Source: Terriglobia bacterium
GTDB taxonomy: Bacteria; Acidobacteriota; Terriglobia; Terriglobales; Acidobacteriaceae
Length of the DNA: 64,000 nucleotides
Assembly: GCA_020073565.1 (NCBI GenBank)
Contig: JAIQEY010000012.1
Location: 1 to 64,000, forward strand
Reading direction: 5' to 3'
Part shown: one piece after another, positions 1 through 64,000 of the stretch
How the letters are laid out: each line of letters starts with the position of its first letter
Numbering within the stretch: the stretch's first letter is position 1
The notes under the pieces: generated by a model
Seen by the model: only the letters and a program-made list of their open reading frames with translations
Databases searched by the model: none
What the model was told of the DNA's origin: nothing
Translations under genes and position numbers: made by a program

Positions 1-1
1 C

Positions 2-943
2 TGCTCGGCCGATTGCATCGCCATCGTTCCCTCCGCCAGCTACGGCGTTGCGACGGCCGCCTGCAATCTGCCCCTTGGCAAGGGACAAACCATCCTCGTA
101 CTCGATGAGCAGTTCCCGTCCAACTACTATCCCTGGCAACGTCTGGCCGAGGAAAATGGCGCGTCTTTGAAGATCGTCCCCTGGCCCGAGGACCAGGACT
201 GGACCGCCGCAGTCCTGAATCATCTGACGCCCGAGGTTGCCATCGCCGCGCTCCCGCACGTGCAATGGACTAGCGGCGGCCGCCTCGATCTGGTCCGCAT
301 CGGTGAAGCCTGCCGCAAACTCGGCGTCGCGCTCGCATTCGATCTCACGCAGTCGCTCGGCGCGCTGCCGTTCAGCGTGCGCGATGTGCAGCCCGACTTC
401 GCCGTCGCCGCCAACTACAAATGGCTGATGGCGCCCTATACGACCGGTCTTCTCTATGTCGCGCCCAAGTGGCACGCCGGACGTCCGCTCGAAGAAAACT
501 GGATTCAGCGCGCCAATGCCCGCGACTTCGCCAGCCTGATTCTCTATACCCCTGACTACGACGCCGGCGCGCGCCGCTTCGATATGGGTGAACGTTCGAA
601 CTTCGCGCTGCTTCCTGCCGCTACTCGCGCCATGAAGCAATTGCTGGAATGGGATATCGCGCAGATCTCGCTGACCATCGGCGCGATGAACCGCCAGCTG
701 GCCGATGCCGCGGCCGAGTTGGGGTTCTCTGTTCCGCCGGAGCCGTTGCGCGCTCCTCACTATCTGTGCTTGCGCAGGAAAGCAGGCATCCCGGCGGAAC
801 TTCCCGAGACCCTTGCCCGGCAAAAGGTCTTCGTCAGCGTGCGCGGCAGTTCCGTCCGCGTCACCCCACACGTCTACAACTCGGCGACCGACGCCGAGCG
901 GCTGATCTCATGCCTAAGAGAGACTGCCCACGTCGCCGGCTAA
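2..943 (+). CDS. Class V aminotransferase, 5' end cut by window
   Basis: PLP-dependent class V (NifS/isopenicillin-N-epimerase-like) aminotransferase. The reading frame is already open at base 2, so the true start lies outside the window; 313 residues are visible. The TTG at 167 is internal and not a start. The protein shows the fold-type I core: an aspartate-rich stretch (AFDLTQSLGALP) that would hold the PLP ring nitrogen, followed by NYKWLMAP, whose lysine should form the Schiff base. The C-terminal small domain has RGSSVRVTPHVYN, a typical substrate-carboxylate-binding Arg region. The substrate cannot be told from sequence; kynureninase-like or cysteine desulfurase-like roles are possible. 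Seen: motifs and open 5' end. Inferred: exact activity. Confidence 0.85.
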   Translation, partial: CSADCIAIVPSASYGVATAACNLPLGKGQTILVLDEQFPSNYYPWQRLAEENGASLKIVPWPEDQDWTAAVLNHLTPEVAIAALPHVQWTSGGRLDLVRIGEACRKLGVALAFDLTQSLGALPFSVRDVQPDFAVAANYKWLMAPYTTGLLYVAPKWHAGRPLEENWIQRANARDFASLILYTPDYDAGARRFDMGERSNFALLPAATRAMKQLLEWDIAQISLTIGAMNRQLADAAAELGFSVPPEPLRAPHYLCLRRKAGIPAELPETLARQKVFVSVRGSSVRVTPHVYNSATDAERLISCLRETAHVAG

Positions 944-1102
944 TCCGTGTAGCCGGCGGAGCCCAGGCGAGAGAGGGTTGCGAGATAACCAAAGGTCTAG
1001 AACGCGCAGACGATACTTTCGACAGCTTTCGGGCCGCGCCCAGCCTCGCTAGAGTGGTCCAATCCGCCCGCAACTCCACGGGTACAGGAGGGCCATCCTG
1101 CG

Positions 1103-1774
1103 ATGAACCTGTTCCAATGGTTCAGCCAGCACACTGTCTCGTTCACCCTGATCCTGGCCTACGTTCCGTTGATTGCGACCGTGGTGACCACCGTCGTCAG
1201 CCTCATTCTGGCGCGCGCCACGTTGCGTTACACGGCGTCCAGCGACCGGAGTCTTGCGCTCGCGCGCGAGCAGTTCGAGCGCGAATGGGCGCCGGAGTTG
1301 CACGTCAAACTGGAGCGGCTGTCCTCCCACGACGCAAAAATCCTGGTCACGAACCTCGCGAAAATCTCGGTCCTGATGCAGATGGTGCAACTGCGCAAGT
1401 TGTCGATGGCCGTGCCCTCTTTGCGATACTTCCTCAACGAGCCGCTGGTTGGTGGCACCACATGGAGCGAGGATCTTGGGAAGCGCTTCTTTGCCTGCAC
1501 GGGCGAAAACTACGAAGGCCAGATCGCGGTATCCATAACTTTTTATGCCGCCGGCCGCATGTTCCGTACTGACTGGTTCCGCTTTCAGGTTCAGGTGCGC
1601 AATAGCCAGCTTCTTCGGCTCGATCCCGTGAATATCTCCGCGCGCCGCGTGCGGGTACTCGAGAACCGCAACGGCACGGGAAACACACGCCGTGAACTGG
1701 TGAGGGACGTGGTCGCAGACGCAGCCAAAACCGACGGAGGCGCGCCGACGGCCATCGGCTCGCAGGAGCGCTGA
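1103..1774 (+). CDS. Membrane-anchored hypothetical protein
   Basis: A 223-residue protein of unknown function. One hydrophobic helix near residues 13-36 (LILAYVPLIATVVTTVVSLI) is followed by a charged, probably coiled linker (SLALAREQFEREWAPE) and then a soluble domain of about 160 residues rich in beta-type sequence. The topology resembles single-pass proteins with an N-terminal anchor and a cytoplasmic domain. An AGGAGG lies 13 bases before the ATG at 1103. It stands alone, 160 bases after the aminotransferase and 69 bases before arsC. I recognise no family. Confidence 0.6.
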   Translation: MNLFQWFSQHTVSFTLILAYVPLIATVVTTVVSLILARATLRYTASSDRSLALAREQFEREWAPELHVKLERLSSHDAKILVTNLAKISVLMQMVQLRKLSMAVPSLRYFLNEPLVGGTTWSEDLGKRFFACTGENYEGQIAVSITFYAAGRMFRTDWFRFQVQVRNSQLLRLDPVNISARRVRVLENRNGTGNTRRELVRDVVADAAKTDGGAPTAIGSQER

Positions 1775-1843
1775 ACGGCCTCCGGCAACTCTCTCCTCGT
1801 TTGCCCGCGCCGCGCAGCCCATTTATAAAATGGGGAATAGGCC

Positions 1844-2281
1844 ATGACGTCGCGCAAAGTCCTCTTCCTCTGTACCGGAAACTCCTGTCGCAGCCAGATG
1901 GCCGAGGGCTGGCTTCGCCACTTTGCCCACGACCGCGCCGAAGTTTTCAGTGCCGGTACCAACCCGGCCGGCTTGAATCCCATGGCCGTCGCCGTGATGC
2001 GCGAGTCCGGTATCGACATTTCTGGCCACCGTTCCAAACATGTTGACGAATTGGCGAAAGAAGACTTCCTGTTCGTGATCACCGTCTGCGACGCCGCGCG
2101 CGAGCAGTGCCCTGTATTCCCCGGAGCCCTCTATCAACTGCATTGGAGTATTGATGATCCAGCGGGAGCCACGGGGTCCGAAGCGGAAAAATTAGAAGTG
2201 TTTCGCAGGGTACGCGATGAAATCGCCGAGCAAGTCCAGACGTTCGCCCACCGCGAAGGTTTCAATTCATCGCTGAACTAA
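1844..2281 (+). CDS. arsC: Arsenate reductase, thioredoxin-coupled type
   Basis: A 145-residue protein of the low-molecular-weight tyrosine phosphatase fold. The P-loop CTGNSCRSQMAEG begins at Cys10, and the two redox cysteines sit at Cys82 and Cys89 (VCDAAREQCP). This is the Cys10/Cys82/Cys89 set that defines the thioredoxin-linked (S. aureus pI258-like) arsenate reductase, which reduces arsenate to arsenite in the cytoplasm through a disulfide cascade. A plain phosphatase would lack the second and third cysteines. No arsR, arsB or acr3 lies beside it, so it appears as an isolated gene. Confidence 0.9.
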   Translation: MTSRKVLFLCTGNSCRSQMAEGWLRHFAHDRAEVFSAGTNPAGLNPMAVAVMRESGIDISGHRSKHVDELAKEDFLFVITVCDAAREQCPVFPGALYQLHWSIDDPAGATGSEAEKLEVFRRVRDEIAEQVQTFAHREGFNSSLN

Positions 2282-2329
2282 TCGGGCTTTGGGACGCTGA
2301 GACCTGACGCCTGTGGCCTGAGATCTGCT

Positions 2330-3088
2330 CTACTTCAGCGCCGCGGCCCGCCGCTGCGCCAGCGATGCAGCCTCGGTCGAAGGATTCTCTTTCTGCACCT
2401 GTTCGTAGATCTTCTTGGCCTCAACCAGTTTCTGTTGCGATTCGTACAGCCCCGCCAGTTCGAGCTGCGCGGTCACCTTGCTCACGGTGGTGGTGGGCTT
2501 ATCGGCCAACTGCTTGTAAAGATCGACCGCCTGCGCGTCCTTCTTCTCCGCCCGATACACAGAAGCCAGCGCGAACTTGCTCAAGGCCGCCAGCTCCTTG
2601 TTCCGCAAACCAGCGGCCGTTTGCAGGTTCCGCTCCGCTGCCGCGTTGTCGTTGAGTTGGGCGGAGGCGAGGCCAGAGAAATACTGCGCCATATCCGCGG
2701 TGCGTGTGTGGGGATACCTGTCGACGATCGCTTGAAATTGCTTCCGCGCCGCCGTCGCGCGTTCCTCGAGGGACGCGTAGCTCTCAGAACCCGGCTGTGG
2801 AGGCATGCCCGCCGGCCGCACGAACGCGTCAAACGTGCGCACGGCCGTAGTAAGTTCGCCGCTCGCCTTCTCATCCTGCGTGTTCAGGTAGTACCAGCCG
2901 CCCAAAGCGGCTGCCACCACGGCGACGACCACAATCGCAACGACCATTAGTTTGGACTGGTGTTCGACCGTCCAGTGGACAGTCTTTTCCGCCGCTTCAA
3001 TTGTCGCCTTGCTGAAGCGGTCTTCTTTCATTTGATGCCGGGTTTCTGCGCGCACAAGTTCCTTCTTCGCCCGAAGGCGGTCTGACAA
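2330..3088 (-). CDS. Membrane-anchored TPR protein, YfgM-like
   Basis: A 252-residue protein with a charged N-terminus, one transmembrane helix at about residues 47-67 (LMVVAIVVVAVVAAALGGW) and a periplasmic TPR-like region (YPHTRTADMAQYF; AALSKFALASVYRAEKKDAQA; AQLELAGLYESQQKLVEAKKIY). This matches YfgM/TPR_21 proteins, which attach to the SecYEG translocon and help periplasmic folding. The frame opens with a TTG at 3088; an ATG at codon 20 is a possible alternative start. It sits downstream of the GH1 gene, separated by a palindromic repeat, so it is probably transcribed on its own. Confidence 0.65.
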   Translation of the reverse strand: MSDRLRAKKELVRAETRHQMKEDRFSKATIEAAEKTVHWTVEHQSKLMVVAIVVVAVVAAALGGWYYLNTQDEKASGELTTAVRTFDAFVRPAGMPPQPGSESYASLEERATAARKQFQAIVDRYPHTRTADMAQYFSGLASAQLNDNAAAERNLQTAAGLRNKELAALSKFALASVYRAEKKDAQAVDLYKQLADKPTTTVSKVTAQLELAGLYESQQKLVEAKKIYEQVQKENPSTEAASLAQRRAAALK

Positions 3089-3146
3089 AACTTTAGTTTA
3101 ACAGGCCCAAATTCCAAGCGTCTACCGCCTCCGGTGCCCGTATTGA

Positions 3147-3226
3147 ACCACGAAGGACACCAAGGTCCACGAAGGACCCTTTCACGTTCGCCTTAGTGTG
3201 ACTTCGTGTCCTTGGTGGTTTGATTG
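3147..3226. repeat. Palindromic intergenic repeat
   Basis: Two arms face each other: AACCACGAAGGACACCAAGG and, about 40 bases on, CTTCGTGTCCTTGGTGGTTT. They are near reverse complements and could form a long imperfect hairpin between two minus-strand genes. The dyad is clear in the sequence. That it belongs to a dispersed genomic repeat family is inferred. Confidence 0.6.
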
Positions 3227-3241
3227 ATTTTTTGATGGGAA

Positions 3242-4690
3242 CTAAAGCGAAGGAACCGCATTCCGCGACGCAACGTTGGCATACCACTCCCCAGAAGCCT
3301 TCACCGTCCGCTTCTGCGTCGCGAAGTCGACGTACACCAACCCGAAGCGCTGGCTGAGCCCCTCCGCCCACTCGAAATTGTCCATCAGGGTCCACGCATG
3401 ATACCCGCGGACGTCCGCGCCATCCCGCATCGCGCGCGCCAGTTCCGCCAGATTTTGCTGGTGATAGTCGACCCTCCGCGCGTCGTTGATCTTCCCATCC
3501 GCTCCCGGACCATCGTTATACGCACAACCATTTTCCGTGATCTCCAGCACCGGCCGCTGGTAGTCGCGTGTAATGCGCATCACCATGTCGTACAGCGAGC
3601 GCGGCCAGACTTCCCAGCCGATGTCCGTTTTTGATCCTTTCTGTCCCCTCGTCATGCGCGCCGGGAGCAGCATGTAGCGAGCATTGGACAGTCGTTCTCC
3701 GAGGGGCGGCGCGGAGACTACCGTGCGGTAGTACAGATTGATGCCAATGAAATCCAGCGGCGCGCGCACCCGATCCATGTCGTCCCGGTGAATCTGCATG
3801 AAGGCCGCCGGCGAAAACAAGAATGCATTCGGATAGCGCCCGCGCAGCGCCGGCTCCAGAAACCATAAGTTGGTGATCGCGTGCGCGTGCTCGCTGGCAA
3901 CCCGGTCGTCTTTGGAATCGGTCGCTGGCTCGCAGGGCGACATGCTGAACACGCTCCCCACCCTGGCCTGCGGACAAACCGCCTTCAACGCCCGATACCC
4001 CGATCCCTGCGCCAGGTTCGCTACATGCGTGCCCCGCAGGAAATCCAGGATGCTCTGCCTCCCCGGAGCATGGGTGCCGTCCAGATATCCCAGGCTGAGA
4101 AACGCCGCCGGCTCATTCAGCAGCGACCAGTACTGGACGCGATCGCCCAGCGCGCGCGCCATGATCTCCGCATAGTCGGCAAACCACCCCGCCAGATCGC
4201 GGTTCGTCCAGCCGCCGGCGTCTTCCAGTTTCTGCGGCAAGTCCCAGTGATAGAGCGTGGGCAGCGGACGGATCCTGGCTTTTAGCAGAGCGTCCACTAG
4301 CCGGCTGTAGAAATCCAGTCCCTTCGGATTGGGCTTGCCTTTGCCGTCGGCCTGAATGCGCGGCCACGCGATCGAGAAGCGATAGCTGTTCAAGTTCAAC
4401 CGGCGCATCAGCGCGATGTCTTCGCGCCAGCGATGGTAATGATCGCAGGCAACATCCCCGTTCGTGCCATCCTTGATTTTGCCCGGTGTGTGCGCGAAGC
4501 GGTCCCAGATGGATTCGCCTTTGCCATCCTCATTCCACGCGCCCTCGATCTGATAAGCAGCGGTAGCCGCTCCCCAATAAAAGCCCTTAGGAAAGGAGAC
4601 GGCCGGGGTAGTCGTTTCCAATGCGCGCGCGAGCAAGGGCGAGGCCACAGCCGCGGCCAGCGATCCCAGAAATTGGCGACGAGTAATCAG
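3242..4690 (-). CDS. GH1 beta-glucosidase with Tat signal
   Basis: Glycoside hydrolase family 1, a retaining enzyme. Counting from the GTG at 4648, the acid/base NEP motif falls at residues 178-180 and the nucleophile in ITENG is Glu372; FYWGAATAAYQIEGAW near the start and NFEWAEG near the end complete the family pattern. The frame stays open above that GTG and encodes ITRRQFLGSLAAAVASPLLA, a textbook twin-arginine signal, so translation probably begins near the CTG at 4690. No in-frame ATG exists there. The folded enzyme would be exported by Tat and could release glucose or other sugars from beta-glucosides. The extended start is inferred from the signal peptide. Confidence 0.88.
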   Translation of the reverse strand: MITRRQFLGSLAAAVASPLLARALETTTPAVSFPKGFYWGAATAAYQIEGAWNEDGKGESIWDRFAHTPGKIKDGTNGDVACDHYHRWREDIALMRRLNLNSYRFSIAWPRIQADGKGKPNPKGLDFYSRLVDALLKARIRPLPTLYHWDLPQKLEDAGGWTNRDLAGWFADYAEIMARALGDRVQYWSLLNEPAAFLSLGYLDGTHAPGRQSILDFLRGTHVANLAQGSGYRALKAVCPQARVGSVFSMSPCEPATDSKDDRVASEHAHAITNLWFLEPALRGRYPNAFLFSPAAFMQIHRDDMDRVRAPLDFIGINLYYRTVVSAPPLGERLSNARYMLLPARMTRGQKGSKTDIGWEVWPRSLYDMVMRITRDYQRPVLEITENGCAYNDGPGADGKINDARRVDYHQQNLAELARAMRDGADVRGYHAWTLMDNFEWAEGLSQRFGLVYVDFATQKRTVKASGEWYANVASRNAVPSL

Positions 4691-4755
4691 AGACGTTTCG
4701 TGTGTGGGGCGGGCATTCCTAACCGCCCACTCGGGGCAAAGCCCCGCGCGCGAAG

Positions 4756-5685
4756 CTAATTATGCTTGATAAACTTCCCGTTCTTCTGCCCGGTAAGCGA
4801 GTTATACAACGTCTCCAGAAATGCGTCTTCCGAGATGAAGTCCCCCGAATACTTCTTCCACGGATCCAGCACCTTCTTCTCCTTCATCTGCTCCAGCGTC
4901 ATTTTCTTGTCAAGCGCATCCTGCACCGCGGCCCGTGTCTCCTTCAGCATCGTCACGTACGCGCGCACATCGTCCAGATTGGAAACCGGTCCGTGGCCGG
5001 GAATAATCTTCACGTCCGCCGGAAGCTGCGCAATTGCATTCTCGACCCCGCTAATCATGCCATCAATGCTGCCCCCGCTGTCGACATCGATGAAGGGGAA
5101 TCCATACGTCACGAAGTCATCGCCCATGTGCACCACGTTCGACTTCGGAAAGTAGATCACCGAGTCTCCGTCCGTATGTCCCGCCGGGAAGTGCAGCGCC
5201 CGGATGTCTTCGCCATTCAGGTGCACGGTTACGTCGTGATCGAAGGTGATGATCGGCAAGGCGCCCTTCGGTTGCGCCTTGTGCTCCATGTGCACCGATC
5301 CGCCATTGCCTGCGGAGCCGCCCTGCTCCAGACGCTTGCGCACGTTGTCGTGCGCGATGATCGGCACCTGCTTCTGAAAGAACTCGTTCCCGCCCGTATG
5401 ATCTCCGTGATAATGCGTGTTGATAATGAAGCGCACCGGCTTGTCGGTAATGCCCTTCAGAGCGGCCTGAATTTTGTCGGCCAGAGGAGCGTACTGATCA
5501 TCCACCACCACAATGCCGTCCTCGCCCACCGAGGCGCCAATGTTTCCGCCCGCTCCCTCCAACATGTAGACGTTGCCCGCAACTTTAGAAACCTTGATCT
5601 GGACTTTGCCGAAGTCATGGTCCTGGGCGCACAACAAACTGCCCGCAAACAGCACAAGTGACGCCACTCGAAACACGATGCGCAT
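4756..5685 (-). CDS. Secreted MBL-fold metallo-hydrolase
   Basis: A 309-residue metallo-beta-lactamase-fold hydrolase with a signal peptide (residues 1-20, ending LLCAQ). Metal ligands are visible: HYHGDH at 91-96, His170 in FPAGHTDGD, Asp189/Asp190 in HMGDDF, and the late PGHGP. The protein resembles the quinoprotein-relay or cyclase-like MBL group more than a true beta-lactamase. It would act in the periplasm or outside the cell with two zinc ions. The substrate is unknown. It sits between the GH1 gene and an SDR gene, all minus strand, with spacings that suggest separate transcripts. Confidence 0.85.
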   Translation of the reverse strand: MRIVFRVASLVLFAGSLLCAQDHDFGKVQIKVSKVAGNVYMLEGAGGNIGASVGEDGIVVVDDQYAPLADKIQAALKGITDKPVRFIINTHYHGDHTGGNEFFQKQVPIIAHDNVRKRLEQGGSAGNGGSVHMEHKAQPKGALPIITFDHDVTVHLNGEDIRALHFPAGHTDGDSVIYFPKSNVVHMGDDFVTYGFPFIDVDSGGSIDGMISGVENAIAQLPADVKIIPGHGPVSNLDDVRAYVTMLKETRAAVQDALDKKMTLEQMKEKKVLDPWKKYSGDFISEDAFLETLYNSLTGQKNGKFIKHN

Positions 5686-5770
5686 TGGATCTCACCCCCA
5701 GAGAGAGGGAAATTGTAAATCACGCGCCCTGTCGTCGCTGGCTTCGACTGCGAGTGCGAAGAGGACTCGG

Positions 5771-6811
5771 TTATGAAGCTGATCGGTGGTGGCCTGCTAC
5801 CGCCGCATCCTCCGCCGCATAATCGAACTGCGCCAGGAACGGGACGGCCGGCGGGTTTTCGCGCTCCCAGCGTATCGTCTGCCGAATCGCCTCCTCCATC
5901 GTTACCAGTTCCTCGTACCCCAGCTCGTGGCGGATTCGGGCCGAACTCGCCGTCCAATGCTGCGCGGCGTTGCCGGGCCTTAGCAAGTGGCGCGGCGTGC
6001 GCTCCACCGGCAGGACGACGAACTCCCCCTCCCACCGCATCTCGCTGGCGATTTTTCGCGCCCATTCCAGTTCGCTGAACGACGGTTCCTCGCACACGTT
6101 ATAGATACGTCGCCCTGCGCGATCATCTGTGGCAGCCAGCGCAATGGCTGCGGCGACGTTCTCCACGTAGCCCCGCGGCGAGCGCCAGGCGGCCAGCGTC
6201 TCGGGAAAGATGATATGGCGCCGTCCGTCGGCGATGCGCTTTACCACGGGATAAAAACGATGCAGCCGATCGCCAGGTCCATACACCATAGGCAGCCGGA
6301 GCACCGTGCCGGGAAGTTCACTGTCGTTCATCACGGTGCGCTCCGCCGGAATCTTGTCGTAATCGTCCGTCACCCAAGGGAAAATCTTGCGCATGAGCTG
6401 CACGCCCTCGGGTGGGTAGGGATGCAGACTGCGCCGCAGATCCGACTCTTCCGTAAGCGGCACCTCCTGCAGTGGACCACTTTCCGTGCCCTGCGAAACC
6501 CCTACCGCGCGGTACACATCGATGCTGCTCAGCATGACGACGCGTCGCGTCGCGCCCCGGAAGATGTTCATTAGCTCTTCCGCCTGCGGACCCGAACTGA
6601 TGACCAGGTCAATCACGATGTCGGGAGCAAAGCGCTTCAGTTCCTGAGCGCTGGCTTTGAGCCGGTTACGGTCGCCCCGAATCTCGTCTACGCCAGCGGG
6701 CGCGGCCGTCGTGCCGCGGTGAAACACCGCCAGCGTGTGCCCTTGCTGCCTTAGCGCGGCCACGGCGAACCGCCCGATGAAACCATTCCCGCCAATTAGA
6801 AGGATGCGCAT
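5771..6811 (-). CDS. NAD-dependent epimerase/dehydratase family protein
   Basis: An extended short-chain dehydrogenase/reductase of 346 residues. The Rossmann nucleotide loop GGNGFIGRF lies at the N-terminus, just after the ATG at 6811; a TTG four codons further up is less likely. MLSSIDVYRA supplies the Ser/Tyr region. The usual YxxxK pair is not clear, which is common in the isoflavone-reductase-like and CSP41-like atypical members. The substrate is probably a nucleotide sugar or a small carbonyl compound. TrpG/PabA starts about 680 bases upstream on the same strand and ends 106 bases away. No function can be fixed. Confidence 0.75.
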   Translation of the reverse strand: MRILLIGGNGFIGRFAVAALRQQGHTLAVFHRGTTAAPAGVDEIRGDRNRLKASAQELKRFAPDIVIDLVISSGPQAEELMNIFRGATRRVVMLSSIDVYRAVGVSQGTESGPLQEVPLTEESDLRRSLHPYPPEGVQLMRKIFPWVTDDYDKIPAERTVMNDSELPGTVLRLPMVYGPGDRLHRFYPVVKRIADGRRHIIFPETLAAWRSPRGYVENVAAAIALAATDDRAGRRIYNVCEEPSFSELEWARKIASEMRWEGEFVVLPVERTPRHLLRPGNAAQHWTASSARIRHELGYEELVTMEEAIRQTIRWERENPPAVPFLAQFDYAAEDAAVAGHHRSAS

Positions 6812-6917
6812 AGGACAGTCCAATGATTTTTCAACATGGACAACTCGATGAAGATCGCACTGGAAAAATACCGGAAGGCAAGCTGCGCCCCTCTACAGAA
6901 CCCCTCTCCGCAGCTTG

Positions 6918-7493
<576 letters not shown>

Positions 7494-7648
7494 CGACTCA
7501 TTCTACAAGGTGGCAGGCGATGTCATCGGCAGACTCCGCAAACACCTTCCGCCTCCGGCCGGGGGCGAAGAGCACCGGATTGCCGTGCGCGAAAGCCTTG
7601 ACAGGCAAGTTCTTAACCGCCATGCTTACATCCATCTCCGGAGGTTGC

Positions 7649-7981
7649 ATGGCCGAAACCAAGCAAGAAAACGACAAAAGGGCCACCCGACGGTTCGCGC
7701 TTCGTCTACCAGTCAGCGTTCGCTACGGCGAGAATGGGCAGGAGCATACTGCGCAGACCCGCGATGTGAGCGCTCGCGGCATCTGCTTCTACGTCGATTC
7801 TGCTATCCAGGCCGGCTCTGGTCTTGATTTCACTCTGACCCTGCCCCCTGAAATCACGCTGACAGAAAGCATTCGCGTGCGCTGCAAAGGCCGCGTGGTG
7901 CGGGTCGAAAACGGTGGCACGGACGGCAAGGTGGCGGTCGCGGCGGTCATCGACGAATACGAGTTCCTGGCCGACACCTGA
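7649..7981 (+). CDS. PilZ domain protein
   Basis: A single-domain PilZ protein of 110 residues and a likely c-di-GMP receptor. The two signature elements are present: an arginine-rich RATRRFALR near the start, and DVSARG, which fits the D/NxSxxG motif. The frame runs further upstream, but the ATG at 7649 has a good GGAGG eight bases before it, so I place the start there. It lies 156 bases from the divergent TrpG/PabA gene and upstream of an AMIN-domain gene. A GGDEF cyclase encoded at about 40 kb could supply the ligand, but no direct link is visible. Confidence 0.8.
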   Translation: MAETKQENDKRATRRFALRLPVSVRYGENGQEHTAQTRDVSARGICFYVDSAIQAGSGLDFTLTLPPEITLTESIRVRCKGRVVRVENGGTDGKVAVAAVIDEYEFLADT

Positions 7982-8019
7982 TCGTTCCCGCGCGCTTTTT
8001 CCCCGGACGCCCGAGTGAT

Positions 8020-9489
8020 ATGGTTGACTCGAGTGTCTCTGTGAAAAGTTTGCGGCGGAATTCTGGTTCCCGGCAATCATTCGCTTTCCTTCAGCGGCAG
8101 GGGTGTGCTCCGATTCGGACGTGTGCCCGGCAGATTTGTGGCCTCCTCGCGATGGCGGCGGTCGTGCTCGGGACACCATGGCCTCGCGCTCAGACGAACG
8201 TCCGACCCAGTGCTTCGCCTTCCGACATAGCGGTGGTTAAGAGCTTCCGGATCGTCCAGGAAAAAGACGGCCCGGCAGTTGAGATCCTCTCGACCAAACC
8301 GTTGGTCCCTTCGATTCAAGCTATCGACAATCCTACGCGGCTGGTGATTGATCTGCCCAACGCAAGACTGGAAGTCCCGAAGCGGATTCGCGTGCAGGCC
8401 GATCAGATCAGTACGCTGCGCGGCGACCAGTTTCAGGCGAATCCACCCGTGGCACGCATCGTCCTGGATCTCGAAGCTCATCGCGCCTACAGGTGGGACG
8501 CCGCCGGCAACCGCCTGGTGGTGCATCTGGGCAAGAATCCCAGTGCCCCCAATCAATCGCCGTTTCAAGCGCCCTCGGCTGTGAGTTTGTCGCCGTCCGC
8601 TCAGCCGCCCGCCGTCGCGACCGTGCGCACAAGTTCACCGCTGACCGTGGCGCAAAGCAGTCTGGCGTCGGGCGCCGCGCTCACGGCCACTGAAGACACC
8701 ACGATTCTCGGGTTGGCGAGGGGCGGCGAAGTGCACGTTTGTCCGGGGACCACGGTATCGGTAACCCCTTCGCAGAACGGTCACAATGTAATGCTCGGCA
8801 TGAGCACGGGTGCGATGGAGGCACACTTCACGCTCGACGCATCTTCGGACTCGCTCATGACGCCGGACTTCCGCATTCTGCTGGCAGGCCCGGGAGAATT
8901 CCACTACGCGTTCAGTGCCGACCGCCAGGGCAACACATGCGTGCGCGCATTGCCCGGCAATAGCGCCTCGGTCATCGTCTCCGAGTTGCTGGGGGACCGC
9001 ACCTACCAGGTGAAGGCGACCGACCAACTGGTGTTTCGTTCCGGGAAGCTTGATCGTGTGGACCTGTCTGTGCCGCTGGAGTGCGGATGTCCGCCACCCC
9101 GCCAACCCGCACTACGAGCGGTGAACAATCTTCCGGTAGCAAGCGAGATGCCGCCTGGAAATCCGATTCCGGCCAACGCGAACCAGTCCCCAATCATCGC
9201 GGCAGCAAAGAGCGAAGACAAGGCTACGAGCGCGGCGCCCGAGCTCCACGTGCAGGTGGAAGCGCCTTTTGTGTTCCATGCCAAGGGCCCTCCGCCGGCT
9301 CCGACGGAGGACGTGCGGGCATTGCCTCTGGACTCCCGCCCAGTGGCCGCACCCGCATTGAATGCGCCACTCCCTCCGCCCGCTCTCGAAGCGCAAAAGC
9401 AATCCGCAAAAACGACCCTGGCCAACTCGGAACCGAAGCGCACATTCTTCGGAAAGCTGCGCGGATTCTTCGCTGCGATCTTTCACTGA
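8020..9489 (+). CDS. AMIN-domain envelope protein
   Basis: A 489-residue exported protein. A long N-region precedes a hydrophobic signal (ICGLLAMAAVVLG). Residues of about 70-170 fit an AMIN domain (IDNPTRLVIDLPNARL; ARIVLDLEAHRAYRW), a fold that localises proteins to peptidoglycan or the secretin (PilQ). The middle (LARGGEVHVCPGTTVSV; GPGEFHYAF) resembles a FecR-like beta domain, and the C-terminal third is proline-rich and low in complexity. It could work at the cell wall or with type IV pili. No pil genes are nearby. It starts 38 bases after the PilZ gene, so co-transcription is possible. Confidence 0.7.
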   Translation: MVDSSVSVKSLRRNSGSRQSFAFLQRQGCAPIRTCARQICGLLAMAAVVLGTPWPRAQTNVRPSASPSDIAVVKSFRIVQEKDGPAVEILSTKPLVPSIQAIDNPTRLVIDLPNARLEVPKRIRVQADQISTLRGDQFQANPPVARIVLDLEAHRAYRWDAAGNRLVVHLGKNPSAPNQSPFQAPSAVSLSPSAQPPAVATVRTSSPLTVAQSSLASGAALTATEDTTILGLARGGEVHVCPGTTVSVTPSQNGHNVMLGMSTGAMEAHFTLDASSDSLMTPDFRILLAGPGEFHYAFSADRQGNTCVRALPGNSASVIVSELLGDRTYQVKATDQLVFRSGKLDRVDLSVPLECGCPPPRQPALRAVNNLPVASEMPPGNPIPANANQSPIIAAAKSEDKATSAAPELHVQVEAPFVFHAKGPPPAPTEDVRALPLDSRPVAAPALNAPLPPPALEAQKQSAKTTLANSEPKRTFFGKLRGFFAAIFH

Positions 9490-9575
9490 TCGGCCCAATT
9501 GTGTCTGCGTGGGGCAAAGATTTCCTGTACAACCGCATCTATACAACTGACGTCAACTGCTAACGGAGATTCGAG

Positions 9576-10118
9576 ATGCACAGACTACTGCCCATTGTTT
9601 TGGTCCTAACCCTGTTCGCTGCGGGTGCCTCTGCCCAAGTTCCAACCAAGGGAAATGTATTCTTCGGCTACTCCTACAATCACGCTGAGATTGTCTCTAA
9701 CGACGGTACCAGCCTGAATGGATGGAACGCTTCGTTAGAAGGTAAGTTTGCGCCTTGGATCGGTCTCGTGACCGATATCAGCGGCCACTACGGCAGCCGC
9801 AATTTTGTCGTGCCCGTAGGACAGAATCCGCATGCGGACATCAGCGAGTACAACGTTCTGTTTGGACCTCGCATTTCCGTGGAGGTAAGCCGCTTCCGTC
9901 CATTTGCCGAGATATTGGTCGGAGGGGGGCACATCAGCCGGAGCAAGGGCATTTCGGATTCCAACACTTCTTTCGCGAACGCGTTTGGCGGCGGCCTCGA
10001 TTACCGGGTGGTTGGGCCGTTTGCGGTCCGAGGACAACTGGACTGGATCCATACACGGTTCTACGGCAACGGCCAGAACGACGTGCGGTTTTCGACAGGA
10101 CTTGTGCTGCACTTCTGA
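9576..10118 (+). CDS. Small outer-membrane beta-barrel protein
   Basis: A 180-residue protein with a clear signal peptide (LPIVLVLTLFAAGASAQ) and alternating beta strands (NVFFGYSYNHAEI; WNASLEGKFAPWIGLVTDISGHYG; NVLFGPRISV; FRPFAEILVGGG; FSTGLVLHF). It ends with the aromatic residue Phe, typical of BAM substrates. This fits the OmpA-like eight-stranded barrel family (OMP_b-brl), common and abundant in Acidobacteriota. The start ATG follows a GGAG seven bases upstream. Its role is probably structural; no substrate can be assigned. Confidence 0.8.
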   Translation: MHRLLPIVLVLTLFAAGASAQVPTKGNVFFGYSYNHAEIVSNDGTSLNGWNASLEGKFAPWIGLVTDISGHYGSRNFVVPVGQNPHADISEYNVLFGPRISVEVSRFRPFAEILVGGGHISRSKGISDSNTSFANAFGGGLDYRVVGPFAVRGQLDWIHTRFYGNGQNDVRFSTGLVLHF

Positions 10119-10350
10119 AGTGTGCGCTCTGGGCTTTCGTGCGTCCGGTGAATGCCCCTGTGGAAACAATTTCATCAGGGCTTCATGTAGATGTAAACCA
10201 CCCGCAAAGTTCCGCTGTTAGTCTCCACCCTCCAGGGAGATGCACAGCGGCGGGGTGGTCGCTTGCGCATCTCCAGCTCGCGCGTATGTGTGCAGATACG
10301 CCAAGTCTGTCCAACCGGTAGTCGCCCACCAACCGATCTGGAGGATCCTG

Positions 10351-10509
10351 ATGAACATCGCTCCGATGTATGACAGTGCGGCGAGCAGGCAATGGAACGA
10401 GCTGACGAAGAGTCTCGACTTCAGCAAGCCTGACGCGAACGAAGTCGAATTGCGGCGGACGATCCAGCTGTCGGTCGGATTGCCGGCACGCAAACCGGGC
10501 AAGAAATAG
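10351..10509 (+). CDS. Small hypothetical protein, 52 residues
   Basis: A short frame starting at an ATG with a good GGAGG spaced about six bases before it. The product is hydrophilic and ends in the basic tail ARKPGKK. Nothing about family or function can be seen. The ribosome site, plus codon use like its neighbours, is the only support. Confidence 0.4.
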   Translation: MNIAPMYDSAASRQWNELTKSLDFSKPDANEVELRRTIQLSVGLPARKPGKK

Positions 10510-10544
10510 GCTGGCTCTGTTGACATCGTAGGTGCGAACGATGA

Positions 10545-10760
10545 TCGGTCCCGGAGGGACCATCGAAGATAGCCCGCCAGTTTACTGGCGGGAATGCGCG
10601 ATGCGGCGATTTCGGAGTGCCGGAGGCACGACTGAGTTGCAGCGTTGCCGTCGGTCTTCAGCCGTCCCTGACGGGACTGGTTCATCCCGAGTGGACTGAC
10701 CCGGCGCTGAAGCGCCGGGCTATTTTCAGTGGTCCCTACGGGACCAACCATTGGTTTGAT
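10545..10760. repeat. Cluster of GC-rich palindromic repeats
   Basis: Several short dyads follow each other: CCCGCCAGTTTACTGGCGGG, GTGCCGGAGGCAC, GGCGCTGAAGCGCC and GGTCCCTACGGGACC. The phrase GGAGGCACGACTG recurs at about 40,740. This looks like a REP-type cluster. No gene is seen from 10,510 to 11,009; 10,813-10,843 holds two direct copies of GGCGCCGCCTT. Confidence 0.55.
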
Positions 10761-11009
10761 TCAGAGGATGTCTACAGAGCCAAATAGGCTGTAGACTCAA
10801 TCTAGCGGCGCCGCCTTTTCTGGTCGCGAAGGCGCCGCCTTCATGCCACGTTACGCAGGTTTACAAAAAGTCAAACAGCTTTACACAACTTCACCATCAA
10901 AAGACAACCTTCCTCTTGAAACGGAGTCTAATACGGGCAGGTGAAGCCTTCCCAGGCTGCACCCAAGTCGTCCTTGCTGTTGAGGTTTTTCCGAAGCAGG
11001 AGGTGTACG

Positions 11010-12224
11010 ATGCCACCCAGCGCGTGCCCCCGCCGATTTCTTCCTCAGTTTTCATTCCTGACTATCACCCAGTACAGACGAAGGTTGAGCGTTTTGGCTC
11101 TCGTGCTCACGAGCTTCTCCTGCCTAGCGCAGAAGCAAACGCCAGCCAGCACCTCGAACGCGGTAGTCATTCAAAAAAACAACATACTCGTGCCCGCCGG
11201 GACCAGGATCGCTCTCGTGCTCACGCATCCGATCCAGAGCAGGTACATCCATCGCGGAGACGACATCTACGCCCAGATCACTTTCCCCGTCACCTCCGGC
11301 AACGAGGCGCTGATTCCGCCCGGCACCTTTATTCAGGGCAAGGTGGACAAACTCGAACGGAAAGGTAGACGTGGCGAACTGCATCTTCAATCGGCGTCTA
11401 TCACCTTTCCCAACGGTTACGTCGCGCCGATTACAACGCCCTTGACCATGGAGAGCGACGACGGGTATGCGATCAAAGACCCAGGCAAGGGCCGCTCCAT
11501 CTCGGCATTCACCTTTCCGATGGCGGGAGCCGGTCTCGGTGCATTGATAGGCCACTCCGTCGCCAGTTCGCAACCCAGCACCATCACCAGCACAATTCCG
11601 CCGGGCTGCACTGGACCGCCGCCGGGGTGTCTTACATCAAGCTTGACTGTTCCTCCCGACAAAGGGAAAAGCACAGTCATCGGCTCTGCGGTCGGCGGTG
11701 CCATCGGTACAGTGGCTTCGCTCGTCATGCTGACAGTTTCTCGCCATTTTTACCTCGACGTAGGATCGCCGGTCGACATGGTCCTGCAGCAGCCCCTGTC
11801 TCTGGAACGAGATCAGGTTTCCGACGCGATCACTCAGTCGCAGACGCATCCGGTGCAGGCGATCGCGCAGCGTCCGCAGCCTCCGACGCCCCCTAGCACC
11901 AGCACGTCTCCTTTTGATTGCCCGACCGGTGAGGAATATTGCCACGGAAGCTGCGTAAACACAGCCAGCTTCATCAATGATTCCAACAACTGTGGCCGCT
12001 GCGGCAACCACTGCTCATTCTCGGAGGCGTGTACGGGTGGCTCCTGCTCGTGCGGACCAGGCTACACCTCGTGCATGGGCTCTTGCGTAAGCAGCTCGTC
12101 ATTCATCAGAGACTCCAGTAACTGCGGCCGTTGCGGCAACCACTGCTCGATCGGCGAGAGCTGCATGGGCGGATCGTGCACGAGAACCGCACCCTGCCGA
12201 CCTGGCGATATCACCTGCCACTAA
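11010..12224 (+). CDS. Exported protein with Cys-rich C-terminal repeats
   Basis: A protein of 404 residues from the ATG at 11010, which has AGGAGG seven bases upstream; the frame opens 23 codons earlier. After a signal (LSVLALVLTSFSCLAQ) comes a beta-rich domain (PAGTRIALVLTHPIQ; IPPGTFIQGKVDKLERKGRRGEL) similar to the TrbI/VirB10-like fold seen in envelope proteins. A glycine-rich hydrophobic stretch follows (GAGLGALIGHSVA; GSAVGGAIGTVASLVML). The tail carries two near-identical Cys modules, each with DSxNCGRCGNHCS and eight or so cysteines. Such GxCGxxC modules occur in secreted, disulfide-bonded proteins. Function unknown. Confidence 0.7.
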   Translation: MPPSACPRRFLPQFSFLTITQYRRRLSVLALVLTSFSCLAQKQTPASTSNAVVIQKNNILVPAGTRIALVLTHPIQSRYIHRGDDIYAQITFPVTSGNEALIPPGTFIQGKVDKLERKGRRGELHLQSASITFPNGYVAPITTPLTMESDDGYAIKDPGKGRSISAFTFPMAGAGLGALIGHSVASSQPSTITSTIPPGCTGPPPGCLTSSLTVPPDKGKSTVIGSAVGGAIGTVASLVMLTVSRHFYLDVGSPVDMVLQQPLSLERDQVSDAITQSQTHPVQAIAQRPQPPTPPSTSTSPFDCPTGEEYCHGSCVNTASFINDSNNCGRCGNHCSFSEACTGGSCSCGPGYTSCMGSCVSSSSFIRDSSNCGRCGNHCSIGESCMGGSCTRTAPCRPGDITCH

Positions 12225-12292
12225 GGAAAACTCAGGGGCAAGTTCCCGGTTACGCGATTACACCAACAACGGGGTACTGAGTGCTAACACCT

Positions 12293-12421
12293 GTGGCTGT
12301 TGAAAGACTCTTCTCGGGCAATTTCAACAACGAAATTCGTTCGTAAGTTATTGAATGTTCGTTCGCCTCAGGCGCTAAAATTCCCTGAAATTACTGCTTT
12401 GGTTCCTTTTTCAACAGCCAC
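12293..12421. mobile_element. MITE-like element, 129 bp
   Basis: The segment is bounded by perfect 13-base inverted ends, GTGGCTGTTGAAA at the left and TTTCAACAGCCAC at the right, with no coding capacity. A further copy of the left end, extended by about 17 matching bases, lies at 15,079-15,109. No clear target duplication is seen. The size and ends fit a miniature inverted-repeat element or an internally deleted IS. Confidence 0.5.
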
Positions 12422-12485
12422 GCCTGATTTCGCCAATTGAAATTTTGTGTTTCGGGGGTGTGTTGGGTAGATAATCCTCCTGCTT

Positions 12486-12726
12486 ATGAACACTCGACCC
12501 AATGCCGCCAAAAGCATTCTCCTTCTGTTCCTGCTCTGCGAGGTAGGCGACTTTCGTCTGGGGGTATATCCACGGGCGTTCGATTCTCGGGGCCGTGGTG
12601 TGGGTGGTGCTCGGTCTATTTGGCACGGCGGTGTATTACGCTCTTCTTAGACTCCTAGCCCTGGTTCCTGCAAAGTTCGAGTTGCCCCAGAATTGGGCTC
12701 CCCTCGTCCCCCTAAAATGTGTGTAA
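12486..12726 (+). pseudogene. Frameshifted small membrane protein
   Basis: The ATG at 12486 opens a frame with a hydrophobic start (AAKSILLLFLLCEVGDF) that soon turns to low-sense sequence. Just after five Gs at 12560-12564, another frame encodes a convincing helix (SILGAVVWVVLGLFGTAVYY) and runs to TAA at 12724-12726. Removing one G joins the two parts into one small membrane protein of about 79 residues. Either the gene is broken by a homopolymer slip, or the base call is wrong. It ends 28 bases before the sigma-factor ATG. Family not recognised. Confidence 0.4.
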
Positions 12727-12754
12727 CATCCTTCGATCTGCAGCGTACTGCTTA

Positions 12755-13378
12755 ATGGACGCCAAGAGGAACATGGCGAAAGAACCGCAGCCCGGCGAGG
12801 GCGAAACCAGGCAGATAGAGGGACTGGATTTGGAGAGCGTAATACAGCGCGCACGGGGTCATGATGCCGAGGCCCTGGGGGAGATCTATCGCCGCTATGT
12901 CCGGCGCGTATTCGGATTGTGCCGTTACATGCTGGACTCACGGGAGAGCGCAGAAGATGCCACCAGCGAAGTCTTCCTCAAGCTGCAGCGCTCCATCGAG
13001 AGCTACGACGGTTCGATACCGTTCCCCAGGTGGCTGCTACGGGTGGCTGGCAACCAATGCATTGACGCTTTGCGGCGCCGGCAGCGTGGACGGCGGGTGA
13101 TTGTGGAAGTTGAAGACGGAACCGCGGTCATCGAGGCGGCTAGCTCAGAGCCGTCGCCATTGGGTGCTGTCATCGGCACGGAAGAGAGGGCGCAGGTGCG
13201 GGATACCATCGCACGCCTGCCAGAGAACTATCGCGTGCCGCTGGTCCTGCGCTATTACAGCGAACTGAGCTATGACGAAATCGCGCAGCAGTTGGACCTG
13301 GAGAGGAACTACGTGGCGGCGCTGATATTTCGGGCCAAGCAGGAGCTGCGCCGGAGACTGGCCCATAGGAGCAAGTGA
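12755..13378 (+). CDS. RNA polymerase sigma factor, ECF type
   Basis: A sigma-70 family group IV (ECF) factor of about 207 residues. Region 2 is visible as ALGEIYRRYVRRVFGLCRYM and AEDATSEVFLKL with FPRWLLRVAGNQCIDALRRR (regions 2.2-2.4); region 4 as LPENYRVPLVLRYYSELSYD, then EIAQQLDLERNYVAALIFRA, the helix-turn-helix for the -35 element. The start may be the ATG at 12755 or the one at 12773, which has AGAGG just upstream. Its stop codon touches the next gene, a zinc-finger anti-sigma factor, so the two form a classic sigma/anti-sigma operon. Confidence 0.9.
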   Translation: MDAKRNMAKEPQPGEGETRQIEGLDLESVIQRARGHDAEALGEIYRRYVRRVFGLCRYMLDSRESAEDATSEVFLKLQRSIESYDGSIPFPRWLLRVAGNQCIDALRRRQRGRRVIVEVEDGTAVIEAASSEPSPLGAVIGTEERAQVRDTIARLPENYRVPLVLRYYSELSYDEIAQQLDLERNYVAALIFRAKQELRRRLAHRSK

Positions 13379-13380
13379 TC

Positions 13381-14991
13381 ATGGAATGTTACTCGGAACA
13401 GGCCGTCGCCCTCGCCGTGGACGGCGAACTTGCGGCGGACGAGCTGCGGCGCCTGCGAGACCACCTAGCCACGTGCCGGCGCTGCCGGGCGCTAGTGGAC
13501 GCATTGCGCGCTGAGAACCGCGTTCTGAGCGAAAGTCTGCACGAGCTTCCGGATGAAGCAGCCAGCCCGGCGCGCTTCACCCGTCCGCGCCGGTCCTGGG
13601 TGTGGGGCGACCTGGCGATCATGGCTGCGATGCTGGCGCTCGGTACCATCATTTCCGTTTGGTTCGATGAGCTAAGTATTCCGGCAGCGCTGGAATGGTT
13701 CAATCCCTTCAGCCTAAGCGGCCGCACGAACCTGATCTCCTACCTTTTTTACTACTCTGCACACGGAGGTACTGCCATGCTAGCCGACTATGCTGCTTTC
13801 GTTGGGTGGATTTCTTTGCTGTTGCTGTTGGGCGGTGGCGCACTGCTGCTGCGACATCGAGGGCGGCTACGCCAGCCTGGCCTGCGCCTGCTGATCGTGC
13901 TGCTTGCGCTGTCGTTGCCCAGCTTTGCCCTGGAGCGGCGTCACGGTGAGTTCATCACCGTGGCGGCGAACGAGACTGTGGATGACACTCTTTTGGCCGC
14001 CGGTAATACTGTGCGCGTCGAAGGCGTGATCAATGGGGACTTGCTGGCTTTTTGCCAGACGCTGGAAGTGCGTGGCACCGTCAAGGGCGACCTGGTGAGT
14101 TTTGCCAAGAGAACTGTAGTGAGCGGTAGCGTGGAAGGCCACATCTACACCCTTTCGCAGTCGCTCGACCTGGACGGACAATTGGGCCACAGCATCTACG
14201 GTTGGGCGCAGTCCTTTCGTGTGGATAACCGGGGTCACGTGGGTGACGGTATCGTGGTTGGAGCCGGCGACTTCATCCTCGAAGGCGAGGTGCAGCGCAG
14301 CGTGACCATCTTCACTAGCAACGCCGATGTGAGCGGCAGCATCGGCCGCGAACTGACCATGGCCGGAGGTAGCCTTACGCTAATGAACACGGCCCGGGTC
14401 GGCGGCAACCTGAGCGCTCGCGTGCACCAGCTGCAAGATGTGCACATCGCCGACGGCGCGACCATTGCGGGCAAACGTGACATCCAGCTGCAGGTGAGGA
14501 AGAGCCAGTTCACGCGCCCCAGATTCTACTTCCACCAAGCTGTCTGGCTCGCTTCGGCCATGCTGGTGGGATGGTTAGGCCTGGTTCTGTTTCCCGGCTT
14601 CTTCCGGGCCACGACTCAGGCCGTGGGCTCGGGCTGGCGCAGCCTCGGGTTAGGGGTTGGGGTTCTGGCGGGCGTGCCGGTGGCCATGGTCGTGGTAGCC
14701 ATCACTCTGGTTGGCATCCCGGTCTCGCTAATGTTGCTCGCCTTGTATCTGGCTGCGATCTACCTGGCGAAGATTTGGGTCGGAGCGTTCCTGGGGCGGA
14801 TACTTCTGAGGCCAGCTGGTGCCACGAAGCACGAATGGCTCCTGGGACTACTGTCGGGCCTGTTGATTCTCACCATCGTTGGGTTCATCCCGTATCTTGG
14901 CGGGCTGGTCCGCTTGGGGGTGGTTTGCCTGGGTTTGGGAGCGTTTGCCGGGCAGCTTTATCGGGCTTCACGACAGGTAATGACGGCCTGA
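13381..14991 (+). CDS. Anti-sigma factor fused to bactofilin-like domain
   Basis: A 536-residue membrane protein. Residues 3-35 form a zinc-binding anti-sigma domain (Cys3, His28, Cys32, Cys35 in HLATCRRC), which should hold the upstream ECF factor. Hydrophobic helices follow at about 76-93, 141-158 and 168-184. Residues of about 190-375 are short beta repeats (VRVEGVINGDLLAFCQTLEV; VRGTVKGDLVSFAKRTVVSG) like polymer-forming bactofilins. The C-terminus has several more helices (VWLASAMLVGWLGLVLFPG onward). A GTG at 13375 overlapping the sigma stop is an alternative start. The surface beta-solenoid may sense the envelope and release the sigma factor; this is inferred from domain order. Confidence 0.82.
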   Translation: MECYSEQAVALAVDGELAADELRRLRDHLATCRRCRALVDALRAENRVLSESLHELPDEAASPARFTRPRRSWVWGDLAIMAAMLALGTIISVWFDELSIPAALEWFNPFSLSGRTNLISYLFYYSAHGGTAMLADYAAFVGWISLLLLLGGGALLLRHRGRLRQPGLRLLIVLLALSLPSFALERRHGEFITVAANETVDDTLLAAGNTVRVEGVINGDLLAFCQTLEVRGTVKGDLVSFAKRTVVSGSVEGHIYTLSQSLDLDGQLGHSIYGWAQSFRVDNRGHVGDGIVVGAGDFILEGEVQRSVTIFTSNADVSGSIGRELTMAGGSLTLMNTARVGGNLSARVHQLQDVHIADGATIAGKRDIQLQVRKSQFTRPRFYFHQAVWLASAMLVGWLGLVLFPGFFRATTQAVGSGWRSLGLGVGVLAGVPVAMVVVAITLVGIPVSLMLLALYLAAIYLAKIWVGAFLGRILLRPAGATKHEWLLGLLSGLLILTIVGFIPYLGGLVRLGVVCLGLGAFAGQLYRASRQVMTA

Positions 14992-15078
14992 AGAGGCCAG
15001 CTGCGGGGCTGGTCGAGGCGAAGGAAGGTTCGGCAATGGCATCTGGAAGCGACTACTCGCGGTTTGTTGACGTAATAT

Positions 15079-15109
15079 CCTGTGGCTGTTGAAAAACTCT
15101 TTTCGGGCG
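15079..15109 (+). mobile_element. Solitary copy of the 12.3-kb element end
   Basis: These bases match 12,290-12,320 at all but a few positions (shared core CCTGTGGCTGTTGAAA, then ACTCTT, then TCGGGC). No partner end in inverse orientation follows. The two copies, in the same orientation, bracket the sigma/anti-sigma operon and the frameshifted gene. Confidence 0.5.
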
Positions 15110-15142
15110 GTGGCAGATGGGCCTCCTTGGCGACGGCAGCCG

Positions 15143-15313
15143 ATGCCATCATCGGAAGTATCGAACGAGCGGGCCGATTCGGTATTCCGCAACGATCCCT
15201 ACCCCGCCTACAACTTCGAAGTGGTGGTCACCGGCATCAGTGACGACGGACGAAGGGTCAAGGGCTCGTATAAAGAGGGGTCGCGCCTCAATGCCGAAGT
15301 GGAGGTAGTTTCC
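15143..15313 (+). pseudogene. Possible phage-type tail tube remnant
   Basis: The frame beginning with the ATG at 15143 encodes RNDPYPAYNFEVVVTGISDD and then VKGSYKEGSRLNAEVEVV. The DPYPAYNF opening and the GSxxEGSxLNAEVEVV motif resemble the N-terminal third of T4 gp19-like tail tube proteins, found in phages and contractile injection systems. The frame then runs into the antisense of the next gene's last codons and stops at 15349, so two thirds of the protein is missing. No other tail gene is nearby. Similarity was judged by eye. Confidence 0.4.
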
Positions 15314-16840
15314 TTAAGTGATTGGCGGCAGGCCAACGTCGGCGACTAACTGCCGGAAGGCAGGCTCGCTGTGCAGGTTGTCAAAAGCATGATCGGTTTC
15401 TATTTGGAACAAGCCGTCGGCGCGCTGATCGTAGGCGGTCTTCAGGTAGCGCAGAGCTTCTTGCTTGTTTCCCTGTAGGGAGCACGTCACCGCGAGGAAG
15501 TACGGCGACAACTGGCCGCGCTGATAGAGCTTGGTTTGTTGCTGGCGAAGGGTCTTAAGCAGGTCTTTTCCGCCTCCAGTGGCAAAACCCTTTTCAGTAG
15601 CCTCAACCACGGCGAGAGCTGAGTTGTCGTGCATCAGAACGGCTTCGCTTCTGGCTTCGACAAGGTAATGGGGATAGTCCGCCGTCAGCAGGTAAATGAA
15701 CTTCAGGTAGCGGTGGGGAGAAATGAAGTCGGGCTCACTTTCTTCCATTTGCTTCAGCAGGGCGATGGCGTCCTTCAGGCGGCCAGCGTCGAAAAGAATG
15801 GCACCCTTATCGGCCAGGACAGACTTGGAAGCGGGTTCGAGCGCTTGGGCGCGCTCGATTTCCGCCAACGACTCGGGGTAACGCCGGAGGCACTCGAGGT
15901 AAGTCGCGTACCAGTGATGGGCGACGGCGTTCGAGGGATTCAATTCCAGCGCGCGCCGGAATTCTCGATCAGCGGTGGCGGCGTCCCACATGCCGAAGAA
16001 GGAGGCAAAGGCAAAAGAGGCGTGCGCTTCGGAGGACTGGGGGTCGAGTTCGACCGCCTTCTTCGCGGCGGCCAGAGCGCGCGGGTAGGCCTCGGCGGCG
16101 GGCATCACCGTGTATTCGCGCAGCAAGTTGTAGCAATCCGCGAGTCCGACGTAGGCGGGTGCGTAGCTTGGGTCGTGGACGATGGCTTGCGTGAACGAGT
16201 CCACCGCTTTGTTCAGGCTGTCGGGAGTGCGCTTCTCCCAATAATAGCGGCCTTGGAGGTAGAACTCCTCCGCTTCGCGGTTGGCGGCGTGGACGGGCAA
16301 GCCTGCACTGGTTGAAGAAGAGGTTGGGTGCGGTTTCGATCCCGCTTTCGCCGAGCGATAGCTGGGCCGGAAAATCCACGCCGCAAACAGCAGCGCTAAG
16401 ACTGGGAGTACGAAGATGAATTTCCAGCGCGGCGAGGCATGTGGCGGAGGCGGTGCGGCGACCTGGAGGGCAGACTGAACGGCGGCTTTCGCGGAAGGTT
16501 CCGCGTCTTGTACGGGGCCGATCCAGCGGTAGCCGCGGCGTTCAATAGTTTCAACAAAGATCGGGTTGTCGGCGGAATCGCCCAGCGCATCGCGCAGGCG
16601 TTTGATGGCGGTGCTGATGCTGCGGTCGAAATCCACAAAGACGCCGTCCGGCCAAAGCTCCTGGCGAAGCTCTTCGCGGGTAACGACCTCGTGGGGACGG
16701 CTCAGCAGAACAGCCAGGGTGCGAAAAGGCAAGTCCTGGATCCGAACTTTGGCTCCGTTGCGGCGCAGCTCGCCCGCGCGCAGATCCGCTTCGAACACAC
16801 CGAAGTGAACGACGGCCGGGGACGCCTGTGCAAGGGTCAT
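15314..16840 (-). CDS. Winged-helix transcriptional regulator with TPR domain
   Basis: A 508-residue CadC-like membrane regulator. Residues 1-110 form an OmpR/PhoB-type winged helix (LPFRTLAVLLSRPHEVVTRE; FVDFDRSISTAIKRLRDALG; ERRGYRWIG). One transmembrane helix lies at about 140-160 (FIFVLPVLALLFAAWIF). The rest is a tetratricopeptide array (FYLQGRYYWEKRT; YAPAYVGLADCYNLL; EAHASFAFASFFG). The winged helix is cytoplasmic and the TPR part periplasmic. Such one-component regulators are numerous in Acidobacteriota. The target may be the divergent secreted-protein gene at 17161, but that is only positional. Confidence 0.88.
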   Translation of the reverse strand: MTLAQASPAVVHFGVFEADLRAGELRRNGAKVRIQDLPFRTLAVLLSRPHEVVTREELRQELWPDGVFVDFDRSISTAIKRLRDALGDSADNPIFVETIERRGYRWIGPVQDAEPSAKAAVQSALQVAAPPPPHASPRWKFIFVLPVLALLFAAWIFRPSYRSAKAGSKPHPTSSSTSAGLPVHAANREAEEFYLQGRYYWEKRTPDSLNKAVDSFTQAIVHDPSYAPAYVGLADCYNLLREYTVMPAAEAYPRALAAAKKAVELDPQSSEAHASFAFASFFGMWDAATADREFRRALELNPSNAVAHHWYATYLECLRRYPESLAEIERAQALEPASKSVLADKGAILFDAGRLKDAIALLKQMEESEPDFISPHRYLKFIYLLTADYPHYLVEARSEAVLMHDNSALAVVEATEKGFATGGGKDLLKTLRQQQTKLYQRGQLSPYFLAVTCSLQGNKQEALRYLKTAYDQRADGLFQIETDHAFDNLHSEPAFRQLVADVGLPPIT

Positions 16841-17160
16841 AGAAAACGCACTGGCGGGGGAGACTAATCAGTTTAACACCCTGTCGATTCTCTTCGAACT
16901 AGCACTTTCGGGCCGCTCTCGCCATCCGGGCACCGCAAGATAAATCTACCCAAGCAGGTGCAAGCAAGGATGTTGCCGCGTTGCATACACGTCGCACGCA
17001 GGTCATCCCCGGACCATTGACGGCGGCTCGCATTTCATCGAAAGTCAGCCCGTACGCGGACCGACTCAGCAGCCCCCTCAGTCGGAGACGCGGCGGCCTT
17101 CGGCGCAGTTCCCCGAGCTGCATAAGACTTCATATTTTTCAACCACTCAGGAGACGATCC
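16841..17160. other. Divergent intergenic region
   Basis: A 320-base gap between the divergent TPR regulator and the secreted protein gene. A long frame crosses it from 16981 but has no ribosome site. The last 35 bases contain GACTTCATATTTTTC and a GGAGA ribosome site, shared with the next gene's leader. I can see no secure promoter. Confidence 0.4.
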
Positions 17161-18630
17161 ATGAACTGCATTCGCTGCCAAAGCAAGACGTTCAGCATGG
17201 CTGCAATTGCGTTCGCCATCCTTGCACTATTATTTGCCGGGGCAGCCAGCCCGGCCCAGGCTCAAACTCAACTCAAAACGATTGACTATCCCGAAGGCGG
17301 CACAATCGTCTACGGCCCGGTGGACGGTGCGAATAGCCAAGCGGCAGCCATGGGCACCGTGCTGCGCTCCGTGCATAACAACTGTGGCGCCACGCCCCAA
17401 GTGGGAAGAGTCTTTCGGGTACGCAACACAAATTCAGTCGCGGTTTTCTTCACGGTCGTCAATCGCCCCCAGGGAAACAAACCGGTGGTCGGCCTGTTGA
17501 TCGCCACGGAAGTCGCCCCCAATCACATCGAGGCGGCCCTCGTCAGCGACAGCGCGGCTCGCTTTGGTTCCACCGTGAACCCTATGCTCACCAAGCTTTT
17601 CAGCGTATGGCATCCGGGCGACGGAACGGTAAACGCAGGCGCGCCGCCGGCGAAGCCCGCTGCGCTAGCCTCGGCCTCCGGCGGCGCTGCGGGAGGACAC
17701 TCAGCCCCGGCTGCGGTGCTGCATACGGTATCGGCTTCCGACGGCTCGGCGACCATTGGCATCCCCGAGGGATGGACACTGGATCCGCACAGCGCCAGCG
17801 GAACGATGCTGATGACTGGCCCGCATGGCGAACAAGTATATCTCGGCATGTCGCGCATGGGGATTGACCCGACGCATCCAGGGAACCGGATGATTCCGCG
17901 ACTGCCGGGCACACTCATCTATCCCTTCCGCGGAGACATGGCGAAGGAATTCCCAAACCTGTTTCAGGCTTGGCGGCGCGCCAATGGAAAGCCTCCAGCT
18001 CCACTGCAAGTCGACCAGATCAAACCGATGCAGGGGGCGCCGAACACTCACTGCGTAATCGCGGACGGGCAGATGGACCTGGACGGAAAAGGGATGCAGA
18101 AGTTCAGCGACAACATGTGCGCTTCCGATCCGGGAAACACCGGCGGCTACACGGTCACACTCAGCCACATGCTGATGCCCAACGCTCTCGCCGAGCAGGA
18201 ACGCAGCACCTTGAACGCGATACTGGGCAGTTGGAAGGTCAATATGCAGGTAGTCAACCAGCAGGTGGCGGGCGCCATGCAGCAAATGAATGCCAACACC
18301 CAGGCGGCCATACGGCAGAACCAACGAACCGTCGATAACATTCGCCAGATCGGCGCGAATGCCACGGCGCGGTACAACGCTACGCAAGCCGCCAACGACG
18401 CCCAACACGCCGGCTATTGGGCGCAACAGGACAGCAATGCCAGGCGCGGCCAGGCATTCAGCAACTACCTGCTCGATCAGACCGTCATCCAGGACAACAA
18501 CATGTACGGCAATGGCACGGTCGGACACGGCACCGCCTGGAACCAGACCGCCGACGCGCTCGTGCGCAGCGATCCCGATCGCTACGAAATCGTGCAAACT
18601 TCCAATTTCTGGAAGGGCGTGGACTATTGA
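17161..18630 (+). CDS. Secreted hypothetical protein
   Basis: A 489-residue protein with a signal peptide (FSMAAIAFAILALLFAGAAS, then PAQAQ). The AGGAGA seven bases before the ATG at 17161 decides the start; the frame opens 60 codons earlier. The middle has an alanine-rich linker (KPAALASASGGAAGGH) followed by a globular region (GSATIGIPEGWTLDPHSASG), similar to bacterial proteins in which a membrane or lipid-associated domain reads as IPEGW. The C-terminal 100 residues are Gln/Asn/Ala-rich (AGAMQQMNANTQAAIRQNQR), likely helical. Function unknown. Leader and signal region are duplicated at the start of the next gene. Confidence 0.65.
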   Translation: MNCIRCQSKTFSMAAIAFAILALLFAGAASPAQAQTQLKTIDYPEGGTIVYGPVDGANSQAAAMGTVLRSVHNNCGATPQVGRVFRVRNTNSVAVFFTVVNRPQGNKPVVGLLIATEVAPNHIEAALVSDSAARFGSTVNPMLTKLFSVWHPGDGTVNAGAPPAKPAALASASGGAAGGHSAPAAVLHTVSASDGSATIGIPEGWTLDPHSASGTMLMTGPHGEQVYLGMSRMGIDPTHPGNRMIPRLPGTLIYPFRGDMAKEFPNLFQAWRRANGKPPAPLQVDQIKPMQGAPNTHCVIADGQMDLDGKGMQKFSDNMCASDPGNTGGYTVTLSHMLMPNALAEQERSTLNAILGSWKVNMQVVNQQVAGAMQQMNANTQAAIRQNQRTVDNIRQIGANATARYNATQAANDAQHAGYWAQQDSNARRGQAFSNYLLDQTVIQDNNMYGNGTVGHGTAWNQTADALVRSDPDRYEIVQTSNFWKGVDY

Positions 18631-18785
18631 TACCTGCAGCCATTGCGTTACGTACGGATTCATCGGAGATGCACAATCATTTGCTCGATCCAGGGTTTCA
18701 CTCAGCCAGAGACTGCGGAGGCCTGGCGCAATTCCCCCCAAATACAAACGACTTCATATTTTTTCGATTACTAAGGAGACGATCC

Positions 18786-21700
18786 ATGAATTGCATTCGG
18801 TTCCAGGTTAAGAAGTTCAGCATGGCCGCGCTCGCTGTGCTCGCGGCTGTAGTCATATTGGCCGGGATGGATATCCCGGCGCAGGCGCAAACCCATCCAC
18901 CTTCTTTTTTCCAATATCCCTCAACGTTTGAAATCAACGGTATCGTCAACTATGGCAATCTATTGGGCGTTCAGGCCGCCGCAGTGGGCGACTTCAACGG
19001 GGATAGCAAACTCGACATCGTCTCCATCATGGGCGGGGGGTGGGAAATTGACGTAGCTCCCGGCAACGGCGACGGCACATTCCAGGTCCCAATCCTCAAT
19101 ACCTACTCTTTTCCTTCGAACACTTCGCCTTATGCCCTTGCGGTAGGTGACTTCAATGGCGACGCCAAGCTGGACTTAGCCGTGTGGTGTACCTATGCCC
19201 CGGGGAATTACAACGAAGTCATCATTTTCCTGGGCAATGGCAACGGAACTTTCACCTACAGCAATACCTATACCGCTCCAAACGCCTATTGGAACCCAGG
19301 CAGCAACAGCCTCTACGTGGCCGACTTCAATGGCGACGGCAAGCTGGACTTGGCTGCGCTCGCTCCCTACTGCGCCTCGAACCTCCCGTGCGTCGCGGTC
19401 TATCTTGGCAAGGGCGATGGGACCTTCCAAACTGCCGTTCTCTACTCCACCATTGACCCGAATCATCCGGGCAATACCAATGCTTACGGCATGGCAGTAG
19501 GCGACCTGAACGGCGACGGCAAGCCCGACATCGCGGTCACCCAGAGCAACGGAATGGCCGTGCTGCTGAACAACGGCAACGGGACGTTCGGAACCGCCAC
19601 CTACTATGACAACGCACTCGGCCACCAAAGCCAAATTGGCATCGCCATTGGTGACGTAAACGGCGACAAGAAGAACGACATTGTGACTTCGACCTTTCTC
19701 GGCGATGTCGTGCTCTTCCAGAACCAGGGCAGCGGCACGTTTGCGCTCAAAGGCTCGATCGGCAAAGCCAGCGGCGGGCAGGCCTCGTGGCTGGTGTCCA
19801 TGGCCGACATCAACGGCGACAAGAAACTCGACCTCGTTGTCGCCGATAGCGTGGGCGAAATCTGGACGTTCTATGGGAAAGGCAATGGCACTTTCACCGC
19901 CGGTCCTATTTACGCTGTCCAATACTGGGAGCAGCCGCCGGACAACATGATTCTCGCCGATTTTAATGGCGACGGCGCGCTCGATATATTCAAGCCCTTG
20001 GAAGGCCAGACCTGGGACGGCCAGGTGATCCTGGGCCGCAGCGATGGAACCTTCCAGATGAACCAGGCCTATGGCTGGACTTACCCACCGGGAAATGGCG
20101 GCAACCTGGTTATGGCCGACTTCAACGGCGACGGCTTCCCGGATGTGGCGTACGGGTATGCGCGCAGCGCCAACCTGACTCAGGCGGGGTTCGAAGTGAT
20201 GCTGGGAAGTTCGCACGGCGTCCTGGGAGCGCCGACCTTCGTATCTGCGATCAATTGCGGCTCGTGGACGGAGTGGATCGCCGCCGGCGATGTCAACGGC
20301 GATGGCAAAGCCGACATGGTCGCGACCATCAACAACAACTGCGCGAGCAGCGAAGTCGCGGTCCTGATCGGTCTGGGTACCGGCAAGTTCAAAGCGCCTG
20401 TTTACTATTCAACTGGCTCTACCGCCCAGCCTGTCGACGTGTTCCTGGAGGACTTGAACGGCGACAGCAAGCCGGACATGGTCATTTCCAATTGGGACGG
20501 CACCATCAGCATTCTGTTGAACAAGGGCAAAGGTACATTTGGCACGGCCAGCGTGATCACCAGCGTGGCCGCGTTCAGTCCGCATTTACACGCTCTGACC
20601 TTTGGGGATTTCAACGGCGACGGCAAGTTGGACATCGCCGCCGCGACCTACTATCCCCAGGATCAGTCCCCCACGGGCAGTAATGTGTATGTCCTGCCGG
20701 GCAACGGCGACGGCACGTTCCAAGCAGTGATCGCCACTGCTGCCGCGCCGACCTACGTATACACGGGCGCGCTAGCGGCCGGCGACTTCAACAAAGACGG
20801 CAAGACGGATTTGCTCCTCACCCTCGAGGGAAGTACTGGTTGCACAGGCTACTACGGCGCTGCCGCCTACGTCGTTCTTCTCGGCAAAGGCAATGGCACG
20901 TTTAATTCTGGCTCCCTCGTCTGCACTGGTGGAGACTATCCCCAATATCCGGTCGTCGCCGACTTCAATAGCGATGGCAAACTCGATGTTTTCATCCCCA
21001 TGCTGGAGAACAATGGGAAGAACCCATACGGTCCGGTGTTACTCGAAGGGAACGGGGACGGCACGTTTACCCGCCTCGGTGAGTCTGAGTATCAGTGGGT
21101 AAACGGGTATGAAAAAGAAGTGTTTAAGGGCGGATTCTACGTCGGGCCGACCAACCGCGGCGCGGCAATTGCCGATTTCAATGCGGACGGCACGCCGGAT
21201 ATCGCGGTGCTGAACGCCGACAATTTTGCCATCGGTGATTACGTCACGTTCGCCACGGTGATGTTCAACGCCACCCAGCCAGTGAGCGTTTCGCCGCTGA
21301 GCCTGAATTTTGGGAGTGTGAAAGTCGGCGCGAGCAAGTCGCTGACTGTCATTCTCACCAACAACCAAAACAGCACGCTGACCATCAACAGCATTGCGAC
21401 GGCAAGCGGAACGGGCGACTTCACCGCAACCCAGAATTGCGGGACGAGTCGCAAGGCCGGCTGGGAGTGCACCATCACCGTGAAATTTAAACCGTCTGTC
21501 CTCGGAGCTCAAACCGGAACCCTCTCTATTAAAGATTCCGCGGGCACGCAAACCGTGCAGCTCATCGCGGTGAACCCGAAGCCAACCATTACGACGCTCG
21601 CGCCCCCGAGTGCGACCCATGGCGGCCCGGCGTTCACCCTCACCGTCACCGGCACTGGATACCTGAGCAGCTCGGTGGTGAATTGGAATGGATCTCCGCG

Positions 21701-21845
21701 CGCCACGACGTATGTGAGCTCGACCGAGGTCACGGCCACGATCAACGCTGCCGACATTGCCAAAGCCGGCACGTTCAAAGTCACGGTCACCAATCCTGCG
21801 CCCGGAGGCGGCACGAGCGCAGCCAAGACGTATACGGTTAACTGA
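18786..21845 (+). CDS. FG-GAP/VCBS repeat surface protein
   Basis: A 1019-residue exported protein. The signal peptide (FSMAALAVLAAVVILAGMD, then IPAQAQ) follows a GGAGA ribosome site at the ATG 18786. The body has about fourteen calcium-binding FG-GAP motifs of the type DFNGDGKLDLA, spaced 50-70 residues, which should fold as integrin-like beta propellers. Near residue 835 an ASH/HYDIN-type domain begins (SVSPLSLNFGSVKVGASKS), and the last 90 residues are an IPT/TIG-like Ig fold (PSATHGGPAFTLTVTGTGYL). No catalytic motif is seen. It is probably a cell-surface adhesin or binding protein, inferred from domains only. Confidence 0.88.
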   Translation: MNCIRFQVKKFSMAALAVLAAVVILAGMDIPAQAQTHPPSFFQYPSTFEINGIVNYGNLLGVQAAAVGDFNGDSKLDIVSIMGGGWEIDVAPGNGDGTFQVPILNTYSFPSNTSPYALAVGDFNGDAKLDLAVWCTYAPGNYNEVIIFLGNGNGTFTYSNTYTAPNAYWNPGSNSLYVADFNGDGKLDLAALAPYCASNLPCVAVYLGKGDGTFQTAVLYSTIDPNHPGNTNAYGMAVGDLNGDGKPDIAVTQSNGMAVLLNNGNGTFGTATYYDNALGHQSQIGIAIGDVNGDKKNDIVTSTFLGDVVLFQNQGSGTFALKGSIGKASGGQASWLVSMADINGDKKLDLVVADSVGEIWTFYGKGNGTFTAGPIYAVQYWEQPPDNMILADFNGDGALDIFKPLEGQTWDGQVILGRSDGTFQMNQAYGWTYPPGNGGNLVMADFNGDGFPDVAYGYARSANLTQAGFEVMLGSSHGVLGAPTFVSAINCGSWTEWIAAGDVNGDGKADMVATINNNCASSEVAVLIGLGTGKFKAPVYYSTGSTAQPVDVFLEDLNGDSKPDMVISNWDGTISILLNKGKGTFGTASVITSVAAFSPHLHALTFGDFNGDGKLDIAAATYYPQDQSPTGSNVYVLPGNGDGTFQAVIATAAAPTYVYTGALAAGDFNKDGKTDLLLTLEGSTGCTGYYGAAAYVVLLGKGNGTFNSGSLVCTGGDYPQYPVVADFNSDGKLDVFIPMLENNGKNPYGPVLLEGNGDGTFTRLGESEYQWVNGYEKEVFKGGFYVGPTNRGAAIADFNADGTPDIAVLNADNFAIGDYVTFATVMFNATQPVSVSPLSLNFGSVKVGASKSLTVILTNNQNSTLTINSIATASGTGDFTATQNCGTSRKAGWECTITVKFKPSVLGAQTGTLSIKDSAGTQTVQLIAVNPKPTITTLAPPSATHGGPAFTLTVTGTGYLSSSVVNWNGSPRATTYVSSTEVTATINAADIAKAGTFKVTVTNPAPGGGTSAAKTYTVN

Positions 21846-22184
21846 AGCCGATTGATCCAAGGGAGACGATGAGTCTCTCTCACTCCGGAGCGCGGACGGC
21901 AAAGCGCTCCGGAGATCGAGCGCGGAGTCCTCGGCCGTATAGCGAGCGGTTCCACAGCCAAACTGCATCACCGTGAACTCGGTCTCCTGGTTCCCGGTGC
22001 CGGAGCGCGGATCGGGGATCCGCGCTCCGGATTTGTGGTGCTGTGTCATCAATTGATCGCGGAGGAATTGATCTTCGTTCCAGAAGTTCACTGCGGTCCA
22101 CAGAAAGAGCCAGCCCCCGCGGATGGCGGTTGGTGGTGCAGACTCCGCCGTGCACTATCGTGAAGCGCCGCCCGGCCTGGTTGC
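21846..22184. repeat. Intergenic region with long palindrome
   Basis: No gene is supported in these 339 bases. Bases 22000-22030 form a perfect dyad (CCGGAGCGCGGATC, loop GGG, then its reverse complement), and a looser dyad with the same GGAGCGC words sits near 21,885-21,925. Either could end transcription of both convergent neighbours. There is no U-run, so it may instead be a REP element. Confidence 0.5.
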
Positions 22185-23387
22185 TCAGGTGGTAGTCTTC
22201 GGCGAAGTGAACCGGCCCGTCAACCCCGCCGCGTCAGCAAAATTTCCCGGGGCTCCCGTGCCCTCATAACATTGGTCAAGAATGGCGGACACTTCGAACA
22301 GCGCTCGATTCGAGTAGGTGCTGGTGTTGCGGCGAAGTTCGTTGAAGATCGATGGTTCGATCAAGCGCTGGACCGCGGGGGCGATTTCCCGGAAGCTGCG
22401 CACGACGACTCCGAAGCCTTTTTCCGCGACCCATTCCGCGTTGTAGCGTTCTTGTGGCAGCGTCTTTCGATTGCATTCGACGATGACCGGTAACTGAAAC
22501 TGCAAGGCTTCGCTGATCGAAGCGGGGCCCGGTTTACCGATGAAGAAGTCAGCCATGGCCATGTAATGTTCAACGTTCTGAGTGAATCCGAGAACCAGCT
22601 TTGGATTTCGCGTGGTCATAGCTTTGAGCTCATCCTCAAGCTTCTGGTTGTGCCCGCAAATCAGGATGAGCTGCACCGCAGCGCTGCTCTCGTCGAGACG
22701 CCGGACGATGTCCGTCATGACGCGGGAGCCATGTCCCCCGAACAGGACAATCCCTGTCAGGCAATCCGGCTCCAGGCCGAGCCGCTTCCGTTCGGAGGCT
22801 CGATCGATGTCAATCTTCTCGTAGAACTTGGGCTTCAAAACCATGCCGGAGGTCTCAAAGACATGGTCGGCAGGGTGACCCATCGCCAGGGCCTGCTGCT
22901 TGGCCCGTTCCGTGCCGGCGATGATGTACTCGGACTCGCGCTCGATCCAGAAGCGCGGCGGGTAATCCGCCAGATCGGTAATCAGGGTGGCAAAGGGCGT
23001 TCTTCTTCCATTCTCTCGCAGGCTGCCGGCCAGTTCGCGGTTGAAGTGTGGAATCACGGAGAGCACAAAATCCGTGGGATGTTCTGCCCAGTATGCTCGC
23101 AGGGCCTTCACGATCGCGGAGTGGTAGATGTAGATCGTGCCCTGAAGGAGCTTCAGGAGTTGCGGCGTAAATCTGGTCCAGCCGCGGCGGAGGATCAGGT
23201 TGTAGGTATCCTGGATGCGGATGCCAGTAAAGCGGCGCACCAGGTCGAGGGGATCGAGTAACTCTTGTATGTCGAGAAGGGTAACGTCCCAGGGATGGTC
23301 CTGCCCGGTCAGAATGGTACGGATCGCTTCCGCTGCACTACGATGTCCGCCGCCGGCGTGGTGGAAAACGATCGTCAGTTTACGCAA
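22185..23387 (-). CDS. MGDG synthase-like lipid glycosyltransferase
   Basis: A 400-residue GT-B glycosyltransferase of the galactosyldiacylglycerol (MGDG) synthase / processive diacylglycerol glucosyltransferase family (GT28). The N-terminus HHAGGGHRSAAEAIR is the lipid-acceptor glycine-rich motif. The C-terminal sugar-nucleotide motif is FFIGKPGPASISEALQFQLP, with GFTQNVEHYMAMAD before it. It would transfer a sugar from a UDP-sugar to diacylglycerol at the inner membrane. The start is TTG. The metallophosphoesterase gene lies 136 bases upstream on the same strand, and the pair may be co-transcribed in lipid metabolism. Confidence 0.85.
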   Translation of the reverse strand: MRKLTIVFHHAGGGHRSAAEAIRTILTGQDHPWDVTLLDIQELLDPLDLVRRFTGIRIQDTYNLILRRGWTRFTPQLLKLLQGTIYIYHSAIVKALRAYWAEHPTDFVLSVIPHFNRELAGSLRENGRRTPFATLITDLADYPPRFWIERESEYIIAGTERAKQQALAMGHPADHVFETSGMVLKPKFYEKIDIDRASERKRLGLEPDCLTGIVLFGGHGSRVMTDIVRRLDESSAAVQLILICGHNQKLEDELKAMTTRNPKLVLGFTQNVEHYMAMADFFIGKPGPASISEALQFQLPVIVECNRKTLPQERYNAEWVAEKGFGVVVRSFREIAPAVQRLIEPSIFNELRRNTSTYSNRALFEVSAILDQCYEGTGAPGNFADAAGLTGRFTSPKTTT

Positions 23388-23523
23388 GAGTCCCCTGGCC
23401 CCGCGTCGGTCGAAATCTGAGGCTTCCGCTTAAGCGTGTGTCGTGGTCGCCACCGCGGGAGTCCTATTGTGCCGCGCTCCTCTTTAAAAGCAAACCCCCG
23501 TCGCTTTCACTTTCCAAACCGGG

Positions 23524-24396
23524 TCAGCCGCCAACCCCTTGGTATTCGCCGAGGTCGAGCAGTCCCACTTCGTCGGCGAATTCACCCACTTCGGAATCGG
23601 ACGCAATCCACTCCTCGGCGTGATGATGGTCGTCCGGCCGCTCGACGTATTCATGGATCCGGACACCCTCCTCCGCAACCGTGATAAAGGTAGGATGCTC
23701 GTCGATCCATGCGCCGCAATTGAAATACTCGGCCCCATGGCCGATCTTGTGGAGCGCGGCGTGAGTGTGCCCGCAGAAAATGCGCTCGGCCCTGTGATGG
23801 TGGGCGTGGGCCAGAGCGCCATCCGCAACTTTCGCGGAAAGGCGCAGCCACCTTGTGTTCAGCCGGTCCAGGAAACGCGTCAGGGCCTTGCTTTTCGAAT
23901 CCCACTTTTGCAGTTGCAGGTAGAGCAGGGTGCCGAACCAGTAACTCAAGTGCACATTGTTGACAGAGAAGCCGTCGAACTGGTGGCCGTGCACCGCGAT
24001 ATGTCGCAGGCCCTGGTAATTCCAGTGGTACTCCTGATACACCCGGACGCCGACCAGGTGCGACATGATTTCGGTCAGACCGTGATCGTGGTTGCCTTCC
24101 ACCCATATCACTTCAACGTTGCGTTTGGGATTCGAGAGCTTGCGGATGAAGCCCAGAAATTTCCAGTGCTCCTTTTTCAGGCGTCCAAAATTGAGGTCGG
24201 CAAAAATGTCGCCCAGCAGGATGAGGCGGCGATACGAGTGCTCCCGCAACACACGCAGAGCTTCGCGCGCCCGGCTCATGTCTGCGCCGAGATGCACATC
24301 GGACAGGATCAGCGTGTCATAGACCTGCGAGTCCACAGCTTCATTGTTCCGCAGGATTGTTACGGAGTGATGAACGGAGAGGAGTGATTGGTGCAA
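23524..24396 (-). CDS. Metallophosphoesterase, LpxH-like
   Basis: A calcineurin-type phosphoesterase of 290 residues. All metal motifs are present: LSDVHLG (DxH), LLGDIF (GD), EGNHDHG (GNHD), AVHGHQF and CGHTHAA (GHTH). The order and the spacing resemble UDP-2,3-diacylglucosamine hydrolases (LpxH/LpxI group), which act on lipid A precursors at the membrane face, but family membership beyond the superfamily is uncertain. The start is given as TTG 24396; a GTG at 24336, just before the DxH strand, is an alternative. Its neighbour is a lipid glycosyltransferase. Confidence 0.82.
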   Translation of the reverse strand: MHQSLLSVHHSVTILRNNEAVDSQVYDTLILSDVHLGADMSRAREALRVLREHSYRRLILLGDIFADLNFGRLKKEHWKFLGFIRKLSNPKRNVEVIWVEGNHDHGLTEIMSHLVGVRVYQEYHWNYQGLRHIAVHGHQFDGFSVNNVHLSYWFGTLLYLQLQKWDSKSKALTRFLDRLNTRWLRLSAKVADGALAHAHHHRAERIFCGHTHAALHKIGHGAEYFNCGAWIDEHPTFITVAEEGVRIHEYVERPDDHHHAEEWIASDSEVGEFADEVGLLDLGEYQGVGG

Positions 24397-24510
24397 TAGG
24401 TAACTGCTCAGTAACCATGGGTCAGCGCTCAGCTCTCAGAAAACCCTTCTTCCGTGCCGGTTGCGCCAGAGACGCGGGGAGACGCGTCTCTACTTGGGGC
24501 ACTCAGCGTT

Positions 24511-24786
24511 TCAGTGCTCGGGCGGAACGTACTGGGCGGGCGGAGCGGATCCTTCGCCGAAGAAAAACTGTTCCATCTGTTTCACGATGACTTCCTGATC
24601 CTGCTTGCGGGCGGGGTTCAGGCGATATTCGTTCAGCAGCATCTTGCAGTATTCCATCCACTGATCCCAGGCTTTTTGCGAGATCTGTTCGTAGACTTTC
24701 TTTCCCAAGTCGGTGTCGAAGGGAGGCTCGGAGAGCCCGGGCAATTCCTGTTTCAATTTTGCGCAGAAGACTTTGCGATCGGACAT
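24511..24786 (-). CDS. yggX: Probable Fe(2+)-trafficking protein
   Basis: A 91-residue YggX family protein, known to protect iron-sulfur clusters from oxidative damage. VFCAKLKQELPGL holds the single conserved cysteine; DLGKKVYEQISQKAWDQWME and KMLLNEYRLN are the family core. The frame extends further up, but the ATG at 24786 matches the family start. The C-terminal tail EGSAPPAQYVPPEH is typical of the group. It is alone on the minus strand. Confidence 0.93.
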   Translation of the reverse strand: MSDRKVFCAKLKQELPGLSEPPFDTDLGKKVYEQISQKAWDQWMEYCKMLLNEYRLNPARKQDQEVIVKQMEQFFFGEGSAPPAQYVPPEH

Positions 24787-24942
24787 GGTTTCAAATCTCT
24801 CTGAAATTATCGCACACGGTGAAGAGCGACCTTGAGTGAAGCGATGATGAGAAGGGCGAGTGTGAACGAAGCGCGCCGGATTTTTCTTTTGGGAGGGGTA
24901 GGCACGACATCGCCCATTGCCCGATCCGGTACGAGATTTTTG

Positions 24943-24971
24943 TTGACAAATTGTATTCGAGTGGCAATATC
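24943..24971 (+). promoter_or_regulatory. Sigma-70 promoter of the mini-ORF
   Basis: TTGACA at 24943-24948, a 17-base spacer, then AATATC at 24966-24971. The consensus -35 and the spacing make this one of the clearest promoters in the window. It drives the leader of about 100 bases before the 13-codon ORF at 25077. Confidence 0.65.
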
Positions 24972-25076
24972 TTGTGGTAGGAGAGTTGCCCATACCAGTA
25001 GTGGGGCAGCTCGGGCATCAAGGTGCCCTCAGGAAACCTTGGGAGAATAAATCGTTCGAACGGAGGAAAACACATA

Positions 25077-25118
25077 ATGGCAACCAAGAAGAAAGCCGCC
25101 AAGAAAAAGAAACACTAA
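25077..25118 (+). CDS. 13-residue lysine-rich mini-protein
   Basis: The sequence ATGGCAACCAAGAAGAAAGC begins a 13-codon frame encoding MATKKKAAKKKKH and a TAA stop. It has a strong GGAGG ten bases upstream, a consensus promoter 110-130 bases upstream and a strong intrinsic terminator 30 bases downstream. The transcript therefore appears built around this small peptide. Eight of 13 residues are Lys. It resembles the basic tails of histone H1-like proteins, but the size suggests a separate role or a leader peptide. Translation is inferred from signals, not proven. Confidence 0.55.
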   Translation: MATKKKAAKKKKH

Positions 25119-25147
25119 GCGAGCGGACGCTCGTACAGAAGTTCCCC

Positions 25148-25185
25148 AAAAGCCCCGCTGGAGAAGCACCTCCTGCGGGGCTTTT
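25148..25185 (+). terminator. Intrinsic terminator after mini-ORF
   Basis: AAAAGCCCCGC and GCGGGGCTTTT pair around a short loop (with an inner GGAG/CTCC pairing possible), followed by TTTTCC. The stem is GC-rich and perfect at its base. Confidence 0.75.
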
Positions 25186-25274
25186 CCTTACCGCACATGG
25201 GTGTACTTTTGGGGTTGTCGGGCGGGCGCAGCTCGTGCTAGAAACGCGTATAGGCTCATGCAGCAGCCCCGCAC

Positions 25275-25676
25275 ATGAATCCAGTAAAGAGAGCGTCGAG
25301 GAAGGCGGCCCGTCACTCGGAAATCATCGTTCCCGACAAACTGTATTTCCGCATCGGCGAGGTTGCCAGTTTGTGCCGGCTGCCCGCGTACGTGCTGCGG
25401 TTCTGGGAGACGGAGTTTCCCCAGCTCAGGCCGGTAAAGAGCAGCACCGGGCAGCGCATGTACCGCAAGCGGGACGTGGAATTCGTGGTACGGATCAAGA
25501 AACTGCTCTACGAGGATGGGTTCACAATTGCCGGCGCGCGTGCGCACTTGCGTGAAGAAACGAAAGCGGGACGCAACCAGAACTCCCTCCCATTTCCTAC
25601 CGCGCAGTCGGCAAATGTCGCACACCTGCGGCACGAACTGAAAGAGATCCTGCACATCCTGTCTGCGCGGCACTGA
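25275..25676 (+). CDS. MerR family transcriptional regulator
   Basis: A 133-residue regulator with an N-terminal MerR winged helix. YFRIGEVASLCRLPAYVLRF carries helix 1-2, then WETEFPQLRPVKSSTGQRMY and RKRDVEFVVRIKKLLYEDGF form the wing and the second helix pair. The C-terminus is short (HLRHELKEILHIL), a possible coiled dimer helix, with no metal-binding cysteines, so it belongs to the small MerR-type group (MlrA-like). The target is unknown. It follows the mini-ORF terminator by about 90 bases. Confidence 0.88.
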   Translation: MNPVKRASRKAARHSEIIVPDKLYFRIGEVASLCRLPAYVLRFWETEFPQLRPVKSSTGQRMYRKRDVEFVVRIKKLLYEDGFTIAGARAHLREETKAGRNQNSLPFPTAQSANVAHLRHELKEILHILSARH

Positions 25677-25681
25677 TCGCA

Positions 25682-25772
25682 TGTAGGGCGGACACTCCTA
25701 TCCGCCCCGACTCTGTACGGCACCTTGGGCTGGCATTCCACACACGGGCGGAGAAGAATGTCCGCTCCACAC
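25682..25772. repeat. Palindromic repeat pair
   Basis: GGGCGGACACTCCTATCCGCCC forms a dyad, and a second copy, GGGCGGAGAAGAATGTCCGCTC, lies about 50 bases on. The same words (GGACACTCCTGTCCGCG) occur at 34,480-34,553. These look like members of one dispersed family. Confidence 0.55.
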
Positions 25773-25776
25773 GGAA

Positions 25777-26073
25777 TCAATCCGCGGCGCTGCGCCGGAT
25801 CGTGTACATCTCGGTGAGGAATTCCACCCGCGGCTGCCCCCTGACACCCGCGGTAACCATCTTGGCCTTGAGTTCATCGGAAGCCATAAACGCGCGCGCC
25901 TGTTCGAGCGTCTCCCATTCAAACAGGAGAATGAGATCGTTGAGGTTGCCGGCGGTGTGGAAGATGCGGGCGCTGCGCTCGCCGTTTTTGTGGCGCCAAT
26001 CGAGTGCCGCATCGAACACCGCTTTCCATGCGGGATACTCGGCGACTTCGTGATGGACAAGAACGTTAACCAT
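25777..26073 (-). CDS. Dimeric alpha-beta barrel (ABM-like) protein
   Basis: A 98-residue ferredoxin-like fold protein, resembling the antibiotic biosynthesis monooxygenase / stress-response dimeric barrel group. VNVLVHHEVAEYPAWKAVFD and LFEWETLEQARAFMASDELK are the typical strand-helix units. No metal or haem ligand is obvious. The ATG at 26073 has GGAAGGAG eleven bases ahead and is preferred over the longer frame. Substrate unknown. Confidence 0.65.
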   Translation of the reverse strand: MVNVLVHHEVAEYPAWKAVFDAALDWRHKNGERSARIFHTAGNLNDLILLFEWETLEQARAFMASDELKAKMVTAGVRGQPRVEFLTEMYTIRRSAAD

Positions 26074-26245
26074 AAGGGCGGGTGCTCCTTCCGGAGATAC
26101 AGGATTGCTCGAAAGCGGCCCGAAATGCAAGGACGGGAATCACCGGGAGTGGGCCGTGCGACGCGGCCCCGTCCGTCTGGTTTGTAAGGCTAGCAGTCCG
26201 TGGTGAAAGGTATGGATCGACGCAAGAGTGACCTTTTCATGAATT

Positions 26246-26317
26246 GTCATCCCGAGCGGAGCGAGGGATCTGCATTGTGTCAGCGAACTGCAGATCCCTC
26301 GCTCCGCTCGGGATGAC
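26246..26317. repeat. Perfect 29-bp inverted repeat
   Basis: Two arms of about 29 bases, starting GTCATCCCGAGCGGAGCGAG and ending in the reverse complement, flank a 14-base loop. The same GTCATCC opening is found in the repeat at 36,175-36,322. The dyad spans a gene-poor stretch between two genes. It is probably a dispersed Acidobacteriota-type palindrome. Confidence 0.7.
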
Positions 26318-26434
26318 AAAATCTTGCGAATTGCGAGTTGGAGGCACGTTCTCACTCTTACCACGGGCTGCTAGCGGCATATCGCCGTAGAATCAATCCC
26401 GATTATGAATTCTCCTTTGGCAGTTCCGCCATCC

Positions 26435-28291
26435 CTAATTCACCGTCTGTGTCAGCGAAGCCGAACTGCCGGTAAAGCTGGTGCTGCCGTTGTATGTCGC
26501 CGTGATGGTGTGCGAGCCCGAGGTCAGCGTCTTGGTTGTGCACTTTGCCGCGCCTCCGATCACGGACACATTCTTCAGCAGCGTCGTGCCATCGTAGAAC
26601 GCCACTGGCCCTTTGACCGTCCCGCCGAACTGCGGCGTCACGCTCGCCGTAAAGGTCACAGACTGCCCAACTTTCGATGGATTCAGCGACGAAGTCAAAG
26701 CGGTCGTGGTCGTGGCTTTGTTGACCACCTGGCTCACCGCCTTCGACGTGCTGCCGGCGAAGGTCGAGCCACCGCCGTACACCGCCTTGATCGAGTTCGT
26801 ACCCACAGGTAGCGTCGACGTCATGAAGCTAGCCGAGCCGCCACTCAACGCCCCCGTTCCCAATACGGTTGCGCCTTTCATAAACGAGACGGATTCTCCA
26901 TCCGGCGGCGCACCGGCGCTGGAAGTGACCACCGCGGTAAACGGCACCGCCTGCCCATAAGGGGACGGATTCAGCGAAGACGTGAGCTTAGTTGTGGTCG
27001 CTGTCGCAGGCGTCAGCTTGAAAACCGTACCGCAGCCATAGAAGCCTGGGTACCCCGTGCACGACGGATCTCCGTATTGGGAGGTGGTGCCATACAGATT
27101 GCCCTGCACGTCCCGCACTAGACCTGCGTAGGGCCCTCCGCCATCCGCTCCACCGATGAAACTGTAGAGCACAGTCTCTTTGCCGGTCGCATCCAATTTG
27201 AACACCGTTCCGCCATTAGCGAAGGTAGTGCCATACAAATTGCCGTGCGCGTCCCGCACTAAACCTGCGTCGGTCCAGAAGCCGTCCCCCCCAATTCCGG
27301 TGAAGCTGTAGAGCACGGTCTCGTTGCCGACCGGATCCACCTTGAATACCGTTCCACAGCCCCCCGTGTTGCACGCAGAATCCCCGCCCCCGGAGGTGGT
27401 CCCGTACAGGTTCCCGTCGGCGTCCCGTACTAAACCAGACATGGGACTTGCGCCGTCCGGATTCGAGGTGAAGGTATGGAGCACAGTCTCCTGGCCCATC
27501 GTATCCAACTTGAACACCGTCCCGCACCCATGCGTGCATGCAGGATCGCCGCCGTTCTCGCTAGTGCCATACAGGTTGCCCTGTACGTCCCGCACTAAAA
27601 CACCTTGGGGATTAGCGCCGTCTTCCCCGCCAGTGAAGGTGTGGAGCACGGTCACCTTACCGGTCGTATCCAGCTTGAACACCGTTCCACAGCCCGCCGG
27701 CGGCCTGCACGCAAGATCCCCGCCATGGGCAGTAGCACCATACAGGTTGCGTTGCGCGTCCCGCACTAACCCAGCGACGGGCCCTAAGCCGTCCGCCCCT
27801 CCGGTGAAGCTGTAAAGTACAGTCTCCTTGCCGGTGGTATCCAGCTTGAACACCGTTCCGCAGCCACCCCCCCCGCCACAGGCAAGATCTCCGCCCTGGT
27901 ACGTAGTGCCATACAGGTTGCCCTGCGCGTCCCGCACTAAACCGGCGTAGGGATTTGCGCCGTCCCCCCCACCAGTGAAGCTGTAGAGCACGGTCTCCTT
28001 GCCGCTCGTATCGACCTGGAACACCGTTCCATAGCCGGGGTAAGCGCCGCCGCCCCCGAAGGTGGTCCCGTACAGGTTCCCGTTGGCATCCCGTACTAAG
28101 CCAGCCATGGGATTTTTGCCGTCCCGCGAGCCCGTAAACGTATGCAGCACGCTGAAAGTGTAAGTCTGCGCCTGCGCCGATCCGGTCGCGAGGACCGCCG
28201 GCACAAGCATGATGGCCAAAGCCAGCGCGGCCCCTGCCACTCGCCCGCATATTCCAAGAATCCAGCTCCGATGTTGCGTTGCATTATTCAT
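26435..28291 (-). CDS. GloVer tandem-repeat secreted protein with Ig domains
   Basis: A 618-residue protein with a signal peptide (GAALALAIMLVPAVLATG, then SAQAQ). Seven tandem units each carry VLYSFTGGxDGxxPYAGLVR and DAQGNLYGTTxxGG, the choice-of-anchor GloVer repeat, a probable beta-propeller blade. Two Ig-like domains (Big_3-type) make up the last 180 residues (TSSLNPSPYGQAVPFTAVVT; SLNPSKVGQSVTFTASVTPQ). The repeats are also visible as DNA repeats of about 140 bases in 27,016-28,140. It is probably a surface binding protein; no enzyme motif is seen. A GTGAT-N4-ATCAC site lies 296 bases upstream. Confidence 0.85.
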   Translation of the reverse strand: MNNATQHRSWILGICGRVAGAALALAIMLVPAVLATGSAQAQTYTFSVLHTFTGSRDGKNPMAGLVRDANGNLYGTTFGGGGAYPGYGTVFQVDTSGKETVLYSFTGGGDGANPYAGLVRDAQGNLYGTTYQGGDLACGGGGGCGTVFKLDTTGKETVLYSFTGGADGLGPVAGLVRDAQRNLYGATAHGGDLACRPPAGCGTVFKLDTTGKVTVLHTFTGGEDGANPQGVLVRDVQGNLYGTSENGGDPACTHGCGTVFKLDTMGQETVLHTFTSNPDGASPMSGLVRDADGNLYGTTSGGGDSACNTGGCGTVFKVDPVGNETVLYSFTGIGGDGFWTDAGLVRDAHGNLYGTTFANGGTVFKLDATGKETVLYSFIGGADGGGPYAGLVRDVQGNLYGTTSQYGDPSCTGYPGFYGCGTVFKLTPATATTTKLTSSLNPSPYGQAVPFTAVVTSSAGAPPDGESVSFMKGATVLGTGALSGGSASFMTSTLPVGTNSIKAVYGGGSTFAGSTSKAVSQVVNKATTTTALTSSLNPSKVGQSVTFTASVTPQFGGTVKGPVAFYDGTTLLKNVSVIGGAAKCTTKTLTSGSHTITATYNGSTSFTGSSASLTQTVN

Positions 28292-28586
28292 AAGTCCGCT
28301 CCTTAATTCTTAATTGAATCGTTCGGTTATGTTTTTCCCGCAGCGTTGGCTCAGGCGTCAGCGATGGGCGCCAAGGCTCGATGCGAAATCGTGAGTGCAT
28401 CTGTCGCCGTCCGCCAGATGCGCTTCTTGGGATTCCTCTGTCGCATCTGGTATTGGTTACAAACAGGCCCGGCTCAAATACCGATTAGTGGAGGGACTTT
28501 CGCGGAAGTCGGGATTAGGGAATTTCCTCCCCAGGACCAGCGGTCAATGAGTGCTTAAACTCTAAGGGTTGTGCAATGCGGCGGCG

Positions 28587-28600
28587 GTGATGTGCATCAC
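28587..28600. promoter_or_regulatory. CRP/FNR-like palindrome GTGATGTGCATCAC
   Basis: A perfect GTGAT-N4-ATCAC dyad in the 373-base gap between the GloVer gene (start 28291, minus) and the hexosaminidase 3' end. It has the same layout as sites at 40,583 and 52,841. The remaining gap shows no gene. Confidence 0.45.
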
Positions 28601-28664
28601 GGCTGCGTGTGCTGAAAATCTTTTACGGTGGCTCGGTATACTTGCCAGGAACGAACCGGTCTAT

Positions 28665-30704
28665 CTAGCGCCGCGGTGAGGCTGCTTCGATCAGTTTCTG
28701 AATCGCAGGCGCAACCATAAGCAGCAGGTTCGCGCGCGGGGCGTTCGAGCGCTTGACCACGGCCAGTTGCTCGGTCCGCCACTGGTCCGGCAGAGACTGG
28801 CTCTTGTCCAGGGCGTCGAGTGCCTGCAATCCGGCCGCAGCCAGTGCGGACAGATCCTCCGACAGCGGTTTGTCTTCCGCCAGGAGAAGCGACTGATCCA
28901 GAAGGGGCTGAAGGGCGGCGTCATTGTCATGCCACGCCATGAGGAAGAAGCGAATCTGCTCTTCCACGTCGGATTTTTGCTGATCGTTCTGAAGGTAAGT
29001 GTTTACCAGCTCCGAAAACTCCCGAGCGTCACGACTTTCCGGGCGAGCAGCGTCAGCCAACCGGTTGAGCGGCGTGGTTTTCACCGGGGCCTGGGGCCAG
29101 ACTTCGGTGCGCGTGTAGTCCTTGGTGGGCTCAACGACATCAGCGAGGACGCGCAGCGCTGCAATATCCTCCCGGCCTGCCAGGCGCCGAAGCATGGGCA
29201 GGTAGTTTGATTCGTGGGTCAAGCCGAGCCACCCCAGACGCCAGCTCACTTCATTCATGCGCTGATACATGGACTTGGGGTCAGTCACGTTCTGCGGAGA
29301 CCACAAGCGTTCGGCAATCGCGGCCAAGCGGGGCCAGATCCGGGAATCAATGGTTTCCGCCGTAACATACTCGGACCACATGCAGGCCTCGCCCCCGAGT
29401 ATTCGTTGCTGTTCTTCCGGGGTCAGGGATGCCGCGCCACCGGACATCGGATCGACAGCGTAATAACGCGCAGCCGGCCAGATCAAGTCGAGGTAGTAGC
29501 CGTAAGAAAGCAGGCCCCGATATCCCTGTCTGGCCGCGGCCGCCAGAGATTCCTGGCCGCGCCACGATTGCACCACGACCGTCTTCGGCAAGTCAGGATG
29601 CAGCACCTCATCCCAACCCATCATAATTTTTCCGTGCTTGGCGACGATCTTCTGCAAGCGCTGATTGAAGTACGCCTGCAGGTCGCGGTTGTTCTTCATC
29701 CCGCGGGCGTGAATAAATTCCTGAATTTTCGGATTTGAATCCCACGGCTTGTCATCCACTTCGTCTCCTCCGATGTGGAGGTAAGCGTCGGGAAACAGTT
29801 GCACCATTTCTCCGATGAGCTTGTCGAGGAACTTGTAGGTTTTTTCCTGCGTGACGTCCAAGGCCGGTTCGGCTTGCGCAATCCTGCCCGCCTTGTAAGG
29901 ACCAGGTTCACTGGCCAGTTCGGGGTACCCGACCACTATGGCGCGACTGTGGCCGGGCATCTCGAGCTCCGGCATCAAGCGAATTCCGCGATCGCGCGCA
30001 TAAGTCACCAATTCGCGGACTTCCGCCTGCATGTAGTACTGCCCCTCAGAGCCCTCTTGCAGTTTGGGGAAGCGTTTGCTTTCAACCCGGAACCCTTCGT
30101 TGTCCGAGAGATGCAAGTGCAGCACGTTCATCTTCATCGCTGCCATGCCGTCGAGGTTGCGCTTCATTATTTCGAGCGGAATGAAGTGCCGCCCAACATC
30201 AATGAGCAATCCGCGCCAAGAAAAGCGGGGCTGATCATTGATCGTCACAACCGGCACAGCGAACCCGGCGGGCGTGGGCGCCACCAACTGCAGGAAAGTC
30301 TGTAGCCCATGAAGCGCGCCGAGAGCCGTTGGGGCGGTCAGGCTCGCGTGCGACGCGTTGATTTCGAGCGTGTAGGACTCGTCCTCGCCCAGTTCCTGAA
30401 CTTTGCGGCCGGCGCTCTGGGCGCGGATGGTGAGCGTCGCATGGGCTGCGTCGGATGGGCGGACGGTGAGAGGCATGCCCGTCTGTCGGCTCAAGTCGTC
30501 AAGGAGTCTTGCGATCCCGCCATCCAGCCGCGCGTCCCTCGCGCCAGTAGATGCTGCCGTGAAGGTCGGATCGATGACCAGTTGGCCGCTCCCGGACTGC
30601 ACCTTCGCGGGAATCGGCATCAGGTTGAGGGTTAAGGGTATGTCGCTCGCCGCGAGCCAGGTTGAGAGAGACAGTGCAATCACTAGGGAGTATAGGAGTC
30701 TCAT
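28665..30704 (-). CDS. Beta-N-acetylhexosaminidase, GH20
   Basis: A GH20 hexosaminidase of about 679 residues. The start is placed at the ATG 30704, which opens a signal peptide (RLLYSLVIALSLSTWLAAS); the frame extends 36 codons further up without signal sequence. The N-terminal domain precedes a (beta/alpha)8 barrel (FSWRGLLIDVGRHFIPLEIM; LHLHLSDNEGFRVESKRFPK; MPELEMPGHSRAI). Catalytic Asp-Glu are in HIGGDEVDDKPW, and the substrate-assisted mechanism uses the acetamido group. WPRLAAIAERLWSP is conserved near the end. It should release GlcNAc from chitin-like or glycoprotein oligomers outside the cytoplasm. Confidence 0.93.
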   Translation of the reverse strand: MRLLYSLVIALSLSTWLAASDIPLTLNLMPIPAKVQSGSGQLVIDPTFTAASTGARDARLDGGIARLLDDLSRQTGMPLTVRPSDAAHATLTIRAQSAGRKVQELGEDESYTLEINASHASLTAPTALGALHGLQTFLQLVAPTPAGFAVPVVTINDQPRFSWRGLLIDVGRHFIPLEIMKRNLDGMAAMKMNVLHLHLSDNEGFRVESKRFPKLQEGSEGQYYMQAEVRELVTYARDRGIRLMPELEMPGHSRAIVVGYPELASEPGPYKAGRIAQAEPALDVTQEKTYKFLDKLIGEMVQLFPDAYLHIGGDEVDDKPWDSNPKIQEFIHARGMKNNRDLQAYFNQRLQKIVAKHGKIMMGWDEVLHPDLPKTVVVQSWRGQESLAAAARQGYRGLLSYGYYLDLIWPAARYYAVDPMSGGAASLTPEEQQRILGGEACMWSEYVTAETIDSRIWPRLAAIAERLWSPQNVTDPKSMYQRMNEVSWRLGWLGLTHESNYLPMLRRLAGREDIAALRVLADVVEPTKDYTRTEVWPQAPVKTTPLNRLADAARPESRDAREFSELVNTYLQNDQQKSDVEEQIRFFLMAWHDNDAALQPLLDQSLLLAEDKPLSEDLSALAAAGLQALDALDKSQSLPDQWRTEQLAVVKRSNAPRANLLLMVAPAIQKLIEAASPRR

Positions 30705-30986
30705 GATGTAAGAAGTCAACGAGCTATCTTGGCAGGAGTGGGGGCTGGTTGTCGATTTCATCGTGCTCTCCCAGGCGATTGCCGGCAGTTTATGGATCGA
30801 AACCCGGGGCAATGCCGGGCAACCTGGCGGAAACCATCGTCGAAGACGAGCTCTCCACCACGAATCGCGCTACACTGAGCGTGCGCAGCTCGTTTGAGCA
30901 GCGCCTCTTCCTTGACGCTCGGCATGCGGTATCACCGGCTATTTCAATCCGCAGCGTGCCAGTTTGCAAAATCGAGGAGACCCTTC

Positions 30987-31697
30987 ATGCGACGACTGCT
31001 GATATTTGGGAGGCTAGTGGCTCTCACCACCCTGCTCGTACCCGGAACGCTCGCTCGGGCAGTGGATGCCTGGAAGCTCCCAGATTTCACCGCTACGGAG
31101 CATTTGCAGACCAGGGGTCGCGGTTTGCCGCCCTCAAAGATCTACCGCTCCGGCACCAAGTTCCGCATTGAGTTCGGTGTCGGTCTTGCCACCATTTATC
31201 GGCCCGAGGACGATCTGGCCTACAATCTTTTCCACACCGACACGCCGCATCCGGCGTGTGTCCAGATGAAGACCAGCCAAGTCACCATGGTGCCCAGTCC
31301 CATGCAGTTGATCTCGGGCGCCAAGGTCGAGCGGACCGATGCCGGAAGCGAACAGTTCGAAGGTCACAAGTGCAAGGTAGAAACGGTGGTGGTGACCGCC
31401 CCCGACGGCAAAACCGTCTCCCTCAAAGTATGGGAGGCGGAAGATTTGAGGAACGTGCCCGTGAAGATCTCGGTGGGGACCAATCTCGGCCAAGGCATGG
31501 TTGCTGTTTATCGTGATATTCAATTTGAGGGTGTCAGCCCTGAACTCTTCAAACCCGCGCTCAAGTGCGTCCCTTACGAAAACGCTGGCCAGGTAGCCCC
31601 TGCTGAGCACCAACTGACTCCGCCCAAACCGGTGAAGAAGAAGCCGATGCCCAATCAACAACCGCCCTCCGACACAAAGCCTGCCGACCACAAGTAA
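30987..31697 (+). CDS. Secreted hypothetical protein
   Basis: A 236-residue exported protein starting at the ATG 30987, with GAGGAG about eight bases upstream. The signal peptide is RRLLIFGRLVALTTLLVPGT. The domain has beta strands like those of LolA or DUF4412 proteins (GRGLPPSKIYRSGTKFRIEF; GHKCKVETVVVTAPDGKTVS), a fold that binds lipids or small molecules. Two cysteines could form a disulfide. The C-terminal 40 residues are Pro/Lys-rich (PPKPVKKKPMPNQQPPSDTK) and disordered. Function unknown. Confidence 0.65.
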   Translation: MRRLLIFGRLVALTTLLVPGTLARAVDAWKLPDFTATEHLQTRGRGLPPSKIYRSGTKFRIEFGVGLATIYRPEDDLAYNLFHTDTPHPACVQMKTSQVTMVPSPMQLISGAKVERTDAGSEQFEGHKCKVETVVVTAPDGKTVSLKVWEAEDLRNVPVKISVGTNLGQGMVAVYRDIQFEGVSPELFKPALKCVPYENAGQVAPAEHQLTPPKPVKKKPMPNQQPPSDTKPADHK

Positions 31698-31785
31698 GCA
31701 TTCTGTAGAGTTGCAATCACCGACTCGGCACGTGGGTCTCGCGGGACCCTGTGAGCGAACGCAGAGATTCCCCTTGAGCACGCAA

Positions 31786-31814
31786 AAAAGAGGCCCTGCG
31801 CGAGCAGGGCCTTT
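31786..31814. terminator. Bidirectional intrinsic terminator
   Basis: AAAAAAG precedes the stem GGCCCTGC-GCGA-GCAGGGCC, followed by TTTAAAT. The stem works for the plus gene ending at 31697 and for the S53 peptidase ending at 31845 on the minus strand. Confidence 0.75.
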
Positions 31815-31844
31815 AAATACGCAGGAATCAGAGATCAGTGAAGG

Positions 31845-33224
31845 TTACTTTCCAAGTTTTCCACGCGGGCTGCCCACGCCGGTGCAATAATCCCAACCGG
31901 CGCCCACCGAACAGCCGTTGGAACCCGTCGTCACGTCGTAGTAGTTCTTCTTGTATTCGTTGGCTCCCAGATACTCCGCGTAGATCAGATTGTTTTCCTG
32001 GTTCGTGTACCAGGGAGCAAACTGGCCGCTGGACACATTGGCCGTGCCCAACTTGTTGGCAGCACTGTTGACGATGCCGGCCAGCGCCGGCGCCGACAGG
32101 CTGGTACCGCCGACTGCGAAGTAGTAGCAGGTACCGCTGTAGTAGGCACAGTCCAAGACCACCACGCCGCTGGCTGGATCTGCGTCGAACGAAATATCCG
32201 GGGTATGCCGAGGATTCTGCCCGAAGATCGGGTATTGATAGGAGGCCCAGCCGCCCATGTTGGAATTGGTGAAATCGTCTTCCCAGACTTCGTACGTGCT
32301 GGTCCCGCCACCCGAACCCGCCCAGCAGGACTCGTTTACGAAGTTGCCGCTGGAGTCGCGGTTTACCGTGGTGCCGCCGGCGGAAACGACCCAGGGAGAC
32401 GAACTGGGATAAGCCGCGCCGCAACCGGAATCACCCGCGGAAGCAAAATAGGAAATGTTCTGGAAGTAGTAGCGGAAGAAGTAGTTGTCATACGCTAGTT
32501 CACCGGAGAACTCTCCGCCTCCCCAGCTGTTCGAGATGTCGCCACCGCCGTATTTTGCGACCCATTGACCCGCCACATACTCGGCGTAGGCAAGGTCGTC
32601 CATGCTGCTGGAGCAGGCTTCCACCAGAATGATTCTGGCGGCCGGCGCCATCACGTGGGCCCATTCGATGTCCAGGGAAATCTCCAGGCCCCAGCCAGGG
32701 TCCACCGGAGGAACGGTGCAGTGGCCGTTGCCGTTGGCATAGACCTGAGTGAATTTGGTAGCCACAAACGGCAGGCCATAGGCAGCGCTGAACGTCTTCA
32801 GTTCGTAGGCCGCGTAGGGATTATGGTACGCATCGACGATTGCGATTGCTCCCCAGCCGCCGCCCGGATGCTTGGTGCCGCCGGTTGCCGGATTGCAGCC
32901 CGTGTAGTTCGGACCCACTTTGTAAACGCAGCCCAGGGAGGCCGGGGTTTCGGTCTCCGTGAGGTCAGGATTCACGGACATATGCGGCCTCACGCCGTCC
33001 AAGGTGCGCAGCACGTAATTCGTGTGAGCAAACTTGCCGGCGTCTTCCGGGCGCGCCACGCTGCTTGCGGGGACAATCATGTTGCTGGTGGACAACGCGA
33101 CCGATTGTCGATTTTCCTGCGGTGAGTCGTATCCAGCGACCTTCTGGCCCGCAGCCAGCGTCGCCAGGCAGAGACATGCCACTGCGGCGAGTACTAATGT
33201 GAAAGAACCAAAGCCTCTCTCCAT
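31845..33224 (-). CDS. Sedolisin-type serine peptidase, S53 family
   Basis: A 459-residue exported peptidase with a signal (SFTLVLAAVACLCLATLAAG). Catalytic residues of sedolisins are in place: Glu181 and Asp185 (LEISLD), Asp265 (SAGDSG, oxyanion hole) and nucleophile Ser375 in GGTSLSAP. Asp131 in VDAYHNP marks an S8-like strand. The N-terminal stretch before the catalytic core is only about 100 residues, shorter than the 170-200 residue propeptide of kumamolisins. It should cleave proteins outside the cell, possibly at acid pH as the family does. The end of the protein is rich in aromatic residues. Confidence 0.9.
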   Translation of the reverse strand: MERGFGSFTLVLAAVACLCLATLAAGQKVAGYDSPQENRQSVALSTSNMIVPASSVARPEDAGKFAHTNYVLRTLDGVRPHMSVNPDLTETETPASLGCVYKVGPNYTGCNPATGGTKHPGGGWGAIAIVDAYHNPYAAYELKTFSAAYGLPFVATKFTQVYANGNGHCTVPPVDPGWGLEISLDIEWAHVMAPAARIILVEACSSSMDDLAYAEYVAGQWVAKYGGGDISNSWGGGEFSGELAYDNYFFRYYFQNISYFASAGDSGCGAAYPSSSPWVVSAGGTTVNRDSSGNFVNESCWAGSGGGTSTYEVWEDDFTNSNMGGWASYQYPIFGQNPRHTPDISFDADPASGVVVLDCAYYSGTCYYFAVGGTSLSAPALAGIVNSAANKLGTANVSSGQFAPWYTNQENNLIYAEYLGANEYKKNYYDVTTGSNGCSVGAGWDYCTGVGSPRGKLGK

Positions 33225-33708
33225 GGTCTCACCTCCTGGTGAGAAAAGTTGTGCAAGGTTGGTTTGCGAAAAAGTCTTTTGCTGACCTACGGCGCACGCC
33301 CCATTTCAAACTCGGACTATCCCTCCTTTCCGTACGAGAGGCGCTACGAACTTGTGAAGTTGGGCATTCGGACTCTGCGACTGCTCAACCATTGACAACT
33401 GTCATCTTGTCCCAGAGTTCTGTTTCTCGCGCGGCATTGCTCAGGCGGGGGAGACTTACATTCGAGGCAGTGCTTGGCCAACTCCAACTCTTGTACGATC
33501 TATGGCTCCAGTCAACAAAACTGAGGGTTGCTGCCGCAGAAATCCCAAGCGGGCTTTCCCAGAACGGGAGACGGTTCACTTTGGGAATCTTGGGCTGACC
33601 CTTCTGCCTGAGTGTTGCTCGGTTGAAACCCAAAGCCGGATGGCAGAAAGCCGCGAGAAGCTCTGGAGGTTTACTCGGCAGTCGCTGAATGCGGCAACGG
33701 GGCAGGAA
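33225..33708. other. Non-coding stretch before tRNA-Pro
   Basis: No gene is supported here. A 119-codon frame and its antisense have no ribosome site and no family likeness. Reading across the tRNA gives peptide words typical of mis-called ORFs. Confidence 0.4.
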
Positions 33709-33785
33709 TGGTCGGGACGGCGAGATTTGAACTCGCGACCCCTTGCACCCCAAGCAAGTGCGCTACCAGGCTGCGCTACGTCCCG
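33709..33785 (-). tRNA. tRNA-Pro (GGG)
   Basis: The minus strand folds as a full cloverleaf with CCA encoded. The acceptor stem pairs CGGGACG with CGTCCCG; the D-arm is AGCGCAGCCTGGTAGCGC; the anticodon loop TTGGGGT between CTTGC and GCAAG gives anticodon GGG; the T-arm contains GTTCAAATC. The anticodon sits at plus bases 33749-33751. Confidence 0.95.
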
Positions 33786-33929
33786 ATGGAAAGGCGCCGT
33801 CGACGAGGATGGCGCGGGGTTGACTTTTTCATTTTACACTAGCCAGCGCGGGGCCGGCGAGGAACACCTGGCTCTCCACTTACCGACGCGGGCGCGGTAG
33901 AACGACGCCGGGTTCACCGCGGTCAGCGG

Positions 33930-34439
33930 CTAATTTCCGGCGCTGTCATTCGTGATGTCTGTACGGTCGCCGGTGTGATGCTCGGCGATCTGAAACCTGA
34001 GGAATTCGTGCACAGCATCAAGCGCTGCTTTGTCCGCCGTCCGGATACGGACCCTCGCTCCAGCCTCGGTCTCTTGAAACTTATAATGAATCAGGTCATG
34101 ACGCTTCTCCATGACGGGAGCCCCGGGTGGCGTTGTGTCGTGAATGAACATAGGGATGTTGAGGTTGCCCGCTGCAAACATTTCGGCAATGTGGGAAAGG
34201 TGCGTGCGGATCTCGTCACGGCTGGCTTTGTCCGCCGGATCATTCGCCTGAACCTCGATGGCTCCCCCATCCTTGAACAGTCGGAAATGATGCGTTGTCG
34301 TCTCGTGTGAAAACCCCATGGCATGATCGCCGCGCTTCATCATTTCGGAGTGTTGCTCAGACGGGCTCGCTGGAGCATCCTTCTGCTGGCCATAAGCGGT
34401 CAACGTCAAAACCATGATCATCGCCATCGCGAGCTTCAT
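33930..34439 (-). CDS. Secreted hypothetical protein
   Basis: A 169-residue protein with a short signal (LAMAMIMVLTLTAYGQQ). The ATG at 34439 is preferred to a longer frame with no signal. The mature part has HHFRLFKDGGAIEVQANDPA and EIRTHLSHIAEMFAAGNLNI, a pattern repeated in other Acidobacteriota secreted proteins I recall but cannot name, rich in histidines (HETTTHHF, AEHHTGDR), so a metal-related role is possible. No family is recognised. An upstream repeat with GGACACTCCTGTCCGCG lies at 34,480-34,553. Confidence 0.6.
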   Translation of the reverse strand: MKLAMAMIMVLTLTAYGQQKDAPASPSEQHSEMMKRGDHAMGFSHETTTHHFRLFKDGGAIEVQANDPADKASRDEIRTHLSHIAEMFAAGNLNIPMFIHDTTPPGAPVMEKRHDLIHYKFQETEAGARVRIRTADKAALDAVHEFLRFQIAEHHTGDRTDITNDSAGN

Positions 34440-34479
34440 AATCTGCCTTCCTTCCCAAGCAAGGAGTCTCCGGTTGTGT

Positions 34480-34553
34480 GGCGCGGGACACTCCTGTCCG
34501 CGTGTTTGCAGCGCAGAAGCTGCCTGCGCGGACATGAGTGTCCGCGTCTCACT
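34480..34553. repeat. Palindromic repeat pair
   Basis: GCGGGACACTCCTGTCCGCG is a perfect-looking dyad, followed by GCGCGGACATGAGTGTCCGCG. It shares words with the copy at 25,682. Confidence 0.55.
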
Positions 34554-34603
34554 AGCTTTCTTGCCGGTACCTCGCGGCTTTAGACGCTGCTTTCCTTTTC
34601 TTG

Positions 34604-36073
34604 TTAGCCGACTTCTTTCGAGGATTCTTCGGAGGATTCCTGCTCGTCGCCGGGCACGAGCCCGAACTTCTTCAGCTTGTAGCGCAATGCGTCTCGGCTG
34701 ATATCGAGAAGTCTGGCGGCGTGGGTCTGGTTGCCATTGGCCTGTTTCATGGCCAGTTCCACCATGGCGCGCTCGACTTCCTCGAGCGACGTGCCGCCCT
34801 CGGGAATGTAGAGCCGAGGCAGGGAGCGGCCGTTGGGCAAGGCTTGTCCGTTATCGTGGGCGGCGGTGCGCTCGAACGCGGTCAGACCTGCCTGCGCCTC
34901 GCTTACTGAGAACGGGAGATACACCGGGCGCAGGTACGGCTCGTCCTCCAGAATCATCGCGCGCTCAATCGAATTCTTCAGTTCGCGCACATTGCCGGGC
35001 CAGGAATGCTGCACCAGCAGCCGCCTGGTTTCATCGCTGATGCCGCGGACCGATTTGCGGAAGCGCTGGTTGTAACGATCAATGAAGAAATCCACTAGCG
35101 GAAGAATATCTTCCTTGTGCTCGCGCAGCGATGGAATGAAGATCGCGATGATGGCCAGGCGATAGTAGAGGTCCTGCCGGAAATGGCCTTCGCGAACGGC
35201 TTTCTCCAAGTCGCGATTGGACGCCGCTATCACACGCACGTTCACCTGCATGTCGCGCACACCACCGACCCGTCGGATCACCTGGTCCTCAAGGACGCGC
35301 AACAGCTTGGCCTGGAGGAGCGGGGAGAGCTCGCCAATCTCGTCGAGGAAGAGTGACCCTCCATCGGCCATTTCAAACAGGCCCTTCTTCATCTGCTTGG
35401 CGTCGGTAAACGCGCCCTTCTCGTGGCCGAACAGTTCGGCTTCCATCAGGGTCTCAGGGATGGCCGAACAGTTGATGGCCACGAACGGCCTCTCCTGGCG
35501 AGTGCTTTCGTAGTGAATGGCTTTGGCGATCAGGTCCTTGCCGGTGCCGCTCTCCCCCTGGATCAGGATGGTAGTGGCTTCACTGGCGGCCACCTTGCGG
35601 ACGAAGTTCATCAGCTCGGTCATCTTGGGGGACGCGGACACGATCTCGTGATAACCGGCGCTGCGCTTCACCTCCCCGCGCAAAGACTGAACTTCGGAGC
35701 GCAGGCGAGAGGCTTCGAGCGCATTTTTGATGGTAACGTGGAGTTCGTCGAAATCGAGCGGCTTGCCGACGAAGTCGTAGGCGCCCAGCTTGAGCGCGAC
35801 CTTCACATCGTCCAGCTGCGGGTCAGCGGTGATCATGATGACGGCGCGCGCGTCACCGCTTTTTTTGAGCTGATCGAGAACTTCCAGGCCGCTCAGGTCG
35901 GGCAGGCGCACGTCGAGCAGCACCAGATCCGGAGACTCATGCTGGGCCAGTTTCAAGCCCGGCTCACCGGCCTCCGCCTCGATGACCTGATACCCCCATT
36001 CTTCGCACTTCTGGCGCAGGGACCAGCGCACCAGGCGCTCGTCATCCACGATCAGAATTTTGTCGGCAGCCAT
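34604..36073 (-). CDS. Sigma-54-dependent response regulator, NtrC family
   Basis: A 489-residue regulator from the ATG at 36073. Residues 1-120 are a receiver domain (ILIVDDERLVRW; phospho-acceptor Asp54 in LVLLDVRLP; KPLD). The AAA+ core has Walker A GESGTGKD, Walker B LFLDEIGE and the Arg finger region. The L1-loop motif reads GAFTDA where the sigma-54 contact is normally GAFTGA. The Fis-type HTH (HAARLLDISRDALRYKLKKF) ends the protein. No kinase is adjacent. A HAMP-type kinase lies at 56-57 kb. It would activate sigma-54 promoters after phosphorylation. Confidence 0.92.
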   Translation of the reverse strand: MAADKILIVDDERLVRWSLRQKCEEWGYQVIEAEAGEPGLKLAQHESPDLVLLDVRLPDLSGLEVLDQLKKSGDARAVIMITADPQLDDVKVALKLGAYDFVGKPLDFDELHVTIKNALEASRLRSEVQSLRGEVKRSAGYHEIVSASPKMTELMNFVRKVAASEATTILIQGESGTGKDLIAKAIHYESTRQERPFVAINCSAIPETLMEAELFGHEKGAFTDAKQMKKGLFEMADGGSLFLDEIGELSPLLQAKLLRVLEDQVIRRVGGVRDMQVNVRVIAASNRDLEKAVREGHFRQDLYYRLAIIAIFIPSLREHKEDILPLVDFFIDRYNQRFRKSVRGISDETRRLLVQHSWPGNVRELKNSIERAMILEDEPYLRPVYLPFSVSEAQAGLTAFERTAAHDNGQALPNGRSLPRLYIPEGGTSLEEVERAMVELAMKQANGNQTHAARLLDISRDALRYKLKKFGLVPGDEQESSEESSKEVG

Positions 36074-36174
36074 GCGGAATCTGTCTATTTTAGCGCACTG
36101 GCGGCGGGTGGCATTGGTCGAGCCATTACCAGCGATAGTCTGATTACGTTGGTAAGGAAAAGCCAATTCCTATT

Positions 36175-36322
36175 GTCATCCTGAGCGGGCCTGAATTTCG
36201 TGATGCGAAATTCAGGCGGAGTCGAAGGATCTCTACTCTCGCCCGATGCGTTGTGTCATCGACAAAGCGGGAGGTGGCTCTGGATGCAGGTAGGGGTCCT
36301 TCGACTCCGCGCTCAGGATGAC
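36175..36322. repeat. Long imperfect palindrome
   Basis: GTCATCCTGAGCGGG opens the unit and its reverse complement CGCGCTCAGGATGAC closes it; inside, CGGAGTCGAAGGATC pairs with GGTCCTTCGACTCCG, and GAATTTCGTGATGCGAAATTC is an inner hairpin. It fills the gap between a regulator and a methyltransferase. Confidence 0.6.
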
Positions 36323-36377
36323 CTTGTTGAAATTTGCGATTGGGCGAGGTACTACCGTAGTGAGTAAGATACGCTGC

Positions 36378-37094
36378 ATGAGTGCGTCGCCGTCCGAAGA
36401 ACGCCCGGTGTTTGATCGATATGCCGAGCAATACGATCAATTTCTGAACCACGCGCTCTCCGTAACGGGGGAAGACAAAGACTTTTACGCGGCCGCGAGA
36501 GTGCGCTGGATGACGAAATGCTTGCATGAACGGGGAGTGAGCCCGTCGTCAGCGCTTGACTTCGGATGCGGAGTCGGCGCGACGGCTGCGCTTCTGCTGT
36601 CGGAACTGAAATGCGCGACCGTGACTGGGGTGGACATCTCCCCCCAAGCAGTTGAGTATGCGAGGCAAACGCAGTCGAGCCCGCAAATCCAATTCTCCCT
36701 GTTTCAGGACTTCCGTCCGCGCGGTGACCTTGACTGTGCATACTGCAATGGCGTGTTTCATCACATTCCGCTGGCGGAAAGACAGGGCGCGCTCAGGCTG
36801 GTTCGAGACGCGCTGCATCCCGGAGGGATCTTTGCGTTGTGGGAGAACAATCCGTGGAATCCTGGTACGCAGTACGTGATGTCACGCTGCGCGTTCGATG
36901 ACGATGCAGTGAAAATCTCTCCGGCCTCAGCGCGGCGGATGGTGTGCGAAGCCGGATTCCGCGTACTGCAAACGGACTTTCTGTTTTACTTCCCGAAACC
37001 GCTGGCGGCGTTGCGCCTGCTTGAACGCTTCCTGCATAAGATCCCTCTGGGCGGCCAGTACCAGGTGCTTTGCCAGAAGCCGATCGAGGGATAA
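36378..37094 (+). CDS. SAM-dependent class I methyltransferase
   Basis: A methyltransferase of about 238 residues. SALDFGCGVGATAALL is the glycine-rich SAM-binding motif I, VTGVDISPQAVEYA the acidic strand 2, and CNGVFHHIPLAERQGALRLV the motif after strand 4 typical of Methyltransf_11/25. The start at 36378 is chosen for likeness to family lengths; a GTG at 36360 is possible. The substrate is unknown. Its neighbours are a response regulator and a glycosyltransferase, which suggests envelope or lipid modification but does not prove it. Confidence 0.82.
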   Translation: MSASPSEERPVFDRYAEQYDQFLNHALSVTGEDKDFYAAARVRWMTKCLHERGVSPSSALDFGCGVGATAALLLSELKCATVTGVDISPQAVEYARQTQSSPQIQFSLFQDFRPRGDLDCAYCNGVFHHIPLAERQGALRLVRDALHPGGIFALWENNPWNPGTQYVMSRCAFDDDAVKISPASARRMVCEAGFRVLQTDFLFYFPKPLAALRLLERFLHKIPLGGQYQVLCQKPIEG

Positions 37095-37118
37095 CCCCGC
37101 CGGTTGTCGCACGCGGAC

Positions 37119-38315
37119 TTACTTTCGCCGCAACCCGAGGATGCTCAAGAAGAAGCTGGAGAGCACGATTTCTATCCCCAGCGTGAACAACACGATCGTG
37201 CTCGCCACCACGCGCACCACACGGGTCGGGTCGAGTGGGCCGAAGTTGTGGATGTGCCACACGAACAACGAATAGAACCCCAGCCCGGCCCCAGCCGTCA
37301 TCAACAACCCGCCCATTACAAGGCCGGTTTCGAGAGTGAAGTAACGAAACAGCCAAGTCACGCGCGCGTCCTCTGGCATGAGCTTTTCGGTGACGGCAAA
37401 AACTTTCGTGAGCACGGAGAACGCGACCGCCTTAAAGCCGATCAGGATCGCCATGACGGCGTAGAGCAGGGTATGAATATCGATGGTGGCGGACCCGAGG
37501 CGGCGCGGTCCGGGCAGGAGCCACAACGTCAACGCCGTCCCGCCGGCCATAAGCGCCAGGCCGGGGTAGAGGAACGACCAGCGCGGGCTGTACATCATCA
37601 GGAAACGCAGATGGCGCCAGCCGTCGCGCCAACTTCGCAAATGAGGGGCGCGACCGCGGCGGTCGGGAGAGAGAGTGGTTGGAACCTCAGCGATCTTCAT
37701 ACCGAACAACGACGCCTTCACAACCATCTCGCTGGCGAACTCCATCCCTGTGGTCTGCAGATCCATGCGGCGGTAGGCTTCGAGCGGGAAGCCGCGCAGT
37801 CCGCAGTGAAAGTCCCCACAGGGCGCGTGAAAAAAAAGACGCCCTACAAAGCTTAAGACGGGATTGCCGAGGTAGCGGTGTAGAAAGGGCATGGCGCCTT
37901 CGCGCACGCCTCCCAGAAACCGGTTACCGATCACAAGGTCGTTGCCTGCGCGCAGCTTTTCGAGAAACCGGGGAATGTCGCCAAAATCGTAACTGCAATC
38001 GGCGTCACCCATAATCACGTAGCGGCCACGCGCCGCGGCGATCCCGCCCATCAGGGCACTGCCGTACCCCCTGGCCGCGACGGGCACAACCCGGGTGCCG
38101 AGCGAAGTTGCGATTTCCGCAGAGCCGTCCGTGCTGCCGTTATCCGCTACGATGATTTCAGCGCTGATCGCATGGGCGCGAGCGGTTTGCTGGATCTGAG
38201 CAATACAGGTCGCGAGCGTGCGCGCCTCGTTGAGGCAGGGCAGAACGACCGAAAGCTCAGGCCCGGATTGGGGTTCGGCGCTCTGAGTCTGGTTTCCCGA
38301 GGCAATCGACGACAT
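37119..38315 (-). CDS. Family 2 glycosyltransferase with membrane domain
   Basis: A GT2 enzyme of 398 residues from the ATG at 38315; the frame above it lacks family residues. LSVVLPCLNEARTLATCI opens the GT-A domain; IIVADNGSTDGSAEIA and YVIMGDADCSYDF give the nucleotide and metal sites. The middle (GFPLEAYRRMDLQTTGMEF) fits DPM1-like dolichol/undecaprenyl-phosphate transferases. The C-terminal third has about four transmembrane helices (FLYPGLALMAGGTALTLWLL; LVMGGLLMTAGAGLGFYSLF; ASTIVLFTLGIEIVLSSFFL). It would load a sugar onto a polyprenyl phosphate. GalE is encoded divergently 115 bases away. Confidence 0.85.
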   Translation of the reverse strand: MSSIASGNQTQSAEPQSGPELSVVLPCLNEARTLATCIAQIQQTARAHAISAEIIVADNGSTDGSAEIATSLGTRVVPVAARGYGSALMGGIAAARGRYVIMGDADCSYDFGDIPRFLEKLRAGNDLVIGNRFLGGVREGAMPFLHRYLGNPVLSFVGRLFFHAPCGDFHCGLRGFPLEAYRRMDLQTTGMEFASEMVVKASLFGMKIAEVPTTLSPDRRGRAPHLRSWRDGWRHLRFLMMYSPRWSFLYPGLALMAGGTALTLWLLPGPRRLGSATIDIHTLLYAVMAILIGFKAVAFSVLTKVFAVTEKLMPEDARVTWLFRYFTLETGLVMGGLLMTAGAGLGFYSLFVWHIHNFGPLDPTRVVRVVASTIVLFTLGIEIVLSSFFLSILGLRRK

Positions 38316-38429
38316 CGCTCGCGGCTCCGCTGGTTCTGATTGAAAATGGAAATCATGGTACTTGCAAGTTATGTTTCTGTCCTGCTCCAATAGCGAAGCT
38401 GCACAAATGATAGAGCGAGGTGGTGCCCG

Positions 38430-39404
38430 TTGGCCGTTCTGGTAGTTGGCGGAGCAGGATACATCGGCAGCCATGCGGCCCGCGCGCTGCGGCGAGCCGG
38501 GTACGAGGTCATTCTGTATGACAATCTCTCAACCGGCTACCAGCGCCTGGCACAGGGTTTCGAACTGATCATTGGCGACATCGCCGACGAAGCGAAGTTG
38601 CGACCGGCGCTGGCGCGCGTGGATGGGGTTATGCACTTCGCGGCTCATGCCTATGTGGGCGAGTCGGTCCAGAATCCGCGCAAGTATTTCCGGAACAATG
38701 TAGAAGCGGCGCTCAGCCTGCTCAATGACACGCTGGATGCCGGCATCCGCCGGTTTGTGTTTTCCTCCACCTGTGCGGTGTACGGCGTTCCAGGCAAGAT
38801 TCCGATCACCGAGGAAACGCCGCGCGAACCGGTGAACCCCTACGGCGCGTCCAAACTTTTCTTTGAGCACGCGCTGGAGGCCTACAGCCGCGCGTATGGC
38901 CTGCGCTCAGCCCGGCTGCGCTATTTCAATGCCGCGGGAGCGGATGAAAGCGGCGAGATCGGCGAGCTTCATGATCCCGAGACCCACCTGATCCCGCTGG
39001 CGCTTGCGGCCGCGGCGCCGGGCAGCGCGCAGCTTCAGGTGTTTGGGTCTGACTACCCGACTCCCGACGGCACGTGCGTTCGCGATTACATCCACGTGAA
39101 TGATCTTGCCGACGCGCACGTTCGGGCGCTGCAGCATCTGGAGAACGGGGGCGATTCGCTGGCGTTGAATCTCGGCACCGGCCGGGGACATTCGGTTCTG
39201 GAAGTGATCCGCGCTGCGGAAGCCGCCACCGGGCGTCCGGTTCGCCGCACCATGTCACCTCGGCGGCCGGGCGATCCGCCTGTTCTGGTGGCCGACGTTG
39301 CGCAATCGCAAAAATTACTGGGGTGGCAGGCGACTCGCACGCTGAGGGAAATTGTTTCCAGCGCCTGGGTGTGGTTGCAGAAGGTGTCGAGCCGCTCCAG
39401 TTGA
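38430..39404 (+). CDS. galE: UDP-glucose 4-epimerase
   Basis: An extended SDR of 324 residues with the full GalE pattern: NAD loop GGAGYIGSH at the N-terminus, FAAHAYVGESV, SSTCAVYG with the catalytic Ser/Thr, and PYGASK with the Tyr/Lys pair, followed by LRYFNAAGAD and TCVRDYIHVNDLADAH. It interconverts UDP-glucose and UDP-galactose in the cytoplasm and can feed UDP-sugar to the divergent glycosyltransferase or the MGDG synthase-like enzyme. The start is TTG at 38430, four codons before the nucleotide loop. Confidence 0.92.
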   Translation: MAVLVVGGAGYIGSHAARALRRAGYEVILYDNLSTGYQRLAQGFELIIGDIADEAKLRPALARVDGVMHFAAHAYVGESVQNPRKYFRNNVEAALSLLNDTLDAGIRRFVFSSTCAVYGVPGKIPITEETPREPVNPYGASKLFFEHALEAYSRAYGLRSARLRYFNAAGADESGEIGELHDPETHLIPLALAAAAPGSAQLQVFGSDYPTPDGTCVRDYIHVNDLADAHVRALQHLENGGDSLALNLGTGRGHSVLEVIRAAEAATGRPVRRTMSPRRPGDPPVLVADVAQSQKLLGWQATRTLREIVSSAWVWLQKVSSRSS

Positions 39405-39426
39405 GCGGCGCGGGCACGGTTGGTTC

Positions 39427-40452
39427 TTACCCGGGATTCGACAAGGCCGAGCGTTGGGATTTTTCCTCGTACATGTTGCGGTCGGCTAGATCAAGGACCT
39501 CATCGAGCGTTTTGCCGTCGGTCCACTCCGCCGTGCCGATACTGAGGCTGACCGTGAAGTCATCCAGACTGCTCGACTGATTCCACTCATTGAGGAAAAC
39601 CTGAATCCGGTTTACTACGGTGTCGGCGCCGGCGGCGTTGGTATTTGACAGTGCGATCAGGAATTCGTCGCCTCCGTAGCGAATGGCAGCATCGGTACCT
39701 CGGATCGAGCCCTTGAGCAACGTGGCGATTTCGGTTAGGACAAAGTCTCCGGTCAGGTGGCCGAATTGAGTATTGACCTGTTTGAAATGGTCCAGGTCCA
39801 CCAGCAAAAATGTGAGTGGGTGGCCGAGGCGCTTTGCCTGCCCGATGAAGCGGCCAGCCAATTCCTCGAGCGAACGTCGATTGTAGATTTCCGTCAGCGG
39901 ATCGGTAAATGACTGGAGGCGAATCAGTTCGTTCTGCATCGCCGTCGAGATCATCCTCTGTCGTAACTGCCGGAACTCGATGCGGCGGGTTACGAGGTAG
40001 GTGTTGGCCAGGATCAACAGCACGAGCAGACCGCACGCCAGCTGTTTCGATACCGTGATCTCAAAATGCAGATCGCCGGACTTCATGAAGGCGGCGGGCA
40101 GCAGGACGGCCAGCAGCCCTAGTCCGACCAGGACCCCGGTGGCCGTGACAATCATCCACAACTCCCAGTCGCGCTTGTCCAGTTTTCTGAGTTCCCGGTT
40201 GACATTGGCCAGAACGCTGTCGGAATCATGGCCAGAGCGAAGAGAACTTGTTGCAGGCTGCTCGAAAGAACGAGTTCGTGGGTGAGGTTCGGAAACGGCT
40301 CGCAGGCTGGTCTCCAGCCTGCGCTTTTCCTGGAAGAGAGTTACGAATTCTTCAGCATGCCCGGCGCCAGGGGACACCGCGGACAGTTCTTCCAGGCGTT
40401 GGCTCAGTGTGCGAAGCCGGTGTTGCAGTTCAGGTTGTTGGCCTTCAGGCAT
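39427..40452 (-). CDS. Membrane GGDEF diguanylate cyclase
   Basis: A 341-residue diguanylate cyclase. A polar N-region of about 95 residues, likely coiled coil, precedes two transmembrane helices (about 98-122 and 137-156). The GGDEF domain starts near residue 180 (DPLTEIYNRRSLEEL), with the intact active site GGDEF at 260-264 and an allosteric I-site RGTD at 251-254. It should make c-di-GMP from GTP and be product-inhibited. Only a short loop separates the helices, so it has no periplasmic sensor domain. The PilZ protein at 7.6 kb is a possible effector. Confidence 0.92.
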   Translation of the reverse strand: MPEGQQPELQHRLRTLSQRLEELSAVSPGAGHAEEFVTLFQEKRRLETSLRAVSEPHPRTRSFEQPATSSLRSGHDSDSVLANVNRELRKLDKRDWELWMIVTATGVLVGLGLLAVLLPAAFMKSGDLHFEITVSKQLACGLLVLLILANTYLVTRRIEFRQLRQRMISTAMQNELIRLQSFTDPLTEIYNRRSLEELAGRFIGQAKRLGHPLTFLLVDLDHFKQVNTQFGHLTGDFVLTEIATLLKGSIRGTDAAIRYGGDEFLIALSNTNAAGADTVVNRIQVFLNEWNQSSSLDDFTVSLSIGTAEWTDGKTLDEVLDLADRNMYEEKSQRSALSNPG

Positions 40453-40855
40453 AGCCTAGTCGGCCCCGCGAAGACGCAGCCCCATCGCAGGAGTCTACCG
40501 TGGCACGATCGTCGCTGGAACGTTACGAGGGTAATGGGCTGCCCAGCCGTCGGACGCTGCGAGCTTTTGGGCAATTCCTGGGTGTGATCCTCATCACATG
40601 CACCTGTGATTAGGCATGCTGTCGCAGGTCTCCTTACCCGGTAACGTTCCGAGGGTGGAGATGGCGGTCCGCCCGAGAGTTTGGCGGGTCAAAATCCGCC
40701 AAGTGTGCGGGGAAAGCCCGGTATTCCCGGGTCGAGCCGGGGGAGGCACGACTGCAAGCTGTTGAAAATAGTGGGGATCACCATCGATTTCAAGAACGCA
40801 CCCTTGGCATTTCGTGTGCTTCAAGGAAGCGCGGAATGTAAGGAGAAAACGACGC
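40453..40855. other. Divergent intergenic region
   Basis: A 403-base gene-free gap between the diguanylate cyclase and the TPR genes. It contains the CRP/FNR-like site at 40,583, two copies of AACGTT-CGAGGGT (near 40,525 and 40,645) and GC-rich short dyads at 40,670-40,750 (TTGGCGGGTCAAAATCCGCCAA; CCCGGTATTCCCGGG). It may fold as a structured leader, but I match no riboswitch class. Confidence 0.45.
40583..40598. promoter_or_regulatory. CRP/FNR-type operator TGTGATCCTCATCACA
   Basis: A perfect palindrome with the exact CRP half-sites TGTGA and TCACA. The core TGTGATCCTCATCAC recurs unchanged at 52,841. It lies 258 bases before the first TPR gene and 131 bases before the diguanylate cyclase start. 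Confidence 0.6.
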
Positions 40856-41491
40856 ATGCCCGATGAAACAGCACCGTCCGGGTCAGTTTGGCAGGCGAGA
40901 CAGGTGTATGGGATGGCCGTTGTTTGCCTGCTGGTAGGCTTGGCCATCGGCTACCTTTTTCGGGGCTCGCAATCTTCCGTGCCACCTGTGCCGCAGGCGA
41001 GCGTCACTCGACCGGCCGCCATCGCAGGCGCGATGGGGCAGCTGCCCGGCCTCGAGCAGATGAAGCTGATGGCCGACAAGAAAGCCGAGCCTTTGCTTGC
41101 GAAGCTGAAGAGCGATCCGAACAACAGTGGCCTCCTGCTGCAGGTCGGGAACATTTACAAAGCCACGCACCAGTTCAAGGACGCGATCGGCTACTACGAC
41201 CGGGCGTTGAAAGCGGATTCGAAGAACATTCTGGCTCGCAACGAAATGGCGTCTTGCCTGTACTACACCGGAGACGTGGACGGTGCGCTGGCCCAGTTGG
41301 AGCAGTCGATCAAAGACGATCCCAAAAATGCGGACGCGCTGTTCAATCTCGGTGTGATCAAGTTCGATGCAAAGAAAGATGCCAAGGGAGCAGTCGCAGC
41401 ATGGCAGCAACTGCTGAAATCGAATCCTGAACTCGACTCGCACAAGAAGGCCGAGGTCCGGAAGGCGATTGCCGGCGCCAGCAAAGGCTGA
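40856..41491 (+). CDS. TM-anchored TPR protein, paralogue 1
   Basis: A 211-residue protein from the ATG at 40856 (AAGGAG twelve bases upstream). One N-terminal helix (VYGMAVVCLLVGLAIGYLF) is followed by RGSQSS, a Pro-rich linker, and three to four TPR units (LLLQVGNIYKATHQFKDAIG; ARNEMASCLYYTGDVDGALA; ALFNLGVIKFDAKKDAKGAV). The architecture is that of the CcmH/NrfG (CycH) C-terminal domain, which holds apocytochrome c for haem attachment. It is one of a tandem pair next to the cytochrome cluster, so a chaperone role there is plausible, by inference. Confidence 0.75.
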   Translation: MPDETAPSGSVWQARQVYGMAVVCLLVGLAIGYLFRGSQSSVPPVPQASVTRPAAIAGAMGQLPGLEQMKLMADKKAEPLLAKLKSDPNNSGLLLQVGNIYKATHQFKDAIGYYDRALKADSKNILARNEMASCLYYTGDVDGALAQLEQSIKDDPKNADALFNLGVIKFDAKKDAKGAVAAWQQLLKSNPELDSHKKAEVRKAIAGASKG

Positions 41492-41524
41492 CATAAGAAT
41501 TCGAGTTGGAGGGGTAGGACAGAC

Positions 41525-42205
41525 ATGTCTCAGAACGAAAATACATCTTCGACGCAACCATGGACCAGTGTCCAGGCTTACACTCTGGCCGTGCTCTGCC
41601 TGCTTTTGGGCATTGCCGGTGGCTGGTTGATCCGTGGGTCGCAAGCCCGAGGACCGGAGAGCGGGGTCTCAAATACCGCCGCCGCGGTGCCCGGAGGGGG
41701 CAGTTCAGGCGCGGAGGCCCAGCCAACCGCGGACCAGATGAAGAAGATGGCCGACACCCAGGCTGCTCCGCTGCTCGCGAAGTTGCCGGCGGATCCGAAC
41801 AATCCGGAACTGCTGGCCAACATCGCCAATATCTACTACGATACCCAGCAATATCCCACGGCGATTGACTTTTACCAGCGCTCGCTCAAGGTGCAGCCTT
41901 CGAACGTTGGCGTACGCACGGACATGGCAACTGCCTACTGGTATAGCGGCAACGCGGACGGCGCCATCGCGGAGTTCAACCAGGTCCTCTCCACTCAGCC
42001 CAGCAGTGCGAACGCGCTCTTCAATCTGGGAATCGTGAAGTGGCAGGGCAAGATGGATGTGGAGGGCGCGGTCGCGGTGTGGCAAAAGCTGCTGGACACG
42101 AATCCAACCTACGAAGGCAAGGAAAAAGTTCAGCAACTGATCGCCCAGGTCAGAAAGCACAAAGATTTGAAGCCAGGAACACCCGCCAAACCATTGGCGG
42201 AATGA
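41525..42205 (+). CDS. TM-anchored TPR protein, paralogue 2
   Basis: A 226-residue paralogue of the preceding gene, 33 bases downstream with its own GGAGGGG ribosome site. The helix AYTLAVLCLLLGIAGGWLI and the following RGSQA are shared, as are the TPR units (LLANIANIYYDTQQYPTAID; VRTDMATAYWYSGNADGAIA; ALFNLGIVKWQGKMDVEGAV). The two copies differ mostly in the linker and in the tail, so they are likely an old tandem duplication. The role is as for paralogue 1. Confidence 0.75.
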   Translation: MSQNENTSSTQPWTSVQAYTLAVLCLLLGIAGGWLIRGSQARGPESGVSNTAAAVPGGGSSGAEAQPTADQMKKMADTQAAPLLAKLPADPNNPELLANIANIYYDTQQYPTAIDFYQRSLKVQPSNVGVRTDMATAYWYSGNADGAIAEFNQVLSTQPSSANALFNLGIVKWQGKMDVEGAVAVWQKLLDTNPTYEGKEKVQQLIAQVRKHKDLKPGTPAKPLAE

Positions 42206-42697
42206 GCGGATCGGAAGATCTGCGAAGACCGGCTGGCGGTGGTGTTCTCCCGCACCCGGATCTCTCAATAGCCTGGAGCGATAGAATAAGGCACCGGAGT
42301 CGACGAGCGAGGCAGCAAGCTTCCGGACACCCTTTTTCCCGGGGCCAACCCGAAGCCTGACGACATGCCTCCGGGCTTCCTGGCGCATCTGATGGGCATT
42401 CTGGGACACGTTTCGACCGCGAGTTTGGGGTTTCGCGGCCTTCTCTGGTGTCCTCGCAACTATATCTATACGATATAGTTTTGTAAGTTATTGATTTTAG
42501 GCAAAGGCAATTGAAGCGCCGCGCTCCGGCTGCTCGCCTTCCTGGCCACTCCCACTCACCGGTTCTTCAGAATCTCTCATCCCCACGGAGTTTGGCGGCT
42601 CAATGCCGGATTTCAGTCTCACTTCTCGGACCAGCGAGCTCTGAGACAGACACACGCGGGACGCGACCTTGCCGTCACCTTCGCCCCGGATCAACTC
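42206..42697. other. Convergent intergenic region
   Basis: About 490 bases between the TPR pair and the 12-haem cytochrome 3' end. I support no gene; short frames on both strands have no ribosome site. It holds the AT-rich palindrome at 42,458. No obvious intrinsic terminator for either side is present. Confidence 0.4.
42458..42480. promoter_or_regulatory. AT-rich operator-like palindrome
   Basis: AACTATATC-TATAC-GATATAGTT is a perfect 9-base inverted repeat with a 5-base spacer. It is markedly AT-rich in a GC-rich setting. It has the look of a PadR- or Rrf2-type operator, but no regulator gene follows on either strand. Confidence 0.5.
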
Positions 42698-44575
42698 TCA
42701 TTTCTTCAGGACGCCGCCCACGTGGCCGAGCGCGACACTGCCACTCGAATCGTGCGCGGCGTTGTGGCAAGTCAGTGTGCAGGTGTTCGAGCCTCGGTTG
42801 TAGGAGACGGGAGAACCTCCATTCGGGCCAACCACCTTTGCGTCGAAGCTGATCAGCCGCTGCCCGGAGGAATTGGAACTGCTGCTTCCGACACCGTGCG
42901 CCGTGTGGCAGGCGGAGCAACTGAAACCAGCGTTGATATGCCGCCCGTGCTCGGCAAAGCTGGCGTTCTGGATGATGTTGGAGAGGTCGTGACACTTCCC
43001 GCACAGCGCATAAGGACCGTTCGCGCTGAGGTCGGGAGTCGGGAACAGGTTGGTGATCAATTGACCCGGCGCGGGAGCCTGGCTGAATTCATAGCGGCGT
43101 TCGAGGATGTGGTCCCACTTCGATCCATGGGGGCCGACGGGGCCGGCGCCTCCGAATTCGCGGTTGTCGTCGCTGTTGTGGCAATCGGTGCAGAAAATGC
43201 GAGTTCCCATCGGGCGGGTCTGAACCTCGCCGCGGATATCCCACATGGCCGTCAGCAGGCTGGGCTGCGAGATACCGGCAGCGTCCCGCATAACCGGATG
43301 AACCGAGATTGCCGTGGCGCCGAATTGCGCGATGAGGTTCAAGGGATCGCCCACAACCCCCGCGCGCGTTGGCAAGTATCCGTACTCCGGGAGAATCTGC
43401 TTGCCGGAGCTATTGCCGTGGCAGCGCAGGCAAGTTTCGAATTGCCTGGTGGCTGGCCCGGTGAGACTGGAACCGTCCGCGGCGACGCCGGTCGCTCCAT
43501 TCTGCGAAGGACGAATGTCGGGAGGGGAGCTAAATGCCATCACCTGATTGGAGGCATGGGGGTTGTGGCAATCGGCGCAGGTCGCGTGGCGATTCTCATT
43601 CAGAACGACGGGTTCCCCGGGGGTATGCGCATTGCTCCCGATCGCGAAGGGGTGGCCCTTCTTGGCGAATTCGGAGAAAACGTCCGGGACAGGCTGAAGG
43701 AGTGCATTGCTGCCGTTGTGGCAAACGATACAGCTCTGGCTCGTGTTGTCGATGTTCGGGACGGCAGGGACGGGGTTGTGCAGCAAGCCAACGCCGCCAG
43801 CGTTGTGCGAAGAGTGACAGGACAAACATGCGAACTCTGCCACGGTCGAGTATCCGCCCAGCCCTGAACTCGGGTTGACTACCGCGGGCGAGGTGGCGTG
43901 GATGCTGGTGGTCCACTGCGACAGAGGGTTGCTGATGGCGTTCACAATGCGCGGCGTGGTCTCGTGGCAGGAAAGACATAGACCGCCCTTGAGGTTGTCA
44001 CGCACCAGGAAGTTCGTCGACTTCTTATCAAGGGCCTGGTTATGTGGATTGTGACAACTGCTGCACTCGACGTTGCCCTGGATGAGCTTTACCGAATGGG
44101 TCGAATCGGCGGTTGTACCCGTCGCCGCGAGACTCTGCACCAGGTGCGCGGCATCCTTCAGTGGGAGTTTCATGCTGAACGGATGAGACGTCTCCAGGTG
44201 CGGGAGCAGCGCGTTGGTCATCGGCTGCGACATGGCGATGGGACCGTAAGGAACCATCTGGCCGGGCGCTACCGTTCCATCGTGACAGCTGAGGCAAAGC
44301 GAACTGGCATCGCCCAAAGTTGGTTGCACCGTTGTGTTCTGAAATGTGTCGCTGGAATATAGCTGCGTGTAGGTCTGAGTGGAGAATGTTTGGCTCCAGA
44401 GAGGCCCCTTGCTCACACCGGAGTGGGGCGCGTGGCAATACAGGCAGGCGGCGGACATGGCGCCCCGGACCGGGGAGGCTGTGGTTGAGAGATCATGCAC
44501 GCCCAGGATGTCTCCCGATTGTGCCGCAGCCCGGCACGCAAACCACAGGACCCATGCGAAAAGAATTCGTTTCAC
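42698..44575 (-). CDS. Multihaem cytochrome c, 12 haem sites
   Basis: A 625-residue exported cytochrome with signal (ILFAWVLWFACRAAAQ). I count eleven CxxCH motifs in order (CLYCH, CLSCH, CSSCH, CLSCH, CLSCH, CIVCH, CADCH, CLRCH, CTDCH, CGKCH, CSACH) and one CTLTCH (CX3CH) near the C-terminus. Many are followed by xPH or NPH, giving distal ligands, as in the doubled CxxCH family. It starts with a GTG that overlaps the stop of the upstream NHL gene by four bases. It is the last gene of the seven-gene cluster and may be the surface-exposed or periplasmic electron carrier. Confidence 0.88.
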   Translation of the reverse strand: MKRILFAWVLWFACRAAAQSGDILGVHDLSTTASPVRGAMSAACLYCHAPHSGVSKGPLWSQTFSTQTYTQLYSSDTFQNTTVQPTLGDASSLCLSCHDGTVAPGQMVPYGPIAMSQPMTNALLPHLETSHPFSMKLPLKDAAHLVQSLAATGTTADSTHSVKLIQGNVECSSCHNPHNQALDKKSTNFLVRDNLKGGLCLSCHETTPRIVNAISNPLSQWTTSIHATSPAVVNPSSGLGGYSTVAEFACLSCHSSHNAGGVGLLHNPVPAVPNIDNTSQSCIVCHNGSNALLQPVPDVFSEFAKKGHPFAIGSNAHTPGEPVVLNENRHATCADCHNPHASNQVMAFSSPPDIRPSQNGATGVAADGSSLTGPATRQFETCLRCHGNSSGKQILPEYGYLPTRAGVVGDPLNLIAQFGATAISVHPVMRDAAGISQPSLLTAMWDIRGEVQTRPMGTRIFCTDCHNSDDNREFGGAGPVGPHGSKWDHILERRYEFSQAPAPGQLITNLFPTPDLSANGPYALCGKCHDLSNIIQNASFAEHGRHINAGFSCSACHTAHGVGSSSSNSSGQRLISFDAKVVGPNGGSPVSYNRGSNTCTLTCHNAAHDSSGSVALGHVGGVLKK

Positions 44576-45675
44576 TGACCCGCTCCTCCCGCCTTGGTCC
44601 TCAGCCCGTGATATTGAAATACCTGCACCCGCCGGTTATAAGAATCCACCACGTACACGCGATCCTGATTGTCGATGAAGAGCCCGGCGGGCATCTGGAA
44701 TTCGCCCAGCCGCGTTCCACGGTGGCCGAAACTGTAGAGCAACTGTCCCTGGCGATCGAAGACCTGCACCACTCCCCAGAGCCCTTCGACCAGATAGATG
44801 TGGTCCTCCGAATCAATTGCGATACCCTTGGGGCGGAACACCTGGCCGCTGGAGTCACCCGGATTGCCAAGTGCGCCCAGGAAACGATCGGCAGCGTCAA
44901 ACATCTGGACGCGGAAGTTCATCGCATCCACCACCGCGAGAACGCCGTTCTTCACCCGCAGTTCGGTGGGGAAGTTGAATTCTCCGTCTCCGCTTCCGTG
45001 CTTCCCAATAGTTCGCAGCACCCGGCCCTGGGGATCCAGGACATAAACGCGGTCGCGTAGAGTGTCCGTCACATAAATGCGTTGCGTCCCGGAATCGATC
45101 GCAATGCCTGTAGGACGTTTGAAATAGCCTTCGCCGCCCTTCAGACTGCCCAGTGCGCCCTGGTACTTGCCGCTGGGTTCGAAGACAAATACTTTGCCGG
45201 ACTTGGAGTCCGTGACGTAGATGTTGTCCTGGGCATCTACGGCCACGCACTGTGGCTCGAGCATCGGGTCTTTGCCTGTTTCTTTTCGCTCGAGGAACTT
45301 GTACTTGTGTTGCTGGGCGTCGAAGATGTGGACTCCGCCCCGGCCTGGATCGCTGACGATCAAACGGCCCCGCGAGTCGACCGCGATACCGTAGGGGCGG
45401 ACCAACTGTTTGTAATCGGGCTCGCCTGCGATAACGTTGACCATCTTGCCCCAGAAGCCGGGTTTGGCGCGCGTATCGCGCTCCGAACTGAAGGTGCGCT
45501 CGAAGCTCAACTTGCGCCCGCCTTCGAGCAGAAGCTCGGGTGGAGATGGTTCGGCGCCGGCTCGCTGCCGCTTGCCCGCAGAGGCGGGCGCGATCATCAG
45601 AAGAATCAAACAACCGATCCCGGCTGCGCTACGCAGTTTTGAGGTGTGGGCGCGGCTCAAAATACATTGAACCAT
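44572..45675 (-). CDS. NHL-repeat six-bladed beta propeller
   Basis: A 367-residue exported protein with a signal (GIGCLILLMIAPASAG). Six NHL blades are seen, each with a phrase like GIAVDSRGRLIVSD and RDRVYVLD. The family gives a protein or ligand scaffold, not an enzyme here. It overlaps the outer-membrane barrel gene by 19 bases and the 12-haem cytochrome by four bases, so it is translationally coupled to both. In Geobacter, NHL proteins lie next to outer-surface cytochromes (from memory), and the same layout is seen twice in this cluster. Confidence 0.85.
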   Translation of the reverse strand: MVQCILSRAHTSKLRSAAGIGCLILLMIAPASAGKRQRAGAEPSPPELLLEGGRKLSFERTFSSERDTRAKPGFWGKMVNVIAGEPDYKQLVRPYGIAVDSRGRLIVSDPGRGGVHIFDAQQHKYKFLERKETGKDPMLEPQCVAVDAQDNIYVTDSKSGKVFVFEPSGKYQGALGSLKGGEGYFKRPTGIAIDSGTQRIYVTDTLRDRVYVLDPQGRVLRTIGKHGSGDGEFNFPTELRVKNGVLAVVDAMNFRVQMFDAADRFLGALGNPGDSSGQVFRPKGIAIDSEDHIYLVEGLWGVVQVFDRQGQLLYSFGHRGTRLGEFQMPAGLFIDNQDRVYVVDSYNRRVQVFQYHGLRTKAGGAGQ

Positions 45676-47501
45676 CTGGATATACCGAAGAAGTACGAAT
45701 TCGCCGTCGTGGGCGGAACGCCGGAGGCACTGATTCCCTGATGGATTCTGGTGAAACCCGCTCTCAGCACCACCTTGCGAAGATTGTAATCTAGACGGGA
45801 ATAGTAGCGCTCGGTTTCGTTGAACGAGGACCTCACACTGGAAATCGTGTCGCTGGTCGCATTCGTGTAGTTGATAGTCAGCGCCATCCTGCGCAATGGG
45901 GATGCACCCACACCGATACTGTAACTGCGGCCGTTGAACAGAACCAGTTCATCGCCCGTCACGCCCGGCAGGGGCGCCGGATTCAGGAAGCCGCTCGGGG
46001 TCAAGATGGTTTGGCCGTTTGACTTCGAATAATTGCCGGTTAGTGTGTACCTTTGCCACCCGAGGGTGCTGGAAACAAAGTTGGAATGGCTGGTCGAACT
46101 CTGGTCCTGCAACAAGCCGCTCTGCGCGGCGCGGTAGGAGCTGCTAAAGAAGGTGTTCGGACTAATCCGACGACGGATGCTGGTTCCGTAGTTGATGGAA
46201 TTCGTCGTGTAGGTCAAAACCAGAGTCTGCACATTCTGGGCGTAGGAGAAATCTGCCGAAGTTTCCCACCGGCCAAACTTGCGCTGCATGCCGACATTTC
46301 CAACAAAGCTCAGGCCAGTATTGCCGATTTCCTGGGCGTTGTCGACCATGCCAAAGCTGAAGTACAGAAGCCCGAACAACGGTCTGGAGTAGTTGTAGGA
46401 GACGGTGCCGCCGTACTGGGTGAGATCGAGGTTTCGGCCATTGAAATACTGCGATTGGTGGCTGACCCTTCCCCGTAACATGAAACCGCGCCCCAGGCTG
46501 TAGTTCGCAAAGGCACTGGTGCCGAAGGAATGTGACTCCCCTCCCCCGAGGATTACCACGGGTGTCCCTCCGCCATTCACCAGGCTCTGTTGCAGCGCGC
46601 CGGCCAGATTGTCAGTGTATCTGACTTCACCAAAGAGGTTCAGCCGGCTCGTCGGATTGATGCTGACCGTCGCATCGGAGGTATTGGTCGTTCCGTTGCT
46701 GCTGGCGAAACCGCTTCCATTGTCGAAGGTCGCGCGGTTGAAGGACGCCGAAAAGTTGCCCGAAAGAGGCAACCGGTGGGACGCGAGGATTCCATAAGTA
46801 TCAGAGGATGAAGAGGATTCCGTGGCTGAGTTATCGATGGCGATGAATGCGGGAGTATTCAAATCGAGACTCTGGTGGGTGAAAAAGCCAGCCAAATCGA
46901 AACCGACAACTCGGTAGGTGGAGTTTAGATTGAAGAGGCGAGTCGTCGAACGGATATCGCCCTCCGCGCCCAACACGGAAGAAGAGTTGCCAGATGATGT
47001 GTACGACGCCGACAGGGTGGGCAGGTCGGGAACCAGGGCGCTCCAGCCAATCGTGTAGGACTGGCCCGACCCTTGGGTGGTCAGTCCGGAGACGCCGGGA
47101 ATCCCGAACTCACCGCTGCTGTTGAAATTCTTGGAGTACGAGGCGAAGCCTGGAAAATGGCTTCCGCTGAAGATGTTCACGCTCGAGATCACGCCACTCT
47201 CGTCGAAGATGGATTGCGAGTCAGCGTTGTTCTGGTTGCGGTTGTAGAAGGGCTGAACGTTAAAGGACAGAAAACCGGGGTTGTAATACGAACCCGTCAG
47301 CGTCCCGTTGCCGTTTAGGTTGAGGCTGTGGCTGGACTGCCCGACGGTGCCGAAGCTGCCCCCATAGCCGAACCCGAGAGTTCCGTTCAGGTTCATCTTG
47401 AGGTCGTCTCCAACTTCGATTTGCGCGACCCCGGGCCGAACCCACGCCAGCAGCGCCAGCAGCAACCACCCGATTTTCAGAACCTTCGTCTGCCCATGCA
47501 T
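45657..47501 (-). CDS. Large outer-membrane beta-barrel, porin-like
   Basis: A 614-residue protein with a signal (IGWLLLALLAWVRPGVAQ). About 20-26 amphipathic strands follow, for example HSLNLNGNGTLTGSYY, GRGFMLRGRVSHQSQYF, GGTVSYNYSRPLFGLLYFSF and RYYSRLDYNLRKVVLRAGF. It ends in Phe (WFNVF), the BAM recognition signal. Size and strand number are close to MtrB/PioB and Geobacter Pcc porins, which hold a multihaem cytochrome inside the outer membrane. No sequence-level motif proves this, and there is no N-terminal CxxC as in MtrB. Its place between PPIase, NHL and cytochrome genes supports a conduit role. Confidence 0.75.
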   Translation of the reverse strand: MHGQTKVLKIGWLLLALLAWVRPGVAQIEVGDDLKMNLNGTLGFGYGGSFGTVGQSSHSLNLNGNGTLTGSYYNPGFLSFNVQPFYNRNQNNADSQSIFDESGVISSVNIFSGSHFPGFASYSKNFNSSGEFGIPGVSGLTTQGSGQSYTIGWSALVPDLPTLSASYTSSGNSSSVLGAEGDIRSTTRLFNLNSTYRVVGFDLAGFFTHQSLDLNTPAFIAIDNSATESSSSSDTYGILASHRLPLSGNFSASFNRATFDNGSGFASSNGTTNTSDATVSINPTSRLNLFGEVRYTDNLAGALQQSLVNGGGTPVVILGGGESHSFGTSAFANYSLGRGFMLRGRVSHQSQYFNGRNLDLTQYGGTVSYNYSRPLFGLLYFSFGMVDNAQEIGNTGLSFVGNVGMQRKFGRWETSADFSYAQNVQTLVLTYTTNSINYGTSIRRRISPNTFFSSSYRAAQSGLLQDQSSTSHSNFVSSTLGWQRYTLTGNYSKSNGQTILTPSGFLNPAPLPGVTGDELVLFNGRSYSIGVGASPLRRMALTINYTNATSDTISSVRSSFNETERYYSRLDYNLRKVVLRAGFTRIHQGISASGVPPTTANSYFFGISRWFNVF

Positions 47502-47515
47502 CGTACACGTCCTAC

Positions 47516-48550
47516 TTACAGCGTCTCAATCTTGGCGTCCTTGCGCAGCTTCTGCCCGAGACTGGACCGCAGCCGTTCGATTTTCTCTTTCTGCAAGTCC
47601 GATTGCACCTGACTCTTCACCTCGGCGAACGGAACTATCCCGGCCGATGTGTGGGCTTCGAGGCGGACCAGCGTGTAAGCCTGTCCCATCTGGATCAATT
47701 CGCTGACCTGCCCAGGCTTTATCCCCAACGCAGCCTTCACGATCTCCGGGGGCAGTTGGTCGCGCCCGCAGGGCTTGTGGTCGCCCATGTTGACGTGGAA
47801 GTCGTCATCGGAAAGCTTTTCCGCAAGCAGTCCGAATTCCGTGTAGGTCTTCGCCGTCCTGGCCTGCTGGGCTGCCTCTTCCGCGCGGCGGCGCGCTTCT
47901 TGCAGGATGTCTGCGCTGGCATTCGCCGGCGGCAGGATGGAGATGCTCTGGATGTGGAACTGTTCTTCCCGTTCGAACTTGGCAGGATTCTGGTCGTAGA
48001 AAGCTTTGGCCTGAGCCAGCGTCACCCTGGACTTGTCTACGACTTCCGCGGTCAACAGGGCCTCAATCAGGACGGAGCGACGAATCTTCTCGCGCAGTAC
48101 CTGGTGCGAACCGTTCAGTTCCACTTTGATGAACTGCTCATACGTTTCCTGGTTGGGAAACTGCTCGCGGAATTGTCGTTCCGCGCGCGCCATGCGTTCC
48201 GGTGGAACGGTCATCGCGCGGCGCTTCGCTTCCTGATAAACCAATTCCTCGAAGATAATCATCTGGAGAGCGCCCTTGCGGATCTGCGGCTCCAGTCCCT
48301 GGGGGAAACCGTTGTGCTGTTTTGCATAAGGAAAAATGGCGAACATTTCACGCAATAAATCTCGGTCAGTCAGAGCAGCGCCATTGACCCGAGCCACGAT
48401 TTTGCCGGTCACTTGCAGCGTGGTCATCTTCGCGGGAGGCATCGCGTTGGTCGCGGGCATCCCCTCGATCGGGGCGTGGGAGGCCACTTGAGCATTCGCA
48501 ACCATGGCTCCCAGCAAGACCATCGTCGCGGCGCAGAATCGAAATTTCAT
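47516..48550 (-). CDS. Exported SurA/PpiC-type peptidyl-prolyl isomerase
   Basis: A 344-residue periplasmic folding factor starting at the ATG 48550 (GGAAG nearby), with signal (RFCAATMVLLGAMVANAQ). An N-terminal SurA-like helical domain (VTGKIVARVNGAALTDRDLL, then LREMFAIFPYAKQ) precedes the parvulin domain (FHIQSISILPPANASADILQ; PPEIVKAALGIKPGQVSELI; AYTLVRLEAH). It would chaperone outer-membrane barrel or cytochrome folding. The gene is 14 bases upstream of the barrel gene and in the same operon, which suggests it serves that barrel. Confidence 0.85.
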   Translation of the reverse strand: MKFRFCAATMVLLGAMVANAQVASHAPIEGMPATNAMPPAKMTTLQVTGKIVARVNGAALTDRDLLREMFAIFPYAKQHNGFPQGLEPQIRKGALQMIIFEELVYQEAKRRAMTVPPERMARAERQFREQFPNQETYEQFIKVELNGSHQVLREKIRRSVLIEALLTAEVVDKSRVTLAQAKAFYDQNPAKFEREEQFHIQSISILPPANASADILQEARRRAEEAAQQARTAKTYTEFGLLAEKLSDDDFHVNMGDHKPCGRDQLPPEIVKAALGIKPGQVSELIQMGQAYTLVRLEAHTSAGIVPFAEVKSQVQSDLQKEKIERLRSSLGQKLRKDAKIETL

Positions 48551-48618
48551 AACTTCCTCACGAACCCTGTTGCGAAAGCGAGGGGGAGGAGATTCCCTCC
48601 CCCATATGAAAGAGCCCA

Positions 48619-49650
48619 TTAGAACTTCGTGGTGATGCTCATAATTCCGCTGCCTTCGTTCGCTCCGCCGGCGCCCGTGAAGTGGCACTGACGGCAGAAC
48701 TGAGTCGCGGAGGAAGACTGACTGGGGCTTGGCGTTGCACCCGGATTGTAGGGAGCAGCTAGGAAGAAATAGCTTGGGTAAGTACCCTTGACTCCACCCG
48801 CGGTGCCGCTGAACGTGTACATGGTGTGCGGAGTGTGGCACGTGGTGCAAACCAAGTACGCATCAGCAGGGTTGGTGGTGGGCAACACCAGCGGGTTCGC
48901 ACGGCCGCCCGCAGGATTGGCGGTATTCGCCATCGTTACGTTGAACGAACCGTAGTGACTAATGAATGCCGCGTAGTTTGAGTCCGCAGGGTTGGGCAAG
49001 ATGCAGTCAACCGCTACGCCGCCAGATGTACAACCACCCACCGAATAGATGACTCTGGCAACCGGGGGCGTTGCAGTTGCATTGACGAGACCCAGCGCGC
49101 CCAGATTGGCTAGCGGACCAATTGGATGGTCGTTCTGGTAGTTGCCATTGGCCGTGCCATCCGCACCGAGCAGAGTCGGAATCGGATTCGGGCCGTAGCC
49201 AGCCGGGAGCAGGCCCATTTGCTTCTCCCAGGACTGGTTGGTCATCATGGCGCCTTTGGCGATGTTGCCATCATGGCAGCTCAGGCACATCATGACGCCC
49301 GTGGTTAAGCTTTCGTTGGCCACGGAACTAGCGGGCAGGGTGAGGCCGAACTTGCTGTCGTCACCGAAGCCCAGGGTTTGGTTGTAGAGCGGTCCCAGGT
49401 CCTCGCCCCACAGGGCAAAGTTGCCCGTGTCGGGATCCGTTACTGGTCCGCCGCCGGTTGCAGCGTTGCCACCATTGCCCCGAGCGCCGCTGTGCGGAGC
49501 GTGACAACCGACGCAACCGCGGCCCCCGTTCTGGTGAGCGCCTAGTTTGTCTACGCCCGTGATACCCGTTGCCCCGCCCGTGTAAGTCTGGGCCATTGCG
49601 AGGCTGGCGAATACCAGGATGCAGAGTGCGATGAAGAGAGTCTTTTTCAC
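48619..49650 (-). CDS. Tetrahaem cytochrome c
   Basis: A 343-residue exported protein with signal (LFIALCILVFASLAMAQ). Four CxxCH motifs are seen: CVGCHAPHSG, CLSCHDGN, CTTCHTPH and CRQCHFTG, with distal His in the following PH. Haem density is low for its length; long Gly/Asn-rich stretches separate the sites. The opening CVGCHAPHSG is close to CLYCHAPHSG of the 12-haem protein, so the two share a module. The GTG start overlaps the stop of the upstream NHL gene by four bases. Confidence 0.85.
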   Translation of the reverse strand: MKKTLFIALCILVFASLAMAQTYTGGATGITGVDKLGAHQNGGRGCVGCHAPHSGARGNGGNAATGGGPVTDPDTGNFALWGEDLGPLYNQTLGFGDDSKFGLTLPASSVANESLTTGVMMCLSCHDGNIAKGAMMTNQSWEKQMGLLPAGYGPNPIPTLLGADGTANGNYQNDHPIGPLANLGALGLVNATATPPVARVIYSVGGCTSGGVAVDCILPNPADSNYAAFISHYGSFNVTMANTANPAGGRANPLVLPTTNPADAYLVCTTCHTPHTMYTFSGTAGGVKGTYPSYFFLAAPYNPGATPSPSQSSSATQFCRQCHFTGAGGANEGSGIMSITTKF

Positions 49651-51026
49651 TTTAGTATTCCTCCTGATGTATTACTGCTCACTGCTCGGGGGTCTGTTTC
49701 TCCCCTTCGTTTCGGCTGTAAAAGCTCAGCCAAACTGGTTGCGACCTCGTATTCCGCCGAGGTCCTGGCAGCCGCTTCCTTACCGGAAACGGCCGGCGAA
49801 AGTTGCTGTGAACTCGAAGGCGCGGATTTGCCCGCGCCTTTCTTCTGCTCTTCGCCTTTCCTGCGATCTCGTTCGGCCAGGGCTTCTTCGTCCGTCACGT
49901 AACGGAACATCTGCACTCGGCCGGCATACTGTTCTGAGGTGAAGATTCGGTTGTTCTTATCGATCGTCAGACCGGCGAGAGCATTGAACTGGCCGGGAAG
50001 GCTTCCATGCCCGCCCATCCAGATGAGCAACTCTCCCTCGGGAGTAAACACCTGCACCCGGTCCTGCACGCCGTCGGCGACCCAGACGTGGCCATCTTTG
50101 TCGACCGCGATTCCTTTCGGCCGGGCGAAGTAGCCTGGGCCATCACCCGCTTTTCCGAAGGTCCGAATGAAATTGCCGTCGGCATCGAAGCTCTCGACCC
50201 GATCGTTGAACGTGTCCGAGACATACAGATTTCCGTCTTTGTCGACCGCCACATTGGTCGGCTTGGCAAAGTCCCCGGGCGTGGTCAGCGCATGGGCCTT
50301 GCCCGCGGTGCCAAGCTTGCGCAAGAGCTTGTGGGGAGGATCAGCGTCATAGACCAGCACCTGGTCAAGCTCTGGGTCGGCCACGTAGAGAAAGCGGTTT
50401 TCGTTGTCAATAGCTAAGCCCGCTGGACTAGCCATGCCTTCGCTGATGCTGCTTTCGACGCGATGCTGTGGATCAAAAACCAGTACGTGCCTCATTTCGC
50501 TATCGGAAACGAACAGGCGATCGCTGTCGTCGATAACCAAGCCCGTAATCAAGGCGAAGCGGGCATGCATGCCATTCTTAATGAGCTCGAGATCCTTGGT
50601 TTCGGTATTGAAGATGAAGACGGCATGGACCTTGGTGTCAGCCACATAAAGGCGATTCTTGGAATCCACTCCCAGGCCGTAGGGCGTCACCAACTGGAAC
50701 AAGCGCCGGTCGCTCTGGGCGGTTTCGCCAACCGCCACGCCCGCCAGCCGGTCCATCCATTTGGCCTTCTTCTCTTGCGCATCAGGGGGCTTTTGCGCAC
50801 AGAAGTAATTCAGGTAACGGATCCGCGTGATGGCCGGCGGATTGGGCCAGACAATCCTGGAAAGAAATAATGGATCCGTGATGATGGGCTTTGGCTTCTC
50901 AGCGGCCGCCTGCTTCTTCTTCTTCTCACCGTAGGCGGAAGTCGTCAGAAGAACGAGGATCATGCCCAGGGCCAGGGCTACAACTCCCGCCCGGTGCTGG
51001 ATCGAATTTTTGTTAGTCCTAAACAT
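49647..51026 (-). CDS. NHL-repeat propeller with extended tail
   Basis: A 459-residue exported protein from the ATG at 51026 (GGGAGA upstream). After the signal (VVALALGMILVLLTTSAYG) and a Lys-rich stretch, residues of about 100-380 form six NHL blades (YGLGVDSKNRLYVADTKVHA; AGLAIDNENRFLYVADPELD; KGIAVDKDGHVWVADGVQDR). The last 80 residues are charged and disordered (ALAERDRRKGEEQKKGAGKS). It starts 17 bases after the 16-haem cytochrome gene and overlaps the tetrahaem gene, so it is part of the same transcript. Confidence 0.85.
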   Translation of the reverse strand: MFRTNKNSIQHRAGVVALALGMILVLLTTSAYGEKKKKQAAAEKPKPIITDPLFLSRIVWPNPPAITRIRYLNYFCAQKPPDAQEKKAKWMDRLAGVAVGETAQSDRRLFQLVTPYGLGVDSKNRLYVADTKVHAVFIFNTETKDLELIKNGMHARFALITGLVIDDSDRLFVSDSEMRHVLVFDPQHRVESSISEGMASPAGLAIDNENRFLYVADPELDQVLVYDADPPHKLLRKLGTAGKAHALTTPGDFAKPTNVAVDKDGNLYVSDTFNDRVESFDADGNFIRTFGKAGDGPGYFARPKGIAVDKDGHVWVADGVQDRVQVFTPEGELLIWMGGHGSLPGQFNALAGLTIDKNNRIFTSEQYAGRVQMFRYVTDEEALAERDRRKGEEQKKGAGKSAPSSSQQLSPAVSGKEAAARTSAEYEVATSLAELLQPKRRGETDPRAVSSNTSGGILK

Positions 51027-51043
51027 CTCTATCTCCCGTGGTT

Positions 51044-52600
51044 CTACCGGGTGAAGCTTTTGTGGCATGTGTCGCAAAATGCCGTGTTATTCGCCTGGTC
51101 TTTCACGAGCAGATCCGGCTTTGCGGAAGCGTGGGGCTGATGGCAAGTGGAGCAATTAATGGCTACCCGAACCTTGGTGTTGTCGGTCGGATCCATCTGA
51201 TCGACCACCGGGTGACGATCCACCGGGTGACCTAGTCCGTATTTGATCGGTAAACGCGGAACCTTCGCGAAGTAATTTTCCGGCAGCTTTACCTGTCCGC
51301 CGAAAATCGTGACCAGGTGTTCCGCCGCTATCAGAGTCGGCTTGGCGTCGGGGCCGTGGCATTCAAGGCAGAGTGCGTTCCGATTGCTGGCGCGGAGGAG
51401 ATGGTCGTTATCTCCACCATGCGCCTCGTGGCAGACCGCGCAGCCCTGTCCGAACGCGGGCTGGTGGTGGACCGCCTTCTTCTCTTGTTCGGCCTGTTCG
51501 GTATGGCAACCCAGGCAAATGTTGACCGGGTCGGTCTTCGGCAGCCCGGGGCTCTTGCTGGCATGCGGGCTGTGGCAATCCGTGCAATCGCCGGCGGCGC
51601 CGGGGTGCTGCACTTTGGCGGTCTCGATCAACTTTGCCTTGTCGCCGTGGCAGGTGACGCAGAGCGCCTTGACATCGGACTGGGTCAGGACAACTTTTCC
51701 GTCCTTAGCAGGCGCGTGGCAGAGTTCACAGTTCTTGTCGGCGAAGGGCGGATGCACGAACTTCGCCATCAGCTTAGGCGCCGCCGACTGATGCGGATCG
51801 TGGCAGCTCAAGCAATTTGCCGTGCCGAACGGCTGATTGTGGTGCACCTTCTGCAGAGCGTCATCTTTCGGGTCGTGACAATCCACGCACAGCGCCGGGG
51901 CCGACTTGGTCAGGTGAAACTGATTTTCGGGAGTCAGATCCGCGCCCGTCTTGTGTGTGGTGTGGCAGGTATCGCAACCCAGATCGAGGGCGGCGTGGCG
52001 GCTGCCTTTGTCAGGAACGTTCGTGCCTTGCGTGTGGCAGGTGAGGCAGAGATTATCTTTCTTGTCGCCGGAGGTCGCCTTCAGCAACTGATTCTTGTTG
52101 GCCGAGGTGTGCGGATCATGGCAGGTCAGGCAATCGCGAACGGCCGGCTGGTGAACGTGCCCTTTGATCTGCGTGGCGTCCTTCTCGCCGTGGCAGGTGA
52201 GGCAGAGCCTGTACGGGGTAGCCGTGATCAGCATGACCCGGGTGGTGTCTTTGTTGACCCGGACCTGGTGGCAGCTTAGACAGCCGGTTGCGATCGCAGA
52301 GTGGACGGCCGTGCCCTTGGTCTTGTCTGCGTGACACTCGAGGCACTGGGCGCTGTCAATCTTCGGATCGAGCGGAACCGGGTGAATCTTACTGAAAGCC
52401 CGTGGCATACCGGCAGCAGCCAGGCTCAGGACCATCACGATGCGCAGGATCAGGCCGGTGAGCGAGGGGCTCCAGGAACGCCCAAGGTTCTTGCTCTGGC
52501 TCACGAACTGGGAAAGGCTGCTCACCCAACTCTCCTGCAAGGGAGGGTGCACGAAGGTCGCCGCCCGGGGGCTTGTTGTGAAGATTTTCATCACCTTCAT
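51044..52600 (-). CDS. Multihaem cytochrome c, 16 haem sites
   Basis: About 518 residues with sixteen CxxCH motifs: CLECH, CLSCH, CLTCH three times, CDTCH, CVDCH, CLSCH, CELCH, CVTCH, CTDCH, CLGCH, CAVCH, CLECH, CSTCH, CDTCH. Spacing is about 25-35 residues, denser than in the 12-haem protein. An N-terminal region of 45 residues precedes a hydrophobic helix (ILRIVMVLSLAAAGMPRAFS), so it is either a signal anchor or a long-n-region signal. Starts at 52600 or 52591 are equally possible. It is the first gene of the cluster and lies 241 bases below a CRP/FNR-like site. Confidence 0.88.
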   Translation of the reverse strand: MKVMKIFTTSPRAATFVHPPLQESWVSSLSQFVSQSKNLGRSWSPSLTGLILRIVMVLSLAAAGMPRAFSKIHPVPLDPKIDSAQCLECHADKTKGTAVHSAIATGCLSCHQVRVNKDTTRVMLITATPYRLCLTCHGEKDATQIKGHVHQPAVRDCLTCHDPHTSANKNQLLKATSGDKKDNLCLTCHTQGTNVPDKGSRHAALDLGCDTCHTTHKTGADLTPENQFHLTKSAPALCVDCHDPKDDALQKVHHNQPFGTANCLSCHDPHQSAAPKLMAKFVHPPFADKNCELCHAPAKDGKVVLTQSDVKALCVTCHGDKAKLIETAKVQHPGAAGDCTDCHSPHASKSPGLPKTDPVNICLGCHTEQAEQEKKAVHHQPAFGQGCAVCHEAHGGDNDHLLRASNRNALCLECHGPDAKPTLIAAEHLVTIFGGQVKLPENYFAKVPRLPIKYGLGHPVDRHPVVDQMDPTDNTKVRVAINCSTCHQPHASAKPDLLVKDQANNTAFCDTCHKSFTR

Positions 52601-52840
52601 AAGTGACTGGACTGGAACAGGTTGGTGGAGGCGGGCGGACCTGTTGCGAAATTCAGCAGGCGCCGTGGAGATCCTAAATGGGCCTTCTCCCGCACTCGAA
52701 CTGGTGAAATGACCCAAGTAAAGACGCGGACTAAAGTCTTGGCCACAGGTTGTCGAGATGGAAGAAAGCGGCATGCACCCCACCTGCTTCCATTCAACCC
52801 GGATTCCCAGAAGCGGCATATGGTCGAGATCACGCTCACT

Positions 52841-52855
52841 TGTGATCCTCATCAC
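52841..52855. promoter_or_regulatory. CRP/FNR-like site TGTGATCCTCATCAC
   Basis: Identical over its 15 bases to the site at 40,583. It sits 241 bases upstream of the 16-haem cytochrome start and 295 bases upstream of ResB. Confidence 0.6.
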
Positions 52856-52958
52856 TTAGGAGCGGAACCTGAAAAGCTTTGAAACATCGGCTTTTTGCGG
52901 AGCGGGTCCCCGGCTGGGGACGAGCGGCACCTCCAGGGCAGACCAATCACCGGGTTGC

Positions 52959-52972
52959 GTGACGCGTATCAC
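52959..52972. promoter_or_regulatory. CRP/FNR-like site GTGACGCGTATCAC
   Basis: An imperfect GTGAC-N4-ATCAC dyad, 178 bases before the ResB start and 104 bases from the site at 52,841. Confidence 0.4.
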
Positions 52973-53149
52973 CAGGGTCTGGTGATGGGTGAAATCTCGG
53001 AAGGCCGGAACGGAGGTGCGTGATATAGCCCAAGAACGGTCGTGGTCGGCAGTTTTGAGAATCTCATAACTAGCATGAATTGAGTTGTTTAGCGGCCTGC
53101 CCCCTTCTGGCGCAGAACGTGCATTTTGAAAAGGCTACGGGGGAGGGAT

Positions 53150-54601
53150 ATGGCCATGATCGTCCGCACAAGCGCCCGCAAGGTATGGCAAACCGCCGCC
53201 TCGATTAAGACGGGCGTAGTACTTCTTATTCTGGTCGTGATTTTTTCCGCGGTCGGCACGATCGTCCTGCAACGCCCGAACACCGAACCCGACGAGATGC
53301 TGAGCGCTTATCCCCCCCAGGCTCTCCGCATTCTCGATCTGACCGGCCTGACGGACGTGTTTCACGCATGGTGGTTCCTGGCGCTCATGATTCTGGTGAG
53401 CTGCAGCATTCTCGCCGCTTCCATCGAGCGGTTCCCCCATGCGTGGCGTTACTTCTCGCGCCCGTACAAGTATCCCGACGAGAGTTACCGGCGCGTGCTC
53501 CATCCACAGAAATCGCTGACGATCACGGATGAAGAGACGGGGCTGGTCGCGGCCGAGCGCGCACTGCACTCCCTGGGATTCAGACCCGAGCGGGTGGTGC
53601 GCGAAGACCACTTTGGAATTTTTGCAGAGCGGAACCGGATCTCTGAGATGGGCGTATACATCGTGCACGCCAGCCTCCTGCTGATTTTCTTCGGCGCCGT
53701 TGTCGATGGCGTCTGGGGATGGCGGGGAACGCTCAACCTGAATGAAGGGGACAGCTCCAGCGCCGTCGAATTACACGATGGCAAAACCAGAACTTTGCCG
53801 TTTGCCATCCGCTGCGACCAGGCCGGGCAGGAAAACTATAAGGACGGGAGCCCGAAGAAGTGGTGGTCAAAGCTGGCCGTGGTCAAGGATCAGAGAGACG
53901 TTGAGAAAAAGGAAATCGTGGTGAACGATCCGCTGGTTTATAGCGGCGTGCGCTTTTACCAATCCAGCTACGGGCCCAACGGCAAGGTGGAGAAATTCTC
54001 AATCGCTGCCACTCCGAGCAGCGGGTCCGGTGAGAAGCGGGACATCTCGCTGACCGTGAACGAAACAGTTTTACTGGATGCCGATACCACGGTACGCTTC
54101 GCAGAGTTCATTCCTGACTATGCGTTGCGCGACGGGCAAGTTTACCGGCGTTCCAACGAATTGGGCAATCCCGCAGCGCATCTGGTGGTGAGTTCGAAGG
54201 CGACTGGTAAGAACTTTGACGTGTGGTTCCCGCCGATGGATGAGATCGCAGACAACTCGAAGGCCCCCTACCAGCTCCAGCCGACCGATCTCCAGATGGG
54301 CCACTTCACGGGCCTGCAGGTCTCTCACGAGCCGGGCCAGTGGGCGGTGTGGACGGGCGTCGTGCTGCTGGGGGTCGGACTGGCCTTTGTGTTTTATGTG
54401 GTGCACATGCGGTTCTGGGCAGTACCGGTCCGCGACGGGAAGACAGGCCAGTACACGCTTTGGATCGGCGGCAGCGCCAACCGCAACCGGGACGCGTTTG
54501 GCCAGCGGTTCAATGACCTGGTTGCCTTGCTGGAAGAAGAACTCAGAACTATTCCTAAGACCTCTCCGAGCGAGCAGGTCACAACCGTCGCCGGGCACTA
54601 G
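53150..54601 (+). CDS. Cytochrome c biogenesis protein ResB (CcsB)
   Basis: A 483-residue System II cytochrome c maturation protein starting at the ATG 53150 with GGGAGGG upstream; a TTG at 53126 is less likely. The first helices (SIKTGVVLLILVVIFSAVGT; HAWWFLALMILVSCSILAAS; MGVYIVHASLLLIFFGAVVD) and the last (WTGVVLLGVGLAFVFYVVHM) frame a large periplasmic domain. With CcsA it moves haem across the inner membrane and attaches it to CxxCH sites. It is divergent from, and adjacent to, the multihaem cytochrome cluster. Confidence 0.9.
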   Translation: MAMIVRTSARKVWQTAASIKTGVVLLILVVIFSAVGTIVLQRPNTEPDEMLSAYPPQALRILDLTGLTDVFHAWWFLALMILVSCSILAASIERFPHAWRYFSRPYKYPDESYRRVLHPQKSLTITDEETGLVAAERALHSLGFRPERVVREDHFGIFAERNRISEMGVYIVHASLLLIFFGAVVDGVWGWRGTLNLNEGDSSSAVELHDGKTRTLPFAIRCDQAGQENYKDGSPKKWWSKLAVVKDQRDVEKKEIVVNDPLVYSGVRFYQSSYGPNGKVEKFSIAATPSSGSGEKRDISLTVNETVLLDADTTVRFAEFIPDYALRDGQVYRRSNELGNPAAHLVVSSKATGKNFDVWFPPMDEIADNSKAPYQLQPTDLQMGHFTGLQVSHEPGQWAVWTGVVLLGVGLAFVFYVVHMRFWAVPVRDGKTGQYTLWIGGSANRNRDAFGQRFNDLVALLEEELRTIPKTSPSEQVTTVAGH

Positions 54602-54637
54602 GCCCGGGCGATTCGAGGATCGAAAGAGGATCGAAAT

Positions 54638-56038
54638 ATGGCGCGAGTCAAAGCAGAACAGCAGCAACCGGCCACCGGCATAACCCTGATCGTGCTGGTC
54701 GGATTGGCAATTGCATTTCTGCTGTTCATGGCATTTCTGAACGTGGTCAAGAGTGGCAATCTGGTGAGCGAAACCAACCTGCTTTTTGCCACGCTGATTT
54801 TTTACAGCGGCGCCGCGGCGCTGTACCTGGGCTTTGGCGTCACAGGCATCGCGTCGTATGTGAAGTTCGCCTCGCTGGCGACCTGGCTGGGCCTGATCGC
54901 GAACACGGCAGCCGTGGCGCATCGCTGGTATGAAGCGGGCCATCCTCCGTTCGCCAGTGTTTACGAAATGCTGCTGAGCTTCGTCTGGACGCTGGCCGCG
55001 CTCACCCTGGTGGCCGAAAGGAAATATGGCGTGAAGGTCATCGGCACGGTCACGATGCCGGTGGCGATTGTGGGCGTCGTGCTGATGCAGCTGCTGCGAA
55101 CGGAAGTGCATCCGCTGGTTCCAGCGCTGCAATCGACCTGGCTGCACGTGCATGTCACGCTCGCCATGCTGGCCTATGCGGCGTGTGCGCTCAGCTTTGC
55201 TCTGGCCATGATGTTCCTGATCCAGGACAACTTGAAAACCGAGACCTTCCTCGCGGTGACCAGTGCCAGCACGCTTACCATCTACGCAAGCATCGTCTTA
55301 ACGCGCTTCGAAAAGTGGGGCGGGCTGAACCTGGCGGCGTGGAACCCGGAACAAAAATCGGAGATCCTTCTCTCCAAGGGCGTGCGGCTGTTCGTCACCA
55401 TTCCCGATCTCGGGTGGCTGATGACGCTGACGCTTTTGGTGGTCGCGTCACCGCTGGTGTTCTACGGGCTTGCGCGCTGGAAGAGCAACGATTTCTTGAC
55501 GCTCGCCAATCGCGCGGTGTTCCTCAGCATTCTCCTGCAGGTGATGGCGCTGGTCATGTTTGTTGTACGCGCCGGGGATGGGCTCTATCCATCGCTCGAC
55601 GCGGAGGGGACGTTCCAAACCCGCCTGGCCGCCAGCCCATTCATCCTCTCGGGTCTCGTGGGTGGAGTATTCATCTCCTTGCTTTACCTCCTGCTGCTGT
55701 GGCGGCGTCCGGATCTGGAGCGCTTGCTGCCCAGTTCGGACAATCTCGACCGGATCACTTACAAAACGATCTGTCTCGCCTTTCCTTTGCTGACTCTGAT
55801 GATCGCCGCCGGAGCGTACTGGGCGAACCAGACTTGGGGCTCGTATTGGAGCTGGGATCCGAAAGAGACCTGGGCCGCGATCACCTGGCTGGTGTATGCG
55901 GGCTATCTTCACATGCGTGTCACTCGCGGGTGGCGAGGGCGCCGCGCCGCCTATTTTGCCATCCTGGGATTCGCAGTGGTCATGTTCACGTTTTTCGGAG
56001 TCACCTATTTGCTGCCAGGACTGCATGCCTATGCCTGA
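54638..56038 (+). CDS. ccsA: Cytochrome c biogenesis protein CcsA
   Basis: A 466-residue polytopic haem-handling protein, 36 bases after ResB and in the same operon. It has about eight helices ([78 protein letters not shown]). The haem-presenting WWD motif is clear as [20 protein letters not shown]. With ResB it forms the CcsBA cytochrome c synthetase. Its stop overlaps the next gene's likely start. Confidence 0.93.
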
Positions 56039-57302
56039 GAGAGACCAAGCTGACCGGAACCAGAACGCCAAAGGGCCGCCGGATCCGACGCTCGCTTCGC
56101 GCCGTTTTGAGGTTCATCGCTCTGGCCCCACCCGAAACGGACGGATCGGCCCGGAAGGCTTCGACCGGACGATGGCATTGTTGCCGAGCAGTCCAATGAG
56201 AGGTAATGCAGCCATCGCCGCGGAAGATGAAGACGCCGTGTCTTCAATGCGAGTGAATTGGCAACTGAAGACGATCTGGCCGGTGGCGGTTGTGCTGCTG
56301 GCGGGCATGCTGTTGTTTCTGCTGTCCACACTTTCGTTGCAGGACACGGAACGGCACCGCGTGCTGGTAATCGCCGGCGCTGGCGCTGTTGCCATCTGCG
56401 GGGTCATCATCGTCGTGCTGGCATCGACCATTCAGCGGCCCATGATCGAACTGCAGGAGCAGATGGAGCGGGTGGGCGAAGGCAATCTGGCTGCTTCCGT
56501 GAGTTTTGCCCGGCGCAACGACGAAATCGGTGACCTGGGCCGGAACTTCAATCGCATGGTGCAGCAACTGCGTGAGGGCCGGGAAGAGATCGAGCACCTT
56601 CACCGCACGCAGATGTCGCGCGCCGAGCACTTCGCCACCCTGGGCGAACTTGCCACGGGGCTGGCACACGAAATTCGCAACCCGCTTGCCGGGATCGCGG
56701 GCGTGATCGAAATTGTAGGCCGCGATCTGCCGGACACAAGTCCCGCCAAAGCCGTCGTGAAGGAAGTGCGGCAGGAGGTTGCACAGATCAACCGGATCCT
56801 GACCGACCTGCTGGAAACGGCTCGCCCGCGCACGCCGGAGATGCGCTCCAGCGACCTGAATACAACCGTGGAACATGCGGTCATGCTGGCCCGCCAGCAG
56901 GTTCTGTCCAAACCGATCAAGATCGAGTTCACGCCTGGGCGCGATTTGGCCGAGGTTGAACACGACAGCGACCAGATCCATCAAGTGTTGCTCAACCTGC
57001 TGTTGAATTCCGTGCAGGCAATTGAGGGATCGGGTTTGGTCCGGGTGGTTGTGTTCGAGGAGAACAGCGCGGCGGTCGTGACGGTTTCGGACACGGGCCG
57101 TGGTATTCCGGCTGAACATTTGCCGAACATCTTTCGTCCGTTCTACACCACCAAGGGAAACGGCACCGGGCTGGGGTTGTCGCTCGCCCGGCGGATCGTG
57201 GAAGCGCACCACGGGCAAATCGACGTCGCGAGCAGTTCGGGCAAGGGGACCACCTTTTCGGTGGTGCTGCCGATCCGGCAGCCTGTGTCGGCTGCGGTCT
57301 AG
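56031..57302 (+). CDS. HAMP sensor histidine kinase
   Basis: A 423-residue kinase. The chosen start (ATG 56031) overlaps the CcsA stop; ATGs at 56172 and 56247 remain possible. Two helices (about 82-103 and 111-131) lie close, leaving almost no periplasmic loop. HAMP covers about 132-185 ([32 protein letters not shown]). HisKA has His213 in [15 protein letters not shown]; the ATPase has the N box ([15 protein letters not shown]), DTGRGIP and [13 protein letters not shown]. It resembles AtoS/NtrB-type kinases. No response regulator is adjacent; the sigma-54 regulator at 35 kb is an unproven candidate partner. It is co-transcribed with the haem-maturation genes. Confidence 0.9.
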
Positions 57303-57356
57303 TCCTTCGGAGCTGGCCCACCTTTCCCCCTAGACCAACCGACGCTCCTCGCAGCA

Positions 57357-57396
57357 TTCCCACTCATTCGCCAAAAGCGCGAATGAGTGGGGCACC
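57357..57396. repeat. Palindromic repeat, copy 1
   Basis: CCCACTCATTCGCCAAAAGC, then GCGAATGAGTGGGGCACCC, forms a dyad. A near copy, CCCACTCATCGCAAAGTGCG then CGATGAGTGGGGCACCC, is at 60,310-60,355. Both ends of the rpsA region carry one. Confidence 0.6.
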
Positions 57397-57419
57397 CGCA
57401 ATTAGTAAGAATGCAAATT

Positions 57420-57896
57420 CTATTGCAATGCTTTCCGGATCCCCTCCCACGTTACTTCCAGTGATTCGGGCAGCACTCGCGTCTCGCCGATCACGCTGAC
57501 GAAATTGGCGTCGGCGACCCAGCGAGGCAGGATGTGCATGTGAATGTGTCCGGCAACTCCTGCGCCGGCGGCCTTGCCCAGGTTCATGCCGAGATTGATG
57601 CCGTCCGGGCGATACAGCGAACGAAATACGGACTCCATGCGCTGGGTCAACGCCATCATTTCGTTGGCCGCTTCGGCAGGAAGTTTTTGCAATTCATCCA
57701 AATGCGCGTAGGGCACGATCATGACGTGTCCGTTGGTGTAGGGATAGGTGTTGAGGATGACATAGCAGTGGGTCCCGCGATGGACGATGAGGGCCGTGGA
57801 ATCACTGTGTTTGGGGGCGTCGCAGAAAATGCAGCCGGTTACCTGATCCGCGCCGCTCACGTAGGCATAACGCCAGGGGGTCCAGAGATAGTCCAT
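57420..57896 (-). CDS. HIT family nucleotide hydrolase/transferase
   Basis: A 158-residue HIT protein with the histidine triad HIHMHILPRW. TGCIFCDAP near the start has the CxxC of the Fhit/AP4A-phosphorylase-like branch, perhaps zinc-binding; NTYPYTNGHVMIVPYAHLDE is the family strand. It would hydrolyse or phosphorolyse dinucleoside polyphosphates or nucleotidyl amides. The ATG at 57896 begins MDYLWTPWRYAYV, a usual start of the family. Confidence 0.9.
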   Translation of the reverse strand: MDYLWTPWRYAYVSGADQVTGCIFCDAPKHSDSTALIVHRGTHCYVILNTYPYTNGHVMIVPYAHLDELQKLPAEAANEMMALTQRMESVFRSLYRPDGINLGMNLGKAAGAGVAGHIHMHILPRWVADANFVSVIGETRVLPESLEVTWEGIRKALQ

Positions 57897-57978
57897 GGGT
57901 GGAGGGTAGCAGAGGCGAGCGAGATAAGGTCAAGGGACGTGGATTGTGCTGGTGGCACGCTGGGGCGAGGCGCCCCCC

Positions 57979-58007
57979 AGGACAGCCGGCGAGGGCGCCG
58001 GCGCTAC
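57979..58007. repeat. REP-type repeat, copy 1
   Basis: GGACAGCCGGCGAGGGCGCC followed by GGCGCTAC, 28 bases identical to 60,233-60,260. It has an inner GCCGGC/GGCGCC dyad. The copies flank rpsA. From 57,897 to 58,322 no gene is seen; the rpsA promoter and leader fill the rest. Confidence 0.6.
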
Positions 58008-58131
58008 CTTTCAGGGTAAGCTAGCCGCCGGGACGGCGGCGCTACGGTAATGGTTACTGCGTGTTACCCCCTGAAAATGTGACATACAGATTAATTTCTT
58101 CGGAAGTCGTGTCCGGAGGCTGTTTTCGCGT

Positions 58132-58161
58132 TTGACACCCTTCCAAACCGATTGCTATAGT
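58132..58161 (+). promoter_or_regulatory. Sigma-70 promoter of rpsA
   Basis: TTGACA at 58132-58137 and TATAGT at 58156-58161 with an 18-base spacer. It is the best promoter upstream of the S1 gene and implies a leader of about 150 bases before the ATG. Confidence 0.65.
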
Positions 58162-58322
58162 CGATGAGTCCCCATTGGACGCGGGTTCGATTCGACGTTC
58201 CGGCAGCTGGGATTGTCCTAGGGTCGTCCGCCAGGGCGGCCTCAACACAACCAAAGACCTCGCCAGCAGTCCGCTACACCACGTCCCGCATTCGTCTCGC
58301 ACGCACACGCGAGGCAAGAGGA

Positions 58323-60197
58323 ATGACCTTGTTCGACGACAGCACCGCCCACAACCTTGAATCCATGACCCACGAAACTGAATCGCACACCGGCGGCCCG
58401 GCCGTAGTAGACGCTCCGGAACCCGTACAACCCGCACCCGCGGAAGCGGAAGCTTCCGCCCCTGAACCTGTCAGCCCGGAGCCTTCTGTCCCGGAAATTC
58501 CGGCAGTGGCCGCGAGCGATGATTTTGCCTCCGCGCTTGAAAGCTTCGAGACTGAGACCGAGGAGTCGGTTGGCGACGATCACGTGATCAAAGGCACGGT
58601 GATCAAGCTGACGGCCACCCATGTCGTGGTCGATATCGGCGCGAAGTCGGAAGGCATGCTGCCGATCGCCGAGGTACTCGATCACGAAGGCAAGCCGAAG
58701 GTCCAGCCCGGCGACGAGATCGACGTCATGCGGGAGAAGGGCGAGACCGAAGAGGGTTACATCAACCTCTCGCACCAGAAAGCGCAGAAGCTGCGGGCAT
58801 GGGACGACATCGAGCGGGCATACAACGAGAAGAAGCCAATCAAGGGCGTCGTGGTGGAACGCATCAAGGGTGGCCTGACCATCGATATTCATGGAGCACG
58901 GGCGTTCCTTCCCGGCTCGCAAGTGGACCTGCGGCCAATCCGGAATCTGGACGGCATGAAGGGCCAGACGATGGAAGTGGCCATCATCAAGCTGAACAAG
59001 AAGCGCGGCAACATCGTGGTGTCGCGCAAACAGCTTCTGGAAGAAGAGCAGGCCGAGAAACGCGGCAAGACGCTGGAGCATCTGGAGGAAGGCACAGTTA
59101 CGACGGGCGTGGTCAAGAACCTCACCGAGTACGGTGCGTTTGTGGACTTGGGCGGAATTGACGGGCTGCTGCACATCACCGACATGTCGTGGGGACGGCT
59201 GACGCATCCGCGCGACCTGGTAAATGTGGGCGACCAGATTCAGGTCAAGGTTCTCAAGTACGACAAAGAGAAGCAGCGCGTGTCGCTCGGCTTTAAGCAA
59301 CTGACGCCCGACCCGTGGCTTGATGCGGAGCACCGCTATCCGGTGGGCGCGCATGTGCACGGACGCGTGATCAGCGTGACCGACTACGGCGCATTCGTAG
59401 AACTGGAGCAGGGCATCGAGGGCCTGGTCCATGTGAGCGAGATGACGTGGTCAAAGCGGATGAAACATCCGTCGAAGTTGGTCAATGTGGGTGACCAGGT
59501 GGACTGTGTGGTTCTGAGCGTGAATCCCACCGAGCGCCGCATTTCGCTCGGCATGCGGCAACTGGCGTCGAACCCCTGGGATACGCTGCACGATAAGTAT
59601 CCCGTGGGAGCGACGGTGGAGGGCCGGGTTCGCAACCTCACCGAGTTTGGCGCTTTCATCGAAATCGAGGATGGGATCGACGGCTTGGTGCACGTCAGCA
59701 ACCTGAGCTGGACCAAGCGCGTGAAGCATCCCTCGGAAGTGCTGAAGAAGGGCGACCGGGTCAAGGCAATTATCCTGGCGATCGAACCGGACAAGCGCCG
59801 CCTTTCGCTGGGTGTGAAGCAGATGCAGCCGGACGTGTGGGATTCGTTCTTCGCGCAGCACCGCGTGGGCGACATCGTGCATGGCAAAGTTCTGCGGGTG
59901 GCCAACTTCGGGGCGTTTGTCGAAATCGCCGAAGGCATCGAAGGTTTGTGCCACAACTCGGAGGCTGTGGACGACAACGGGCAGCCGATTCACCTGGAGC
60001 CGGGCCTGGAGTTTGACTTCAAGATCATCAAGATGAATCAGGAAGAAAAGAAGGTGGGCCTGAGCATCAAGGCGGTTGGCGAGGAAGCGTCGCGCCAAGA
60101 AGTCGAGTCCTACAAGCATCCGTCGTCTTCGTCGTCCAAGAGCACGACGATCGGCGACTTGATCTCGTGGAAACGCGCGGGCGGGGACAGTAACTAA
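58323..60197 (+). CDS. rpsA: 30S ribosomal protein S1
   Basis: A 624-residue ribosomal protein S1, binding mRNA on the small subunit. The ATG 58323 (AAGAGG just upstream) begins an acidic/Pro-rich N-terminal extension of about 75 residues (EPVQPAPAEAEASAPEPVSP), which is absent from E. coli S1. Six S1 domains follow: the first two (VIKGTVIKLTATHVVVDIGA; IKGVVVERIKGGLTIDIHGA) and four with the GAFVDLGGIDGLLHITDMSW type of pattern. Domain order matches the family. It is flanked by repeat copies, has its own promoter, and ends in a strong terminator. Confidence 0.96.
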   Translation: MTLFDDSTAHNLESMTHETESHTGGPAVVDAPEPVQPAPAEAEASAPEPVSPEPSVPEIPAVAASDDFASALESFETETEESVGDDHVIKGTVIKLTATHVVVDIGAKSEGMLPIAEVLDHEGKPKVQPGDEIDVMREKGETEEGYINLSHQKAQKLRAWDDIERAYNEKKPIKGVVVERIKGGLTIDIHGARAFLPGSQVDLRPIRNLDGMKGQTMEVAIIKLNKKRGNIVVSRKQLLEEEQAEKRGKTLEHLEEGTVTTGVVKNLTEYGAFVDLGGIDGLLHITDMSWGRLTHPRDLVNVGDQIQVKVLKYDKEKQRVSLGFKQLTPDPWLDAEHRYPVGAHVHGRVISVTDYGAFVELEQGIEGLVHVSEMTWSKRMKHPSKLVNVGDQVDCVVLSVNPTERRISLGMRQLASNPWDTLHDKYPVGATVEGRVRNLTEFGAFIEIEDGIDGLVHVSNLSWTKRVKHPSEVLKKGDRVKAIILAIEPDKRRLSLGVKQMQPDVWDSFFAQHRVGDIVHGKVLRVANFGAFVEIAEGIEGLCHNSEAVDDNGQPIHLEPGLEFDFKIIKMNQEEKKVGLSIKAVGEEASRQEVESYKHPSSSSSKSTTIGDLISWKRAGGDSN

Positions 60198-60231
60198 CGC
60201 AGTTGGTGGGATCCGAGGGCGGGGCGGCCTC

Positions 60232-60260
60232 GGGACAGCCGGCGAGGGCGCCGGCGCTAC
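60232..60260. repeat. REP-type repeat, copy 2
   Basis: Copy of the repeat at 57,979: GGACAGCCGGCGAGGGCGCC then GGCGCTAC, starting 35 bases after the rpsA stop. Confidence 0.6.
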
Positions 60261-60276
60261 GATAGCAAAGAGTTAA

Positions 60277-60302
60277 GGCCACCAGAAGTGGTGGCCTTTT
60301 TC
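60277..60302 (+). terminator. Intrinsic terminator of rpsA
   Basis: GGCCACCA-GAAG-TGGTGGCC is a perfect 8-base stem followed by TTTTTC. Confidence 0.85.
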
Positions 60303-60309
60303 TTGATGC

Positions 60310-60355
60310 GGCACCCTAACCCACTCATCGCAAAGTGCGCGATGAGTGGGGCACC
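60310..60355. repeat. Palindromic repeat, copy 2
   Basis: CCCACTCATCGCAAAGTGCG followed by CGATGAGTGGGGCACCC; the partner of the repeat at 57,357. Confidence 0.6.
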
Positions 60356-60364
60356 CTCCAGCCC

Positions 60365-60730
60365 CTATTTCGTATCAATCTTCAGGTTGATGGAAACCTG
60401 CTGGCGGTCGTCAAACTGGCTGACCGTTTTGGTGTCGCTCTTGTGGCCCTGGTGCTGCGCGTACACTTCGTAATCAATGCTGGGCTGCAGGGCCGGAAAA
60501 CGGTAGCTGCCGTCGATACCCACGATATAAGTTTTCACGGCCCGCGTGCGGCTGTTGGTGAGGTAGACGACCGCGTTGGGCAGGGGATTATCTCCGCGAT
60601 CCAGGACTTTGCCGGTCAGCAAGCGAGTATTATCGCTCTTCGGAGCCCGGCCAAACTGCGGGGCAGGGGCCGCCACCAGCAGGGCCGATAGCGCAAGCAG
60701 CAACCCAGCGATGACAACAGCCCTCTTCAT
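60365..60730 (-). CDS. Secreted carboxypeptidase-regulatory-like protein
   Basis: A 121-residue protein with a signal (AVVIAGLLLALSALLVAA) and one CarboxypepD_reg-like (Ig-like) domain: GKVLDRGDNPLPNAVVYLTN, then GIDGSYRFPALQPSIDYEVY. The fold is a beta sandwich used for binding or stability in surface proteins. It resembles the next gene's product in layout. Function is unknown. Confidence 0.75.
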   Translation of the reverse strand: MKRAVVIAGLLLALSALLVAAPAPQFGRAPKSDNTRLLTGKVLDRGDNPLPNAVVYLTNSRTRAVKTYIVGIDGSYRFPALQPSIDYEVYAQHQGHKSDTKTVSQFDDRQQVSINLKIDTK

Positions 60731-60758
60731 GACGTGCTCTCCTGACTCCCTACCGTGT

Positions 60759-61136
60759 CTACCAGGTTAGATGCAGACCGATTTCGTAACGGATCGCGAT
60801 GTCCTCGATATGGACGGTGACTTCAGTACCACCCTTTAAGTGCTTGCCGGAAGGCAACTTATAGTCCTTCAAATCAGCCCAAACGATGTAGTCAGCCTTG
60901 TCAGGGGGCAGGCGCTGGGCGAACTCGCCGACGTGGTTCGAGTAGACTTCCCAGCGCGCCTTCTTCTGATCGGCCCGGCGGATCTTCACGCGGACGCCGT
61001 AAACTGGGTGCCCCTCGGGATCCCAGACGGTGCCAAAAATCAGCGCGTACGGTTTCTCCTTTTCGGGTTCACCGGCCATCGTCCGGGAGGCCAGGCTGAC
61101 AACCGCGACCAGGAGAATGCTGGCAGATACCAGCAC
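60759..61136 (-). CDS. Secreted carboxypeptidase-regulatory-like protein 2
   Basis: About 125 residues. GTG 61136 would start a signal peptide (LVSASILLVAVVSLASRTMA); the longer frame above it is an Arg-rich antisense of the zinc-ribbon gene and is not real. The mature part has ALIFGTVWDPEGHPVYGVRV and VYSNHVGEFAQRLPPDKADY, a one-domain carboxypeptidase-regulatory-like fold. The start is uncertain, as no ATG and no strong ribosome site are seen. It lies 38 bases after the LysW-like gene on the same strand. Confidence 0.6.
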   Translation of the reverse strand: MLVSASILLVAVVSLASRTMAGEPEKEKPYALIFGTVWDPEGHPVYGVRVKIRRADQKKARWEVYSNHVGEFAQRLPPDKADYIVWADLKDYKLPSGKHLKGGTEVTVHIEDIAIRYEIGLHLTW

Positions 61137-61174
61137 GGAAGAATATCGGGGAATCCCGAGATGGCGAGCAGACT

Positions 61175-61387
61175 TCAGGAATTGTCTCCGTCCTCCGACT
61201 CCTCTTCGTCGGCGGCGTCTTCGTCCTCGTCCTCTTCGTAGTCTTCGTCGACCGCCTTGAGTTCGATGGGATTGGTCGTGATCACTTCGAAGTCCGTGCC
61301 ACATTCCGGGCACGAGACCACCTCGCCCTCATCCACTTCATCTTCTTCGATGTCCAGATCGGTCTCACATTCAGGACAGTACACCAT
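61175..61387 (-). CDS. LysW-like zinc-ribbon protein
   Basis: A 70-residue protein from the ATG at 61387. MVYCPECETDLDIEEDEVDE, GEVVSCPECGTDFEVITTNP and IEL match LysW, the acidic carrier protein to which amino-adipate or glutamate is attached in lysine and arginine biosynthesis. The two CPEC pairs should bind zinc. The normal C-terminal EDWGE, whose last Glu is the attachment site, is absent; the tail is instead an Asp/Glu-rich string (YEEDEDEDAADEEESEDGDN). No lysX or argX is nearby. The family likeness is clear, but the carrier role is doubtful. Confidence 0.75.
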   Translation of the reverse strand: MVYCPECETDLDIEEDEVDEGEVVSCPECGTDFEVITTNPIELKAVDEDYEEDEDEDAADEEESEDGDNS

Positions 61388-61473
61388 GCATTCCTCCACG
61401 TTCCAGCTACCCCCTGTTATATTTAGTTTCTTCACAAGCAAAAGGTCAAGTGGCTCACTGAGGAAATTCGCCC

Positions 61474-62874
61474 ATGCGAGATAACCATAGTTTGGGGGAA
61501 GGTTGGGCGCTGGTTTTCACGGTTGCCGGCCTGATTCTGGCATGCTCCAGCGTTTTGTGCAGCGCCCAGGAAGCCGCTGCTGCCGGGAAGGCTTCGCCGG
61601 ACCCTCGAATCAGTGAGGCAATCAAGCAGGTCTCGGCAGACCACATCCGGCAAACCATCCAAAAGCTGGTCGGTTTCCAAAATCGGTCCACGCTTTCCGC
61701 GCAGAACGAGGACTCCATCAAGGCCGGCAAGGGCATTGGGGCGGCGCGGGAGTGGATCAAGTCGGAATTGGAACGCGATTCGAAGGAGTGCGGCGGCTGC
61801 CTGGAGGTGAAGACGGATTCGTTCGAGGAGCGGCCCGCCGATCGTATCCCGAAACCCACCCAGATTACGAATGTGTACGCTGTGCTGCGAGGGACCGACC
61901 CGCAGCAGGCCGACCGCATGGTGCTGGTCACCGGCCACTACGACTCGCGCAACAGCGACAATCTCAACACGACTGACGCTGCTCCTGGAACAAACGACGA
62001 TGGCAGCGGCACGGCCGTCAGCCTGGAATGCGCGCGTGTTCTGAGCAAGATGAAGTTCCCGGCGACGATCATTTTTCTCACCGTGGCTGGGGAAGAACAG
62101 GGATTGAACGGAAGCAAGCACTTCGCCCAGATGGCCAGGCGCGAGGGATGGAATCTGGAGGCGGTGTTGAACAACGACATCGTGGGCGGGGACCGGAGCC
62201 CGCAACAAGATGCCAGCGTGGTGCGCGTGTTCTCCGAAGGCGTGCCGGCAGCGGCGAGTGAGGCTGAAATCCGGCGGATTCGCGCGCTCGGCGGGGAGAA
62301 CGACTCGACTTCGCGCGAACTTGCCCGCTTCGTTGCGGAGGTTGGGCGCACGTACGATGCGGGGGTAAAGCCACTGCTGATCTTCCGTCTGGATCGTTAC
62401 CTGCGCGGCGGCGATCACTACTCGTTTAACCAGCAGGGCTTCGCCGCGGTGCGGCTTACCGAGTACCGCGAAGACTACAACCACCAGCATCAAAACGTCC
62501 GCACAGAAGGCAGCATCGAATATGGCGACCTGCCAAAGTTCGTAGACTTCGACTATGTGGCGCGAGTGGCGCGCCTGAACGCGGCGACGCTGGCTGCATT
62601 GGCGTCGGCGCCAGCGTCGCCGGCGAAGGTCAAGATGCTGACCAAAGAACTGCAAAATGACACGACATTGACTTGGGAATCTTCACCGGGCGCTGCCAGC
62701 TACGAGGTTCTGTGGCGGGCCACGAACGCGCCCGATTGGGAGCATGTTCAAACATTCGGCAACGCGACGCGTGCAACCCTGAAGCTTTCGAAGGATAATG
62801 AGATATTCGGGGTGCGAGCCGTGGATGGGGCAGGACATCGCAGTCTGCCGGTCGTCCCGGAGCCGGAGAGATAG
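61474..62874 (+). CDS. M28 family zinc aminopeptidase
   Basis: A 466-residue exported M28 peptidase with signal (LVFTVAGLILACSSVLCSAQ). The di-zinc ligand set is visible: His in VTGHYDS, Asp in GTNDDGSG, the catalytic Glu-Glu in VAGEEQGLNGSKHF, Asp in LNNDIVGGD and His in GDHYSFNQQGF. A short C-terminal FN3-like domain ends it (LTWESSPGAASYEVLWRATN). It would remove N-terminal residues from peptides outside the cell. It is divergent from the LysW-like gene by 86 bases. Confidence 0.92.
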   Translation: MRDNHSLGEGWALVFTVAGLILACSSVLCSAQEAAAAGKASPDPRISEAIKQVSADHIRQTIQKLVGFQNRSTLSAQNEDSIKAGKGIGAAREWIKSELERDSKECGGCLEVKTDSFEERPADRIPKPTQITNVYAVLRGTDPQQADRMVLVTGHYDSRNSDNLNTTDAAPGTNDDGSGTAVSLECARVLSKMKFPATIIFLTVAGEEQGLNGSKHFAQMARREGWNLEAVLNNDIVGGDRSPQQDASVVRVFSEGVPAAASEAEIRRIRALGGENDSTSRELARFVAEVGRTYDAGVKPLLIFRLDRYLRGGDHYSFNQQGFAAVRLTEYREDYNHQHQNVRTEGSIEYGDLPKFVDFDYVARVARLNAATLAALASAPASPAKVKMLTKELQNDTTLTWESSPGAASYEVLWRATNAPDWEHVQTFGNATRATLKLSKDNEIFGVRAVDGAGHRSLPVVPEPER

Positions 62875-63719
62875 TGAATAGGGGAAGAACCATAACGTTG
62901 AGCTTGCCTCCCTTCACCAAGGCGGTGAAGTGGCTCATTTTGATTAATGCGGGAATGTTGCTCCTCGTCTATGTGCTGGGCGCAATTAGCCGACAAGCGG
63001 CGGGAGCCTTTCAAGTTGCTCTCTCGCTGATCCCGGTCCTAGTGCTTCGTGGCTGGGTATTCCAATTGGTTACTTATTCATTCCTCCACGAAGGATTTTG
63101 GCACCTGGCGGGCAACATGTTTGGGCTCTGGATGTTTGGATCGCAACTGGAAGGGGCTTGGGGGCATAGGAAGTTTCTTGAGTTCTATTTCTATTGCGTG
63201 GTGGGGGCTGCACTCACGACCATTGCACTGTCTTATACCGGATTGGGCGGGATTTCTCCTGCCACCAGGACAGTGGGTGCGTCGGGTGGGGTCCTGGGCG
63301 TGTTGATGGCCTTCGGGCTCATTTGGGGCGACAGCGAGATCATGCTGTTTCCCATCCCGATCAGGATCCGGGCGAAGTATTTTGTCGCTGGACTCGCTTT
63401 TCTCACTCTCCTCGGCTCACTGGGCGCGGCGTCCGGGCGGGGCGAGAGCGTCGCCTATTCCGCGCACCTTGGAGGTCTCCTATTTGGCTATCTCTACGTA
63501 AAATTCCTTCCTTCGCGCGGGATCGGGCTTGCTGCCTCAGAGCGCTATTTCAGCGTGCGTAATTCCTACTATCGCTGGAAGCGGAAGCGCGCGGCGCGGA
63601 AATTCGAAGTCTACATGAAACAGCACGACCGCAAGGTCACCTTCGACGAACACGGTAACTACATTCCGCCGGACGACGACAAGAAAAACGGCGGATCGAA
63701 GTCGGGGTGGGTGAACTAG
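62874..63719 (+). CDS. Rhomboid intramembrane serine protease
   Basis: A 281-residue rhomboid. Counting from the GTG at 62874, the catalytic dyad is Ser137 (TVGASGGVLG) and His198 (YSAHLGGLLF), with Asn81 in HLAGNMFGLWMFG stabilising the oxyanion. Six to seven helices are present. The C-terminal tail of about 70 residues is basic and cytoplasmic (YYRWKRKRAARKFEVYMKQH), then ends KNGGSKSGWVN. The GTG overlaps the M28 stop by one base, so the two are coupled; a TTG at 62897 is an alternative start. Confidence 0.92.
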   Translation: MNRGRTITLSLPPFTKAVKWLILINAGMLLLVYVLGAISRQAAGAFQVALSLIPVLVLRGWVFQLVTYSFLHEGFWHLAGNMFGLWMFGSQLEGAWGHRKFLEFYFYCVVGAALTTIALSYTGLGGISPATRTVGASGGVLGVLMAFGLIWGDSEIMLFPIPIRIRAKYFVAGLAFLTLLGSLGAASGRGESVAYSAHLGGLLFGYLYVKFLPSRGIGLAASERYFSVRNSYYRWKRKRAARKFEVYMKQHDRKVTFDEHGNYIPPDDDKKNGGSKSGWVN

Positions 63720-63786
63720 GAGTTTTTCATCGCCGCGGCGCCAGAACGCCGAGGGAATCCCTTCGACAAAGACTCCAGAAAGCGTG

Positions 63787-64000
63787 ATGATGCTTCGGGT
63801 GTCTGCAAGCTTGATTGTTGTCTTGCTCGCTTCGATGAGCGCGGCCGAATCGTCCCCCGCATGCAAGCCGGTGAAACATTATGACGTCAGCGGGTGTGAG
63901 CTTCTGACAGGTCAAACTTGCCCTCCGGGCTATCATAAGCAAGCGGTTGGGCCGAACAATCCGCAAATGAAATCTCCGACGTACCTTATGTGTGTAGCAG
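63787..64000 (+). CDS. Secreted Cys-containing protein, 3' end outside window
   Basis: An open frame beginning at ATG 63787 (63784 is a GTG) and running to the window end. It starts with a signal peptide (LRVSASLIVVLLASMSAAES) and continues ACKPVKHYDVSGCELLTGQT, then CPPGYHKQAVGPNNPQ. The four cysteines in the visible part suggest disulfides. No family is recognised. Only 71 residues are visible. Confidence 0.6.
   Translation, partial: MMLRVSASLIVVLLASMSAAESSPACKPVKHYDVSGCELLTGQTCPPGYHKQAVGPNNPQMKSPTYLMCVA

Follow-up and report, generated by a model that had tools for sequence, protein, structure and literature searches.

The nearest described relative of the locus considered here is the undecahaem electron transfer complex, Uet, of Candidatus Tenderia electrophaga and some Gallionella. 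As described, Uet comprises an extracellular tetrahaem cytochrome (UetA), a peptidyl-prolyl isomerase (PPIase; UetB), a barrel (UetC), a pair of NHL proteins (UetHI) and, as UetJ, an undecahaem cytochrome, and its bearers oxidise cathodes or Fe(II) (PMC10734462). Another relevant system is OmcE, described as a filament in PMC9473688. In Geobacter the eight-gene block GSU2500-2493 is linked to maturation and secretion of the OmcS nanowire (PMC12977616, citing Shen et al. 2025). Whether cytochrome filaments act as conduits is disputed (PMC11077965; PMC13194489), and passages of PMC12954529, PMC12545173, PMC1829397 and PMC5566968 hold nothing decisive on the question.

The window, meaning the whole stretch of 64,000 nucleotides that was analysed, carries seven genes on its minus strand (Table 1) whose parts list closely matches Uet as described, so the locus is of a kind already known. 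Reading frames and translations confirmed the original prediction that the seven follow one another in the order G1-G2-G3-G4-G5-G6-G7 with gaps or overlaps of at most 68 bases; with the preferred starts, the spacings from G1 to G7 are 17, -4, 68, 14, -19 and -4 bases. The start of G4 is preferred at 48550 because of the GAGGAAG upstream and a signal-like N-terminus. The predicted counts of 16, four and 12 haems were likewise borne out, the last as 11 CxxCH motifs plus one invariant CX3CH, and so was a barrel of 614 residues ending in Phe. Pfam matches across the operon were to paired-CXXCH/cytochrome c7/c3, NHL and rotamase (parvulin/SurA-like) families, and the single PHROGs match was that of the PPIase to a family of unknown function. 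A scan for promoters and terminators gave 6 promoter-like sites (2.8 expected) and 19 terminator-like sites (11.2 expected), none of which clearly starts or ends the operon.

Table 1. Positions in the window of the seven operon genes, the parts of G7 and the flanking genes.
Feature	Position	Strand	Remarks
G1, 16-haem cytochrome	51044..52600	-	518 aa from ATG at 52600; frame open to 52855
G2, NHL beta-propeller	49647..51026	-	Pfam NHL E 1.9e-27; same position in relatives
G3, tetrahaem cytochrome, proposed OmcE-family filament subunit	48619..49650	-	4 CxxCH
G4, SurA/parvulin-type peptidyl-prolyl isomerase	47516..48550	-	Pfam Rotamase_2 E 6.5e-17, SurA_N_3 E 2.2e-7
G5, outer-membrane beta-barrel, MtrB-like	45657..47501	-	614 aa, C-terminal Phe, 28 predicted strands
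G6, second NHL beta-propeller	44572..45675	-	Pfam NHL E 8.3e-29
G7, 12-haem cytochrome	42698..44575	-	11 CxxCH + one CX3CH
G7 head, residues 1-211, OmcE-like tetrahaem domain	43943..44575	-	phmmer and profile against PDB
G7 body, residues 212-625, eight-haem domain	42701..43942	-	haem sites and invariant His
H226 of G7, between head and body	43898..43900	-	spare conserved histidine
ResB and CcsA, cytochrome c maturation System II	53126..56038	+	divergent from operon
Two TPR proteins, hydrophobic N-terminal stretch, CcmH/CycH-like	40814..42205	+	convergent with operon's end

The set of seven is genuine, its genes lie close together, and the block is conserved. Homologues of the barrel were found in 25 of 61 genomes, the source genome included, and in 20 of 24 genomes of the same genus. 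All seven genes stand in order at 17 of the 26 barrel loci that were fetched (seven others are cut by contig ends). Related gene blocks occur across phyla, and on these two grounds a group of chance neighbours was rejected. An ordinary periplasmic respiratory cytochrome cluster beside an unrelated barrel would suit the absence of a Pfam family for the barrel, but cytochrome genes of the cluster accompany the barrel at 26 of 26 fetched loci, and related barrels stand in related clusters of other phyla; given this conserved linkage, we regard such an arrangement as very improbable. Of 80 loci with a G7 homologue, 53 extend 8 kb or more beyond it on the upstream side; among these 53, a tetrahaem gene was found in 50, a barrel in 42, at least one NHL gene in 52 and two or more NHL genes near the 12-haem gene in 50, the tetrahaem and barrel HMMs of this tally having been built partly from those same loci; a regular expression of eight histidines, which uses no HMM, again found the tetrahaem in 50 of the 53. 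At loci L061 and L062 G6 is present by tblastn, overlapped by a longer reading of the G7 frame.

The comparisons that follow draw on six alignments: A1 (14 of 24 four-haem rows, for G3), A2 (13 rows), A3 (16 hand-chosen distant tetrahaems), A4 (44 barrel rows, namely the window and 43 of the barrel HMM matches), A5 (60 rows for G7, the window and 59 of 79 usable G7 loci) and A6 (10 rows).

The barrel G5 matched no Pfam family, a Pfam scan of 44 barrels gave scattered weak matches only, and the barrel profile matched no chain among PDB sequences up to E 10. Its family is joined across phyla by iterated HMM, with relatives in related clusters. The AlphaFold2 model (pLDDT 83.4, pTM 0.77) has 28 strands, on which ground a small porin was rejected, and Foldseek placed it closest in the PDB to the barrel of the Mtr complex (6r2q_B, E 1e-10), a modest match with TM 0.51 and rmsd 12.3. 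The profile of G1, which has 16 CxxCH motifs, found chain A of that complex best (6r2q_A, E 1.1e-19; next match 5.1e-5), and G1 matched the DmsE family at E 1.6e-51 with 175.3 bits, below the cut-off of 192.2. By sequence G1 is thus probably an MtrA/DmsE-like periplasmic wire. An MtrA-like 16-haem gene lies near the barrel at 19 of the 26 fetched loci; six of the seven loci without one are cut by contig ends, and L041 is without it. Both the best fold match and this recurrence of the 16-haem gene argue against a barrel that serves mainly as an export pore for filament subunits, with the PPIase and NHL proteins assisting secretion and electrons arriving by some other route. Such a pore would accord with the company of a PPIase and two NHL proteins, and with the OmcS maturation and secretion block (PMC12977616), but we hold it to be distinctly improbable.

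Across the 14 aligned sequences of A1, G3 has exactly eight invariant histidines, four in CxxCH motifs and four elsewhere, and the same pattern recurs in A3, whose tetrahaems come from related clusters in other phyla. The G3 profile found 9yuq (E 7.1e-10) and 7tfs (E 0.014), which we take to be OmcE, ahead of all other multihaem chains in the PDB, and A3 reached 7tfs at E 7.5e-47. Alignment of A1 with the OmcE-like A3 by hhalign gave a probability of 99.1 and covered residues 29-183 of 343. As a single sequence, G3 matched no PDB cytochrome, OmcE included, up to E 10, and in two of the ten G3-type rows outside A1, both paralogues, the histidine that follows the first CxxCH is missing. No other cytochrome of the block diverges as much as G3, which has extra copies at L049, L107 and L110; surface cytochromes are reported to mutate at high rates (PMC12977616), and both features agree with this. 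These profile matches and the ligand pattern assign G3 to the OmcE nanowire family, and we infer that it would polymerise.

Kinship with OmcE is no proof of polymerisation, particularly in a protein of 343 residues that has diverged so much, and a plain porin-cytochrome conduit would do without a filament: G1, G5 and G7 would cross the membrane while G3 acted as a single surface cytochrome, like UetA. The Mtr-like relationships of G1 and G5 and the description of Uet (PMC10734462) are consistent with this simpler scheme. The eight haem-ligand histidines have been retained in all 14 rows, however, extra copies of G3 exist in some genomes, and the solved relatives are a 16-chain entry and OmcE, a filament as described (PMC9473688). 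We consider the simpler scheme unlikely.

The 12-haem cytochrome G7 retains 24 invariant histidines in 60 of 60 sequences of A5, two per haem for 12 haems. The twelfth site, a CX3CH formed by C599, C603 and H604, is invariant in the same 60, so the count of 12 is right. Ligand sets are complete in both parts of the protein in all 60: the head has eight invariant histidines and the body 16, its eight haem sites being matched by eight further distal ones. Searched alone with phmmer against the PDB, the head found 7tfs at E 2.2e-11 over residues 19-231 of that chain, and the A2 profile found it at E 1.2e-23 over 10-231 of 232, near its full length. The eight histidine columns are kept in 54 or 55 of 55 G7 heads, and residues 1-204 of G7 matched the G3 gene of L061 by tblastn (E 2.8e-10, 26%). 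In 36 loci with canonical tetrahaems, heads resemble tetrahaems (0.362-0.373) nearly as tetrahaems resemble one another (0.376). The head is equally similar to the tetrahaem of its own locus and to those of others (0.373 against 0.362; 0.275 against 0.274), which indicates no pair-specific co-evolution. In the AlphaFold2 model of G7, 10-residue block means in the body are mostly 70-96, with dips to 53-67 and a last block of 44, and the head is poorly predicted, most of residues 18-132 falling below 50; Foldseek found no fold match for this model in the PDB (best E 4.1).

Our finding that G3 and the first third of G7 are OmcE-type domains adds a filament to what had been modelled as a closed conduit. 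The porin-cytochrome conduit originally predicted survives in the Mtr-like barrel and the 16-haem cytochrome, and neither a small porin nor barrel homologues away from cytochromes, which would have told against that prediction, came to light; what it missed was the filament module and the close parallel with Uet. The fused G7 lies near a recognised barrel, NHL and tetrahaem genes in loci from Acidobacteriota, Planctomycetota, Verrucomicrobiota, Bacteroidota and Nitrospirota, and at the gammaproteobacterial L162 and L171 near a reading frame of 669 residues, unrecognised by the HMM, that occupies the barrel position. We suggest tentatively that G7 is a nanowire plug, in which an OmcE-like head is permanently attached to an eight-haem body and the body docks on a conduit of the MtrAB kind, a possibility that we put forward without expecting it to be the likelier outcome. 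H226, a histidine in 59 of 60 sequences and outside the count of 24, could replace a ligand normally supplied by the adjacent subunit in a filament.

On balance we favour an operon that encodes an outer-membrane electron conduit which a cytochrome filament prolongs beyond the cell, a reading that we hold with moderate confidence. G1 would collect electrons in the periplasm and, judging from the kinship of both proteins with the Mtr complex, reach into the MtrB-like barrel G5. G3 would be exported and stack into an OmcE-type wire, as its family and ligand pattern suggest, and G7 would be the best candidate for what links this wire to the barrel, its head stacked on the filament and its body on the conduit. 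G4 may assist folding, either of the barrel or of the cytochromes with their many loops, and the two NHL propellers may be scaffolds or guides.

The flanking genes include ResB (Pfam E 2.3e-83) and CcsA (Cytochrom_C_asm, E 5.6e-46), with homologues at 13 of 27 and 11 of 27 loci of the first set and at 8 of 80 and 4 of 80 of the second, respectively. The pair on the other side matched Pfam TPR models, including TPR_CcmH_CycH at 41.2 and 31.6 bits, below its 42-bit cut-off, and has homologues at 10 of 27 and 15 of 80 loci of the two sets. Elsewhere in the same genome a 7-haem NapC/NirT protein adjoins one of 13 haems that has a cytochrome b561 domain. At E up to 1e-40, and with shared ancestry ignored, NapC/NirT homologues occur in 25 of 25 barrel-positive against 13 of 36 barrel-negative genomes, and b561 homologues in 24 of 25 against 13 of 36, many of those counted being only about 42% (NapC/NirT) or 45-49% (b561) identical. 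These multihaem proteins, a candidate electron supply for the conduit, resemble quinol-oxidising cytochromes of the ImcH/CbcL type, and their co-occurrence with the barrel bears on the direction of electron flow, which we infer to be outward. It counts against the same anatomy working in reverse, with electrons taken up from Fe(II), minerals or partners, although Uet, the closest parts list described, comes from organisms that oxidise cathodes or Fe(II) (PMC10734462). Uptake is, in our view, unlikely.

The fused OmcE-like head and eight-haem body may show how filaments plug into the cell. We know of no established account of the attachment of extracellular cytochrome filaments to the envelope or of their electron supply, and G7, one-third filament subunit and two-thirds larger cytochrome, mostly encoded close to a barrel of the MtrB type, is a concrete candidate for the joint. 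It offers point mutants for testing that role and, if the reading is true, a general means of attaching a nanowire to the outer membrane. With this locus, an Acidobacteriota lineage recorded from peat, palsa and soil gains a likely system for extracellular electron transfer. The invariant CX3CH also suggests that haem counts based on CxxCH only miss the twelfth site in such proteins.

Compared with MtrCAB and MtoAB, the likeness lies in G5, whose fold is closest to the Mtr-complex barrel, and in G1, which is closest to chain A there. MtrA has 10 haems whereas G1 has 16, and the operon adds NHL proteins, a PPIase and OmcE-type cytochromes. G7 gave no match to the OmcA/MtrC family up to E 0.1, while G1 and G3 scored 31.5 and 16.2 bits against that family's cut-off of 209.3. 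Membership of MtrCAB was rejected on the 16 haems, the score below the DmsE cut-off and the lack of an OmcA/MtrC family protein, and the anticipated difference from MtrCAB in gene content is upheld. Among the PDB matches of the G1, G3, barrel and A2 profiles there was no chain bearing the Geobacter Pcc names OmbB, OmaB or OmcB.

The multihaem operon of SEEP-SRB and its relatives, compared by its description, shares large multihaem cytochromes, a PPIase gene and one for a beta-propeller, but its cytochromes have 26 and 16 or 12 haems (PMC12246660). GSU2500-2493, also compared by description, is alike in that its genes form a block associated with a nanowire cytochrome (PMC12977616). With the tetrahaem of the OmcE-type nanowire of Geobacter, G3 has in common its four proximal and four distal histidines; it is longer (343 aa) and much diverged. 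That G3 forms the extracellular polymer of the family, in which a neighbouring subunit supplies a ligand to a haem, is a prediction. Uet differs, as described, in its three-haem UetDEG, absent among the seven genes here, where a 16-haem MtrA/DmsE-like protein is found instead, and three-haem reading frames do lie near the cluster in the Woeseiaceae locus L171; the large cytochrome of the operon also has a twelfth haem site, the CX3CH. By that same description, the two systems have in common a tetrahaem cytochrome, a PPIase, a barrel, an NHL pair and a large cytochrome with 11 CxxCH motifs.

The seven genes lie packed on the minus strand in the order first described, with adjacent genes spaced by -19 to 68 bases. 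Matches in Pfam and NCBIfam back the assignments of cytochromes, NHL proteins and peptidyl-prolyl isomerase (PPIase); the barrel, G5, has no family match in either. We found that the expected count of 12 haems in G7 also holds: exactly 24 histidines are invariant in 60 sequences from many phyla, two for each haem at 11 CxxCH motifs and one CX3CH. The latter, at residues 599-604, is the last haem site and is invariant in 60/60 sequences; proteins like G7 would be called undecahaem if only CxxCH were counted. Elsewhere in the window a long open reading frame with FG-GAP repeats probably encodes a surface protein, and two regulatory genes lie downstream of the cluster.

Features of the cluster (G1 to G7), of its surroundings, and of stretches fetched from relatives or from contig C115 of the same genome (L numbers)
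Feature	Description	Sequence	Coordinates	Strand
Cluster	seven genes	window	42698-52600	minus
G1	16-haem cytochrome, first in transcription order	window		minus
G2	NHL propeller, second	window		minus
G3	tetrahaem cytochrome, third	window		minus
G4	SurA/parvulin-type PPIase, fourth	window		minus
G5	614-residue barrel, last residue Phe, fifth	window		minus
G6	second NHL propeller, sixth	window		minus
G7	cytochrome with 11 CxxCH and one CX3CH, seventh	window	42698-44575	minus
FG-GAP ORF	1142 residues, FG-GAP repeats and Ig-like ASPM/Hydin-type domains	window	18417-21845	
Regulator	sigma-54 response regulator	window	34604-36166	
Regulator	GGDEF protein	window	39427-40452	
G3 to G7	partial block	L041	11854-19001	
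Tetrahaem genes	similar, inverted, broken off at both contig ends	L047	1-573 and 8724-9278	
Tetrahaem genes	additional copies	L049	4695-6859 and 16753-17727	
G7 homologue	broken frame or one internal stop	L065	5566-7378	
Multihaem genes	contig C115	L066	4851-11727	

The AlphaFold2 model of G5, built from 44 aligned sequences (pLDDT 83.4), contains 28 strands of at least nine residues. Foldseek ranks 6r2q_B, from the Mtr complex, first among its PDB matches (E 1e-10, TM 0.51/0.49, rmsd 12.3), followed by Cir (E 9.1e-8, TM 0.38). A profile of ten G1 sequences matches 6r2q_A (E 1.1e-19), and just one further PDB chain falls under 0.001 (5.1e-5). Chain A is labelled 'Cystathionine beta-synthase' in the chain table; the fold library gives entry 6r2q as the Mtr complex, and we take chain A to be MtrA and chain B to be MtrB, with 26 strands. 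The two matches together make G1 and G5 look like an enlarged MtrA-MtrB pair. Iterated HMM searches tie the G5 family to barrels within clusters of other phyla, the majority of which end in an aromatic residue.

The top two PDB matches of a profile of 14 G3 sequences are 9yuq (E 7.1e-10), a 'Putative multiheme cytochrome c' of 16 chains, and 7tfs (E 0.014), which we take to be OmcE. Exactly eight histidines are invariant in the 14: four in CxxCH motifs plus H39, H53, H175 and H275. Two paralogues among ten further G3-type sequences, which were left out of the profile, lack the histidine after the first CxxCH. Related clusters of other phyla contain a smaller tetrahaem that keeps these eight histidines; its profile matches 7tfs (7.5e-47), 9yuq (2.7e-42) and OmcS (8.1e-8); profile-profile comparison joins it to the G3 set with probability 99.1, across only 112 columns. 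The operon gene is the sole full-length match of the G3 type in its own genome.

The G7 head (residues 1-211) belongs to the OmcE family as well. Positions 8-211 of the G7 profile span residues 10-231 of the 232 in 7tfs (E 1.2e-23); the head alone matches 7tfs (2.2e-11) and 9yuq (1.8e-10), the next hit being at 0.11, and residues 1-204 match the G3 gene of a relative, L061 (tblastn E 2.8e-10, 26%). Eight of the invariant histidines lie in the head and sixteen in the body (residues 212-625); spare histidines are H226 and H543 (59 of 60 sequences each) and H317 and H330 (57 each). Where both proteins are present (55 loci), each of the eight histidine columns of the head is kept in 54 or 55 heads, and the same columns in all 55 tetrahaems save two columns (50/55 and 54/55). 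Head-tetrahaem similarity (0.362-0.373) is about that among tetrahaems (0.376) at the 36 loci with canonical tetrahaems, where heads resemble their own partner no more than they resemble the tetrahaems of other loci. The AlphaFold2 model of G7, which has no fold match in the PDB, predicts most of the body well and the head poorly.

G1 and G5 bear a resemblance to the Mtr complex; the G7 head and G3 are OmcE-family domains. Beyond these points we infer, as the likeliest mechanism, that electrons from the quinol pool would reach G1 by way of inner-membrane cytochromes, cross the membrane within the barrel to the G7 body, and continue from there through the OmcE-like head to a putative G3 stack. 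PMC9473688 describes the OmcE filament and ligation between its subunits; whether electron transfer needs cytochrome filaments is disputed (PMC11077965, PMC13194489).

ResB and CcsA, of cytochrome c maturation, are encoded divergently from the operon, whose end is adjoined by genes for CcmH/CycH-like TPR proteins; each of the two groups is found again in relatives. On contig C115 a 7-haem NapC/NirT protein adjoins a cytochrome b561-domain protein carrying 13 haems, an arrangement resembling ImcH and CbcL of Geobacter; a b561-like protein just below cut-off and a 19-haem cytochrome share the region, and a cNMP-binding protein adjoins these genes. The genome's estimated contamination is 6.02%, yet close homologues (94%, 89%) sit together in a relative, G010. 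At E up to 1e-40, and with shared ancestry uncorrected, NapC/NirT homologues occur in 25/25 genomes with a G5 homologue versus 13/36 without (Fisher p 7e-8), and b561 homologues in 24/25 versus 13/36 (p 1e-6); within the family alone, likewise uncorrected, the figures are 25/25 versus 6/12 (p 4e-4) and 24/25 versus 5/12 (p 5e-4). At least one of the two is on the cluster's contig in five relatives (G002, G007, G017, G020, G028).

G5 homologues (E up to 0.001) were found in 25 of 61 genomes: 20/24 of the same genus, own included, 5/13 of the rest of the family and 0/24 beyond it. Barrel homologues standing away from cytochromes, which would have counted against the original prediction, did not turn up: all 26 stretches examined around these barrels, from 24 relatives, carry further cluster genes, cytochromes among them, and 17 keep all seven in the same order, including L058, whose G7 is cut by the contig end. 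Contig ends cut seven of the other nine; L057 is rearranged, and the fetched stretch of L041 keeps G3 to G7, with no G1 or G2. Haem numbers of 16, 4 and 12 are constant among copies not cut by a contig end, the exceptions (G3 of L063 and L064, G7 of L065) having masked bases or a broken frame. Broken frames or single internal stops in G7 homologues (L065, G063:C141, G211:C81, G242:C41, G389:C1) may reflect pseudogenes or assembly errors. L049, L107 and L110 carry additional tetrahaem genes, in tandem or some distance apart, the L049 copy at 16753 having lost the histidine after its first CxxCH. The similar, inverted genes at the ends of L047 suggest either that two inverted copies flank the cluster or that the assembly broke at a repeat.

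Of 396 sampled genomes of the phylum, own included, 31 have G7 relatives (E up to 1e-20). Judged by record titles, the best 80 of at least 564 relatives from a G7 profile scan of named genomes span Acidobacteriota, Verrucomicrobiota, Planctomycetota, Nitrospirae, Bacteroidota families, Deltaproteobacteria, Gammaproteobacteria and others. Among these 80, 53 loci have at least 8 kb upstream. Of the 53, 50 have a tetrahaem nearby, 52 have NHL genes (50 of them two or more), 42 have an HMM-recognised barrel and 23 a PPIase similar to G4; tetrahaem, barrel and NHL stand together in 40.

Several of these elements have precedents in the portions of the literature available. Porin-cytochrome clusters are reported around undecahaem cytochromes and in Acidobacteriota genomes (PMC13264449), with two in Holophaga, also of the Acidobacteria (PMC7399161); NHL genes adjoin multihaem or OmcE-like genes in Desulfovibrio and Geoalkalibacter (PMC9769857, PMC12016550), and PPIase and beta-propeller genes adjoin large cytochromes in sulphate reducers (PMC12246660). 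Nothing in the portions of the related literature covered here assigns an OmcE-like domain to the large cytochrome; the novelty of that point is unproven. The undecahaem of Tenderia is mentioned in PMC5371394, and the Uet complex, described in Tenderiales and some Gallionella (PMC10734462), has almost the same set of parts as the seven-gene operon.
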